Source of the DNA: Cordilura impudica
Lineage: Eukaryota > Arthropoda > Insecta > Diptera > Scathophagidae
Assembly (NCBI GenBank): GCA_963682025.1
Contig: OY821517.1
Coordinates: 231,937,678 to 232,001,677 of the forward strand
Length of the DNA stretch: 64,000 bases
Direction of reading: 5' to 3'
Both the position numbers and the translations under genes were made by a program. Shown in pieces: positions 1 through 64,000 of this stretch. The notes beneath the pieces are model-generated. The model worked only from the letters and a program-made list of their open reading frames with translations. It searched no databases and was not told the DNA's origin. The first letter of the stretch is position 1. Each line of letters opens with the position of its first letter.

Positions 1-3000
1 TAATTTTTAATTTTTAATTTTTAATTTTTAATTTTTAATTTTTAATTTTTAATTTTTAATTTTTAATTTTTAGTTTTTAATTTTTAATTTTTAATTTTTA
101 ATTTTTAATTTTTAATTTTATTTTTTAAATTTTAATTTATAATTTATATTTTATAATTTTTAATTATTAATTTTTAATTTTTAATTTTAAATTTTTTACT
201 TTTAATTTTTAATTTTTAATTTTTAATTTTTAATTTTGAATTTTGAATCTTAATTTTTAATTTTTAATTTTTAATTTTTAATTTTAATTTTTAATTTATA
301 ATTTATAATTTATAATTTATAATTTATAATTTATAATTTTTAATTTTTAATTTTTAATTTTTAATTTTTAATTTTTAATTTTTTAATTTAATTTAATATT
401 TTTAATTTTTAATTTTAATTTTTAATTTTTAATTTTTAATTTTTAATATTTAATTTTTAATTTTTAATTTTTAATTTTTAATTTTTAATTTTTAATTTTT
501 AATTTTTAATTTTTAATTTTTAATTTTTAATTTTTAATTTTTAATTTTTAATTTTTAATTTTTAATTTTTAATTTTTAATTTTTAATTTTTAATTATTAA
601 TTTTTAATTTTTAATTTTAATTTTTAATTTTTAATTTTTAATTTTTAATTTTTAATTTTTAATTTTTAATTTTTAATTTTTAATTTTTAATTTTTAATTT
701 TTAATTTTTAATTTTTAATTTTTAATTTTTAATTTTTAATTTTTAATTTTTAATTTTTAATTTTTAATTTTTAATTTTTAATTTTTAATTTTTAATTTTT
801 AATTTTTAATTTTTAATTTTAATTTTAATTTTTAATTTTTAATTTTTAATTTTTAATTTTTAATTTTTAATTTTTAATTTTTAATTTTTAATTTTTAATT
901 TTTAATTTTTAATTTTTAATTTTTAATTTTTAATTTTTAATTTTTAATTTTTAATTTTTAATTTTTAATTTTTAATTTTTAATTTTTAATTTTTAATTTT
1001 TAATTTTTAATTTTTAATTTTTAATTTTTAATTTTTAATTTTTAATTTTTAATTTTTAATTTTTAATTTTTAATTTTTAATTTTTAATTTTTAATTTTTA
1101 ATTTTTAATTTTTAATTTTTAATTTTTAATTTTTAATTTTTAATTTTTAATTTTTAATTTTTAATTTTTAATTTTTAATTTTTAATTTTTTAATTTTTAA
1201 TTTTTAATTTTTAATTTTTAATTTCTAATTTTTAATTTTTAATTTTTAATTTTTAATTTTTAATTTTTAATTTTTAATTTTTAATTTTTAATTTTTAATT
1301 TTTAATTTTTAATTTTTAATTTTTAATTTTTAATTTTTAATTTTTAATTTTTAATTTTTAATTTTTAATTTTTAATTTTTAATTTTTAATTTTTAATTTT
1401 TAATTTTTAATTTTTAATTTTTAATTTTTAATTTTTAATTTTTAATTTTTAATTTTTAATTTTTAATTTTTAATTTTTAAATTTTAATTTTTAATTTTTA
1501 ATTTTTAATTTTTAATTTTTAATTTTTAATTTTTAATTTTTAATTTTTAATTTTTAATTTTTAATTTTTAATTTTTAATTTTTAATTTTTAATTTTTAAT
1601 TTTTAATTTTTAATTTTTTATTTTTAATTTTTAATTTTTAATTTTTAATTTTTAATTTTTTATTTTTAATTTTTAATTTTTAATTTTTAATTTTTAATTT
1701 TTAATTTTTAATTTTTAAATTTAAATTTTTAATTTTTAATTTTTAATTTTTAATTTTTAATTTTTAATTTTTAATTTTTAATTTATAATTTATAATTTAT
1801 AATTTATAATTTATAATTTATAATTTATAATTTATAATTTATAATTTATAATTTATAATTTATAATTTATAATTTATAATTTATAATTTATAATTTATAA
1901 TTTATAATTTATAATTTATAATTTATAATTTATAATTTATAATTTATAATTTTTAATTTTTAATTTTAAATTTTAAATTTTTAATTTTTAATTTTTAATT
2001 TATAATTTTTAATTTATAATTTTTAATTTTTAATTTTAATTTTAATTTTTAATTTTTAATTTTTAATTTTTAATTTTTAATTTTTAATTTTTAATTTTTA
2101 ATTTTTGATTTTTAATTTTTAATTTTTAATTTTTAATTTTTAATTTTTATTTTTAATTTTTAATTTTTAATTTTCAATTTTTAATTTTTAATTTTTAATT
2201 TTTAATTTTTAATTTATAATTTATAATTTATAATTTATAATTTATAATTTATAATTTATAATTTATAATTTATAATTTATAATTTATAATTTATAATTTA
2301 TAATTTATAATTTATAATTTATAATTTATAATTTATAATTTATAATTTATAATTTATAATTTATAATTTATAATTTATAATTTATAATTTATAATTTATA
2401 ATTTATAATTTTTAATTTATTATTTATAATTTATAATTTTTAATTTTTAATTTTTAATTTTTAATTTTTAATTTTAAATTTTTAATTTTTAATATTTAAT
2501 ATTTAAGTTTTTATTTTTAATTTATAATTTTTAATTTTTAATTTTTAATTTTTAATTTTTAATTTTTAATTTTTAATTTTTTATTTTTTATTTTTAATTT
2601 TTAATTTTTAATTTTTAATTTTTAATTTTTAATTTTTAATTTTTAATTTTTAATTTTTAATTTTTAATTTTTAATTTTTAATTTTTAATTTTTAATTTTT
2701 AATTTTTAATTTTTAATTTATAATTTATAATTTATAATTTATAATTTTTAATTTTTAATTTTTAATTTTTAATTTTTAATTTTTAATTTTTAATTTTTAA
2801 TTTATAATTTTTAATTTATAATTTTTAATTTTTAATTTTTAATTTTAATTTTTAATTTTTAATTTTTAATTTTTAATTTTTAATTTTTAATTTTTAATTT
2901 TTAATTTTTAATTTTTAATTTTTAATTTTTGATTTTTGATTTTTAATTTTTAATTTTTATTTTTAATTTTTAATTTTTAATTTTCAATTTTTAATTTTTA

Positions 3001-4749
3001 ATTTTTAATTTTTAATTTTTAATTTATAATTTATAATTTATAATTTATAATTTTTAATTTATTATTTATAATTTATAATTTTTAATTTTTTATTTTAAAT
3101 TTTTAATTTTTAATATTTAATATTTAAGTTTTTATTTTTAATTTATAATTTATAATTTTTAATTTTTAATTTTTAATTTTTAATTTTTAATTTTAATTTT
3201 TAATTTTTAATTTTAAATTTTTAATTTTTAATTTTTAATTTTTAATTTTTAATTTTTAATTTTTAATTTTTAATTTTTAATTTTTAATTTTAATTTTTAA
3301 TTTTTAATTTTTAATTTTTAATTTTTAATTTTTAATTTTTAATTTTTAATTTTTAATTTTTAATTTTTAATTTTTAATTTTTAATTTTTAATTTTTCATT
3401 TTTAATTTTTAATTTTTAATTTTTAATTTTTAATTTTTAATTTTTAATTTTTAATTTTTAATTTTTAATTTTTAATTTTTAATATTTAATTTTTAATTTT
3501 TAATTTTTAATTTTTAATTTTTAATTTTTAATTTTTAATTTTAAATTTTTAATTTTTAATTTTTAATTTTTAATTTTTAAATTTTAATTATTAATATTTA
3601 ATTTTTAATTTTTAATTTTTAATTTTTAGTTTTTAATTTTTAATTTTTAATTTTTAATTTTTAATTTTTAATTTTTAATTTTTAATTTTTAATTTTTAAT
3701 TTTTAATTTTTAATTTTTAATTTTTATTTTTTTAATTTTTAATTTTTAATTTTTAATTTTTAATTTTTAATTTTTAATTTTTAATTTTTAATTTTTAATT
3801 TTTAATTTTTAATTTTTAATTTTTAATTTTCAATTTTTAATTTTTTATTTTTAATTTTTAATTTTTAATTTTTAATTTTTAATTTTTAATTTTTAATTTT
3901 TAAATTTTTAATTTTTAATTTTTAATTTTTAATTTTTATTTTTTAATTTTTAATTTTTAATTTTTAATTTTTAATTTTTAATTTTAAGTTTTAATTTTTA
4001 ATTTTTAATTTTTTAATTTTTAATTTTTAATTTTTAATTTTTAATTTTAAATTTTTAATTTTTAATTTTTAATTTTTAAATTTTAATTATTAATATTTAA
4101 TTTTTAATTTTTAATTTTTAGTTTTTAATTTTTAATTTTTAATTTTTAATTTTTAATTTTTAATTTTTAATTTTTAATTTTTAATTTTTAATTTTTAATT
4201 TTTAATTTTTAATTTTTAATTTTTAATTTTTAATTTTTAATTTTTAATTTTTAATTTTTAATTTTTAATTTTTAATTTTTAATTTTTAATTTTTAATTTT
4301 TAATTTTTAATTTTTAATTTTTAATTTTTAATTTTTAATTTTTAATTTTTAATTTTTAATTTTTAATTTTTAATTTTTAATTTTTAATTTTTAATTTTTA
4401 ATTTTTAATTTTTAATTTTTAATTTTTAATTTTTAATTTTTAATTTTTAATTTTTAATTTTTAATTTTTAATTTTTAATTTTAATTTTTAATTTATAATT
4501 TATAATTTATAATTTATTATTTTTAATTTTTAATTTTTAATTTTTAATTTTTAATTTTTAATTTTTAATTTTTAGTTTTTGATTTTTAATTTTTACTTTT
4601 TAATTTTTAATTTTTAATTTTTAATTTTTTAATTTTTAATTTTTATTTTTAATTTTTAATTTTTAATTTTTAATTTTTAATTTTTAATTTTTAATTTTTA
4701 ATTTTTAATTTATAATTTTTAATTTTTTAATTTTTATTATATTAAAAAA
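1..4749. repeat. 7-bp A/T satellite, AATTTTT units
   Basis: Nearly uninterrupted tandem array of the heptamer AATTTTT, with scattered single-base variants and one-base length variants. Homogeneous blocks of the sister unit AATTTAT lie inside it, the clearest at about 1780-1950 and 2212-2410, with smaller ones near 300-335, 2716-2745, 3022-3055 and 4494-4518. G and C are almost absent. No gene can be encoded here because every frame is closed by TAA. This is a satellite typical of heterochromatin; its chromosomal location cannot be told from sequence alone. Confidence 0.97.
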
Positions 4750-4949
4750 NNNNNNNNNNNNNNNNNNNNNNNNNNNNNNNNNNNNNNNNNNNNNNNNNNN
4801 NNNNNNNNNNNNNNNNNNNNNNNNNNNNNNNNNNNNNNNNNNNNNNNNNNNNNNNNNNNNNNNNNNNNNNNNNNNNNNNNNNNNNNNNNNNNNNNNNNNN
4901 NNNNNNNNNNNNNNNNNNNNNNNNNNNNNNNNNNNNNNNNNNNNNNNNN
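4750..4949. other. assembly gap (200 N)
   Basis: Exactly 200 Ns inside the satellite, flanked on both sides by AATTTTT units. The round length suggests a placeholder, so the true satellite length is unknown. Confidence 0.99.
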
Positions 4950-7900
4950 TTTTTAATTTTTAATTTTTAATTTTTAATTTTTAATTTTTAATTTTTAATT
5001 TTTAACTTTTAATTTTTAATTTTTAATTTTTAATTTTTAATTTTTAATTTTTAATTTTTAATTTTTAATTTTTAATTTTTAATTTTTAATTTTTAATTTT
5101 TAATTTTTAATTTTTAATTTTTAATTTTTAATTTTTAATTTTTAATTTTTAATTTTTAATTTTTAATTTTTAATTTTTAATTTTTAATTTTTCATTTTAA
5201 ATTTTTAATTTTTAATTTTTAATTTTTAATTTTTAATTTTTAATTTTTAATTTTTAATTTTTAATTTTTAATTTTTAATTTTTAATTTTTAATTTTTAAT
5301 TTTTAATTTTTAATTTTTAATTTTTAATTTTTAATTTTTAATTTTTAATTTTTAATTTTTAATTTTTAATTTTTAATTTTTAATTTTTAAGTTTTAATTT
5401 TTAATTTTTTATTTTTAATTTTTAATTTTTAATATTTAATTATAAATTTTTAATTTTTAATTTTTAATTTTTAATTTTTAATTTTTAATTTTTAATTTTT
5501 AATTTTTAATTTTTAATTTTTAATTTTTAATTTTTAATTTTTAATTTTTAATTTTTAATTTTTAATTTTTAATTTTTAATTTTTAATTTTTAATTTTTAA
5601 TTTTTAATTTTTAATTCTTAAATTTTTAATTTTTAATTTTTAATTTTTAATTTTTAATTTTTAATTTTTAATTTTTAATTTTTAATTTTTAATTTTTAAT
5701 TTTTAATTTTTAATTTTTAATTTTTAATTTTTAATTTTTAATTTTTAATTTTTAATTTTTAATTTTTAATTTTTAATTTTTAATTTTTAATTTTTAATTT
5801 TTAATTTTTTTAATTTTTAATTTTTAATTTTTAATTTTTAATTTTTAATTTTTAATTTTTAATTTTTAATTTTTATTTTTAATTTTTAATTTTTAATTTT
5901 TAATTTTTTAATTTTTAATATTTAATTTTTTATTTTTAATTTTTAATTTTTAATTTTTAATTTTTAATTTTTAATTTTTAATTTTTAATTTTTAATTTTT
6001 AATTTTTAATTTTTTATTTTTAATTTTTAATTTTTAATTTTTAGTTTTTAATTTTTAATTTTTAATTTTTAATTTTTAATTTTTTATACTTAATTTTTAA
6101 TTTTTAATTTTTAATTTTTGATTTTTAGTTTTTAATTTTTAATTTTTAATTTTTAATTTTTAATTTTTAATTTTTAATTTTAAATTTTTAATTTTTAATT
6201 TTTAATTTTTAATTTTTAATTTTTAATTTTAAATTTTTAATTTTTAATTTTTAATTTTTAATTTTTAATTTTTAATTTTTAATTTTTTATTTTTAATTTT
6301 TAATTTTTTATTTTTAATTTTTAATTTTTAATTTTTAATTTTTAATTTTTAATTTTTAATTTTTAATTTTTAATTTTTAATTTTTAATTTTTAATTTTTA
6401 ATTTTTAATTTTTAATTTTTAATTTTTAATTTTTAATTTTTAATTTTTAATTTTTAATGTTTAATTTTTAATTTTTAATTTTTTATTTTTAATTTTTAAT
6501 TTTTAATTTTTAATTTTTAATTTTTAATTTTTAATTTTTAATTTTTAATTTTTAATTTTTAATTTTTAATTTTTAAATTTTAATTTTTAATTTTTAATTT
6601 TTAATTTTTAATTTTTAATTTTTAATTTTTAATTTTTAATTTTTTATTTTTAATTTTTAATTTTTAATTTTTAATTTTCAATTTTTAATTTTTAATTTAT
6701 AATTTATAATTTTTAAATTTTAATTTTTAATTTTTAATTTTTAATTTTAAATTTTTAATTTTTAATTTTTAATATTTAATTTTTAATTTTTAATTTTTAA
6801 TTTTTAATTTTTAATTTTTAATTTTTAATTTTTAATTTTTAATTTTTAATTTTTAATTTTTAATTTTTAATTTTTAATTTTTAATTTTTAATTTTTAATT
6901 TTTAATTTTTAATTTTTAATTTTTAATTTTTAATTTTTAATTTTTAATTTTTAATTTTTAATTTTTAATTTTTAATTTTTAATTTTTAATTTTTAATTTT
7001 TAATTTTTAATTTTTAATTTTTAATTTTTAATTTTTAATTTTTAATTTTAATTTTTAATTTTTAATTTTTAATTTTTAATTTTTAATTTTTAATTTTTAA
7101 TTTTTAATTTTTAATTTTTAATTTTTAATTTTTAATTTTTAATTTTTAATTTTTAATTTTTAATTTTTAATTTTTAATTTTTAATTTTTAATTTTTAATT
7201 TTTAATTTTTAATTTTTAATTTTTAATTTTTAATTTTTAATTTTTAATTTTTAATTTTTAATTTTTAATTTTTAATTTTTAATTTTTAATTTTTAATTTT
7301 TAATTTTTAATTTTTAATTTTTAATTTTTAATTTTTATTTTTAATTTTTAATTTTTAATTTTTAATTTTTAATTTTTAATTTTTAATTTTTAATTTTTAA
7401 TTTTTAATTTTTAATTTTTAATTTTTAATTTTTAATTTTTAATTTTTAATTTTTAATTTTTAATTTTTAATTTTTAATTTATAATTTATAATTTATAATT
7501 TTTAAATTTTAATTTTTAGTTTTAAATTTTTTATTTTTAATTTTTAATTTTTAATTTTTAATTTTTAATTTTTAATTTTTAATTTTTAATTTTTAATTTT
7601 TAATTTTTAATTTTTAATTTTTAATTTTTAATTTTTAATTTTTAATTTTTAATTTTTAATTTTTAATTTTTAATTTTTAATTTTTAATTTTTAATTTTTA
7701 ATTTTTAATTTTTTATTTTTAATTTTTAATTTTTAATTTTTAATTTTTAATTTTTAATTTTTAATTTTTAATTTTTAATTTTTAATTTTTAATTTTTAAT
7801 TTTTAATTTTTAATTTTTAATTTTTAATTTTTAATTTTTAATTTTTAATTTTTAATTTTTAATTTTTAATTTTTAATTTTTAATTTTTAATTTTTAATTT

Positions 7901-10554
7901 TTAATTTTTAATTTTTAATTTTTAATTTTTAATTTTTAATTTTTAATTTTTAATTTTTAATTTTTAATTTTTAATTTTTAATTTATAATTTTTAATTTTT
8001 AATTTTTAATTTTTAATTTTTAATTTTTAATTTTTAATTTTTAAGTTTTTAATTTTTAATTTTTTAATTTTTAATTTTTAATTTTTAATTTTTAATTTTA
8101 ATTTTTAATTTTTAATTTTTAATTTTTAATTTTTAATTTTTAATTTTTAATTTTTAATTTTTAATTTTTAATTTTTAATTTTTAATTTTTAATTTTTAAT
8201 TTTTAATTTTTAATTTTTAATTTTTAATTTTTAATTTTTAATTTTTAATTTTTAATTTTTAATTTTTAATTTTTAATTTTTAATTTTTAATTTTTAATTT
8301 TTAATTTTTAATTTTTAATTTTTAATTTTTAATTTTTAATTTTTAATTTTTAATTTTTAATTTTTAATTTTTAATTTTTAATTTTTAATTTTTAATTTAT
8401 AATTTATAATTTTTAATTTTTAATTTTTAATTTTTAATTTTTAATTTTTAATTTTAATTTTTAATTTTTAATTTTTAATTTTTAATTTTTAATTTTTAAT
8501 TTTTAATTTTTAATTTTTAATTTTTAATTTTTAATTTTTAATTTTTAATTTTTAATTTTGATTTTTAATTTTCAATTTTTAATTTAAATTTTTAATTTTT
8601 AATTTTTAATTTTTAATTTTTAATTTTTAATTTTTAATTTTTAATTTTTAATTTTTAATTTTAATTTTTAATTTTAATTTTTAATTTTTATTTTTTTTTT
8701 TTAATTTTTAATTTTTAATTTTAATTTTTAATTTTAAATTTTTAATTTTTAATTTTTAATTTTTAATTTTTAATTTTTAATTTCTAATTTTTAATTTTAA
8801 ATTTTAAATTTAAAATTTTTAATTTTTAATTTTTAATTTCTAATTTTTAATTTTTTATTTTTAATTTTTAATTTTTAATTTTTAATTTTTAATTTTTAAT
8901 TTTTAATTTTTAATTTTTAATTTTTAATTTTTAATTTTTAATTTTTAATTTTTAATTTTAATTTTTAATTATTAATTTTTAATTTTTAATTTTTAATATT
9001 TAATTTTTAATTTTTAGTTTTTAATTTTTAATTTTAAGTTTTAAATTTTTAATTTAAAATTTTAAATTTTAAATTTTTGATTTTTGATTTTTAATTTTTA
9101 ATTTTTAATTTTTAATTTTTAATTTTTAATTTTTAATTTTTAATTTTTAATTTTTAATTTTTAATTTTTAATTTTTAATTTTTAATTTTTAATTTTTAAT
9201 TTTTAATTTTTAATTTTTAAATTTTAATTTTTAATTTTTAATTTTTAATTTTTAATTTAAATTTTTAAATTTTAACTTTTAATTTTTAATTTTTAATTTT
9301 TAATTTTTAATTTTTAATTTTTAATTTTTAATTTTTAATTTTTAATTTTTAATTTTTAATTTTTAATTTTTAATTTTTAATTTTTAATTTTTAATTTTTA
9401 ATTTTTAATTTTTAATTTTTAATTTTTAATTTTTAATTTTTAATTTTTAATTTTTAATTTTTAATTTTTAATTTTTAATTTTTAATTTTTAATTTTTAAT
9501 TTTTAATTTTTAATTTTTAATTTTTAATTTTTAATTTTTAATTTTTAATTTTTAATTTTTAATTTTTAATTTTTAATTTTTAATTTTTAATTTTTAATTT
9601 TTAATTTTTAATTTTTAATTTTTAATTTTTAATTTTTAATTTTTAGTTTTTAATTTTTAATTTTTAATTTTTAATTTTTAATTTTCAATTTTTAATTTTT
9701 AATTTTTAATTTTTAATTTTTAATTTTTAATTTTTAATTTTTAATTTTTAATTTTTAATTTTTAATTTTTAATTTTTAATTTTTAATTTTAATTTTTAAT
9801 TTTTAATTTTTAATTTTTAATTTTTAATTTTTAATTTTTAATTTTTAATTTTTAATTTTTAATTTTAAATTTTTAATTTTTAATTTTTAATTTTTAATTT
9901 TTAATTTTTAATTTTTAATTTTTAATTTTTAATTTTTAATTTTTAATTTTTAATTTTTAATTTTTAATTTTTAATTTTTAATTTTTAATTTTTAATTTTT
10001 AATTTTTAATTTTTAATTTTTAATTTTTAATTTTTAATTTTTAATTTTTTTAATTTTTAATTTTTAATTTTTAATTTTTAATTTTTAATTTATAATTTTT
10101 AATTTTTAATTTTTAATTTTTAATTTTTAATTTTTAATTTTTAATTTTTAATTTTTAATTTTTAGTTTTTAATTTTTAATTTTTAATTTTTAATTTTTTG
10201 TTTTTAGTTTTTAATTTTTAATTTTTAATTTTTAATTTTTAATTTTTAATTTTTAATTTTTTAATTTTTAATTTTTAATTTTTAATTTTTAATTTTTAAT
10301 TTTTAATTTTTAATTTTAATTTTTAATTTTTAATTTTTAATTTTTAATTTTTAATTTTTAATTTTTAATTTTTAATTTTTAATTTTTAATTTTTAATTTT
10401 TAATTTTTAATTTTTAATTTTTAATTTTTAATTTTTAATTTTTAATTTTTAATTTTTAATTTTTAATTTTTAATTTTAGTTTTTAATTTTTAATTTTTAA
10501 TTTTTAATTTTTAATTTTTAATTTTTAATTTTTAATTTTTAATTTTTAATTTTT
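4950..10554. repeat. 7-bp A/T satellite, AATTTTT units, continued
   Basis: Continuation of the heptamer array after the gap. It is mostly perfect AATTTTT, with sporadic T-to-A, T-to-C or T-to-G changes and phase slips of one base. Short AATTTAT patches occur at about 7478-7500 and 8396-8412. I see no gene, inserted element or other structure in this stretch. Confidence 0.97.
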
Positions 10555-11609
10555 AATTTATAATTTATAATTTATAATATATAATTTATAATTTATAATT
10601 TATAATTTATAATTTATAATTTAAAATTTATAATTTAAAATTTATAATTTATAATTTATAATTTATAATTTATAATTTATAATTTATAATTTATAATTTA
10701 TAATTTATAATTTATAATTTATAATTTATAATTTATAATTTATAATTTATAATTTATAATTTATAATTTATAATTTATAATTTATAATTTATAATTTATA
10801 ATTTATAATTTATAATTTATAATTTATAATTTATAATTTATAATTTATAATTTATAATTTATAATTTATAATTTATAATTTATAATTTATAATTTATAAT
10901 TTATAATTTATAATTTATAATTTATAATTTATAATTTATAATTTATAATTTATAATTTATAATTTATAATTTATAATTTATAATTTATAATTTATAATTT
11001 ATAATTTATAATTTATAATTTATAATTTATAATTTATAATTTATAATTTATAATTTATAATTTATAATTTATAATTTATAATTTATAATTTTAATTTATA
11101 ATTTATAATTTATAATTTATAATTTATAATTTATAATTTATAATTTATAATTTATAATTTATAATTTATAATTTATAATTTATAATTTATAATTTATAAT
11201 TTATAATTTATAATTTATAATTTATAATTTATAATTTATAATTTATAATTTATAATTTATAATTTATAATTTATAATTTATAATTTATAATTTATAATTT
11301 ATAATTTATAATTTATAATTTGTAATTTATAATTTATAATTTATAATTTATAATTTATAATTTATAATTTATAATTTATAATTTATAATTTATAATTTAT
11401 AATTTATAATTTATAATTTATAATTTATAATTTATAATTTATAATTTATAATTTATAATTTATAATTTATAATTTATAATTTATAATTTATAATTTATAA
11501 TTTATAATTTATAATTTATAATTTATAATTTATAATTTATAATTTATAATTTATAATTTATAATTTATAATTTATAATTTATAATTTATAATTTATAATT
11601 TATAATTTA
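10555..11609. repeat. 7-bp A/T satellite, AATTTAT block
   Basis: About 150 copies of AATTTAT, differing from the main unit by one T-to-A change. This is the longest and most uniform block of the variant in the window; a few units are altered near 10576-10640, 11088 and 11321. It ends exactly where the R1-clade retrotransposon begins, so it is the 5' flank of that insertion. Confidence 0.96.
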
Positions 11610-11624
11610 GGGCAAGGCATTAAG

Positions 11625-14600
11625 ATGTCTCTGTCAATTGTTCAATATAATTGCCAGGGCTCTTATGCCAGTATGTGTGAATTGGGCGAAAGGATGGTTG
11701 CCATGAAGAGCGGGTTTGCCCTGGTTCAGGAACCTTACTCAACCGATGGTTGTGTAAGGGGTTTACCCTCATTTATGAGGGTATTTCCTTGTTCTAGGGT
11801 CAAGGCCGCTGTAATTGTCAACGATCCTGACGCAGAGTGTATTGTGTTATCTGCCAACGAACTGGGGGTATGTGTCTTGGTCGAAGGAAGATTCGGAAAA
11901 ATCTTCCTGGCAAGCATATACTGTCAGTTCAGCAGCCCATTAGAGCCGTATATCTCGTATATGGATACGGTGCTACTACTAGCGAGTAGCAACCCGATTA
12001 TCCTAGGTATGGACGCAAACGCATCGTCTCCCATGTGGTTCAGTAAGTTATCCCGGCATTCGTCTGGATATCAGAACCACCATCGGGGTGAGATGTTAAG
12101 TGACTGGATGGTTAATCGGGGTGTTAGTGCGTTAAATCAGCCCTCTGATTTATATACGTTTTCCGGTCCTAATGGTGTGAGTGATATTGATGTGACAGCC
12201 GTAAATGACGTCGTACTGCGGCGTTTTCGCTGCGACTGGGACGTTAAGGACGATTGGGGGGTGAGTGATCATAATCCAATACGGATTGTGCTCCATTACT
12301 CGCCCGCCCCTGTAGAGGTCTCGGATGTGATGCGGTGGCGTAGACTCCCAATTAATTGGGATTTCTACGGCTCGTGCATTAGGGAGGCGGCCTCTGAGGT
12401 CTCCATTGGGGATTTCAGGGGTCTGACCATAGATGGACAGATAGGTAAGCTGAACGAATGGACGATAAACACCAATGACGCCCTTCTTGGGAGATGTTCT
12501 AGGACAATCCCCGGAAGGGTTAAATGGTGGACGCGGGAGTTAACAGAAATGCGGCGGACCGTCCGGCAGCTCAGGAAGCGATTCCAGAGAGCCAGGCGGA
12601 CCAATGCAGATGATGTGCTACTGCGTGCGACGAACTACGCGACACAGCTACGTGCCTATAAGGACCGTATCGTGAAAGTGAAGGAGGATGACTGGAGAGC
12701 ATACGTACGGGACAACAGGGACGACCCATGGGGCAGAGTCTATAAGCTCTGTAGAGGTAGGAGCCAGCAGACCGATGTGTCTGGCCTACGTGTTGGTAAT
12801 GAAATATTGCCATCATGGGGGGCATGCATACGCGTTCTGCTGGGTGAGTTCTTTCCAAGGGTGGAGGGTCCTATCCATCTTCCTTTTCAGGGGGTGGATC
12901 CCCCTCCTCCGTTGGACAGAACTGAGTTAGAGTTAAGCATTTGTCAGGCGCGGAGTAGAAAGTCTCCAGGTATGGATGGAATGACCGGAGAGATGTGTAA
13001 AAGCATCTGGAAGGCCACTCCTGAGTACTTGTTGGCAATTTATGAAAAGTGTGTATCAGAGGGGTATTTTCCACATCCGTGGAAGATAGCCCGTGTCGTT
13101 GTTTTGCTTAAGTCACCCGATAGGATCAGGAGCAATCCTCGCTCCTATAGGGGCATCAGTCTGCTTCCGGTGCTTGGAAAAGTATTGGAAAGGATTATGG
13201 TGAAAAGGCTTCAGGAGAGGATCGACCAGGGCACATGCGAGTGGCAATTTGGCTTTAGAAGTGGTAGGAGTGTAGATGACGCCTGGCATCACGTTAAAAC
13301 GTGTGTCGGTAGGACAGAGGCAGGATATGTCCTTGGAATCTTTATTGATTTCAAGGGTGCGTTCGACTTCCTGTTATGGGAAGGCGTTCTAGCGAGGCTA
13401 CGCGAGGTCGGCTGTCAAGAGTTGGAGTTATGGAAAAGCTACTTCTCTGGCAGGCGGGCTTGCGTCGCTGGTGTGAACGAGTCCGTGTGCATTGAGGTGG
13501 TCAGAGGTTGTCCGCAGGGATCCATCTGCGGTCCATTTATTTGGAATCTAATGATGGATCCTCTTTTGCGGAGGCTTATGGTTGCATACAATGTGTGCGC
13601 ATATGCGGATGACTTGCTCGTCCTTATCGAAGGCCAGTCTCGTGCTGAGCTGGAGAGAAGGGGGGAGGAAGCCATGCAGATTGTCTGCGATTGGAGTAGA
13701 CAGGTAGAAGTAGACGTAGCAATGGACAAAACTGTGATGATGTTGCTCAAGGGCAGATTATCGCTAAATCGACCTCCAACTGTTAGGGCCAATGGCGTTA
13801 GCCTTAAGTATGCGACTGAGGTCAAGTACTTGGGGATAACAATGCGTGAGCGTATGAACTTCTTGGTTCATCTCGAGCGTGTCAAGGCGAAATTGACTGG
13901 TGTGGTGGGATGTGTCCGGCGCATTCTTAGGAATGACTGGGGCCTCAGCAGGCGTTCTATGCGGACCATTTACCGTGGACTATTTGTTGCCTGCGCAACA
14001 TATGGCTCCTCGGTGTGGTCCAGCGTGGTCACGACTGCCAGAGGAAAGCTGAAAATCATGTCGTGTCAACGGGTAGTCTTGCTCGCTTGTGTGCCATGTT
14101 GTCGTACGGTCTCCACGGAGGCCTTACAGGTGTTGGTAGGTGTAGCCCCTCTTGACTTGGAGGTGATACGTAAAAGTATTGCCTACAGGATCAAGAAAGG
14201 ACAGCCATTGTTGCAGGACGATTGGGTGACTAACGATGACGTTAGTGGTAGGAGCTGGACGGAGTGCAAGGCACTCTTAAATGAGTGTGTTGTCTCCAGA
14301 TGGCAAGATAGATGGGACAGAAGTGACAATGGACGGGTTACATACTCCTTCATTCACGATGTGACGTTCGTGGCGAAACGTCCAGACTTTGGCTTTAGCC
14401 TGAGTATGGGCTTTTTGCTTACGGGCCATGGGTCGTTTAATGCATTTTTGCATAAAAGAGCTTTGGCTAATACGCCTGAGTGTGACTGTGGACCTTTTAC
14501 CGAGGACTGGTTTCATATTTTGTGCATATGCACATTCTACTCGGACATACGGGACCTAGATTCTCTAGGTGTCGTATTGACGGACGATGGTTGTGATGTC

Positions 14601-14690
14601 AGTGGTGTGCTTGTGAATGATGAGAGAGTGCGTTGTATGAATGAGTTTGCGTGTGAAGTCTTCAAAAGAAGACGTTTAAGAAGGGTTTGA
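11625..14690 (+). CDS. R1-clade ORF2: AP endonuclease-reverse transcriptase (intact)
   Basis: Uninterrupted 1021-residue protein. Residues 1-225 are an APE-type endonuclease that nicks the target DNA: QEPY near residue 36, GMDANA near 127, VSDHNP near 212. The reverse transcriptase lies at about 420-720, with the fingers motif SYRGISLLP, the catalytic FIDFKGAFD, RGCPQGSICGP, and the active-site YADD near 658. The C-terminal part has a Cys/His cluster, CDCGPF..WFHILC, near 955-970, as in R1-clade ORF2 proteins. RGCPQGSICGPF-W is typical of R1/TRAS/RT-type elements. All catalytic residues I can recognise are present, so this copy could encode active enzyme. The first ATG lies 15 nt after the satellite junction, so no promoter or ORF1 remains. 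Clade assignment is strong; the family name is unknown. Confidence 0.9.
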   Translation: MSLSIVQYNCQGSYASMCELGERMVAMKSGFALVQEPYSTDGCVRGLPSFMRVFPCSRVKAAVIVNDPDAECIVLSANELGVCVLVEGRFGKIFLASIYCQFSSPLEPYISYMDTVLLLASSNPIILGMDANASSPMWFSKLSRHSSGYQNHHRGEMLSDWMVNRGVSALNQPSDLYTFSGPNGVSDIDVTAVNDVVLRRFRCDWDVKDDWGVSDHNPIRIVLHYSPAPVEVSDVMRWRRLPINWDFYGSCIREAASEVSIGDFRGLTIDGQIGKLNEWTINTNDALLGRCSRTIPGRVKWWTRELTEMRRTVRQLRKRFQRARRTNADDVLLRATNYATQLRAYKDRIVKVKEDDWRAYVRDNRDDPWGRVYKLCRGRSQQTDVSGLRVGNEILPSWGACIRVLLGEFFPRVEGPIHLPFQGVDPPPPLDRTELELSICQARSRKSPGMDGMTGEMCKSIWKATPEYLLAIYEKCVSEGYFPHPWKIARVVVLLKSPDRIRSNPRSYRGISLLPVLGKVLERIMVKRLQERIDQGTCEWQFGFRSGRSVDDAWHHVKTCVGRTEAGYVLGIFIDFKGAFDFLLWEGVLARLREVGCQELELWKSYFSGRRACVAGVNESVCIEVVRGCPQGSICGPFIWNLMMDPLLRRLMVAYNVCAYADDLLVLIEGQSRAELERRGEEAMQIVCDWSRQVEVDVAMDKTVMMLLKGRLSLNRPPTVRANGVSLKYATEVKYLGITMRERMNFLVHLERVKAKLTGVVGCVRRILRNDWGLSRRSMRTIYRGLFVACATYGSSVWSSVVTTARGKLKIMSCQRVVLLACVPCCRTVSTEALQVLVGVAPLDLEVIRKSIAYRIKKGQPLLQDDWVTNDDVSGRSWTECKALLNECVVSRWQDRWDRSDNGRVTYSFIHDVTFVAKRPDFGFSLSMGFLLTGHGSFNAFLHKRALANTPECDCGPFTEDWFHILCICTFYSDIRDLDSLGVVLTDDGCDVSGVLVNDERVRCMNEFACEVFKRRRLRRV

Positions 14691-15270
14691 TCGCACACGT
14701 GTGTTTACATCCACAGGATGTACGCATTCGTGTGTACCCAAGACCTTCTAGAAGGCCTTAGTTGTGTACCTATACACTCACCCACAGGGTGGGTTTATGG
14801 GTGTGGGACTAAGGCCTTCGAATGGCCACCAGTCCATGGCTGTTTGGAGCCATACTGGTAGTAGCTTTGCTACGAAGTCTGACCGGAGGCTATATATTTA
14901 TATATATATCTGGTACCACGGGAAGTCAGAGCCCCTGGAATCTTGATTCCAGCTGACTTTCGGGTACGGCCCCTTGGGGAGTATCGTGGTGGCTGTGGTT
15001 TATACCCAAATCGCGGGGAGAGCATAGCTCGATGTGGAGTTGCATTCAACCGGGTGCTGTGACCCTAGAACAGCAGAGGTGTGTAAGGTAGGCCTCGACT
15101 CCCCACCAAGGAGTGGGATTTGTTGCCCAAATGCACAAATCTTGAATTGGTACCGGAGTGTAGTTAACTACACAATGGGGCGGTGGTCGGCGCATATTCC
15201 GATCCAGTGTTCAGAGCACCGTGAGGTTATGTCAACGAGACGGGTACTCACGTTAAACACAAGAGACTTC
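14691..15270 (+). other. R1-like element 3' untranslated region
   Basis: About 580 bp without a credible gene. It is much richer in G+C than the surroundings and contains several short self-complementary stretches, such as the CACACGTGTG palindrome just after the stop codon and CTTCTAGAAG near 14746. Neither a poly(A) tail nor a simple-repeat tail is visible before the gypsy A LTR at 15271. In R1-clade elements the 3' UTR is bound by the reverse transcriptase to start target-primed reverse transcription; that role is inferred from the family. Confidence 0.55.
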
Positions 15271-15730
15271 TGTCCCCCTTAATATATACAAATTGTCAGT
15301 TGTGTTTAATATATAAAATGAGAGAGTGTGGTAGGTATGTAGGTGTGAGAGTGTGGTGGGTATGATGTGTGAGAGATATGCAATTAAATAAGTAAATATG
15401 TTGGAGGTATAGTAACCACTATACCACCACCACCGGTAAAATATTTAATTCCTTTCTACAAAAACAATGTCCCTTATGTTAGGCGGTTTGACATTTTTTT
15501 TATACTAACAATGGGAAAAAAAATAGCACATGGTATTCTTGTGTATTTTTAATGTTAAAAAAAAATTCACTTCAAAATAAACGATTTACTTCATACTGAT
15601 TATATGATATATCCATTACTTAAAATTACAATATATTATTCAAAAAAATAAAAATAAAAAGACCTTCCTGGGCGATATCGGATTTGTGTGGGCGAAAACG
15701 AAATTTTTTTTGTTGACTTTCGTCATCACA
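15271..15730 (-). repeat. gypsy A 3' LTR (460 bp)
   Basis: Plus-strand sequence begins TGTCCCCCTTAATAT and ends GACTTTCGTCATCACA; the same block recurs at 37098-37539. Because the internal coding sequence reads on the minus strand and ends to the right of this copy, this is the 3' LTR. It carries about 18 bp (ending CCACCACCACC, near 15415-15435) absent from the other LTR. Confidence 0.88.
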
Positions 15731-15744
15731 CTGCCTCCCCTCTT
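15731..15744 (-). promoter_or_regulatory. gypsy A polypurine tract
   Basis: Read on the minus strand this is AAGAGGGGAGGCAG, directly before the 3' LTR start TGTGATGACG. It is the expected site for priming plus-strand DNA synthesis in an LTR retrotransposon. Confidence 0.7.
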
Positions 15745-15864
15745 AAGGGCATGATGATGATTTCCCTTTTGCTATTCAGCAAGATTCGGTAGCGCTTTTT
15801 TTTATGTATAGGTTTGCATATATATTTTTTTTTTTGTGGAAGAGAAGTAAATAAGAAAAATGGA

Positions 15865-16140
15865 TTAGTTGGATTCGGTAATATTGTCGGTAAGTTTATC
15901 TTCATTGGATGTTGTATCGACAAAAGGCTTTATTTCACTGAGGTGAGCCGTTCGTAAATCATTTTTTTGTTGTCCTCGTAGACGTACTATCACGGGGGAG
16001 ATAAAGTCGATAACTTCATAGGGGTCGGAGAATTTCGGGGCTAGCTTAACTGCGAAATTATCCACGGCCTTTGATAACGGGTGTTCTCGGATCAACCCTA
16101 AATCGCCGATTTTTGGTTTCCATGAACGTCGGCGGAGATT
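15865..16140 (-). pseudogene. gypsy A pol, integrase C-terminal end
   Basis: Minus-strand reading gives the end of a gypsy integrase: LRRRSWKPKIGDL, then LAPKFSDPYEVIDF and the terminal LSEIKPF before the stop at 15865. This is the SH3-like C-terminal module that follows the DDE core. It is the direct continuation of the integrase segment ending at 26761 (…QDQRRHY); the coding sequence is cut there by the jockey-like non-LTR insertion. Only 130 bp separate the stop from the LTR, leaving no space for an env gene. Confidence 0.75.
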
Positions 16141-16215
16141 TTATTTTATTTTTATTTTTATTTATTTTATTTATTTGTTGAGGATAAATACAATACAACA
16201 AGAGCATGTCTTATA

Positions 16216-16233
16216 ACGGGTGATTTTTTTGAG
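16216..16233 (+). repeat. mariner left terminal inverted repeat
   Basis: ACGGGTGATTTTTTTGAG; the outer 14 bp match the inverted right end exactly, after which a base is slipped. Confidence 0.85.
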
Positions 16234-16328
16234 GTTAGGATTTTCATGCATTAGTATTTGACAGATCACGTGGGATTTCAGACATGGTGTCAAAGAGAAA
16301 GATGCTCAGTATGCTTTGACATTTCATC

Positions 16329-17414
16329 ATGAATAGACTTACTAACGAGCAACGCTTGCAAATCATTGAATTTTATTACCAAAATCAGTGTTCGGTTCGA
16401 AATGTGTTTCGCGCTTTACGTCCGATTTATGGTCTACATAATCGACCAAGTGAGCAAACAATTAATGCGATTGTGACCAAGTTTCGCACTCAGTTTACTT
16501 TATTGGACATTAAACCAACCACACGAATGCGTACAGTGCGTACAGAAGAGAATATTGCGTCTGTTTCTGAGAGTGTTACTGAAGACCGTGAAATGTCGAT
16601 TCGTCGCCGTTCGCAGCAATTGGGTTTGTGTTATTCGACCACATGGAAGATTTTACGCAAAGATCTTGGTGTAAAACCGTATAAAATACAGCTCGTGCAA
16701 GAACTGAAGCCGAACGATCTGCCACAACGTCTAATTTTCAGTGAATGGGCCCTAGAAAAGTTGGCAGAAAATCCGCTTTTTTATCGACAAATTTTGTTCA
16801 GCGATGAGGCTCATTTCTGGTTGAATGGCTTCGTAAATAAGCAAAATTGCCGTATTTGGAGTGAAGAGCAACCAGAAGCCGTTCAAGAACTGCCCATGCA
16901 TCCCGAAAAATGCACTGTTTGGTGTGGTTTGTACGCTGGTGGAATCATTGGACCGTATTTTTTCAAAGATGCTGTTGGACGCAACGTTACGGTGAATGGC
17001 GATCGCTATCGTTCGATGCTAACAAACTTTTTGTTGCCAAAAATGGAAGAACTGAACTTGGTTGACATGTGGTTTCAACAAGATGGCGCTACATGCCACA
17101 CAGCTCGCGATTCTATGGCCATTTTGAGGGAAAACTTCGGAGAACAATTCATCTCAAGAAATGGACCGGTAAGTTGGCCACCAAGATCATGCGATTTGAC
17201 GCCTTTAGACTATTCTTTGTGGGGCTACGTCAAGTCTAAAGTCTACAGAAATAAGCCAGCAACTATTCCAGCTTTGGAAGACAACATTTCCGAAGAAATT
17301 CGGGCTATTCCGGCCGAAATGCTCGAAAAAGTTGCCCAAAATTGGACTTTCCGAATGGACCACCTAAGACGCAGCCGCGGTCAACATTTAAATGAAATTA
17401 TCTTCAAAAAGTAA
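16329..17414 (+). CDS. mariner-family transposase, 361 aa, intact
   Basis: Cut-and-paste transposase. Residues 1-110 form two helix-turn-helix DNA-binding modules (TNEQRLQIIEFYYQNQCSV at 5-23; SIRRRSQQLGLCYSTTWKIL at 90-109). The RNase-H-fold catalytic triad is visible: D159 in LFSDEAHFW, D252 in WFQQDGATCHTA, and D294 in TPLDYSLWGYVKSKV. The last two are separated by 41 residues, counting by the convention under which Mos1 is DD34D. That spacing is known from the rosa group first found in tephritid flies; membership is inference from the spacing. WPPRSCDLTPLD replaces the usual SPDLAPSD. The first ATG is 113 bp from the left TIR. No stop or frameshift, so this copy may encode active protein. 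Confidence 0.92.
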   Translation: MNRLTNEQRLQIIEFYYQNQCSVRNVFRALRPIYGLHNRPSEQTINAIVTKFRTQFTLLDIKPTTRMRTVRTEENIASVSESVTEDREMSIRRRSQQLGLCYSTTWKILRKDLGVKPYKIQLVQELKPNDLPQRLIFSEWALEKLAENPLFYRQILFSDEAHFWLNGFVNKQNCRIWSEEQPEAVQELPMHPEKCTVWCGLYAGGIIGPYFFKDAVGRNVTVNGDRYRSMLTNFLLPKMEELNLVDMWFQQDGATCHTARDSMAILRENFGEQFISRNGPVSWPPRSCDLTPLDYSLWGYVKSKVYRNKPATIPALEDNISEEIRAIPAEMLEKVAQNWTFRMDHLRRSRGQHLNEIIFKK

Positions 17415-17503
17415 ATGTCATGGACCAATCTAACGTTTCAAATAAAGAACCGATGAGATTTTGCAAATTTTATGCGTTTTTTTTTTTTAAAAAGTTATCA
17501 AGC

Positions 17504-17521
17504 TCTTAAAAAATCACCCGT
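17504..17521 (-). repeat. mariner right terminal inverted repeat
   Basis: Plus strand reads TCTTAAAAAATCACCCGT, followed by the TA target dinucleotide at 17522-17523. Confidence 0.85.
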
Positions 17522-17678
17522 TATTACAGTATTGGGTAGATTAAGGCAAACATAGAATATTGTTAAACAAAATAAAATAAAATTAATACCTATACAATTT
17601 TAAATATTTAAAACAATAACTTGACAATTATTTAATTATAAGTAAAACAAGTATAATAGTTATTATAAAATATTTTAA
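17522..17678 (-). other. jockey-like element 3' UTR remnant
   Basis: A/T-rich sequence between mariner and the RT stop codon, continuous with 16186-16215 on the other side of mariner. No gene is visible. Confidence 0.5.
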
Positions 17679-18322
17679 TTACGTTAAGTTGCTAAATATA
17701 GCTGCTTTGAAGTGCTTTGCATTGCTAATAATTTGAATGTTGGGGGGTAGTTGGTTCCAAAGGCGAATAGAATTCAGGAAAAAATGGCGTTCAGATATTT
17801 GCTTTTTATATCGTACAGTGTTAATTTTTTTACCTCGCATTGACCTCGAAAAAGTTATTCTGTTGTAAAGGTATTCAGGTTGACCTATATAAATTATTTT
17901 ATGTAAATACAACAATGTTAGGCATTTTAGTTAGTTTTCGAATGATATATTATAGATTTGTTGCGAGTATTCTGAGATGCTGCTGTGTCTTTTGCGGCCA
18001 TATATGTATCTGGCAATGTTATTATAAGTTACATTAAGCCTTTGTTTGCTTAATGAATCGCAACTGGAGAAAAGCTCACATCTATACATTAGTGTTGGTA
18101 ATAAGTAGGTCTTGCCAAGTAACATCCGAATATGCAAGGGCGTATAATACTGTGACATCCATAGATTCCTCAGCATAGCAAAAGTTTTACCGCAGACAAA
18201 TTTAATGTGATCCGACCAATCAAGATGTTTGTTGAATATAACGCCAAGGTTTTTCGAAGTTTCAGCTAGATCAATTTTTGTGTTGTTAATCAGTATAGGT
18301 GGTAGATTTGTCGGTAAGGTCT
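17679..18322 (-). pseudogene. jockey-like ORF2, C-terminal third (RT thumb to end)
   Basis: Minus-strand continuation of the reverse transcriptase whose palm lies at 26245-26760. The segment after the LTR insertion reads LPPILINNTKIDLAE, then LGVIFNKHLDWSDHIK (thumb region), a cysteine-poor connection, and the terminal SERHFFLNSIRLWNQLPPNI typical of jockey/CR1-group elements. An in-frame TAA near 17916-17918 interrupts it. Joining this to the right-hand part across the duplicated AGACC restores a continuous reading frame, which proves that the 412-like element is the interrupting sequence. Confidence 0.75.
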
Positions 18323-19043
18323 GTTGCATATGTGGCGTATTCACATACGTAAGCAGCACGAATAAAGTGCCAATAACAAAAGCATGTAAACAAACAGACC
18401 TACATATGCATACACGTATATCGACTAGCGACTGAATTGGGTAAAATAAAACATATCCAATTGGTATTTGGGATAGGTCAAGCGCGTATAGCAAATGACT
18501 CAGTTTGTTCGTTTGTTTGTTTGACTGAGCGGGTTAATTTACAGAGCGTTGAAATCGAATAGAGTTGGTTGACATGTAGAGCAACTAGATTTGATTTCAT
18601 ATGCAAACCGAATACAATACACTTGTTGGTGTACCGTATTGGTCTGCACTTTAACCAAGTACAAATTCCACTCGTTGTTTGGAGTTGTACTTTATGTATG
18701 AGTAATGACAAATTATAGAGCTAGGAACCACACCCAAATATCTATGATCGCCTGGTACGATAATATATATTAGTAGTAAGCAAAACTAATTTAAGAGAGA
18801 GAATATGAAATATAAACATGTAAAATACTTATGGAGTGACTTTCAGAAAGTCACTCACTTACACAATACAATTTCATACCCAGTTGTAAATATATAAGCA
18901 GATTAAAATTGAAAATAAAGATTAAGTTCTAACTTCGCTCTTGGAGCGTCAACACCAAAACTGATGTTTCTTTTATTTTATCCTGCGGTAACAACATCAT
19001 AATAAGACTATCATTATATGTCGAATCCTGTAAAATCATTATA
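18323..19043 (+). repeat. 412-like 5' LTR (721 bp)
   Basis: Begins GTTGCATATG and ends AATCATTATA; the ends are not TG...CA. Near the right part are a TATA-like ATATATAAGC (about 18891), a polyadenylation signal AATAAAG (about 18914) and a near-perfect palindrome GTGACTTTCAGAAAGTCAC at 18836-18854. Confidence 0.9.
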
Positions 19044-19061
19044 TGGCGATCCTGTGGACTT
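19044..19061 (+). promoter_or_regulatory. 412-like primer-binding site
   Basis: TGGCGATCCTGTGGACTT directly follows the LTR. TGG is the complement of a tRNA CCA end, so this is the expected tRNA primer site. It resembles the tRNA-Arg site TGGCGACCG of 412/mdg1 elements only at its start; the actual tRNA is not established. Confidence 0.65.
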
Positions 19062-19099
19062 CGAAACCTGCGAATCATGCTGCACATCAAGCGAACTAA

Positions 19100-19200
19100 C
19101 ACTGCAAATCCTGCTACAAGATCCAGCGAATAAGTACTACAAATCCTGCTACAAGATCCAGCGAATAAGTACTACAAATCCTGCTACAAGTCCTGCTACA
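19100..19200 (+). repeat. leader tandem repeat 1 (about 35 bp)
   Basis: About two and a half copies of a unit containing AAATCCTGCTACAAGATCC followed by AGCGAATAAGTACTAC. It lies in the leader of the 412-like element, and similar sequence starts just after the PBS. Confidence 0.75.
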
Positions 19201-19283
19201 ACTTTCAATGGAGTAAAAAGTTTTTTTTTGGTTGGTTTGTATACAAAAAAAAAAAAAAAAATAATAATAAAAGCATAAAAAAA

Positions 19284-19481
19284 AAGACTGGAATAACCAA
19301 CAGACACCGCATTGGCGAGGATGGTAGAATTTCGTTAATTAAAAAAAAAAAAAAACTGGAATAACCAACAGACACCGCATTGGCGAGGTTGGTAGAATTT
19401 CGTTAATTTGAATAAAAAAAGACTGGAATAACCAACAGACACCGCATTGGCGAGGTTGGTAGAATTTCGTTAATTTAAATA
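19284..19481 (+). repeat. leader tandem repeat 2 (three units of about 66 bp)
   Basis: Three copies of GACTGGAATAACCAACAGAC followed by ACCGCATTGGCGAGGTTGGT and AGAATTTCGTTAATT, starting at about 19286, 19354 and 19420. The copies differ mainly in the length of the A-rich spacer. Each contains TTGGCGAG, which echoes the TGGCGA of the primer-binding site. Confidence 0.85.
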
Positions 19482-19595
19482 AAGTTAAAAAATTTGAATA
19501 AAGTTAAAGTTAAGAAGTGGTTTTAAAAAAAAAGAAAAATTTTTTTTTTCTGTCGCGCACGTGTGAACTAAGTACTTGCGTGGGTAAATCATTTT

Positions 19596-20054
19596 ATGAC
19601 AGACACCGCAGATAAACGTATGAGAGATTATAAAAGCTTGCTAAAAATTTTTCTAAAAAGTTTGATGGAAGAATCTTGGGAAGAAATAGTTGAAGGAATG
19701 CGCATAGCAGAGGACAATTGGAAAGGACAATTGCAAGACTACGGAGCGGAAGCGAAGAAACCAGAAATATTGCAACGCGGCCCTAAACCAATTAAATTGG
19801 TGAAAAAGATTGAAGTAATTGAACCGAGGTACCAAATTTATCCGGTACAAAAGATAAAGAAATCAAGAGGTGACTTTGTTAATAGAAAGAAGAAAGAATT
19901 GACAGTTATAAACTCAGAATTGTCATACACTACAGACGTAGAAGCAAGGACTAAACTGCTGGAGCGTTTAGTGAAAGTTAAACTAGAGATTAAAGAGTTT
20001 CGGAAATCAAAGAAATTAACAAGCAAAAAATGGGGAACACCCAAACAAAAATAA
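19596..20054 (+). CDS. short leader ORF 1 of 412-like element, 152 aa
   Basis: Open frame of 152 codons between the leader repeats and gag. The product is strongly charged: a helical, coiled-coil-like N-terminal third (KSLLKIFLKSLMEESWEEIV, residues 14-33), a proline-containing middle (RGPKPIKLVKKIEVIEPRY) and a very basic C-terminus. No zinc knuckle, protease or membrane segment is visible. Elements of the 412/mdg1 group are known to carry short ORFs upstream of gag; their function is not known to me. The stop overlaps the next ORF by 25 nt. It is intact, in contrast to gag and pol. Confidence 0.6.
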   Translation: MTDTADKRMRDYKSLLKIFLKSLMEESWEEIVEGMRIAEDNWKGQLQDYGAEAKKPEILQRGPKPIKLVKKIEVIEPRYQIYPVQKIKKSRGDFVNRKKKELTVINSELSYTTDVEARTKLLERLVKVKLEIKEFRKSKKLTSKKWGTPKQK

Positions 20055-20224
20055 ATGAAGTTATCACGGCAACGACACAAGCACCAACAGCAGTAAGCAT
20101 CAGCATCGAAATAGTAATCTTTATCTGTGTGGTGTTAACAGTGTTCATAATAATGAAATATTTACGAAGGTATATTAGGAAACAACTACGTAGACAGGGT
20201 ATAAGAGCTGGTTTACAGCAATAA
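20030..20224 (+). CDS. short leader ORF 2: small single-span membrane protein, 64 aa
   Basis: Starts MGNTQTK, which fits an N-myristoylation signal (Gly2, Thr at position 6 counting Met as 1 is near-consensus), followed by a Thr/Ala-rich stretch. Residues about 24-43 are a hydrophobic span, SISIEIVIFICVVLTVFIIM, and then comes a dense basic tail, RRYIRKQLRRQG. It overlaps the end of the previous ORF by 25 nt in another frame, so it might be translated by reinitiation. I do not recognise a homologue. It is not an envelope: there is no signal peptide, cysteine ectodomain or fusion peptide. Its small size leaves some doubt, but the combination of features is unlikely by chance. Confidence 0.55.
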   Translation: MGNTQTKINEVITATTQAPTAVSISIEIVIFICVVLTVFIIMKYLRRYIRKQLRRQGIRAGLQQ

Positions 20225-20427
20225 AATCATTAAAATCAAATCAAACAAAATTACAAGTAAATTTTAAATGAGAAAATTTTTGTTTTAAAAGAAAAAGTAA
20301 ATAAAATATATAATGTTATATATAGATAAGAAAAATAGAAAGAATGTTATTATTTAAGAATATATAAAAATAAAATTTGAAAACAAGATTTTTTTTTTGA
20401 AAGTCATTATTTCTGATAGATACAATA
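20225..20427 (+). other. A/T-rich spacer before gag
   Basis: About 200 bp of A-rich sequence between the short ORFs and the first ATG of gag. No further ORF or repeat is visible. The gag start may be elsewhere in it if a non-ATG or mutated start was used. Confidence 0.5.
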
Positions 20428-21536
20428 TTGAAATCATTGGAGTCTATTATAGTAAACGCTAGAAAATCAATAGGCCGTCCATACTCTTTAGAAACTGTTT
20501 CAGCAAAAAAGTTAGAAATAAGGAATTTAGAAAAGGACTTAGAGGATATATTAGTAGAAATAAACAGTTCGGAAAAACAAAGGGTAAGAACATCAGAAAA
20601 CTTTAAAAAATTGAGAAACGAAGCATTAGAATTATTGACACAGCATTCAAAGAATAGGATTACATTGGACAAACGACAGATTGTGACAATGGAGGCACTG
20701 GACATAAACGAAATATCCGCTATAATAAAGCTTATTAATGTTTTTACGGGGAAAAAATCCGAATTTAGTAATTTTGTTGCAAATGTGGAATTGGTGAGTG
20801 GGACCATACCAGTAGAAAAACAGAATGCATTTTTCAATTTCGTGTTTAAATCACGTTTGGACACAAAAGTTCAAAATATAGTTAAACATGAGACTGTTCC
20901 AACAACTATAACAGAGAATTTGCAAATAGGATACAAGAGTTAGTTTCGGAACTAAACGAAATCCAAATATCAGAGGTCGGAGAAACGGACAGAGCTTCGA
21001 TAGTAAGAACTAATAACATGATGGCATTCAATACGTTTAAAAATGGTCTGCGAGATCAGCAAATCTTGTCAACTTTAAATGCCAGTAGGGTTACAAATTT
21101 CGTCGACGCATTGAACATTGCGGAAGAAGCAGAAATTGGTTCAACACAAAGACAAGTGTTGTATGCTGCCGATAACCATTCTGCAAATAGACAGCAACGG
21201 TCAAAGTGTACTAACTGTGGTTCAACACATGGCAACAGGTGCCCAGCCAGCGGAGTGAAGTGCAATAAATGCGGAAAGTTTAACCATTATGCAAAAGTAT
21301 GTCGTTCAGGTAATCAGAACTATGTCGGGAATAACAGACGGAATGTTAACAACAATAGAAGTGTCAATAGAAATAATAATAATAACAGTAATTACCGTAA
21401 TAATGGTAACGGAAATCATATCAGAGGTAATAATAATTACCGCAACAACACAGGAAACAACAATAGAAGTTTCAACGTACATAGAGCTGAGACTCAGGGA
21501 AACTTCCAGATGCCGGAGATTCTCCAAGGGGCATGA
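20428..21536 (+). pseudogene. 412-like gag (capsid-nucleocapsid), frameshifted
   Basis: The N-terminal part (20428-20943) is a helical capsid-like protein ending prematurely in IGYKS. The rest continues in another frame from about 20920, where a one-base change near TTTGCAAATAGG is the likely lesion: the second frame reads NRIQELVSELNEI and leads into MMAFNTFKNGLRDQQIL. The C-terminal half has two zinc knuckles, CTNCGSTHGNRC and CNKCGKFNHYAKVC, that bind genomic RNA, followed by an Asn-rich tail (NNNRSVNRNNNNNSNYRNN). gag overlaps the beginning of pol in a different frame, as is usual for this group. Confidence 0.75.
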
Positions 21537-24500
21537 ATTAGACACAAAAAGAATATTTAGAATATCATCAAATCTTAGGAACTACATCGAGTTGAACATA
21601 ATTGACACAAATCATGCACTGACATTTTTAATAGACACAGGAGCAGATGTCTCTTTGTGCAAACAAAATTTTTTTTACCGTTATGATGTAGATTCGAATG
21701 ATGACTGTTGTTTAACAGGGATATCAGGAGAACAAGTTAGATCTATTGGTTCCACTGAAATGAAAATAAATATAAATGACATGACAATAAAACATAAAGT
21801 GCAATTGGTGGAAAATGATTTTCCAATAAATACTGACGGAATCTTGGGTAGAGATTTCCTGTCAAGATTCAAATGTAGCATAGATTATGATAAATGTATA
21901 CTAACATTTATCACAAATAATGAAAATATAATCATTCCTATACATGACGATATAGTTGACATAAATCACATAATAATACCGCCAAGAAGCGAAATTATAG
22001 TACCTTTTAATATACATAGATATAGAAGAAGACAAAGTTATCATGAAAAAAGAGATCATTGAAGGTGTGTATTTGGCAAACACAATAATACCAAAAGAGG
22101 GTAAAAAGCACGTGAAAATTCTTAATGTGACAAATGATCAAATAACTATCAGAAATCTTAGAGTGGAAACGATGCCGCTAGAGAACTATGAAATTATCGG
22201 GGTTGAAAGACAAGAAGATTGTAGTTCGTATCCAGAAAAGAGATTTATGAAATTATTGAAAAGTTTGGATTTGAATAATGCGGACAAAGAGTGTCAATAT
22301 GAGCTGGAACAAATTATAAGAAAGTATCAACATGTATTCCATTTGGATGGCGAAAAGTTGACTACAAATAATTTCTACAAACAGTCAATTACTTTACTCG
22401 ATAATAAACCGGTATATATAAAAAATTATCGTTTACCTCATGCTCAAACAAATGAAATAGATTCCCAAGTACAAACGTTATTAGATGATGGAATAATAGA
22501 ACCATCAATAAGCCCTTATAATGCTCCTTTATTATAAGTTCCAAAAGGGGAACACATCGATTTAAGAAAATGGAGACTAGTAGTAGATTTCAGAAAATTA
22601 AATGACAGAGTCGTCAATGATAAATTCCCATTGACAAGATTGGACGATGTCTTAGACAAACTAGGCAGAGCAAAATATTTTTCAACGTTGGATATGACAA
22701 GCTCATTCCATCAAATAGAACTAGATGGAAAATCACGTCCTTATACTGCTTTTTCAACGACAAATGGTCATTACCAGTATACGAGACTACCATTTGGTTT
22801 GAAAATATCATCTAACAGTTTTCAACGAATGTTGACAATAGCTTTATCAGGCTTGGATTCTGAAGCATTTCTCTACGTTGATGATATAATTATTTTCGGA
22901 TGCAGTTTGAAGCATCATAATGCAAACTTGGTAAAAGTTCTTGATAGATTGACCAAATACAATTTAAAATTAAATGCAAATAAATGCTGTTTTCTGAAAC
23001 CTGAAGTTGTATATCTTGGTCACTTAATAACTTCAGAGGGTATAAAACCAGATCCTGGTAAATTTAACGCGATACATAAGTATCCAATACCTAAAAACGC
23101 CGATGATGTGAGAAGATTCGTTGCGTTTTGTAACTACTACAGAAGATTTATTAAAAATTTTGCGAATATAGCAAGTTGTTTAAACGAATTACTGAAAAAG
23201 GGAACAAAGTTTGAATGGACAGAGTAACGTCAATCTGCTTTTGATACATTAAAGCAGAAACTGATAAGTCCACCAGTCCTACAATATCCAAATTTCGACA
23301 AACCTTTTATTTTGACAACCGATGCATCTGACTTTGCACTCGGAGCGGTTTTGTCACAAGTTGAAGTCGGTGTAGATATGCCAATATCGTACGCAAGTCG
23401 ATCTTTGAATAAGCATGAAAGAAATAAACCTGTAATAGAAAAAGAACTACTTGGCATACATTGGGGCATACAATTCTTCAGACCCTATTTGTATGGTAGA
23501 AAGTTTATAGTGGTAACTGACCACAGGCCACTAGTAGCTTTATTTTCACATAAGAACCCGAGCTCAAAATTGACAAGAATACGTTTAGAGTTATCAGATT
23601 ATGATTTTGACATAGTTTATAAAAAGGGAATGAACAATACTAATGTAGACGCACTTTCCAGAATTAATCTGGACTCAGATATACTAAAGACAATGATACC
23701 TCCAGGGATCGACGAATCCGTAAGAAAAGCATTGGTGATTACAAGAAGAATGAAAAACAAGGAAATTAATGAAAAAGCTAGCAAGAATAGAGTTAAGGCT
23801 ACAAGGAAAAGTGATACAGCTAAAGATGAGGAAAAGATAAATGTGACAGCCGACACGGAGTCTGATCAACTCGTGATATGGGACTGTACATCAATAAATG
23901 ACATAAAGCGCGCGAAGAGGATAAAGTTTAAATTAGACACAAGGTGCACAACACAGATGAAAATTGAGGACGATAACAGTCTCAATGAAATGGCCATAAG
24001 ATGTAGCGATAATCCATACTATTTAGAAAGTATATTGGAGAAACTACCATCGGTATTAGAGAAGTTGAATTACAAAAGTTACGCTCTCGAGCAGGGTGAT
24101 GACATATTCAACATAGTGACACAAGAAAGATTCAAAGCAATCATAAACAGAAGCAAAGGAACTGACGTCAAAATATTACTATACAGAAATCCCCAATACA
24201 TAGAAAATGAAGATAGAAGAAAACAGTAAATGGAAGCTTATCACAATACACCATGCGGAGGACATTTTGGAATTAGGAAAACGCTACTCCGTTTAAAACA
24301 AAGATACATATGGAAGAATATGTATAAAATGGTAAAACAATTTATAAGAACGTGTGATCTTTGCCAAAGGAACAAACAGGTCAGACACACGAAAGAACCA
24401 TTCGAAAAGACTGACACACCATGCCAAAGTTTCGAGACCATAGTAATCGATACAGTGGGTCCACTGCGACCATCAGAAAATTTCAGATACATACTTACCA

Positions 24501-25184
24501 TGCAATGTGAGTTGACGAAATATGTAATAGCTTGCCCGATGGAAACTAAGGAGGCAAAATCTGTTGCTAAGGCACTGATTGAGAATGTTATCCTGAAATA
24601 CGGATTATTTAAAGCATTGAAATCGGACAAGGGGACTGAATTTACAAATCAACTAACGGAGGAGATATGTGAATTGTTGAAGGTGGAACAAAGATTTTCA
24701 ACCCCTTATCATCATGAAACACTTGGAACTGTTGAGAGAAATCACAGAGTTTTAAATGAATATTTTCTATCCTTTGTTGATGATGATAATTGGAATTCAT
24801 GGATACCATACTATACATTCGCATACAAATTGCCGAATTTACCCGGTGACAATATACTAAACAATAATAAAATATACAATCTTGAAAATTACGCAAACGA
24901 ATTAAGAATTAGGTTAAAATATTCTTTGGACAATGCTAGAAGAATTATAGAAAAAAATCAAGACAAAAAGAACAGAAGATTCAAAGATCAATAAGAATAG
25001 CATAATGTTAGAAGTAGGGGACTTAGTATTAATAAAAGTAGGAAACAGAAAAAAGAGTGAACCACCCTACGATGGACCCTATGAAGTAGTGGCTATAAAA
25101 AATTTAAATGTAGACATAAAAATCAATGGTAAAATAAAAACTGTACATAAAAATTTATTAAAGAAATATTATATAAGAACATAA
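21289..25184 (+). pseudogene. 412-like pol (protease-RT-RNase H-integrase), broken
   Basis: Protease: FLIDTGADVSLC with GILGRDFLS. RT: LDMTSSFHQIELD, RLPFGLKISS and the active-site YVDD at about 22875. RNase H: TTDASDFALGAVLSQ and VTDHRPLVALF. Integrase: zinc finger H..H..CDLCQRN (24240-24370) and the DDE residues in VIDTVGPL, KSDKGTEF and GTVERNHR; C-terminal module at 25005-25184. Lesions: a frame change near 22043-22062, in-frame TAA at 22535, 23225 and 24227, and a frame change near 24992. About 20 residues seem lost in the integrase at about 24820 (FAYKLPNLPG lacks the usual linker). A charged spacer of about 190 residues separates RNase H from integrase, as in 412. Confidence 0.85.
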
Positions 25185-25518
25185 AATACTTTGTAAACTC
25201 ATAAGAATATACAATAAGAAAACTTATAGAACAAAATATGTATATAAATGTAAACAACGCAACCACTAATATCATAAGAAATATGAATAAGTAAACATAA
25301 ATATCTTAAAGTGTAACAAACAAAAATATATTAAAATATCATAAACGAAAATATCTTAACATATCATAAATAAAAATATGTTTAAAATACAAAAAAAAAT
25401 ATAATACAATGTATTACAAAAAAAAAAAAAATCAAATTACAGAATATTTACATTTAGTTAGAAAAATCCCATATTTTATGTAAACAAAAATTATTAGATT
25501 TTTCTTGAGGATAAGGGT
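25185..25518 (+). other. 412-like 3' untranslated region and polypurine tract
   Basis: A/T-rich sequence with repeated ATATCATAAA-type motifs and no gene. It ends GAGGATAAGGGT directly before the 3' LTR, the likely polypurine tract. There is no room or coding signal for env. Confidence 0.65.
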
Positions 25519-26239
25519 TTTGCATATGCGGCGTATTCACATACGTAAGCAGCACGAATAAAGTGCCAATAACTAAAGCATGTAAACAAACAGACCTACA
25601 TATGCATACACGTATATCGACTAGCGACTGAATTGGGTAAAATAAAACATATCCAATTGGTATTTGGGATAGGACAAGCGCGTATAGCAAATGACTCAGT
25701 TTGTTCGTTTGTTTGTTTGACTGAGCGGGTTAATTTACAGCGCGTTGAAATCGAATAGAGTTGGTTGACATGTAGAGCAACTAGATTTGATTTCATATGC
25801 AAACCGAATACAATACACTTGTTGGTGTACCGTATTGGTCTGCACTTTAACCAAGTACAAATTCCACTCGTTGTTTGGAGTTGTACTTTATGTATGAGTA
25901 ATGACAAATTATAGAGCTAGGAACCACACCCAAATATCCATGATCGCCTGGTACGATAATATATATTAGTAGTAAGCAAAACTAATTTAAGAGAGAGAAT
26001 ATGAAATATAAACATGTAAAATACTTATGGAGTGACTTTCGGAAAGTCACTCACTTACACAATACAATTTCATACCCATTTGTAAATATATAAGCAGATT
26101 AAAATTGAAAATAAAGATTAAGTTCTAACTTCGCTCTTGGAGCGTCAACACCAAAACTGATGTTTCTTTTATTTTATCCTGCGGTAACAACATCATAAGA
26201 AGACTATCATTATATGTCGAATCCTGTAAAATCATTATA
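25519..26239 (+). repeat. 412-like 3' LTR (721 bp)
   Basis: Same length as the 5' LTR and nearly identical; differences include TATGCGG for TATGTGG at the start and GACTTTCGGAAAGTC for GACTTTCAGAAAGTC in the palindrome. It is followed by the duplicated target GGTCT at 26240-26244. Confidence 0.9.
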
Positions 26240-26244
26240 GGTCT

Positions 26245-26760
26245 CTGCTTTACCAATGATCATACCAATAGATTTTTTAGCATTTAAGCAAAGACCATTT
26301 GCTGATGCCCATTCATAAATATAGTTGAGATCATCGTTTATCTTCCCAATGCATTCTGTAACACTCGATGGTTTACAGCTAATGTAGAGCTGGACATCGT
26401 CCGCGTACATTTGTATTCCACAGAAATGAATTTGTGAAGGCAGGTCATTTGCATATATAGCATACAATAGTGGACCAAGTATCGATCCTTGTGGCACTCC
26501 TCTAGGCATTAAACAGCTGTTAGAGTTATTCGATCCATTATATACAGACTGACTTCTATCGCAAAGATAAGAGTAAATTAACTTTACAGCTGTAGTTGAA
26601 AAATGAAATAAGCCTCTCAGTTTCAGGTAGAGAATAGAATGATCTACAGTGTCAAACGCTTTTGAGTGATCGAGTAATATTAGAAATGATATCATATTAT
26701 CATCTATCTGGGTCCGTAGCTTCTCCGAAACATCAATTAGAGCAGATATACAGATATACA
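26245..26760 (-). pseudogene. jockey-like ORF2, RT palm segment
   Basis: Minus-strand reading begins at the truncated 5' end of the element with ALIDVSEKLRTQIDDN, followed by the RT catalytic ILLDHSKAFDTVDHS, then MPRGVPQGSILGPLLY and the active-site MYADDVQLY. It ends with MIIGKAET at the target duplication and continues at 18322. Both catalytic Asp regions are intact, but endonuclease and RT N-terminus are missing, so the copy is dead on arrival. Confidence 0.82.
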
Positions 26761-29700
26761 GTAGTGTCTCCGTTGATCCTGTGCAGCTCGACTCAGTTGA
26801 TTCCGCACGATTTCGAATAATTGCTTTAGTTCATTTTCCATATCCTTGTCAAGGTTCCTGGGAACAGCTCGTCAAAGAGGGCCTTCGGTAAACGTGGTTC
26901 TCGGCCCTGAGTCAAGTAGGCTGGGCTAAAACCAGTAGAATCGGATGGGCTTGTGTTTATGGCCAAGCTAATTTCGGGGAGATAATCATCCCATTTGTTG
27001 TGTTGGTTTTTAGCGGGCAATCATTGTTTTGATTATGCGATTAGCTCGCTCGGTGCGATTCTCCTGGGGACAATGGGGTGCTGTAAATTGTTGTCGGACC
27101 CCAATATCTTATAGATACATCTGCAGGATTCGGCTAGTGAACTGGCTACCGTTATCTGAAATGAGTACTTTGGGAGTTCCAAATCATGCTAGGATTCTTT
27201 CCCGGAATGATTTCACCACACTTTCTGCAGTGGCCTTACGAAGCGGTATCAGCTCCACCCATTTGGAGAACCTATCGAAGAGTACAAGTAGCATAGAATT
27301 CCCATGCTTTGTCCGAGGTAAGGGGCCCACGAAATCGGCACATACTGTCGCCCATGGTTCCTCTGGTATGGTTATGAGCATTTCGCCTGCCGGTGCGGTT
27401 TGGCAAGTTTTGTATTTTTGGCAAGACCGGCAACCTTTTACATAGTTTGATATATCACGCAGCATCCCTGGCCAATAATACCGATTACATATTCTGTTGA
27501 TAGTTTCCCTGGTGTCCAGCTGCAGGTTGGCTGTGATTTTCGTGTAAAACCCGTTGGCGTAACGGGTTAGCAACGCATAATTTCCAGGGTGTGCTATCCT
27601 CGTTGTTAGATTGCCTAGGGATATGTCGAAGCAGTTGTGAGCCTACAATCATAGAATCGGCGAATTTCTGTGGGTTTTGTTTAACTTCTGCCAGTCGTCT
27701 TTGATTCCATTTGCATCCTTGGACCGTAGGGGCATCTTCTATAGCTCGGTGGAGGTGCTCTATGGGGCTGCGGGACAACGCGTCCGCTACTACGTTTTGT
27801 TTCCCTTTCCTATATTGCACCGAGAAGCTATACTGTTGTAATTCCAACGCCCATCTGGCCAGGCGGCCGGTCGGATTATCTATGGTGCTCAACCATTTTA
27901 AAGAAAGGTGATCAGTGATGACTTGAAAGTGATAACCTTCGAGATAGGGTCGCATTTTTCAGATACCCCAAATAAAGGCAAGGCATTCCTTTTCTGTTGC
28001 TGAATAATTCTTTTCGGCTCCATTCAGAGCTCGACTGGTGTAAGCTATTACTCGTTCTGTTTCATTAAAATTTTGTGTCAATACTGCTCCTAGGCCATGG
28101 TCGCACGCATCTGTTTGTAGGACAAATGGTTGGCTGAAATCCGGACACGCTAGTACTGGTGCTTGGGTCAATTTCATTTTTAATATCTCAAAGGACGTTT
28201 GTTGTTCCTCCGTCCACTTCCAGTGTTTTCCCTTCTTCAATAAGGTAGTGAGTGGTTGTGCTATGATTGAAAATTCTGGCACGAATCTCCTGTACCAGGA
28301 CGCTACCCCGCGAAATCGTCTTACCTCTCGAACACAGGTTGGTGGTGTCATGTCCTGTATGGCAGCGATCTTATCTGGGTCAGTGTGTATTCCTTCTTCA
28401 CTGACAACGTGGCCGAGATATTTCGTCTCCCTTTTGAATAACTCGGATTTCTCTGCATTTATTTTTAGGTTGGCCATTCTAAGTCTCCGGAATACCTCTG
28501 AGATGTTCCTCCAGCGTTTTGCCTGTAACAATGATATCGTTGAGGTAAGCAAAAGCGAAAGGTTCTAATTCTGGTCCGATGACACTGTCTAATGCTCTCT
28601 GGAAAGTAGCTGGGGCAGAGTGCAACCCGAATGGCATCACGCGCCATTGGTTCAATCCTCTTCCAGCAACGGTGAATGCGGTATATCGTCTGCTGTTTTC
28701 TTCTAATGGGATCTGCCAATACCCGTCATTCAGATCGAGACTACTGATATATTTGGCCTCTCTGAGTCTGTCCAGAATGGTTGAAATGCGCGGCAAGGGA
28801 TATGCATCTAGCTCAGACTTGGAGTTAAGGTGACAGAAATCCATACATAGCCGCCATGTACCGTTTTTCTTCTTTGCAAGTGCTATTCGGGATCTATAAG
28901 GACTTCTGGAAGGCTCAATATAACCATTTGCTAGTAAATCGTTGATTTTGGTATCGATGATGGCTTGCATGGCTGGATTTCGTGGTGCGTATCGTAGTTT
29001 GAAGGGTCGATCATCGGTCATCACGATACGGTGTTTCGCTATCGTGGATAGACCTTGTAATTCTTGGAATTTATCCAGCTCGTTTTTAATAAAAGTATTT
29101 ATTCTTTCTTGTTCTTTAGAAAGTTTTTCACTTACCGTTATAGCGAGGCATTGTTCACCTTCCCTAGGGCATGGTGGTGGGGTAGCCTGCAGTTCCATTC
29201 GTGTGAGGGGAAGTGTTGAGGCCGTTGTGAGTGAGTGGGCATGGTGACGTCTGCTTCCTTGGACGCTAACTTGGGTATCGGAGCTATCTGCCGGAGAAAA
29301 CTGATGCCATAGTCCTGCACAGATTAACTTAGCTCCACATTTCCTTAGAAAATCGAGTCCCAGGAGTATTTCTTCGGAGGCTTCCGGTATGATGAGAAAT
29401 TCCAAGGTGAGGTGTTGGTCACCAAATTTTATTCTGGCTTCTGTCGCCCAGCTGATCTGTTTTTGTGTACCGTCGGCCAGAGTCACATATGCGTCATGGG
29501 GGTGAGGATGGCAATGGTGTTTGATGCTGTTAGCTAGAGTTGCGCTTATAAAACAGCTTGTGGCGCCTGTATCGATGGTAGCGGGGACTATTCGTTCCCC
29601 GAGCTGTATCATCGCCACAAGCCGAGTTGGTTCACATATAAAGGTCGTTTTTAGTTCAGGGGTTCCTCTTCCTGTGGGTTCGTACCCCCCCCCCCTGTTC

Positions 29701-29870
29701 GGTACTGGCACTCGATCGTTTCCCGAGCGTCTGCAACATTGAATGGTTCGCACACCGCGGCGTCCGCAGTCCCAACAGAATATCACCGGCTCGTTACGGC
29801 AACTCGTTCTGAAGTGGCCATCTTGGCCACAGCGGCGACACATGGTATCGGGGTTGAAATTCTTTTTCAT
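26761..29870 (-). pseudogene. gypsy A NC-protease-RT-RNase H-integrase, decayed
   Basis: Minus strand from 29870: zinc knuckles CRRCGQDGHFRTSC and CWDCGRRGVRTIQC, protease TIDTGATSCFIS with ILLGLDFL, then RT with SSLDLNDGYWQIPL. The RT active site reads YLND where the family has YLDD, removing a catalytic Asp. RNase H: QTDACDHGLGAVLTQ and ITDHLSLKWL. Integrase: zinc finger H..H..CRSCQKY, FVGPLPRT, LISDNGSQF and a TERANR glutamate. Breaks: frame changes near 28500, 27520, 27010 and 26850, and in-frame stops at 27959, 27184 and about 27110. Two of the TGA stops replace expected Arg codons. Upstream of 26761 it continues at 16140. Confidence 0.8.
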
Positions 29871-29872
29871 TG

Positions 29873-30200
29873 TTACCTTATTATCTGGTTTTGCTGTGGA
29901 GGATGTGATGCTGTTGGTATACTTTCGAGGTCTTCTGCCATTTCCACTAAGTCATCTAGGTTGGCAAAATCCTTCCTTCGGATATACCACAAGTACTCAG
30001 GCAGGGCATTTCGAAAAATCCTCTCTAGTTTCTGAACTTCTGTATAGGTGGTTCGTCGTAATAGGTTTTGCAATGCTAGCATATATGTCTTGAAACATTC
30101 TTTGGGCCGTTGTTGGCGTTTTCGAATTTCGTCTTCCAGTCGTTCAAAATATCTTGGTGATAGAAAGAATTTTAGACAGTCTTGCTGAAACTCGTAGCAT
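29873..30200 (-). pseudogene. gypsy A gag fragment
   Basis: Minus-strand frame beginning at about 30200 with FLSPRYFERLEDEIRKRQQR, RPKECFKTYMLALQNLL and then FRNALPEYLWYIRR and FANLDDLVEMAED. This resembles the C-terminal capsid part of gypsy Gag, before the zinc knuckles at 29840. A frame change separates it from the knuckles. Upstream of 30200 similarity to a capsid stops abruptly, so the Gag N-terminus is missing or replaced. Confidence 0.6.
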
Positions 30201-30516
30201 TTCTAGTCGACAGATAATTTAATAATTTAATAAGAATTTGGTTGCTATGTATGATTTTTTTTTTTCTGAATTCACTTTACAAAATTTTTTGTTAATATCA
30301 ATAATGATTATTCAGCAAGAACTGTAACGACGAGTTTCCTCTGGTTGCTGGGGTATAACTCGTGGGGTAGGGTTCGTCACAGAAATTTATACTTACGGTG
30401 ACAGAGAGCAAAGGAAAACACCTGTATTTATTGTGGTATTACAATTTTTATTTAAGAGAAGAGAAATAGAGGATGCTAATTCTAATTTGTTTAATTATAT
30501 AAAAAAATAACTTACT
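30201..30516 (-). other. gypsy A leader, non-repeated part
   Basis: No gene seen. It contains the palindromic segment at 30323-30381 (separate entry) and A/T-rich flanks between gag and the hairpin array. Confidence 0.5.
30323..30381. repeat. 59-bp imperfect palindrome, TG...CA
   Basis: Begins TGTAACGACGAGTTTCC and ends GGGTTCGTCACA. The two arms share TGT(A/G)ACGA and AACTCGT in inverted order around a GC-rich centre. It looks like a short foldback or an LTR-end remnant; function unknown. Confidence 0.5.
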
Positions 30517-31533
30517 GGTAGACCTGGAACAGCACTACCGTGATACGCCGAACCAATGTCTAATAGGGAGACCTGGAACAGCACTCCCTTTAGTTATCTA
30601 GTGAAAAAAAAATAAAGTTACTGGTAGACCCGGAGCAGCACTACCGTTTAATCATATAAAAATAACTTACTGGTAGACCTGGAACAGCACTACCGTTTAA
30701 TCATATAAAAATAACTTACTGGTAGACCTGGAACAGCACTACCGTGACCCGATGGAAGACCTGGAACAGCACTTCCGAAAAAACAAAACACATGCAGAGA
30801 ATAATTTATATTGTTATTTTGTATTTACTTAAGTGTTGCGGCTTAATAGGGAGACTTGAAAACACTCCGTTATAATCACGCTATGGAAGACCAAGTACAG
30901 CACTTCCAAAACACTTTCATAAATAATTTATTATTGTTATTTGTTATTTATTCAAGTGTTGGGTTTTACTAGGGAGACCTTGAACAGCACTCCGTTATAA
31001 TCACGCTATGGAAGACCAAGTACAGCACTTCCAAAACACTTTCATAAATAATTTATTATTATTATTTATTGTTTATTCAAGTGTTGCGATTTTATAGGTA
31101 GACCTTGAACAGCACTCCGTTATAATCACGCAATGGAAGACCAAGTACAGCACTTCCAAAACACTTTCATAAATAATTTATTATTATTATTTATTGTTTA
31201 TTCAAGTGTTGCGATTTTATAGGGAGACCTAGAACAGCACTCCGTTATAATCACGTTATGGAAGACCAAGTACAGCACTTCCAAAACACTTTCATAAATA
31301 ATTTATTATTATTACTTATTGTTTATTCAAGTGTTGCGATTTTATAGGGAGACCTTGAACAGCACTCCGTTATAATCACGCAATGGAAGACCAAGTACAG
31401 CACTTCCAAAACACTTTCATAAATAATTTATTATTATTATTTATTGTTTATTCAAGTGTTGCGATTTTATAGGGAGAACTTGAACAGCACTCCGTTATAA
31501 TCACGCAATGGAAGACCAAGTACAGCACTTCCA
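30517..31533. repeat. gypsy A leader array of hairpin-forming repeats
   Basis: About 18 copies of a short inverted repeat with loop ACCTGGAACAGCA (variants ACCTTGAACAGCA, ACCAAGTACAGCA). Proximal units at 30517, 30566, 30623, 30672, 30721 and 30754 include a 49-bp period (30623, 30672, 30721). From 30850 to 31533 there are six units of a 125-bp repeat, each with one GGAG...CTCC and one TGGAAG...CTTCCA hairpin; the second type starts at 30884, 31009, 31134, 31259, 31384 and 31509. Stems differ between copies but stay paired: GGTAG/CTACC, GGGAG/CTCCC, GGAAG/CTTCC. A further copy, TGGAG/CTCCA at 36996-37018, is the one split by the LOA insertion. Only 31097-31118 has clearly lost pairing. The array is in the leader of gypsy A RNA (minus strand). 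Confidence 0.9.
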
Positions 31534-31587
31534 AAACACTTTCATAAATAATTTATTATTATTATTATTTTTATTTATTCACTTAAT

Positions 31588-31598
31588 ATGGAGACCTT
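31588..31598 (+). repeat. LOA copy 1 target-site duplication, left
   Basis: ATGGAGACCTT, repeated at 36995-37005. It is the left half of one hairpin unit of the gypsy A array. Confidence 0.85.
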
Positions 31599-31943
31599 CC
31601 ACCACCATGAGTAACAATCTAGTCGCGATGCGGTGGCTTAAGTGCACTGCGGCTCCTTACTTGATGCTAGTAATGGAAGAGGTTTTACTGTATCAGTACC
31701 ACTTCCTAAACCTGTGTCAAGTTCGGAACCTTGAAGGTGCTCGACTAAAGGTTACTCACCCCTAATCCGGAGTGTAACGCGACCCGTGCTTATCGGATGG
31801 TTTGCAGTCAGGGGTAACCGACTGTATTTTAACGGAGCCTCACTGATACCTGGGCACCTCAGTGAGTAGGCAGAGGCAGTGGGCCGCCCTTGCTGCGTTA
31901 CTGGGGGCTATGACGCGGTCGACATAATTTTTCCCCTGCACTC
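31599..31943 (+). other. LOA copy 1 5' UTR
   Basis: 345 bp, moderately GC-rich, without a long ORF. Internal promoters of non-LTR elements normally lie here; I see no motif clear enough to mark. Confidence 0.55.
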
Positions 31944-33341
31944 GTGGGAACCAAAATGAATTCTTGTAAAACAAAAAAAAACAAAAATCGAGGCTCTGCC
32001 TCACAGTCCGCTGCTAGTTCATCTAGCAGTTGTCCGAAGGCTAAGACCCAGGGGTCTGGCCATTTAGAAAACGCTGCGACCTCTGGTCAAAGCTCTAGCG
32101 GGTTGGGGTCCGTTGTCAGTCCGACTACAATCTCCATCACTGGCAGCAAACCCATGAAGGCTATGGACAAATCCGGTCATCTTGCGAATGCAGCTAAGGA
32201 GGGGTCCAAGTCTGGTAAGACTGGGGTCAATCACGTCCGTCCGTCAAAGGCGAAATATAATCAGAGGAGACTATGCCTTAAGATTATCGATAGGCTAGGC
32301 AAACTCGACCAAGCGAAGCTGTCTGATAGACAGAGAGAGTCGCTCACATGGGCTAAGAAGGTCACTGAAAAACAGGACCTCTCAGCTAAGACTAGTGTAC
32401 CTGATAAACAGGTTGCTAGTACCTCGAAGGCGGGTAAAAGGCTGCGCTCGCCAGATGAGAAACCATTACCTAAACGTACTAAAGTGGCCGGCAACGCTGT
32501 GCCGAAGTCGTTTAGTCAGGTTGTCAAAGACAACCTTGTAATGGCTATCATTAACAGGGGAGATGAAGATGGCACTATCCCCAAGGACAAGTGGAGTTAT
32601 GTGGAGGCTAAATTAGCCGAAGTATTCTTCACTGTCCTTGAGGATATGCCAGGTCCACCTCCAACGTGCCCCGAGGCAGGCTGGCACCAAGGCCGTGCTA
32701 AGCTGGTGGCTTTTGCTGACCAACGCTCATTATCCCTTTACAGGGCTGCCGTCAGCAAACTAGGAGAGCTCTGGCCGGGAGCAAAACTGGATGTTGTGCA
32801 CAAGCATGACATCCCGTCCCGACCCAGAGCGCATGCTTGGCTTCCGACAACTCCTGGGGATGCGGAATCCATGCTAAAGATGCTGAAAGTCTGCAATCCT
32901 GATCTTCCAATGCACAATTGGAAGATTGGTAGATTTGGTGATACAGAGGGGGCACGTCGGCAGGTAACACTGTTACTTAATGCCGAATCCCTCCCGCGTT
33001 TAACCGAGACAAACAACATCATTTCCTACGGATTTGGACAGATTATGATCAAGGTCTATAAAAGCGATCAGGGACCAATCCCAGAGATCGTCAAACCTGT
33101 AGAGAAGTCTGCTGGGGAGGGGACCTCTGGTGAAGCTCAAGCTGAGGTGGGTTCCCACACAGCTATGGAGGAAGATGGGTACTTAACATCTGATTCTGAG
33201 CTGTTAGGGGATGCTACTGGCTTATTCTACGAAGACCTCCTTGAAAGCACGGAGGACGAAGCCGAAATCACGGTGGTGAAGATGGATGTGCAGGCAGTTG
33301 CAAATGAAGCGGCTCCTACAGATAAATCTTCACCACTGTAA
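31944..33341 (+). CDS. LOA-like ORF1 protein, 465 aa, intact
   Basis: Basic, Ser/Lys-rich N-terminal 190 residues (SQSAASSSSSCPKAK; KAKYNQRRLCLKIIDRLGKL), then a globular domain of about 190 residues starting at PKSFSQVVKDNLVMAIINRG and including GAKLDVVHKHDIPSRPRAHA and MHNWKIGRFGDTEGARRQVT. The layout resembles the DUF4780-type ORF1 of dipteran LOA elements, thought to bind element RNA; no CCHC knuckle is visible. The acidic C-terminus (EDEAEITVV) overlaps ORF2 by 56 bp in another frame. ATG at 31944 is the first in the frame after the 5' UTR. Family assignment is from pattern memory. Confidence 0.8.
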   Translation: MGTKMNSCKTKKNKNRGSASQSAASSSSSCPKAKTQGSGHLENAATSGQSSSGLGSVVSPTTISITGSKPMKAMDKSGHLANAAKEGSKSGKTGVNHVRPSKAKYNQRRLCLKIIDRLGKLDQAKLSDRQRESLTWAKKVTEKQDLSAKTSVPDKQVASTSKAGKRLRSPDEKPLPKRTKVAGNAVPKSFSQVVKDNLVMAIINRGDEDGTIPKDKWSYVEAKLAEVFFTVLEDMPGPPPTCPEAGWHQGRAKLVAFADQRSLSLYRAAVSKLGELWPGAKLDVVHKHDIPSRPRAHAWLPTTPGDAESMLKMLKVCNPDLPMHNWKIGRFGDTEGARRQVTLLLNAESLPRLTETNNIISYGFGQIMIKVYKSDQGPIPEIVKPVEKSAGEGTSGEAQAEVGSHTAMEEDGYLTSDSELLGDATGLFYEDLLESTEDEAEITVVKMDVQAVANEAAPTDKSSPL

Positions 33342-36300
33342 AGCAGCAACGGCTGCATTGCTGGTTCGCCTGACGACAGGCGGAGTAGACACAGTCTTCA
33401 TCCAAGAGCCCTGGGTTTGTGGTGGCAGGGCTTGCGGATTGAAGACTCCTAATTATAAGCTGCTCGTCGCTAAGGATGAAGGTACACCAAGGACCTGCAT
33501 TTTGGCGAGGAACAGTTTAAATATTTTCTTGTTATCTAATTTCAGTGACAGAGATGTAACAGCGGCTAGCCTGGAGTTAGATGGTAAAACAATCTGGCTC
33601 GCCTCCGCCTATTTTTGCGATCCTGGGCCTATTCCCCCGGACAGCGTGGCAAATCTGATCCGGAAGGCCGAAGGGACTGCACACCAACTGGTGCTGTGCT
33701 GTGACGTCAATCCGCATCATCCGATCTGGGGAAGTACGGACATAAACGAAAGAGGTGAGTTGCTTTTTGAGTTTTTACTTAGTACTAGCCTGTATATATG
33801 TAACAAGGGAAATGAACCGACCTTTGTGACTAGTATTAGAAGGGAGGTTCTTGACGCTACCTTTGTATCAGATACACTATTTGATAAAATTGATGGTTGG
33901 AGGGTGTTGGATGACCACTCCTTTTCTGACCATCGCTATATCGAATTCTTACTTAGAGAAAAGAACCCAATGGAGAGTGTCCCCAGGAATCTGAAGAGGA
34001 CAGATTGGGTTAAGTATAGGAAAACCTTTGCTGGGTTATTGGAAACAATACCCTTAACCGAGCCGCGCAATTCTGCGGACATTGATTGTCTTCTAGATCA
34101 TATTACGACGGTTTTTAACAAGTCTTTAGATTCTTCTTGCCCAGTGGCAAGGCCTAAGGGCAAGAAGAAACCACCATGGTGGTCTAGCGAGCTGCAGCAG
34201 GGTAGAGACTCCTGCAAAAAACTCTCTAACAAGGCAAAGTCTTCAAGAGCGGACGAGGATTGGTCGGCGTACAAGCTGCAGCTTAGGGCCTATAAGAAGA
34301 AGATTAGAACGGCAAAATGCGATTCTTGGAAAAAATTCTGTGATAACATAGAGGAAGTTTCCGAGGCATCCAGGCTGCGAAAGGTTCTGGCTTCTACCCC
34401 TCACACATTAGGCTATTTGAAGGATCCAGTGGGGCTGTGGACCACCTCCAGTGGATAATCACTTAGCTTGCTACTGGACACCCATTTTCCGGGCAATTCT
34501 CATACGTCACTACAGGCGTTGGAATACTCTGACGCTAGCACGGCGGACATTGCTTCGGAGATAGTTAATGTACCAACATTGACCTGGGCGATTAAAAGCT
34601 TCAAACCTTACAAATCTCCGGGACCTGACGGTATCATTCCAGCTGAATTGCAGCATGTGTCGGACTACATTTCCCCCTGGCTATGCAGTCTTTTCACTTG
34701 CTGCATAAACACAGCGTATATTCCTTTGAAATGGAGGGAGACAAGAGTGGTGTTCATTCCAAAAGCTGGAAAGAGCTCACACACTGTCCCAAAGGACTTC
34801 AGACCAATAAACCTATCATCGTTCCTATTGAAGACAATGGAGCGTATGATAGACTCTTATTTACGTAGAATTATTGACCCTAAACTGCTATCAACGAGGC
34901 AACATGCCTACAGCAAGGGAAGGTCAACTGAAACAGCTCTACACGAGCTTGTAGGTACCATCGAGAAATCGCTCTCGGCAGGAGAATACACTATGACAGC
35001 CTTTTTGGATATAGATGGGGCTTTTAACAACATCACACCGGACTCGATAATAGCGGCACTATCTAGTCTAGGAGTGAATTCTGTGATCATCTCATTGATT
35101 GGAAATCTGCTTGTCAATAGGCGGATAACGTCTAAACTGGGAACGTCGGAAATATCCTGATTTGTGAACAGGGGAACGCCACAAGGTGGCGTTCTATCAC
35201 CACTTCTCTGGAACTTGGCGCTAAACCCAGTGCTAGTATCGTTGGAGGGGCAAGGCTGCAGCGTAGTCGCATATGCTGACGACGTGGCCATGGCCGTAAA
35301 TGGGAAGTTTCTATCTACAATTAGAGATATCCTGCAACGGGCTCTCACAGAGCTATCTATCTGGGCAAGGGGTTGCGGTCTGGGGGTTAATCCGACCAAA
35401 ACGGAACTTGTTCTTTTCACTAGGAAGTATAAGATCCCTACCTTCGATCCCATTTCTCTCAACGGCACTGAAGTCGTCTTCCCTGATGGAGCCAAGTATC
35501 TTGGCGTATTCCTGGACAGGAAGCTGAACTTCAGACGGAATTTGGAGGAGCGGGTGAAGAAGGCGACTATAGCTTTATACTCCTGTAAGAAGGCCATTGG
35601 TAAGCGATGGGGCTTTAGTCCGAAAATTGCTCACTGGATCTATACAGCGGTGGTCCGTCCAATACTCCTGTACGGAGTCATCGTCTGGTGGCCTGCTTTG
35701 GAGAAGGCCACCAATAACAACCTTCTCGCAAGGGTACATAGAATGGCTTCCATGTGCATCACTGGAGCCCTTCGTACTACACCTTCGGATGCCTTGAACA
35801 TCCTATTACACCTAATACCACTGGACATATTAGGGAAGCAGTCGGCGGCCTCATCGGCCATTCGATTAAGAAGCACACTACAATGGCGGGGCTACAATTG
35901 TGGCCACGGGATGATCCTGAATGACAGGAACTTGCCATTGAACGTGGATTACACTACTCCAAGGAGCGTATTTGAACGTCACTACTGTACACTAATACCG
36001 ACCAGGGAATCTTGGTCTGGGAGGACACCAGGCAGTAGGCGTTCCGTAAATTTCTATACTGACGGATCGAAATTGTGCGGTCAGGTTGGTTTTGGAGTCC
36101 ATTCAGGGGAGCTTGGACTAAATCTGGCTCGAAGGTTACCAGACCACTGCAGTGTATATCAGGTAGAGGTACTGGCAATAAAGGAGGTTGCTGACTGGTT
36201 GGGTCGGAATATTCTGTCTACGACCGCAGTCAACATCTATTCTGATAGTCAAGCCGCGGTAAAATCCATGCGATCAATGTTCCTGAAAACGAGAACCGCC

Positions 36301-36897
36301 CTTAGCTGCCGCACGTCCTTAAATGAGATGGCCAAGCAGTTCGACATCAGGCTCATATGGGTCCCAGGGCACAGGAACATACCGGGAAACTGCAAAGCGG
36401 ATGAGCTGGCAAGACAGGGTACTACCTTACAGGTTCCAGCGGATTTGGAATGTGTTGGTACACCCCTGGAATCGTGCAAGCTTGAACTTCGGCTTCGCAC
36501 CGCTGGCATAACGAATAACAGATGGGTTAATGGATTAACGTGTAGGATCACAAGACAAATCTGGCCTGCTCTGAATCGAAAGCGTACAAATGCGCTATTA
36601 TCACTCTCCCGTGGGGAGATCTCAACGGTAGTTGCTGTTGTTACTGGGCACTGCCTTATAGGGAGACACGCTGAGCGCCTTAAGGTCTCGTCAAATGATT
36701 TCTGTCGTAGCTGCTTGGATGTGGAGGAGGTAGAGAGCGTAGAACACTTCCTCTGCCACTGCCCGGCGCTATCCAGAACTAGATTACGGACATTGGGATC
36801 GCCGTTTCTTCACGATCTCTCTGACCTCTCAAACGTGGAAATTTCACATCTTAGGGGCTTCATTAGAAGCTCGAGCTGGTTCTTCGGTGGGGACTGA
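33286..36897 (+). pseudogene. LOA-like ORF2 (APE-RT-RNase H), two nonsense codons
   Basis: One reading frame interrupted by TAA at 34456-34458 and TGA at 35158-35160; no frameshift. Endonuclease: FIQEPWVCGGR, CDVNPHHPIWG, and FSDHRYIEFLL (33286-33960). RT: KSPGPDGIIPAEL, DFRPINLSSFLLK, TAFLDIDGAFNNI, NRGTPQGGVLSPLLW and VAYADDVAMAV. RNase H: NFYTDGSKLCG, NIYSDSQAAVKSM, WVPGHRNIPGNCKADELA. A CCHC-like cluster, CRSCLDVEEVESVEHFLCHC, precedes the end. Copy 2 has GAA and CGA at the two stop positions, so both stops are mutations of this copy (G-to-T and C-to-T). All catalytic motifs are otherwise present. Confidence 0.9.
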
Positions 36898-36994
36898 GGG
36901 GAACACCCATTCGTCCCTTGGTATCACAACGGACCCCAGAGTCTAAGTGTGCTGGTCCTTGGATCAGCAGCCACTTCCAACCTAACCTAACCTA
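36898..36994 (+). repeat. LOA 3' UTR with (CCTAA)n tail
   Basis: A short 3' UTR ends in three CCTAA units at 36981-36995, the last base shared with the target duplication. Copy 2 ends in four units. CCTAA is the complement of the insect telomeric repeat TTAGG. Confidence 0.85.
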
Positions 36995-37005
36995 ATGGAG
37001 ACCTT
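36995..37005 (+). repeat. LOA copy 1 target-site duplication, right
   Basis: ATGGAGACCTT, identical to 31588-31598; it continues into the rest of the interrupted hairpin unit, TGAACAGCACTCCA. Confidence 0.85.
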
Positions 37006-37097
37006 GAACAGCACTCCACTATTATCCACCAGAACTTACCTTGCTACTTGCTACGATCGTCTCGACGGCTACTCGCTAACTAACTTCTTTTGTCTAC

Positions 37098-37539
37098 TGT
37101 CCCCCTTAATATATACAAATTGTCAGTTGTGTTTAATATATAAAATGAGAGAGTGTGGTAGGTATGTAGTTGTGAGGGTGTGGTGGGTATGATGTGTGAG
37201 AGATATGCAATTAAATAAGTAAATATGTTGGAGGTATAGTAACCAACGGTAAAATATTTAATTCCTTTCTACAAAAACAATGTCCCTTATGTTAGGCGGT
37301 TTGACATTTTTTTTATACTAACAATGGGAAAAAAATGGCACATGGTATTCTTGTGTATTTTTAATGTTAAAAAAAAATTCACTTCAAAATAAACGATTTA
37401 CTTCATACTGATTATATGATATATCCATTACTTAAAATTACAATATATTATTCAAAAAAATAAAAAAAAGACCTTCCTGGGCGATATCGGATTTGTGTGG
37501 GCGAAAACGAAATTTTTTTTGTTGACTTTCGTCATCACA
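37098..37539 (-). repeat. gypsy A 5' LTR (442 bp)
   Basis: Matches 15271-15730 with a few substitutions and one about 18-bp difference. It sits upstream of the leader on the minus strand. The sequence following it on that strand (GTAGACAAAAGAAG) has no TGG at the expected primer-binding position, so the primer is unclear. Confidence 0.85.
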
Positions 37540-37588
37540 ACTTTCCATATTCCATTTTTCATTTTCCATTATCCATTTTTCAATTTTA

Positions 37589-37620
<32 letters not shown>

Positions 37621-37847
37621 TTCAATTTTCATTTTTAGTTTTTCATTTTCCATTTTTAATTTTTCAATTTTCATTTTCCATTTTTCAATTTTCATTTTCC
37701 ATTCTGCATTTTCCATTTTTCATTTTCCTTTTCCATTTTTAATTTTTAAATTTTCATTTTCCATTATTCATTTTCCATTTTCCGTTTTTCAATTTCCATT
37801 TTCCATTTTTCATTTTCCATTTTGCGTTTTCCATTTTTCATTTATCA

Positions 37848-37878
<31 letters not shown>

Positions 37879-38300
37879 TGCGTTTTCCATTTTTCATTTC
37901 TCAATTTTCACTTTCCATTTTTCAATTTCATTTTCCATTTTCCATAATGCATTTTCCATTTTTCAATTTTCTTTTTCATTTTCCATTTTTCATTTTCTAT
38001 TTTCTATTCTCCAGTTTTCATTTTCTATTTTCCATTTTACATTTTTCGTTTTCCATTTTCCGTTTTTTATTTTCCATTTAAAATTCTCCATTTTTCATTT
38101 TCTATTCTCCATTTTTCATTTTCCATTTACCATTTTTCATTTTTCAATTTTCTTTTTTCATTTTCCATATTTCATATTCCATTTTTTATTCTCCATTTTT
38201 CATTTTATACTTTACATTTTCCATTTTCCGTTTTTCATTTTCCATTCCCCATTTTCCATTTTCATTTCCCATTTTTCATTCTCATTTTTCTTTCATATTG
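37540..38300. repeat. 7-bp satellite, ATTTTCC/ATTTTTC units
   Basis: About 100 degenerate heptamers, mainly ATTTTCC and ATTTTTC often in alternation, with variants such as ATTTTGC. The period is 7, as in the satellite at 1-11609. It starts directly at the end of gypsy A and ends at about 38300 where unrelated sequence begins. Seven-base periodicity produces long heptad-like open frames that are not genes. Confidence 0.9.
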
Positions 38301-38303
38301 GCG

Positions 38304-38900
38304 ATTTTTATACCCTCCACCCCAGCTTGCAGAGGGTATATATAAGTTTGTCATTCCGTTTGTAATAATTAGATCCTTATAACAAGCGGAGTTGATTTAG
38401 CGATGTCCGCGAATTGAATGAAGAAGTAAAAAAAAGTCTTGAAAAAATATGATTTGTCTATGTTGTTCTTGTCACGATCACACCCTCAATAGGGTACTCG
38501 TTTTTAGTGAAAATGATTCACTAACACTTTGAGAAGGTTTCTGTTTGAAAAGTCATGAAATAGACCGATTTTCATGAGTTTTCAAAGGTACCGAGAAATC
38601 ACTGAAAAAGTAAAAAAAAAATTTTAATATATATATTTCTATATTGTTCTTGTTGTTATTCTAACTGTTGTATTTATGTCATGGCTATACCTGTGGTTTT
38701 TGTGGTCGTTGTGGTGATAATATAATAAAAACTAACTCAAAAAACCAAAGTAGAATAATTTAAAAGTTTCCATTATTTTGGCATCACTAAAAAAATTTGT
38801 TAGATCATTTTTGTCACCGCCTCGAGTCTGCTTGCAAAGCTTCAGATCGATTGGTTCACGGGAAAAGGGTTAAAAATCGATCCAAAATTTTGCCGACAAA
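38304..38900 (+). repeat. TATACCCTCCACC dispersed repeat, copy 1
   Basis: Starts TTTTTATACCCTCCACCCC, with a terminal foldback (ATACCCTC ... GAGGGTAT), then AAGTTTGTCATTCCGTTTGT and internal blocks shared with 39378-39960 (AATGATTCACTAACA, GAGAAATCACTGAAAA). I recognise it as a repeat type common in higher-fly genomes. No gene. Confidence 0.6.
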
Positions 38901-39377
38901 CAGACAAGCAGACAAATAATGCTAAACTACCTACATAGTTATTAATAAAAAAAATAATGTAAATTTACCAAAAAAATTTATTATGTATTAATTTATTTAA
39001 AGAAAAACACATCATTAACTTTTGATGTATGTATATTAAATAAAAAAATATATATATAATCAATATTCTGTGATTTTTATAACATCGCATAATGTACAAA
39101 TACACAATACTGTTACAAATATCAAAATACTCTAAATAATATACGTATATCCTATATTTGTATATCCCTAATAACCGCATATTACAAATAAGTCGGTATA
39201 TTATATTTTTAACTATTATCAATGTTTTCATAGCATTCAAATTAATACAAGTATATAAAAGATAAATGAGCTCATAACATTGTAATATATATAAAAGGTC
39301 AATTAGCTCAAAATTGTTTTCTCCTTATGCATTTCATTTATATAAAATTCTGCAATATTTTGTTTAGGGAAAAAACA
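38901..39377. other. A/T-rich sequence, no feature seen
   Basis: A/T-rich, with microsatellite-like patches (ATATATAT near 39045). No coding region or inserted element is recognisable. Parts near 39050-39200 resemble 40010-40160 (GATTTTTATAA, GTTACAAATATCAAAATACT), so it probably belongs to the same duplicated repeat. Confidence 0.5.
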
Positions 39378-40320
39378 TTTTTTATACCCTCCACTCCAGT
39401 GTGCAGAGGGTATATATAAGTTTGTCATTCCGTTTGTAATAATTAGAAAAAAAATGTGGACCCCATAAAATATATACATTTGTGATCCTTATAACAAGCG
39501 AAGTTGATATAGCGATGTCCGTCTGTCCGTCTGTGGAAATCACGATGACGGCTTCAATCGGGTAGCTAGGGTGCTCGTTGGTATAAAAAATGATTCACTA
39601 GCATCCTGGGAAGTTTGCTATTTAAAATCGTCCAAATTGGTTAATCTGGTCCCGAGAATTGGGCGAAGAAGTAAAAAAAGACCTGAGAAAATATGATTTG
39701 AATATGTGTTCTTGTGATAACGCCCTCAATAGGACAGCTAGGGCGCTCGTTTTTAGTGAGAATGATTCACTAACATCATTAGAAGGTTTCTGGTTTTAAA
39801 TCGTGACAATAGGTTTCATAGGTGCCGAGAAATCACTGAAAAGGCAAAAAAAAATATGACGTTTTCCTATATTGTTTTCCTAAATTTTGTATTTTGTCAT
39901 AGCTGTGCATGTTTTTTTTGTGGTCGTTGTGTTAATAATATAAAAATTCATCAATATCAATATTTTTGGTGTAATATTTAAGTTAATTAATTAATAAAAG
40001 AAACTATATAAAATCATTATTCTGCGATTTTTATAAGATCACAAATTATTACAAATTGATACATACTACTGTTACAAATATCAAAATACTATAAATAACA
40101 TTCATATATTCTGTATATGTATATCGAAAATAAGCGCATATTAAAAATAATATAAATATAAATTATTTTATTTATATAAAATACTGCAATTTTTATGGTT
40201 GCAAAAAATAGTATGATTTTAAGGGTTCTACTTTTAGTACATACTTGCATTCAATAGTAGTGAAAAAAAAATGTTTTTGTCAGATGATAATAATATAATA
40301 CAGATGTCAATAATATTTTA
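39378..40320 (+). repeat. TATACCCTCCACC dispersed repeat, copy 2
   Basis: Second copy of the repeat at 38304, again starting with TTTTTATACCCTCCACT and its foldback. It follows the same order of internal blocks and extends through a region matching 39050-39200. The typical opposite end (GGAGGGTAT...TTCGGCATGGCCGAA) is at about 57402-57432, beyond the mag-like element, so the original repeat may have spanned that insertion. Confidence 0.6.
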
Positions 40321-40364
40321 TTATAATACATTTTTAAAATTTATTATTTAATGTTTGGCGTAGG

Positions 40365-40625
40365 CAAATGCCATTCCCGGACTACCGAGAATTTAATGCA
40401 CGAGTTATTCGCATTAGGAATAACCGCGGAGCTCAGCTCAATCCAAGTGCAATAATCGAGCCTCGCCCTGGGAAACATGTGTTCATGCTTCCCTTTGCAC
40501 AAACGCCATTCCCAACTACCAAAAATTGTAGACACGACCTATCCACATTAGTAATAGTCGGGGAGCTCAACTCAATCAAAGTGCAATGATTGGGCTTCGC
40601 ACTGGGAAACATGTATTCATTAATT
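40365..40625. repeat. tandem duplication, two units of about 130 bp
   Basis: The first unit starts GCCATTCCCGGACTACC and the second GCCATTCCCAACTACC (about 40505). Both contain GGAGCTCA(G/A)CTCAATC and end CTGGGAAACATGT(G/A)TTCAT. The units have diverged considerably. They are GC-richer than the surroundings. No gene or known element is recognised. Confidence 0.6.
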
Positions 40626-40832
40626 TTTTAGCACAAACCGAACTTCTTATGGCACATTAAAAATAAACTAATTGAGAAGTACAATTCATCATTACGCTGT
40701 ATTATAATACTATTTTCTTATTTTACTACTCGCTAGTAAACAAAGTGATCGTATCATTGTGAACGAAATAGAATTGAAATTGTGTGCAGATTTGTTTTAC
40801 TTAAAAAACTGTTCCTACAGATAATGAATAAA

Positions 40833-41193
40833 ATCCCAGTAAACCTTTTATGCAATAAATGATCATGTGGAGTCTTTTTTGACTCCTCTGTGCTATTAAA
40901 ACAGTCATAAATGCGCTCTTTTGCTGATCACAAAATATTCTTTTGTTGGGAGGAAATATTACCTTACCCCCACCTCTTCTTGAGAACCGTTTTTATCCAA
41001 TTTTTTTCGACTTATTTTTGAGTCGTATTTAATGTAATTTTTCTATAAATCACTTTTTAAGCGTAAGCAAAAATCATTTCTTAGTTTATCTAATACAGCA
41101 TGTGATTAATCAGTTTTTAATCATCAAAAGTGCTCGAAGAAGACACAGTAAGATGATTTTTGTTAAAATAATCTTCGAAATGATTACTGGGAT
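40833..41193. mobile_element. possible small inverted-repeat element (361 bp)
   Basis: Ends ATCCCAGTAA and TTACTGGGAT are perfect 10-bp inverted repeats. The interior is A/T-rich and non-coding. No convincing target duplication. Could be a MITE; chance pairing is not excluded. Confidence 0.35.
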
Positions 41194-41253
41194 ATCGTTT
41201 ATTTTTGTTTACACACACATATACATAATGGCACCAGTAAGCCGAACTCTCTC

Positions 41254-41831
41254 ATGAAACACATAGACGACAGCGGCTACACGACTACAGCCTGTCAAAA
41301 ATAAAATACACACGTTTATATGAAAACTATTATTTTGACACCAACACAGCTACACAACTACGTGACCACTTTTGCTGCTGTAGTCAACTTAGGCTAATTT
41401 CCATTTTTGTTGGCTACAAAATAAAAATAGTGTTGACAATATAACAAAATATGTAAAAGATATTAGTGCTATGAAATATTTCGTTTTGTTTAAAAAATTA
41501 ATCGCAAAATGAAATGCTATAATAATTCTATTAATAAGTAAATTTATTTATTTATTTTTACGTTATAATATTGCATTATAAATAAGTAATATATTTAAGA
41601 CAATTTTATATAGAATCACACATGTTTTTCTATTTTAATAAAGTAAAAAAAATATATATTATTGGCGCTACTGAAATAAAAATGCTTTTGTATAAAAACA
41701 GCTGTTTATATTGTTTTTATATGTTGCTGTCGTTTTCAAAAAAATTAAGTAGTTGACTTCACGACTACAATTGCAGCCAGCAGCATTTGTAGTCATGTGT
41801 TCGTGTAGCCTCTGTCGTCTATGTGTTTCAT
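41254..41831. mobile_element. MITE-like inverted-repeat element (578 bp)
   Basis: Terminal inverted repeats of 31 bp (41254-41284 and 41801-41831), starting ATGAAACACATAGACGACAG, with one mismatch; a further GACTACA is shared just inside. The interior is non-coding and A/T-rich, so it is non-autonomous. No clear target duplication, so superfamily is undetermined. Confidence 0.65.
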
Positions 41832-42622
41832 TCGTAAGTAACAATTTCATTTAGTCCTATGAAAGCTTTAACAAAGCACATATACGTCGCATTGTTTTGT
41901 GAAATCTTACATTGTTTTTTAATAGGTACCAGTGATGCCAGGAGATTTTTACAGAAATCTCTACGCTAATGAAAAAAAAAATCCCTTTTTTCCCTACACC
42001 CACTTCTTTTCTCTCTACATTTTTCCCTAAACTACTTTTTTAAATTTTTCAAAAAAAAATTTACTTTTAATTTAATTTTCAATTTCAATAATGCAAAAAT
42101 AACATAAAAACGAAGAAAAATATCATAAAAAATAAGATAAGAATATCATTAGAATTACATAAAAACAACATAAAAAACCTAGATGTGCATGTAAAATTTA
42201 CACAATTAATTAAAATGGCTTGCAAATGGGATCTTATAACGTAAACAGAATTTTAGTTGTTGGTTTTAAAAGATATTTTTTTAAGACATTGGTTATTAGC
42301 ATGTATACTTAGATCTGACTTATCGCAATTTAATATTTTTTCACAAGCCTTGCATCTGTATTTAAAGTCGTCACCTTTGACCTGTTCCATCCCATTAGCT
42401 TCTCGTCTCTCAACTAACTTGAGTAAAACCTTTGTTTTCTGTATTTCTTTGATGTGTTTTCAGCATCATCGAAAAACGAATCGGACATTTTTCTAAAAAT
42501 CAATTATGTTTACATTTATAATATTTTAATGTTCGTTTTATTTACAAACTTACTTAATAAAATCGAAGAGATCTACAAAGATGGCGTACCTATGTATGTA
42601 TTAAAAAAATGCACAAAACAAG
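41832..42622. other. A/T-rich sequence, no feature seen
   Basis: About 790 bp of A/T-rich sequence before the mag-like LTR. Short open frames exist (for example at 42257-42496) but show no recognisable domain. Nothing supported. Confidence 0.5.
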
Positions 42623-42905
42623 TATTAAATTTTTTATTATATAATATACAATTCGTTTAACTGTTTTAATTCAATCAGTATATTTAGTTAATATACTAGC
42701 AATAACTTAAAATAGTAACATCATTGTGATGTGTCTTCAAAAATCAAAAGAGTCTAAGTGAACGTGTGTTGCTGTCGGTCTATCTATTGTAACTGATCAT
42801 TCAAAGTTATTATGTATGTACATAATGTATGTACATGATGTATGGCCATACAAAAGAGAGTAGAAAAACTGCATTCCATTTGCACAGTGGTGCGAGTACT
42901 TAACA
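42623..42905 (-). repeat. mag-like 3' LTR (283 bp)
   Basis: Plus strand TATTAAATTTTTTATTAT ... GAGTACTTAACA; minus strand begins TGTTAAGTAC. Directly to the right is the polypurine tract (TTAAGGGG on the minus strand, 42906-42913). Confidence 0.88.
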
Positions 42906-42909
42906 CCCC

Positions 42910-44523
42910 TTAACGCCCGGATGCAGAAAAGAATTGTGGAACTTTTCTATAACGTTTCGAACGACGTGGTGTGTGTTGAGTGGGCGAAGATCTTGTATTC
43001 GTAGGAGGCTGGTGGCTAGGCGGCGGAGATTGTGGGGAGCTTGATGAAGTGTTTGTTGCTGTGTTTGGTGGTGGTGTTTGCGCTGGTAATGACGTGGACA
43101 AAGATTCAACATCGCTTTCAACTTCCTCTTCGGATTTATCAGCTACATCAATATTTGACTCAGCAATCGCATCGTTACAACTTCTTGGAAAAATTAGCTC
43201 ACAATCTATGGTAGAAGTTCTACTGCGAATTTGGTCTAAATGACGTTTTAATATACGATTATCTTGAATACGCACAGTGTAGGACAATGGTCCAGTTTGT
43301 GATTGTATATGAGCCGGTATCCACTTTGGGCCTGAGGCATAATTCCGAATCCATACAAGGTCTCCTTCTTTAAATGATTCTTTTACGGGTAAACTTTCGA
43401 TGGTATTTGACAATTCATGCGGATGAAATTTGTCAAAGTAGCTTTTTAGCTGTCGATTAAACAGAAGTTCAGCAGGTGAGCGCCCAGTCGTAGCATGCGG
43501 GCTTATGTGTTGATTAAATACAAAACGGATAAGATCCAATTCAATATTCGAATTGCCTGGCATTTTTTTTAAATAATCTTTTGCTGTCTGCACCATACGT
43601 TCAGCCTGTCCATTTGACGATGGATGGAAAGGAGCACTTCTGACATGGCCTATCAAATTGTTCTTCATAAAGCTTTCAAACTCAGCTGACGTAAAAGCCG
43701 TTCCATTATCCGATACGATGGCGTCAGGTAGGCCATGCGTTGCAAAAAGCGATCGCAATGATCTAATTGCACATTGTGATGACGTGGATTTGACTATGTG
43801 CACTTCCAACCATTTGGAATATGAATCAACCAATAGGAAAAACAATTTACCTTGAAATGGACCGGCGAAGTTAATATGTAGCCGCGACCATGCGGTCTGA
43901 GTATTTTCCCAAGTGCGAGCTTGTGCCTGAGTTTTTTCATGGCGAGTTTCTTGGAACTGAATACAAAGTTAAACTGAGTTTTCGATTTGAGAATCCATAT
44001 TTGGCCACCACACATAGCTTCTTGCCAAACCCTTCATTTTAACTATCCCAGGATGTCCAGCGTGTAGAGCATGAAGAATGGCTTGACGACTAGGTGAAGG
44101 GATAATAGTTCTGTTACCCCACAACAGGCATCCCTTGAGTGAAGTAATCTCGTTACGGCGCATAAAATAGGGATATGCTTGATCATCGCGGGAAATAAAA
44201 CTTGGCCATCCCCTTAACGCCCAGCTGAGTATTTTAGAGAGAAGTGGATCTTTTGCTGTTTGCTTGGAAACTTTTTTTGCGTTGACAATTTCATTGCTGG
44301 CTAGTTCAATCATGAGAACTTCATCTTCCTTCGTTTCTAACTGCTGTTCTGTTCTGTCTGGTAGGCGGCTTAAGCAGTCGGCATTCTCCATTTTCTTGCC
44401 TTCTCTATAGACGAGATCAAAATCGTAGGCGTTCAGAAAAATGGATCGGCGCAGCATAATGGTAGATATTATGGTTGGATTTGGTTTTGCCGTGCAAAAA
44501 ATTCCCAAAAGTGGCCGGCCAAA
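42910..44523 (-). pseudogene. mag-like pol, RNase H end and integrase
   Basis: Continues from 53927 after the BEL insertion with GRPLLGIFCTAKPNP and AYDFDLVYREGKKMENADC (RNase H end), then integrase. The zinc-finger histidines H..H are present (ILHALHAGHPGI), but the second cysteine of the CxxC pair reads F (LCIQF). TAA at 43969-43971 breaks the frame there. The first catalytic Asp of the DDE triad appears as Asn (HINFAGPF where HIDFAGPF is usual); the others are present (IVSDNGTAF; SSNGQAERMVQ). The C-terminal tail is Pro/Ser/Thr-rich and basic (TPRRSKRYRKVPQFF), typical for mag-like elements. An inactive integrase. Confidence 0.82.
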
Positions 44524-45202
44524 TGTCCTGTACAAATGGTCAGAATTTTACTTAAAACGTCGGTTGCCAATGTTATGGCAGTGTAGATGTGTTGTAAGGA
44601 TAAAGTTAATGTGGATTCAACCCCGACACATAAATCGGTGCTGACACTAAGCTTTAGTCCCTTTTTTTTTCCTTCAAGCACTTGTAACTTGAAAGGTGAT
44701 GGCCAGTAAATAAAACAATTAGATATGCTGTATTACTAGACTGATTCTTTATTTTGTTTGGGTTTTTATACCCAAAACAATAATCAAAAATGCTTAATAC
44801 TAAATAGTGTAATTAATGTGTTTGTTATTGTATTTTGGTTAACAGTATAAAAAACGCTGAAAACAAAATAATAATAAATGTGTTTTGTTGTTGTGTATTG
44901 ATACTTAAATTATTATAAATTAAAACAGTGTATTTTGTTGTTGTATCTTCAACCATAATAATGCTTACTAGTGTCGTTAGTCATAAATGGTTAAATGATT
45001 TCACAGACGGAATGACCTATATTTTGTTTTATTCTGATTAAGCATTATTATGTTTGGTAACAATAAAATATGCGGAAGTAAATAAACGTGACTTAATAAT
45101 AATTACAAAATTATATGTGTCAAATAAAATATAAACAAACTGAATTTAAAATGTAGAATAACTAAAATAAAAACGTATGGTAGATTTCTTTGAAACTGGA
45201 CA
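44524..45202 (-). repeat. BEL 3' LTR (679 bp)
   Basis: Starts TGTCCTGTACAAATGG and ends GAAACTGGACA on the plus strand. The polypurine tract is immediately to its right (minus strand CGTGGGGGAGAA, 45203-45214). Confidence 0.9.
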
Positions 45203-45268
45203 TTCTCCCCCACGATGAACGGATGTTCAACAATTGATGTATTATAGTGATTGTTCCGTGGAGTGTAG

Positions 45269-47022
45269 TTAAAGGTCTACAGTGAATTGAAGAGGATGCT
45301 GGCGTGGCATTGGTATAGGTGTCATTTTTATTGTTTCAACTCTAATTGATCTTGCCTCGTTGTTGTTTGTAATGGACATTGTGCGGGTCTGTTTGTTGCG
45401 TCGAGCCTGACAATTGAAAAGGAGGATTATCAATGTAATTAGACTAAATAGCAGTGCTAGATATCCGATTGTGTAACTGTGCGTTTGATGGGAACTTAAT
45501 TTGTTTGGAAGGTCAATAATTTTGTGTTGTTCCAATGACCTTTGTAGTATTTTCAAGTCATTTATGCCCTTTTTATATGCGTCTTCTAGACCCGTTGAAT
45601 TCGAATGATTGTAACTTACAGGATGTTGGAAGCCTTCTTTTAGTGATAGTTCCGACATGTTGCCCAGACTGAATTATGTCGATTTCAATGTGTGGGATAT
45701 AATTTGTCTTCCGTTCATCATGATGAAATTGTGTTTGAGTATGCATTCTGGATCGAGTGTTAGTAACCCGGAGCCCTTCAGAAAAATAGGAATTATCTCC
45801 TTGTTACACACTGCTGTGGCCCTTGATGATGATGAAGTAGTATATATCCATTGATTGTTTCCATTTAATGGTATCCATTGGAGCCTTGTTGTTGTTTTTT
45901 CCAAGCTGCAAGTTGGTGATGTTTTGTTGTTGAATAAATTTATTTCACAAGAGCATACTTCGGAATCATAATTGTATCGAATTTGGACGTTAGAGCACAA
46001 AAATTCGCCTTGTTTCATTGTGTAACAGGAATTCAGCTCTGACGTTGTAAGGACAATGTATTGTTGACGGGATGCCATTGTGCCAAGGAACGTAGCACAT
46101 GGCTTGATGATTATCATGGTGTTATTATTGGTGTTATTTATTAAGTGTTGAGGAGTTAGTCAGCCTTTAACTTTCATTATTTTAAATAATTGAAACAAAT
46201 CTGAGGATGGAAGAACTACAGAAGGAGGTGCATGTAGTGTGATTTGGTTTACTTCATTTTGCAATTGTTCTGGAGTAAGTAGTAATGGATTGATTTTTCC
46301 ATAATGTGTATCCGTAAGAGTATCCAGGATTGAAGATTGTATTTTTTGTAGATTGTTCGCAATTAAAGTTAATTGTAAAACCCCAGAGGTGAATAGTTGA
46401 TTAAAGTGTATTTGAAGTAGTACTTGGTCGATGTCGTGCATTTGTGATGAGTAATGTTTAATTTCCTGCTCTAATTCTTCAAATCTTGTTCTAGATGCAA
46501 TTTGGGTCTGACGTATGATGTTAATTGTTGAATCAACGATTGTGGTTTGGTTTTTGAGTAACCTTAATAAATATGATTCGTTTTCCTTGACTTCAAGTAT
46601 TGTATTGGACATGTGGTTAGCATATTCAGCGTCCAATATGCCAAATAGTGAATGAGCAACGTTGCCGACTACATCTAATGCTCCTCTTTTATTTCGGAGC
46701 AATCGATTGTCCAGTTGCATATCATTTTCCATATGTTCAAAATGATTAATTATATTGCGACAGGATTCGTTAAGGGTCATCATGTTACAAAGAGTCCTTA
46801 ATGACCTCGTTCCATTGGCTAGAATTGATGTTTCTGACCAGTATGTATCTAGATCATAGTATACCAATAGATTCCATTCAGTAGTTGAGATAGATGCTGT
46901 ACCCACTTCTTCGAAATGAATTCCGAGTTTTGGTCCGAATTTTGTATTTTTGACTGGAGTTCCAGAAATTATTGGTAGTAGAAATATTAATGCGAGTAAA
47001 GTTAGGCAAAGATGATTTGTTT
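45269..47022 (-). pseudogene. BEL env-like region, baculovirus-F type, two stops
   Basis: Continues in frame from integrase without a stop. It starts with a hydrophobic signal-like stretch ([17 protein letters not shown], about 46970-47022). A furin-type site RNKR at about 46696 is followed by a hydrophobic, Gly-rich fusion-peptide-like segment and a long helical region. A cysteine-containing ectodomain follows (46117-45674), and a C-terminal membrane span of about 22 residues (YLALLFSLITLIILLFNC, about 45403-45470) with a short basic tail ends it. This arrangement is that of insect errantivirus/baculovirus F-type envelope proteins. In-frame stops at 46160-46162 (TGA) and 45674-45676 (TAA) break it; the reading frame is otherwise maintained. 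Env capture by BEL elements is known for roo. Confidence 0.78.
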
Positions 47023-50000
47023 TCAATTTCTTTCTCTTAACCTCGGGTTCATCAACTGACTCAGAAGTATTGGTTTCGTGGTCTAAATTCGTATCAATGG
47101 GTAAACGGGCAAGTCGGTGTATTGCACGTTTGAAAATTCCTCTGGAGGTTTTTACATCAACGACTCGTGTGGAGTCATCTGATCCTTGGTGTACGTTAAT
47201 GATTCGACCCAATGGCCATTGCATTACTGGAACATTATCTTCTTTTATAATGACCATGTCTCCCGGTTTGAGGTTGACGCACTGTGTTTTCCATTTATGT
47301 CTTTGCTGGAGTTCATTCAAATATTCGTTGGACCATTGTTTCCAAAAACTCTGCTTTAAATTAGAAACTTGTTCCCAGCGTGATGATAATGTTAGTTTTG
47401 GTGAATGTGCTCGGCTATCTATTTGTGAAGTTAGTGCTTCTCCAATTAGGAAATGTCCTGGTGTTAACGCTGTTAAATCGGTAGGATCACTTGACATTGG
47501 CGTTAATGGACGAGAATTTAGAATTGCTTCAATTTCTACGATAACTGTTTCGAGCTCTTCATATGTTAGTGATGCTGTAGCGACGCTTCGAAGTAGTAGA
47601 TGTTTTGCTGATTTTACAGCAGCTTCCCATAACCCTCCGAAATGTGGTGCTCTAGGGGGAATGAAGTGAAAATTTATTCCTTTAGAGCTGGCTGCTGCAA
47701 TTATTTCATCTTGACCTTTATCTGAATATACGGTCTGAATTAATTCGGATAATTGATTTTTGGTGCCGACAAAATTTGTAGCGTTGTCGGAGTATATGTT
47801 TTGACACCGACCTCGCCGACCAATGAATCGTTTTAGCGCACCGATGAATGCTTCTGTTGATAAATTGGTTACCAATTCGAGATGTACAGCTTTCGTGACG
47901 AAACAGCAAAAAACAGCTATGTAGGCCTTAGTTGGTCTTTTGCCTCTGATTTTGTAATGTATCCAGAATGGTCCGCAGTAATCTACTCCTGCGTTGATGA
48001 AAGGTCGTGCTGGTGTAACTCGGTTTTGTGGTAGGTTGCCCATGATTTGTTGGCATAATTGTGGTCGGGCTCTAGTACATGTTATGCATTTTTGTACAAT
48101 TGCTCTTGCCGTTATTTTGCCTTTTATTGGCCAAAATCGTTGTCTCATTATGTTCAGTAACGCCTGAGGTCCACAATGTTTATTTTCAATGTGCTTTGAT
48201 ATAAATAACAGTTTGGCAATTGGGTCGTTATATGGGAGCAGCATTGGGTGCTTTGCATCGCTCGACAATTCTGATGATTCCAAGCGCCCTCCAACTCGAA
48301 GAATACCCCTGTCATCGATAAATGGGGATAAACTGCTAATGGAGCTGTTTTTGTCGATTTGGTTATATTTCTTTAACTGTTTAATTTCTGGTGAAAAGTC
48401 GGCCAATTGAATCGTTTTCATAATTGCGAAAAGTGCTTCATTCAATTCGTCTGGTGTTAGCGCCTTATGTGATGGGCGTTGTTGGTTTAATAACCTTGTA
48501 TTGTTGATAAATCTGATGACATATCCCAGTATCCTTTGCAATTTGTTGAAGGAGTTTCTATGTGGGATTTTGTATATGAAATCATCAGCGGAAGTGAAAG
48601 CTGCTGCGAGTAAAGTTGTCTTCTTTTTCTCAATGTCATTGGTAATTAAGTGTTTTTGTGAAAATGTAGGTGGCCAAATTTCTTGTCGACCATGCAGAAA
48701 TAATGGTCCATACAGCCATAAGTTACATCCGGATAGTTGAAGTGCTGTTAAACCTCTGGACAGTACATCAGCTGGATTGTCGTTTGATCGGACGTGGCGC
48801 CACTGTTCGGGCAACGTCCATGTTTGAATTTTCGAGATTCGATTAGCTACAAACGTATGGTATGCAGTAGATTGAGCGTTTAACCAATTTAATACTATTT
48901 CGGAATCAGTCCACAAGAATAAAGGTTGGTCTTTAATCTGGAGATCCGTTTTGATTCTGTGTGCAAGTTGGGCTGCCATAACTGCGGCACATAGTTCTAA
49001 GCGAGGTAACGTTTGTTGTTTCAATGGAGCAACCCTTGTTTTGCCACAAAGTAGTTGTACAATCACTCTTCCATCTTTAAGAGTTGCTCGGATGTAGGCA
49101 ACTGCACCAAAAGCCTTTTCGGATGCATCTGAGAATATATGGAGCTCGGTTTTTGTTGGGATTTCACCCTTAAAAATGTGTCGAGGGATTTTGAAGTTGT
49201 TTAAGTTTTCTAAATCATTTCTGAATTTTGTCCATATAGCGTGAAGGTCATCAGGTAGCGGCTCATCCCAGTCTAATTTGTATTGCCATAGGAGTTGAAT
49301 AAACATTTTTGCCTTTACAATTACAGGTGCTAATAGTCCAAGAGGGTCGAACAATTTTGCGAGATCGGACGTTGCTGTATGTTTTGAAATTGTCTGCATA
49401 TGATTCAGTTTTACCTTGATGCAAAACTGGTCCGTCGTAGGCAGCCATAACAATCCCAATGTTTTCACTGTATTCGTGTTGTCATTGTTGAAATCTAAAT
49501 TTACCTCCTGGTCGCCGAGTGGGATATTTTTTAATAATTGTGGATGATTCGCACACCACTTTTTTAGTATGAAGCCATGTTTTTTTAGCATTGTAATGAC
49601 TTCTTTTTGTGTATGAAGTGTGATGGTGAGATTATCTGAACCTCCCAGGCCGTCATCTACATAAAAGTTATGTTTAAGCATTTGTGAACCGTATGGATAT
49701 TTTGTAGCGTTTTCATCAGCAATCTTTTGCAAACATCTGGTAGCTAAATAGGGTGCTGCTCGCGTTCGATATGTGACCGTACGAAGTTTGTAGTATTGAA
49801 TTGGCAGCGATGGATCTTCTCTCCAAATAATTAACTGGTATTGTTGATCATTTGGATGAATTAGTATTTGTCTGTACATTTTTTCGATGTCAGTGGTAAA
49901 TACAAATTTCGGCAACCGAAAACGAAGTAAGATTGAAAATAACTCACTTTGAACGGTTGGCCCCGCATACATCAAATCATTTAATGAATGGCCCATTGAT

Positions 50001-51397
50001 ATTTTTGCTGATGCGTCGAATACTACTCTTAGCTTTGTTGTGGTGCTGTCGGGTTTGAGCACACAATGATGAGGGATGAAGTATTTTGGATTCCATACCG
50101 CATCTATGTTGGTCTTCTGCATGTGTCCCAGATTTTCATATTCTTGCATGAATTTAATATATTGAGTTCTAATTTCTTCATTTTTTAACAATCGTCATTC
50201 TAGAGCTATGAATCGATTGTAGGCCATTGCATGTGATTCTCCTAATGCTGCTGGATTGTCCCGGAATGGTAGACTGACTACTAGACGGTCTTGATTGTTG
50301 GTGTGGACATGCTGAGTAAAATGTGAATCACATTGTCTTTCTGATGGTGATTGAGTTTTGTCGCTGGGTTCAATTTCATCTAATTTCCAGAGCTGTTCAA
50401 TGGCTTCTTCCAATGATGCTGTGTTGTCAAGTACGGCACATGTTAAAGCAGATAATGAGCACTTGGGACTTGAATTTTTGCCAATTGCACCACCCACGAT
50501 CCAGCCAAATGACGTATTTTGAAGTGTTGGAAGGCCGTCAGACAGTTGTATTGTTCCCGCTTGAATTAACTTGTAGTAAAACTCTGCACCCAATAGAATA
50601 TCAATTTTTTCCTGGTTGTTGAAATTGGGATCTGCTAGTTGTATGTTGCTTGGAATTTCCCATGTAGATGTATCAATATGTTGACTCGGCTGAGGTGGAA
50701 TGATGTTTGGGAGTATAAATGCTTCCAAATTTGTGGAGAAACTGTGATCTCTGGACTTCATTTCTACATTAATGCGGTAGTTTGACCTTTTTTGTACATT
50801 GCCAACACCATCTATGCGAAGTGAAGTTTTGGTTGGGAAGGTAGATAACCTTTGGCAAAGTCGCTTGGAGACAAGGTTCACTTGAGAGCCAGAATCTAAT
50901 ACTGCTCTGAACTCATTGGAAGTACCATTTTGGGCAGAAATAACAACTTTTGCTGTTGCTAGCAAAACATAACCCAGGCCCCCTTCGGCTGCTTTTGTAG
51001 CTGAAGATGTAACTGCGACGGCGTTAGAAGATGATGTGTTTCTTTGACTATTCGAACCCATAGTTGTGTTGATTGATGGTTTTGAATCTTTTTTTATGTT
51101 GTTCTGTTTCTTTTCTAAATGTAACAGCGTATTGTGTTTCTTCATGCACTTTCTGCAGCCACTTGATTTGCACTCTTTTGAAACGTGATCACTTCTGAAA
51201 CAGTTGACGCATAAATGGTGTTGTTGTACCCAATTCAGTCGTTCTGCTTCTGATAAGTGATGAAATTTGCTGCAGTAATATAGTTTATGGCCACCGTTAT
51301 TGCACATTTTGCAGGTGCCATTATCGACTTTATTGAAGGTTGTAACTGAAGATACTGTTTTCTGTGGCAATTTTCCGGTTTGAATAATTGCCTCCAT
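47023..51397 (-). pseudogene. BEL pol: protease, RT, RNase H, integrase, one stop
   Basis: Minus-strand frame with NC knuckles (CKMCNNGGHKLYYC; CVNCFRSDHVSKEC; CRKC...), the aspartic protease AVLDSGSQVNLVS, then [14 protein letters not shown] and active-site YVDD in [10 protein letters not shown]. RNase [18 protein letters not shown] and [12 protein letters not shown]. Integrase: zinc finger H..H..CITC, and catalytic [17 protein letters not shown] and [16 protein letters not shown]. All catalytic residues are intact. One TGA at 50195-50197 sits between protease and RT where an Arg is expected (IALE-stop-RLL). At its end the frame runs straight into the env-like region without a stop. Confidence 0.9.
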
Positions 51398-52659
51398 TGA
51401 TGAAACTGAATTTCCAGAAATGATAAAAATTCAGCAATTACTGGTACTTCTCTTGAGTTGGCCAACGACTGCATGTACCTGATGTGTGTTCCCCTGTCGA
51501 GTTTTTTAATTAATAATTGAATGAGTATCGCATCCCAAGAGGTTGTTACAATACCCAGATTGTCTAATGCGAGCAAACACTCCTTGGTGGTGTCATGCAG
51601 AGCTTTGATAGATGATGTAGATGATGAAACTGGTGGTTGGTTAATAATTTTTTCAACCAAGTTGGCTACCAGTAGTCTTTTGTTGTTGTAGCGATCCTGA
51701 AGTGTTTTCCATGCAGTATTGTAATTTGTCTCTGATAAAGAAAACTGACTGATTAAGTGTTCAGCTTCTCCAGATACATTGCTTTTAAATACCACATTTT
51801 CTGAATAGATGGTATTGGCTGTTTGTCCACCATCTCAGTAAACAAATCATGAAACTGACGCCATTTTAAATAATCGCCATCAAATCGTGGTATAGTGACT
51901 TTTGGTAGATGTAATGCGCATTTGTTCAAATCTTTTGTCATTGATTGTATTTCATTATATTGACTGGAATCACCATTAGATAAAAGGTTTTGTTTTTTGA
52001 CGGACAGACTGACTAAGTTTTGTCGCACTAAATCATATATTCTGTCATATTCGTTCTGATCCAGACCAGAATCAGCAGGGTTTTCTAATTTATCATAAAT
52101 TTCATCGTGTAATACTTCAGCTTGATTCCACAACTTTTCAATGGTGTTGATTTCCACTTCAAAGTACTGCAAGGGATGGTCATCTTCATCTGTTATACCA
52201 TTTAATAGCCGGTTTAGAGCAGTCAAACGAACCTTAAGGCTTCGGATGAGACTATTAGTGTTATTGATGTCTTCATGACCTTCATGTTGAATAATAGCCT
52301 TCCTTGTAGGTATCTCAATACTTCTCCTTTCTATAATTATTGGCTTTTCTGCTGATTGTCTTAACTTATCAATTTCTTTTTTGAAAATTTCTAAGTAATT
52401 GTTGGCTATATCACTAATTTTCAAATAGTATTCTTCTGTGAAATATGCATGATCTGTCGCTTTATCTACCAGTGTGCGTAGTTTCATATCTTGGGCATCA
52501 AATAAATCCCATGCTTCGCTGAGCCGTCGTAATCGTTCATCAAAGTATTATATCTTTGTTTTCCTTTCTGCGGAATTCTTTTTTATAGTTTCGAACGATT
52601 TGTTGAATCTCTTCACCCGTTTTTGATTGGGCTTGTAATAAATGTTCGAACGTAGCCAT
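51235..52659 (-). pseudogene. BEL gag, three one-base frameshifts
   Basis: Begins ATG at 52659 (MATFEHLLQAQSKTGEEIQQ). A probable one-base insertion near 52547 shifts the frame (the other frame reads FDERLRRLSEAWDLFD). The next segment includes PRFDGDYLKWRQFHDLF, the conserved BEL Gag core. A missing A in an A-run near 51770 and a missing T in a T-run near 51400 shift it twice more, the last leading into MEAIIQTGKLP and the zinc knuckles. All three lesions lie at A/T mononucleotide or AT-dinucleotide runs, so some may be sequencing errors. Confidence 0.8.
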
Positions 52660-53236
52660 GTTCTTCAAATTGGTAGCCACTTGTGAGGACAGACTAATTG
52701 ATGTTTGACTAGTTCTTGTGTATAGTAATTGGTCAAATTTAGTGTTGACTCAATGTTGATTAATTTGACGAAAGCGTCACGGTTCTGATGAACCCAATGA
52801 CTATTGTTAGTGTTAGACCTGCTAGTGTTATAGCTGAATCTGCTGTAGTATTGTAGTGTACTGTAGCCACCTGGACGTAAATTTGGTGTTCAATCGCTTG
52901 GATGCGAGTTCAAAATGTTTGTAGGGGTAACCAGTATGTGGTGTCCCAAAAGGCAATTACTACTAATGCTATGGTAATAATTCGATTGTTGAATGTCGAG
53001 GGTCACCAATTGTAGGCTTCCTCAGTGTAGATTGATTTGTCGTTCAAGCTGGATCTGCTACTGAGCCGGATCTGCTTGATGTTTTTAGGGATTACCAAAT
53101 GTAGAATTGATAGTCGATCCCTTGTTTGCGTGTTCAATGCGTTTTCAGGTTATTAAAGTTCCTTACCACTGGTGGGGGGAAACTTAATTTTTCCAAAAAC
53201 GTCTAGGGGTCACCAAAATGTAAATATCTAACCAAA
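52660..53236 (-). other. BEL leader with repeated PBS-like motifs
   Basis: Non-coding leader between 5' LTR and gag. Four variants of a motif reading TTGGT(G/T)ACCCC or TTGGTAATCCC on the minus strand lie at about 52925, 53000, 53090 and 53206. The one nearest the LTR, TTTTGGTGACCCCTAGACG, starts about 15-20 nt inside the LTR end and looks like a tRNA primer-binding site. Confidence 0.5.
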
Positions 53237-53926
53237 TGTCCTGTACAAATGGTCAGAATTTTACTTAAAACGTCGGTTGCCAATGTTATGGCAGTGTAGA
53301 TGTGTTGTAAGGATAAAGTTAATGTGGATTCAACCCCGACACATAAATCGGTGCTGACACTAAGCTTTAGTCCCTTTTTTTTTCTTCAAGCACTTGTAAC
53401 TTGAAAGGTGATGGCCAGTAAATAAAACAATTAGATATGCTGTATTACTAGACTGATTCTTTATTTTGTTTGGGTTTTTATACCCAAAACAATAATCAAA
53501 AATGCTTAATACTAAATAGTGTAATTAATGTGTTTGTTATTGTATTTTGGTTAACAGTATAAAAAACGCTGAAAACAAAATAATAATAAATGTGTTTTGT
53601 TGTTGTGTATTGATACTTAAATTATTATAAATTAAAACAGTGTATTTTGTTGTTGTACCTTCAACCATAATAATGCTTACTAGTGTCGTTAGTCATAAAT
53701 GGTTAAATGATTTCACTGACGGATTGACCTATATTTTGTTTTATTCTGATTAAGCATTATTATGTTTGGTAACAATAAAATATGCGGAAGTAAATGTGGA
53801 GTAAAATAAATGTGACTTAATAATAATTACAAAATTATATGTGTCAAATAAAATATAAACAAACTGAATTTAAAATGTAGAATAACTAAAATAAAAACGT
53901 ATGGTAGACTTCTTTGAAACTGGACA
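53237..53926 (-). repeat. BEL 5' LTR (690 bp)
   Basis: Matches 44524-45202 with a handful of substitutions and one insertion near 53797-53808 (GTGGAGTAAAAT). Ends TGTCC...GGACA. Confidence 0.9.
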
Positions 53927-56428
53927 AGTCACCAAGGTAAATTTTCTGCCATATAAATAATCGTGAAATTTTTTCACGCCTGCCACTAGAGCTGTTGCTT
54001 CTCTATCGATTTGGGCGTAGTTTCGCTCAGCCTTCGACAAGGTCCTTGAGTAAAAGGCAATAGGCCGTTCAGAACCATCAGGCAATTTGTGACCCAACAC
54101 GGCGCCGATGCCATAAGGTGAGGCGTCACAAACGAGTGTAAGTGGCAGACTTTCATCATAATGTATGAGCACATTATTAGATGTGATTATCTTCTTCAAA
54201 TTCTGAAATGTTATTTCATGTTCTTTTTCCCAATTCCATTGGCGATTTTTGTCTAAAAGGCGATGCAGTGGTTCTGCTATTGTTGCCTTATTTGGTAAAA
54301 ACGAATGATAAAAATTTAAGAGCCCTAGAAAAGCTTGTAGTTGCTTTTTATCTGTAGGTGAGGGTGCATTTTGAATTGATTTTACCTTCTCAGGTGAAGG
54401 CCTTATGCCGAGACTATCAATTTTAAAACCTAGAAAATTTATTATATTTACACCAAAATGACATTTATCTTTCCTTAAGCGAAGACCTGCTTTATTAAAA
54501 CGGTTCAAAACCTTGTTCAAACGCTCAGCTAGTTCTGATTCAGTTTTACCCATAATTACCACATCATCAAAATATGGTAAAACGCCGGGGATGTTTTCTA
54601 AAATCGTTTCAATAAAATTTTGAAAAATGCCCGGAGCTGAAGAAATACCAAATTGAAGTTGATTTACTCTAAACGCCCCTTTATGTGTTATTATAGTCTG
54701 CATCATAGCAGATTTCTCATCGACTAAAAGCTGTTGATATGCTTGGGCCAGGTCCAATTTTGCAAAAATTTTGCCACCTTCAATTGATGAAAGTAAAGAG
54801 CTAATTGGAGGTATTTGGAAATTGTGTGGTAAGACCCCTTTATTGAGTGTTGACTTATAGTCACCACAAATTCTAATAGTGCCATCACTTTTAGGAACTG
54901 GCACAATCGGTGTTGCCCAGTCCGAATACTCAACCGGTTCTAGAATGCCCTGATTGCACAATCGGTCAAGCTCTGCTTCTACTCGACCTCGTAGTGCCAA
55001 TGGAATACGACGAGCGGGAAGTCTAATAGGTTGAACATTTTCCTTTAATTGCAACGAAACCGGTTTGCCTGTAAATTTACCAAGTTCTTTAGAAAAAAGA
55101 TGATCGAATTTGGCCAAAACAATTTTAATAGAATTTGATTCTTCAATTACATGGACACCTTGAATGCTTATACCCAGTGGAGCAAACCAGTTGCAGCCCA
55201 ATATATTAGTTTGAGTGCCATTAACTACTATGAGAGGTAGACCCTTGACTAATTTGTTGTTATACCAAATGTCAACATCAAGAACACCTCTAACAGGTAC
55301 TCTATTATGTTGAAAATCTGTCAAATTTAAATTACACCCATATAGTGTCGGCTGTGCAGTTGGCCACAACCCGCTGAAGGCCCGTGACGACACTATTGTA
55401 TAATTCGACCCAGAATCGATTTCAAACTTAAAAGGCTGTCCATTAATGTTTACAATTGTTGAATGCTTACTTAACTCCGATCCCAAAATGTGGTTTATTG
55501 ATTGTGATTTCGATTTACTAAAGTTTTGCTGGTTTCTGTTGAATACTTTCGATGGTGGTGAAGTAGCAGTACACTGTTTCGAAGACCGACAGACACGTTG
55601 TAAATGCCCTTTGATGCCACAAGTTGAACAGATTGTTTCTTTATGTAGACACTGTGAGCGGGAATGATTTCCTCCACAGCCATTACACGATTTGATATCA
55701 CTCGACCTGTGCTGATTTTGTGTTTTTCGGTGCTGCTTGTTATGTTGCGAGTTACGCTTATTTATTTGATGAATTTGCTCTGGCTGGCGAATTACCATCA
55801 CATTCCTTAAAGATGATTCAGCAGATGTAGCCCGATCTATGACCTTTTGCAATTGCAATTCAGGTTCAGCGAGAAGACTTCGTTGCAGAGCCTCGTCTCG
55901 CAAACCACACACCAAACGATCACGAAGCATACGATCCAAAACGTTGCCAAAATTGCAGTCAACAGCGAGTTTTCTCAGAGCTGCAACGTATTCAGAAAAA
56001 CTCTCATTTGGTAGTTGATCGCGTTTGTGGAATTTAAAAAATGATGCAATTTCCGATGGGCGCGGAGAAAAATGATTCGTTAGCAACGTTTTAATTTCGG
56101 TACTTTCAAGCTCACTCACCTGTTTGGGAGATACCAATGACGACAGGAGATCATAAAGCGGTGCACCTGCCAACGTCAAGAAAATTGCCTTTTGACGATC
56201 AGCCTGTACATCATTGGCTAGAAGAAAGAGCTCGAAACTTGCGTAGTATGTTGACCAATTCTCAGGATGATTGATGTCAAACGGTTCCATTGTTCCCATA
56301 GAAGCCATTATGCGTTTTTTACTTCCTTGATTAGTTGAACGAGCAGAAGTTGAAGCTGCAGAGTCCGCTGCAATATCCTCATGCGATGTTCCAAGAGCAG
56401 CGGACGCTTTTTCAGTCTTTAACGGCAT
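53927..56428 (-). pseudogene. mag-like gag, protease, RT and RNase H N-part (open, truncated by insertion)
   Basis: A single open frame of about 834 codons from ATG 56428. Gag: MEPFDINHPENWSTYYASFE and a capsid region, then knuckles CNGCGGNHSRSQC and CSTCGIKGHLQRVC. Protease: FEIDSGSNYTIVS. RT: AKLDLAQAYQQLLVDEK, QLQFGISSAPGIFQ, active-site YFDD in VLPYFDDVVIMG. RNase H: LVCDASPYGIGAVLG and the start of the next motif (GRKFTLVT), where the BEL LTR interrupts it at 53926. No gag/pol frameshift: gag and pol are one ORF, as in mag-like elements. No internal stops in this part, in contrast to its downstream half. Confidence 0.85.
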
Positions 56429-56599
56429 TGACTCTTGCCGGTCAAAAGTAGTGGATGTACCGCAAAAGGTTATGTGAAGTCAAACACGTTGTCGCCGCTG
56501 TTTTACATAAGCTAAATTGCTATGGAATTGAATTATTTAAACGACTGAATTTTTTTTTTATATTTATAATGGAATGTAATATCCCATCCTCGTCGCCAA

Positions 56600-56882
56600 T
56601 ATTAAATTTTTTATTATATAATATACAATTCGTTTAACTGTTTTAATTCAATCAGTATATTTAGTTAATATACTAGCAATAACTTAAAATAGTAACATCA
56701 TTGTGATGTGTCTTCAAAAATCAAAAAAGTCTAAGTGAACGTGTGTTGCTGTCGGTCTATCTATTGTAACTGATCATTCAATGTTATTATGTAATTACAT
56801 AATGTATGTACATGATGTATGGCCATACAAAAGAGAGTAGAAATACTGCATTCCATTTGCACAGTGGTGCGAGTACTTAACA
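56600..56882 (-). repeat. mag-like 5' LTR (283 bp)
   Basis: Matches 42623-42905, about five substitutions. Followed on the minus strand by the primer-binding site TGGCGACGAGGATGGG. Confidence 0.88.
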
Positions 56883-57401
56883 ACAAATAAACTGCACAAA
56901 AGTGTTTTTACTTGTCATTCTTATTAAAGAAGCCACGTATTTACTATCTCCATATTATAGAGTTATTACCAGATTAAAAAAAGATATTTTTAATTTTAAA
57001 GTTTAAAATTGAAACAAATATAATATTAAGTTGTTAAAAAAAAATTTGCAAAAAATCCCTACAATTCGACAAAAGTAAGAAATCTTTTGCATTAAACACT
57101 TCGACGCAAATCCATTTGTCGATGCGTTACAAATGGAATGCCAAACTGATGTAATAAGATCGAAAAAATAAAACTGATTAACGCTAGTGCTTTTAAAATA
57201 TAAGACATGGACAAGTCTTCCGAAAAAGATCCTAAATTTAAAAATATATTTTGTTTACTATCTTCTATTGACTTTAAAATTGTTGAACGTAAATGCTGAA
57301 AATTCAGAGTATTTGTTGTAATAAATTACTAAATTGATCAAATTGTTTACATTTTCAAATATTTTATTTACATTTGTTACAAATAGTGCAAGAAAACCTA
57401 G
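56883..57401. other. A/T-rich sequence, no gene seen
   Basis: About 520 bp between the mag-like element and the foldback end of a dispersed repeat. A/T-rich and non-coding. It may be the right-hand part of the repeat begun at 39378. Confidence 0.45.
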
Positions 57402-57440
57402 GTGGAGGGTATCACAGATTCGGCATGGCCGAATTTAACA
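57402..57440 (+). repeat. dispersed repeat terminal end with hairpin
   Basis: GGTGGAGGGTATCACAGATT is followed by the perfect hairpin TTCGGCATGGCCGAA and then TTTAACACTCTTG. This is the usual opposite end of the TATACCCTCCACC repeat family; GTGGAGGGTAT is also complementary to ATACCCTCCAC at the other end. Confidence 0.6.
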
Positions 57441-57497
57441 CTCTTGTTTTTTTGTATTAACAAACAGTATCACTTCATTTTGCTCAGTGTGACTATG

Positions 57498-57641
57498 CCA
57501 CAGTAGATGGCGCCACAATTTTATCATATTTTAACATGAATATCCACAGTAGATGGCGCCACAATTTTATTATATTTCAACATGAATATCCACAGTAGAT
57601 GGCGTCACAATTTTTTTATATTTTAACATGAATATCCACAA
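57498..57641. repeat. 46-bp tandem repeat, three units
   Basis: Units start at 57498, 57544 and 57590 with CCACAGTAGATGGCGCCACA (GTCACA in the third) and end AACATGAATAT; a fourth begins at 57636 and diverges after CCACA. No function known. Confidence 0.9.
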
Positions 57642-58040
57642 TTTCATTTAGTTATCAAATGCTTACTTAAGGTGGGATCACATGATTGTCGCAATGCACC
57701 AATTATTGGTCTATTTTATACTCCAATCGTGTGATTTCACAATTTATTGCCTCATACGGCAATCCACGACAATGTTGTGCTTATTTGTCCCAATCAAATG
57801 CAACCATGGTGCGGCAATCATGTGAAAGCACGATAGGCAACCATGCACCAGTATAAATGTCAAAAATACGCCAATATTTATTGTGTTCTAGAGCGGCAAT
57901 TCAATAAGGCAATACGTGCCAATATTTATTCCTTTAATAGAGTTTTTTATTTCTGACCGTGGAACAGCATTTTTATTCGTAAGTACAATGAATTTTAATT
58001 GTTGTATATGTTTTAATTATTATTCCCTTGTAGTTTTTAT

Positions 58041-58806
58041 ATGGATTGTGAAGATTTCTTCGTCGAACGATTGGAGGATTATGTGGTCACTGTATTGGAG
58101 TATTCAGTGGTCATTGTGGAGGATGAATCAGTGGACCAGTTACCAGAAAGCCCTTTGGCCAAAAGGAATAAAAATCCTAGTGTAACTTCATCTTGGGCCT
58201 ACAGTGCAATTAACACTTTAATTATGGCTGTAGAAGAACACACTTGTATCTGGGAATACAAAGACCGATGCAAAAGAGAGCAGGCATGGCGCGCAGTCGA
58301 AAAAATGTGCGGGACACACGGTGGAAGACTGCAAAGCCAAATGGGGTATCATAAAAACGGCATTCCAAAGTGTTAATAAGAAATTTAAAGGCAAGTCTGG
58401 TGAGGGAGCAGAAACCATGCAACCACATTGGTCCCATTGGTCCGCAATGCAGTTCTATATCCGCCACAGCTCCTCAAAATGTTCATCTACTGTGTCTACG
58501 TTAGATGTAGAAGGATCTCATCTGGGCATGCAAAGTTCGTCGGAAATTTCTTCCTTCAAAGTCTTTCAAGCCAGACTCAGCAAATTTTTATCACTCTGAT
58601 GCAGCTACCAGAGAAAAAACTGAAATAATACAGCGAGCGATGAAGTGCTTAGAGGCGGAAGAAGACAATTGGCATGCAGTAGGTATGTATTTGGCATCAC
58701 AAGTACGGGAAATGCCAAGAAAGATAAAAAGACTGCAAACAAATTGCACTTGCAACTTGTGAAAGTCGCGATGGAAGAAACTATGGAAGCAGATAAAGAG
58801 AATTAA
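58041..58806 (+). pseudogene. Harbinger-associated MADF/SANT-like protein, frameshifted
   Basis: The N-terminal part (58041-58330) has an acidic leader, then AINTLIMAVEEHTCIWEY, followed by REQAWRAVEKMCGTH. The frame then shifts, and continues with EDCKAKWGIIKTAFQSVNKK and HWSHWSAMQF (58324-58465). A further piece (58612-58806) has EAEEDNWHAVGMYLASQVRE, a BESS-like helical tail, with another shift near 58735. The MADF/trihelix domain is known to accompany Harbinger transposases and helps them bind the element ends and enter the nucleus. At least two frameshifts; I could not decide whether an upstream exon exists (TTGTAG at 58028-58033 could be an acceptor). Confidence 0.7.
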
Positions 58807-59309
58807 ACCTCCATAAAATAATGTTTGTTGCCTTCTTTTTTAATTTTGAAATATTGAAGTTTCTGGTTTACTTTTTTGTAATTATTATGTTTTGCTTTTT
58901 TATGGTTTTGTTTTGTTTGTTATGAATGAAGTGTTAATTTTTTTTTTATTATGCTTACATATGTATGTGACATATACATATGTAAAATACAGATTTATGT
59001 ATTTAGAATGACTGAACTTGAATTAATGTGGTAAATAAAATGAATTTTTTGTATAAAATTAAAAATTTTTATTGGTCGAATATTTAATTAATTATGTATA
59101 TATATTTATACTGCCAGGGCAATTCACCAGTTGCTGACATAAAATATCTCTCAAATTCTTCACGAATTAACTTTGCTTCATTACTTATATAAGAGCTTTG
59201 AATATTTTCTGTTCCATTCACAGCAGCCAGTGGAAAATCATTTCTCCATGTGCCAGGAATAAACGCACCGTTGTCATCATAACGATCAGTAAGCGCTGGT
59301 GTTAGGTAA
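58807..59309. other. Harbinger intergenic region
   Basis: A/T-rich sequence between the convergent genes. It includes AATAAA-type signals on both strands near 59034. The last 60 bases of coding similarity of the transposase may extend left of 59310. No other gene. Confidence 0.5.
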
Positions 59310-60447
59310 TTAAATTTTTTTTAACAAAAAATTGTGTAGAGCGCAGCAAGCTAAAGTTGTGGAGGTCGTTTTTTCTGCGTTGAGCTTAGAAGGACGTGAA
59401 AATATTTGAAAGCGCTTTGCCATAATGCCAAATGCATTTTCTACGATACGTCGAGCTCTTGATAACCTGTAGTTAAACATTCTCTGCCCAGCAGATAAAC
59501 TTTTACCGGGATATGGTTTTAGCAAATGCTTCTGCATGCGAAAAGCATCACCTGCTACAAATACAAATGATACGTTTGCTTGACGACCTGGCAAGGGTTT
59601 TGGTATTGGCAAATTGAGTTCGTTATTATCTAAAGCACGTTGAAAAGAACAGCTGCCGAACGTTCCTCCATCCGACACACGGCCATTGCAGCCTACATCG
59701 TCATATAAAAAGTTATATTCTGCATCAACAACAACCATAAGCACTATACTATGCGTACCCTTATAGTTATAAAATGTGCTTACTGAATTCGGTGGTGCTA
59801 CCATTTGGACGTGTTAACCGTCAACTGCACCTAAACAATTCGGAAAATTCCACAGCTCATTAAATTTAAAAGCTACTTCATTCCATTTTTCTTGTGTGGA
59901 TGGTACCTACAAATAAAAGGAAAAAACTAGTGCGAATAAAACACAAACATACATATGTACATATTTAGAATTGACATAGCTTTAGATGTTCACTTTTCAA
60001 AGTTTTATAAATTGCATCACAAACGCTTGGTACAAAAAGTGATATGGTGTTAGGGGCAATACGGAAGAAGACCGAAAGACTTTTGTAGCTATCTCCAGAA
60101 GCAAGAAATCAAAGTGTCACAGCTAAGCGTTCTTGTTCTGAAATAGCCTTACGCATATTTGTGTCTTGTTTCCTAATATATGGTGACACTAGTTGCAACA
60201 ATTCATTAAAGGTCTCATCGTCCATTCGAATAAAATTTTTGAATAAAAACATTTGATTGTCTATTTCACGGAACTTCATCAATGTTTTTGCATATGCGCC
60301 ATCAGTGCTTCTTTTTGTGAGCCACTCTCTGACCGAAGTACTTCTTTGGCCATTTCTTCCCTTCATTTTTTCATCTTTTTTCTCATCAAGTTCACACACC
60401 ATAATTAAAGCTGCTGCAATTTTATTTTTCTTTAGAGAACACATCAT
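59310..60447 (-). pseudogene. PIF/Harbinger DDE transposase, two exons, broken
   Basis: Exon 1 (60447-59980): helical N-terminus with FIRMDDETFNELLQLVSPYI and ISEQERLAVTL, then TGA at 60109-60111 where Arg is usual, then FLASGDSYKSLSVFFRI and SVCDAIYKTLKSEHLK. Exon 2 (59906-59310): VPSTQEKWNEVAFKFNE, NCLGAVDG (first catalytic Asp), an in-frame TAA at about 59817, YNYKGTHSIVLMVVVDA, CNGRVSDGGTF (second Asp) and RARRIVENAFGIMAKRF (Glu). The 73-bp intron (59979-59907) has a fine acceptor (TTTTATTTGTAG) but its donor reads CTATGT, one base from GTATGT. All three catalytic residues remain, yet the copy is dead. Confidence 0.8.
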
Positions 60448-60720
60448 CTTTATTGTAGTAAATTAAAGTTTTTTAAATCAATGTATAATTGTACGAGTAT
60501 AAACAAAACAAAATTTGCAATTTAGCACAACACAACAACAGCTGTTTCTCAGAGTTGCCGTAAACTACACCAATCGTGTGACTGGAAGCCGCCAATTATT
60601 GTCACCTAATCGTTTTGCACCAATTTGCGACAATCAAATTTATGAAATGTGAGGCAATCATGTGACTGTACAAAATTTGGTTGGGACAATTTTTGATGTG
60701 TAAACATCTATGCGATCAGG

Positions 60721-61199
60721 GGGGGTAAAAATCACAAACTTCCCTTACGGAAGCGGAACTATTTACGGAAATGGAAGCTACAATTATTTAGCTGATTCAT
60801 CAACCAACAGAAAGCGCAATGAATGTATAGCATACAACTGCAACCATCAAGTATGACAAACATAGCAGTTGCTTGCTATACACATGTAGATAGCGCTTAC
60901 TGCTTGAATAAATGTTTTTATTCACAAACCACAATGATTTCCAGAATTGCACAAAAAAATATTTCGGTATTTTGTTTAGTTTTATTTGAGTTCTAACGAA
61001 AACCGCGTCTTTACTCTATTTGGAAATGTTTTACTGTTTTTTTCTTTTTTCAATATAGTAATATTGACACAATTATATGTTGACAACTTTCATTAATAAA
61101 CATTTTTAGTAGTTATTACTATTTTTCATAATAAAACAAAATTTTTTTAAATAATACAATAATACAATAAATCTATAATATTAATAGCCTAGGCAAAAG
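60721..61199. other. sequence without recognised feature
   Basis: About 480 bp, A/T-rich toward the right, with no ORF, inverted repeat or known element that I can support. It holds the insertion site of LOA copy 2. Confidence 0.5.
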
Positions 61200-64000
61200 T
61201 AAGGTTAGGTTAGGTTAGGTTGGAAGTGGCTGCTGATCCAAGGACCAGCACACTTAGACTCTGGGGTCCGTTGTGATACCACGGGACGAATGGGTGTTCC
61301 CCTCAGTCCCCACCGAAGAACCAGTTCGAGCTTCTAATGAAGCCCCTAAGATGTGAAATTTCCACGTTTGAGAGGTCAGAGAGATCGTGAAGAAACGGCG
61401 ATCCCAATGTCCGTAATCTTGTTCTGGATAGCGCCGGGCAGTGGCAGAGGAAGTGTTCTACGCTCTCTACCTCCTCCACATCCAAGCAGCTACGACAGAA
61501 ATCATATGACGAGACCTTAAGGCGCTCAGCGTGTCTCCCTATAAGGCAGTGCCCAGTAACAACAGCAACTACCGTTGAGATCTCCCCACGGGAGAGTGAT
61601 AATAGCGCATTTGTACGCTTTCGATTCAGAGCAGGCCAGATTTGTCTTGTGATCCTACACGTTAATCCATTAGCCCATCTGTTATTCGTTATGCCAGCGG
61701 TGCGAAGCCAAAGTTCAAGCTTGCACGATTCCAGGGGTGTACCAACACATTCCAAATCCGCTGGAACCTGTAAGGTAGTACCCTGTCTTGTCAGCTCATC
61801 CGCTTTGCAGTTTCCCGGTATGTTCCTGTGCCCTGGGACCCATATGAGCCTGATGTCGAACTGCTTGGCCATCTCATTTAAGGACGTGCGGCAGCTAAGG
61901 GCGGTTCTCGTTTTAAGGAACATTGATCGCATGGATTTTGCCGCGGCTTTACTATCAGAATAGATGTTGACTGCGGTCGTAGACAGAATATTCCGACCCA
62001 ACCAGTCAGCAACCTCCTTTATTGCCAGTACCTCTGCCTGATATACACTGCAGTGGTCTGGTAACCTTCGAGCCAGATTTAGTCCAAGCTCCCCTGAATG
62101 GACTCCAAAACCAACCTGACCGCACAATTTCGATCCGTCAGTATAGAAATTTACGGAACGCCTACTGCCTGGTGTCCTCCCAGACCAAGATTCCCTGGTC
62201 GGTATTAGTGTACAGTAGTGACGTTCAAATACGCTCCTTGGAGTAGTGTAATCCACGTTCAATGGCAAGTTCCTGTCATTCAGGATCACCCCGTGGCCAC
62301 AATTGTAGCCCCGCCATTGTAGTGTGCTTCTTAATCGAATGGCCGATGAGGCCGCCGACTGCTTCCGTAATATGTCCAGTGGTATTAGGTGTAATAGGAT
62401 GTTCAAGGCATCCGAAGGTGTAGTACGAAGGGCTCCAGTGATGCACATGGAAGCCATTCTATGTACCCTTGCGAGAAGGTTGTTGTTGGTGGCCTTCTCC
62501 AAAGCAGGCCACCAGACGATGACTCCGTACAGGAGTATTGGATGGACCACCGCTGTATAGATCCAGTGAGCAATTTTCGGACTAAAGCCCCATCGCTTAC
62601 CAATGGCCTTCTTACAGGAGTATAAAGCTATAGTCGCCTTCTTCACCCGCTCCTCCAAATTCCGTCTGAAGTTCAGCTTCCTGTCCAGGAATACGCCAAG
62701 ATACTTGGCTCCATCAGAGAAGACGACTTCAGTGCCGTTGAGAGAAATGGGATCGAAGGTAGGGATCTTATACTTCCTAGTGAAAAGAACAAGTTCCGTT
62801 TTGGTCGGATTAACCCCCAGACCGCAACCCCTTGCCCAGATAGATAGCTCTGTGAGAGCCCGTTGCAGGATATCTCTAATTGTAGATAGAAACTTCCCAT
62901 TTACGGCCATGGCCACGTCGTCAGCATATGCGACTACGCTGCAGCCTTGTCCCTCCAACGATACTAGCACTGGGTTTAGCGCCAAGTTCCAGAGAAGTGG
63001 TGATAGAACGCCAACAAATCGGGATATTTCCGACGTTCCCAGTTTAGACGTTATCCGCCTGTTGACAGGCAGATTTCCAATCAATGAGATGATCACAGAA
63101 TTCACTCCTAGACTAGATAGTGCCGCTATTATCGAGTCCGGTGTGATGTTGTTAAAAGCCCCTTCTATATCCAAAAAGGCTGTCATAGTGTATTCTCCTG
63201 CCGAGAGCGATTTCTCGATGGTACCTACAAGCTCATGTAGAGCTGTTTCAGTTGACCTTCCCTTGCTGTAGGCATGTTGCCTCGTTGATAGCAGTTTAGG
63301 GTCAATAATTCTACGTAAATAAGAGTCTATCATACGCTCCATTGTCTTCAATAGGAACGATGATAGGCTTATTGGTCTGAAATCCTTTGGGACAGTGTGT
63401 GAGCTCTTTCCAGCTTTTGGAATGAACACCACTCTTGTCTCTCTCCATTTAAAAGGAATATACGCTGTGTTTATGCAGCAAGTGAAAAGACTGCATAGCC
63501 AAGGGGAAATGTAGTCCGACACATGCTGCAATTCAGCTGGAATGATACCGTCAGGTCCCGGAGATTTGTAAGGTTTGAAGCTTTTAATCGCCCAGGTCAA
63601 TGTTGGTACATTAACTATCTCCGAAGCAATGTCCGCCGTGCTAGCGTCAGCGTATTCCAACGCCTGCAGTGACGTATGAGATTGCCCGGAAAATGGGTGT
63701 CCAGTAGCAAGCTAAGTGATTCTCCACTGGAGGTGGTCCACACCCCCACTGGATCCTTCAAATAGCCTAATGTGTGAGGGGTAGAAGCCAGAACCTTTCG
63801 CAGCCTGGATGCCTCGGAAACGTCCTCTATGTTATCACAGAATTTTTTCCAATTATCGCATTTTGACGTTCTAATCTTCTTCTTATAGGTCCTAAGCTGC
63901 AGCTTGTACGCCGACCAATCCTCGTCCGCTCTTGAAGACTTTGCCTTGTTAAAGAGTTTTCTGCAGGAGTCTCTACCCTGCTGCAGCTCGCTAGACCACC
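61200..64000 (-). mobile_element. LOA-like non-LTR retrotransposon, copy 2, minus strand, cut by window
   Basis: Nearly identical to 34190-36995, reversed. It starts with the tail TAAGG followed by three TTAGG units (CCTAA on the element strand), then the 3' UTR and ORF2 up to the window edge within the endonuclease-RT linker. Its 5' part lies outside, so completeness and target duplication cannot be judged. Confidence 0.9.
61303..64000 (-). pseudogene. LOA-like ORF2, copy 2: RT block deleted, frameshift
   Basis: An open frame of 785 codons from 63660 down to 61303 encodes RT and RNase H (NFYTDGSKLCG, NIYSDSKAAAKSM, WVPGHRNIPGNCKADEL). Compared with copy 1 it lacks 21 bp at about 63016/63017, removing the seven residues NRGTPQG of the conserved RT motif RG-PQG; this should kill polymerase activity. 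At about 63690 one T is missing relative to copy 1 (GGCAATCTC versus GGCAATTCTC), shifting the frame, which is why the upstream part (endonuclease-linker, 63700-64000) is in another frame. It has sense codons at both positions where copy 1 has stops. Confidence 0.88.

What the first reader, a model, noticed from the sequence alone, without database searches (positions are those of the whole stretch)
30517..37018. Leader array of hairpins with a conserved loop and compensating stem changes
Seen directly: about 19 copies of a 22-25 nt inverted repeat share the 13-nt loop ACCTGGAACAGCA (or close variants). The bases on both sides vary together: GGTAG/CTACC (30517, 30623, 30672, 30721), GGGAG/CTCCC (30566), GGAAG/CTTCC (30754), TGGAAG/CTTCCA (six copies at exact 125-bp spacing from 30884), TGGAG/CTCCA (36996). 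Changing both arms together while the loop stays fixed is the pattern of selection on RNA (or cruciform) structure, not of plain tandem decay. The array lies in the leader of gypsy A, where packaging, dimerisation or translation signals of retroelement RNAs sit. Inference: a multi-hairpin cis element, maybe Gag-binding. One unit (31097) has lost pairing and 30850 is degenerate.
Basis: partly seen in the sequence, partly recalled or inferred. Interest (0 to 1): 0.78.

Follow-up and report, generated by a model that had tools for sequence, protein, structure and literature searches.

The report
Palindrome array in fly retrotransposon
A young but broken fly retrotransposon carries 19 copies of a short folded-back sequence between its promoter region and its first gene; most copies stay self-complementary while the DNA around the older copies has changed freely, so they look like a regulatory cluster, but one copy of the element cannot show whether RNA folding, protein binding or a copying quirk keeps them so.

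Summary
Nineteen related 21-25-nt inverted repeats lie at 30517-31533 and 36996-37018; the last is split by a 5.4-kb non-LTR element with an 11-bp target duplication. In 13 of 19 the five stem pairs are complete, in five 4 of 5, in one 3 of 5. The core is about 84% alike across representative units while flanks are at shuffle level. The array lies downstream of the promoter-like part of the 5' LTR of a young (3 mismatches in 443), internally deleted Ty3/gypsy element on the minus strand. 'Compensation' is real but thin: about three independent paired changes; re-pairing the six distinct stems does as well in 12 of 720 ways. Which strand folds is undecided. I favour a cis-acting stem-loop cluster in the transcribed LTR/leader (0.40) over a DNA-binding-site cluster (0.30) and neutral template switching plus duplication (0.25). 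Nothing supports Gag binding specifically. Sirevirus LTR palindromes and gypsy's Su(Hw) array are the closest known kinds. The decisive covariation test over other copies could not be run: the own-genome search did not complete, and two pattern scans of public collections gave only single, chance-like matches.

The parts
30517..30743 (-). A-type units 30517, 30566, 30623, 30672, 30721 (GGTAG/CTACC; 30566 is GGGAG/CTCCC); three of them in a 49-bp tandem
30754..30776 (-). B-type unit with the A-type loop (GGAAG/CTTCC)
30849..30869 (-). unit with degenerate, 2 nt shorter loop (GGGAG/CTCCG, 4 of 5 pairs)
30884..31533 (-). 125-bp tandem array: six identical B-type units (TGGAAG/CTTCCA at 30884, 31009, 31134, 31259, 31384, 31509) and five C-type units (30972, 31097, 31222, 31347, 31472; GGGAG, at 31097 GGTAG, with CTCCG)
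30910..31460 (.). AT-rich imperfect palindromes between the 125-bp units (AACACTT...AAGTGTT): 31035-31085, 31160-31210, 31410-31460 with 25-nt arms, 30910-30960 and 31285-31335 with 17- and 18-nt arms
31588..31598 (.). left target-site copy: the broken-off part of the 36996 unit
   Evidence: read
31599..36994 (+). non-LTR retroelement inserted into a unit (DUF4780 ORF1; endonuclease-like, RT and RNase H domains); not part of the array
36996..37018 (-). F unit TGGAG/CTCCA, first unit downstream of the promoter-like region on the minus strand; its 5' flank on the plus strand lies left of the insertion
37034..37039 (-). GTAAGT after GCAAG: splice-donor-like site (by motif only) between the promoter-like region and the array
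37097..37539 (-). 5' LTR start (TGTGATGACG) and U3-like part, same as 15270-15730; TATA-like stretch near its low end, by eye
   Evidence: 440 of 461 columns identical, 18 gap columns
27184..30202 (-). gypsy A: gag C-terminal part, protease, RT, RNase H, integrase start; gag N-terminus missing above about 30202
15270..15730 (-). truncated 3' LTR of gypsy A; cut before the part that would hold the array

Best explanation
A cis-acting cluster of stem-loop modules in the 5' LTR/leader of a fly Ty3/gypsy element. Two related hairpins (A/C type and B type), joined by AT-rich spacers that partly form a third palindrome, were multiplied by tandem duplication while the element lineage was active; pairing of the arms was largely kept by paired changes while most of the loop kept its sequence. 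Working model (inferred): the element's RNA, transcribed on the minus strand from the promoter-like region near 37100, carries the array as a row of local hairpins, and several copies together are read by a host or element protein that controls handling of the RNA (polyadenylation, splicing, export, translation or packaging). Shown: module, copies, core/flank contrast, placement. Inferred: transcription, folding in the cell, the binder, the step controlled.
For: Core 0.845 mean identity against 0.526 and 0.556 for flanks (shuffled flanks 0.564, shuffled cores 0.586) in 7 representative units, 6 with distinct cores: 0.835 against 0.515 and 0.552 (first made). Six distinct stems: 27 of 30 pairs Watson-Crick, 12 of 720 re-pairings as good; without the broken 31097 stem 24 of 25 and 2 of 120. 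On 15 distinct rows 0 of 500 shuffles reach the percentage paired or the covariation score, but most rows are tandem duplicates. The conserved core is not two-fold symmetric, as expected for a loop read by sequence on a stem read by shape. A bulged-U, wobble-rich inner stem (GCU/GGU) exists only on the sense strand and is in the minimum-energy fold of 11 of 19 units there; the six 125-bp B units fold at -10.5 to -11.3 on the sense strand against -5.4 to -7.8 kcal/mol, F with right flank only -7.4 against -5.2. LTRs differ at 3 of 443 aligned positions, so the unit types diverged before this insertion.
Against: Only about three independent paired changes. Other covariation measures are weak: as many pairs with changes on both sides in 22, 202 and 21 of 500 shuffles, as many pair types in 104, 305 and 129 of 500; partners slid by +3 also give 3 such pairs in each. 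The outer stem pairs better on the antisense strand. Four of five A units and 30754 prefer another inner stem (CTG/CAG), possible on both strands, so the sense-strand fold is not uniform. Single-hairpin z-scores are moderate (-1.25 to -3.18 over 14 tests, 4 with p 0.08 or more, one of 0.057). 88-90-nt unit pieces: z -0.48 to -3.71 on the sense and -0.30 to -3.20 on the other strand. In the folded 1113-nt array on the sense strand four of five A units pair at 0.01-0.44. In five 125-bp units the C hairpin varies at 3 of 23 columns, spacer 1 at 2 of 14; one change breaks the stem. No Rfam match. Nine ATGs on the sense strand fit poorly with a simple scanned leader.
Confidence: 0.4

Rival explanations
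1. A cluster of DNA-binding sites (enhancer or insulator type): roughly 20-bp conserved sites separated by variable AT-rich DNA, read as duplex by a host zinc-finger or similar protein; the palindromic arms are part of the site.
For: [quoted passage not shown] Core conserved, flanks random-like. 16 of 23 core positions invariant or nearly so. Strand preference of pairing is not consistent.
Against: A duplex site gives no clear reason for arms to change together while staying complementary (12 of 720); the core is not symmetric inside the arms. The Su(Hw) 12-mer with up to one mismatch is not in the array.
Confidence: 0.3
2. Neutral: a palindromic stretch multiplied by tandem duplication; template switching within quasi-palindromes (during DNA replication or reverse transcription) keeps re-perfecting arms, without selection.
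For: Template switching is proposed to create and maintain hairpins by compensatory changes (PMC8794818, abstract and passages). The 125-bp array also holds a third, AT-rich palindrome, as a palindrome-prone region would. The C hairpin accumulates changes about as fast as the neighbouring spacer 1.
Against: Does not explain why an asymmetric loop stays alike across unit types whose flanks are random-like. That paper itself calls the role in maintaining short stems 'less clear' and finds single compensatory changes not enriched over simulation.
Confidence: 0.25

Closest known systems
Sirevirus repeated motifs (RM) in LTRs (PMC2829016; passages and section 9 seen)
   Same: 8 to 32 copies per element of a short palindrome, some with a non-palindromic centre, clustered in the LTR of a retrotransposon (in nine of 13 elements also in the linker before ENV), mostly highly alike within an element
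   Different: Plant Ty1/copia elements; mostly a CGG-CCG core; shown upstream of the TATA box; one consensus per element. Here a fly Ty3/gypsy, different sequence, array downstream of a TATA-like stretch, several arm versions within one element
Drosophila gypsy insulator, 12 Su(Hw) sites in the 5' UTR (PMC2374998; passages seen)
   Same: Cluster of conserved sites separated by variable AT-rich spacers, upstream of gag in a fly gypsy element
   Different: Su(Hw) 12-mer absent from the array; no inverted-repeat arms in the consensus given there
Conserved Hairpin Site of fungal GalEa elements (PMC5445492; passages seen)
   Same: Conserved hairpin in the 5' non-coding region of an LTR element
   Different: Single site directly after the 5' LTR, in copia-type fungal elements without a PBS, different sequence
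Retroviral packaging/dimerisation stem-loops and R-region hairpins (recalled)
   Same: Short stem-loops in the 5' RNA region
   Different: No Gag-binding evidence; no 6-nt palindrome in any of the 19 loops, 4-nt ones in 8; no Rfam match; resemblance only

Membership tests
Ty3/gypsy LTR retrotransposon (the host element) | protease-RT-RNase H-integrase order with LTRs | tested here: met
   Pfam gag-asp_proteas/RVP, RVT_1, RT_RNaseH, Integrase_H2C2 in order on the minus strand; rve at E 6e-4, below its cut-off; LTR pair; named protein hits in Rhagoletis, Drosophila, Bactrocera, Glossina and others, 120 of 321 listed
Ty3/gypsy LTR retrotransposon (the host element) | tRNA primer-binding site after the 5' LTR | tested here: not met
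   no convincing match to 20 recalled tRNA 3' ends (best 11 of 14, inside U3); the gag N-terminus is missing too, so probably deleted in this copy
Sirevirus RM | plant Ty1/copia element with its palindromic RM, mostly CGG-CCG, in the LTR | tested here: not met
   Ty3/gypsy domain order with insect relatives; arms GGnAG/CTnCC
Su(Hw) gypsy insulator | repeated YRYTGCATAYYY sites in the 5' UTR | tested here: not met
   18 matches with up to one mismatch in the window, 16.7 expected, none inside 30500-31600 or 36990-37020
Known Rfam RNA family | match to a covariance model | tested here: not met
   0 matches at E up to 1 in 30000-37600
RNA structure under selection | significant covariation across independent copies | tested here: inconclusive
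   paralogous units of one copy only: 0 of 500 shuffles for two measures, 21-305 of 500 for two others; 12 of 720 on distinct stems
Retroviral-type Gag-binding packaging signal | binding by the element's Gag / need for packaging | not testable with these tools
   needs an experiment; gag is incomplete in this copy

The most novel reading that the evidence does not exclude
An R-region device of a fly gypsy element: a repeated module of stem-loops and AAUAAA-rich spacer, present at both ends of the RNA, in which the hairpins hide or present poly(A) signals and are bound cooperatively by Gag or a host protein, so that copy number of the array tunes RNA fate.
Probability: 0.08. Interest if true: 0.72.

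Novelty: new variant of a known kind. Interest (0 to 1): 0.38.

Why it matters
If real, it is a compact natural series in which loop and stem of one hairpin have been varied apart inside a single element, which makes RNA-versus-DNA recognition directly testable, and it would extend LTR palindrome clusters (described in plant Sireviruses) to fly gypsy elements. It also shows how tandem duplication inflates 'compensatory' evidence: most of the 19 units add no independent change.

Tried and rejected
Further copies: exact-pattern scans of viral contigs (17 loci) and genome contigs (77 loci) gave 94 loci with one match each, 2 of 94 with a fully paired 5-bp stem, none with two matches: taken as chance. 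A pol fragment found no relatives in viral contigs. A covariance model built from the units found, in 11600-64000, the 19 units it was made from; next best E 0.05 (a unit on the other strand) and 0.18 at 31671-31710.

tRNA origin: ARAGORN (bacterial settings) finds no tRNA in the window. Kissing-loop dimerisation: no 6-nt palindrome in any loop. Target preference of the non-LTR element for the hairpin: the 3' end of its second copy (61205 onward) lies next to other sequence; its 5' end is outside the window.

Three-way junction: AAGTGTT/AACACTT can close the B and C hairpins into a junction. In one search my pieces lacked one closing arm; with both arms, 6 of 6 isolated pieces fold so on the sense strand and 5 of 6 on the other, but in the folded whole array the closing stem has probability 0.00-0.15 on the sense strand, while the same arms pair between units (0.56-0.93). 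Not adopted.

I lowered my first choice from 0.42 to 0.40 because the sense-strand inner stem is in only 11 of 19 minimum-energy folds.

Papers seen: PMC2829016 passages and section 9; PMC8794818, PMC5445492, PMC12910113 and PMC2374998 passages; the others only as search listings. That I found no description of such an array in fly elements rests on these nine searches.
Full report
What is there. The window is most likely fly DNA: the best named relatives of the protease-RT ORF 28479-29951 are in Rhagoletis, Drosophila, Bactrocera and Glossina (120 of 321 hits listed, the top one unnamed, ants and beetles further down). Gypsy A runs on the minus strand: LTR start TGTGATGACG at 37539, gag-pol from about 30202 down to 27184, an integrase end and a purine-rich tract just above a second LTR at 15730-15270 (integrase end and tract by eye). 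The two LTR pieces agree at 440 of 461 columns, 18 being gaps, so 3 mismatches in 443: a young insertion. The 3' LTR is cut at 15270 next to a non-LTR element, before the part that would hold the array, so the window has no second copy of it.

The array. Nineteen units lie at 30517-31533 and 36996-37018. Five are A-type (GGTAG/CTACC, or GGGAG/CTCCC at 30566), seven B-type (GGAAG/CTTCC), five C-type (GGGAG, once GGTAG, with CTCCG), one F (TGGAG/CTCCA), and one at 30849 has C-type arms and a degenerate loop. Thirteen of 19 have all five stem pairs, five have 4, one (31097) has 3. The F unit is split by a non-LTR element, 31599-36994, between an 11-bp target duplication. The 125-bp tandem array holds B, C and a third, AT-rich palindrome between units.

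Is the module more than tandem decay? Yes at the older level. Across seven representative units the 23-nt core has mean identity 0.845, the 18-nt flanks 0.526 and 0.556, shuffled flanks 0.564; with the duplicate core left out 0.835, 0.515, 0.552, 0.559. Since the LTRs differ by under 1% in substitutions, this divergence arose while the lineage was active (inference). At the recent level, not clearly: in five 125-bp units the C hairpin has 3 variable columns of 23, spacer 1 has 2 of 14, the B hairpin 0 of 25; the remaining spacer shows 1 variable column in the four units that stay in register (read from the alignment), the fifth being out of register there.

Covariation. On all units (15 distinct rows) 91.0% of cells pair with the inner stem included, 87.8% for the outer six pairs on the minus strand and 91.1% on the plus strand. 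In each, 0 of 500 shuffles reach the percentage paired, the number of doubly changed cells or the covariation score; but the number of doubly changed pairs is reached in 22, 21 and 202 of 500 and the number of pair types in 104, 129 and 305 of 500, and sliding the partners by +3 also gives 3 doubly changed pairs. These shuffles ignore relatedness. On the six distinct stems 27 of 30 pairs are Watson-Crick and 12 of 720 re-pairings do as well; without the broken 31097 stem 24 of 25 and 2 of 120, the fewest possible because two stems share a 5' arm. By eye the independent paired changes are: T-A/A-T between A and B, T-A/G-C between 30517 and 30566, and the outermost pair between 30566 or C and F. 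In C units the 3' arm may be short of one base relative to A rather than substituted (by eye).

Which strand? On the sense (minus) strand a bulged U, a GCU/GGU inner stem with wobbles and a small loop appear in the minimum-energy fold of 11 of 19 units; four of five A units and 30754 fold with a CTG/CAG inner stem instead, on both strands or nearly so. The six 125-bp B units reach -10.5 to -11.3 on the sense strand against -5.4 to -7.8 kcal/mol. But the sixth pair is T-G on the plus strand in A units and 30754, and unpaired on the minus strand. Hairpin z-scores lie between -1.25 and -3.18 (14 tests, both strands). Folding the 1113-nt array piece gives, on the sense strand, pairing of 0.56-0.74 for the six B units and 0.93 or more for the four 4-pair C units, but 0.01-0.44 for four of five A units, 0.94 or more at 30849, and 0.56-0.93 for the AT-rich palindromes. 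Strand is undecided.

Setting. On the sense strand a donor-like AAG|GTAAGT (consensus recalled) lies at 37039 ahead of the array, and further GTAAGT motifs at 30719, 30670, 30515 and 30396. The region 30501-31598 has 16 AATAAA on the sense strand and 1 on the other, and 9 and 10 ATGs; six of the sense ATGs open the same 14-codon frame across the B hairpin, with one residue changed in one copy. Poly(A) signals fit an LTR R/U5 better than an internal leader, but they come with AT-rich tandem repeats. The gag of the 120 listed relatives aligns no higher than 30202, 12 N-terminal gag pieces match nowhere in 11601-64000 (best E 0.6), and no PBS was recognised: the 5' internal region is probably deleted in this copy.

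Reading. The evidence supports a conserved palindromic module cluster in the LTR/leader of a fly gypsy element. I put RNA stem-loops first because the core is asymmetric, arms change together and the sense strand offers extended folds in many units; a DNA-site cluster of the Su(Hw) or Sirevirus type is close behind; neutral template switching plus duplication is not excluded. Gag binding is a guess.

Noticed in passing
window 1-11608: 11.6 kb of a (TAATTTT)n heptamer array that runs up to the endonuclease-RT ORF (11592-14690) of a non-LTR element.
   Followed up: no
window 31035-31085, 31160-31210, 31410-31460: Third palindrome of the 125-bp array: 25-nt arms, 76% complementary, 1 nt between; B, C and this one make up most of the unit. 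Its arms can also close B and C into a three-way junction in isolated pieces.
   Followed up: partly
window 30920-31545, minus strand: Six copies of a 14-codon frame (MKVFWKCCTWSSIA, once ..SSIT) across the B hairpin, and 16 AATAAA in 30501-31598 on that strand against 1 on the other.
   Followed up: partly
window 31599-36994 and 61205-64000: Two copies of a non-LTR element, inverted to each other, 97-99% complementary where both are in the window; DUF4780 in ORF1 of the first; both end in a CCTAA-like tail.
   Followed up: partly
window 31671-31710: Weak hairpin resembling the unit (TGGAAG...CACTTCC) in the 5' part of that non-LTR element; E 0.18.
   Followed up: no
window 37542-38288: (TTTCCAT)n-like satellite starting at the outer end of the 5' LTR of gypsy A.
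   Followed up: no
window 18324-25819: Probable second LTR element on the plus strand: direct repeats 99% alike, RT between them.
   Followed up: no
window 42623-56882: Probable nested LTR elements: repeats 42623/56600 (98%) enclosing repeats 44660/53372 (99%) and a 1344-aa ORF.
   Followed up: no
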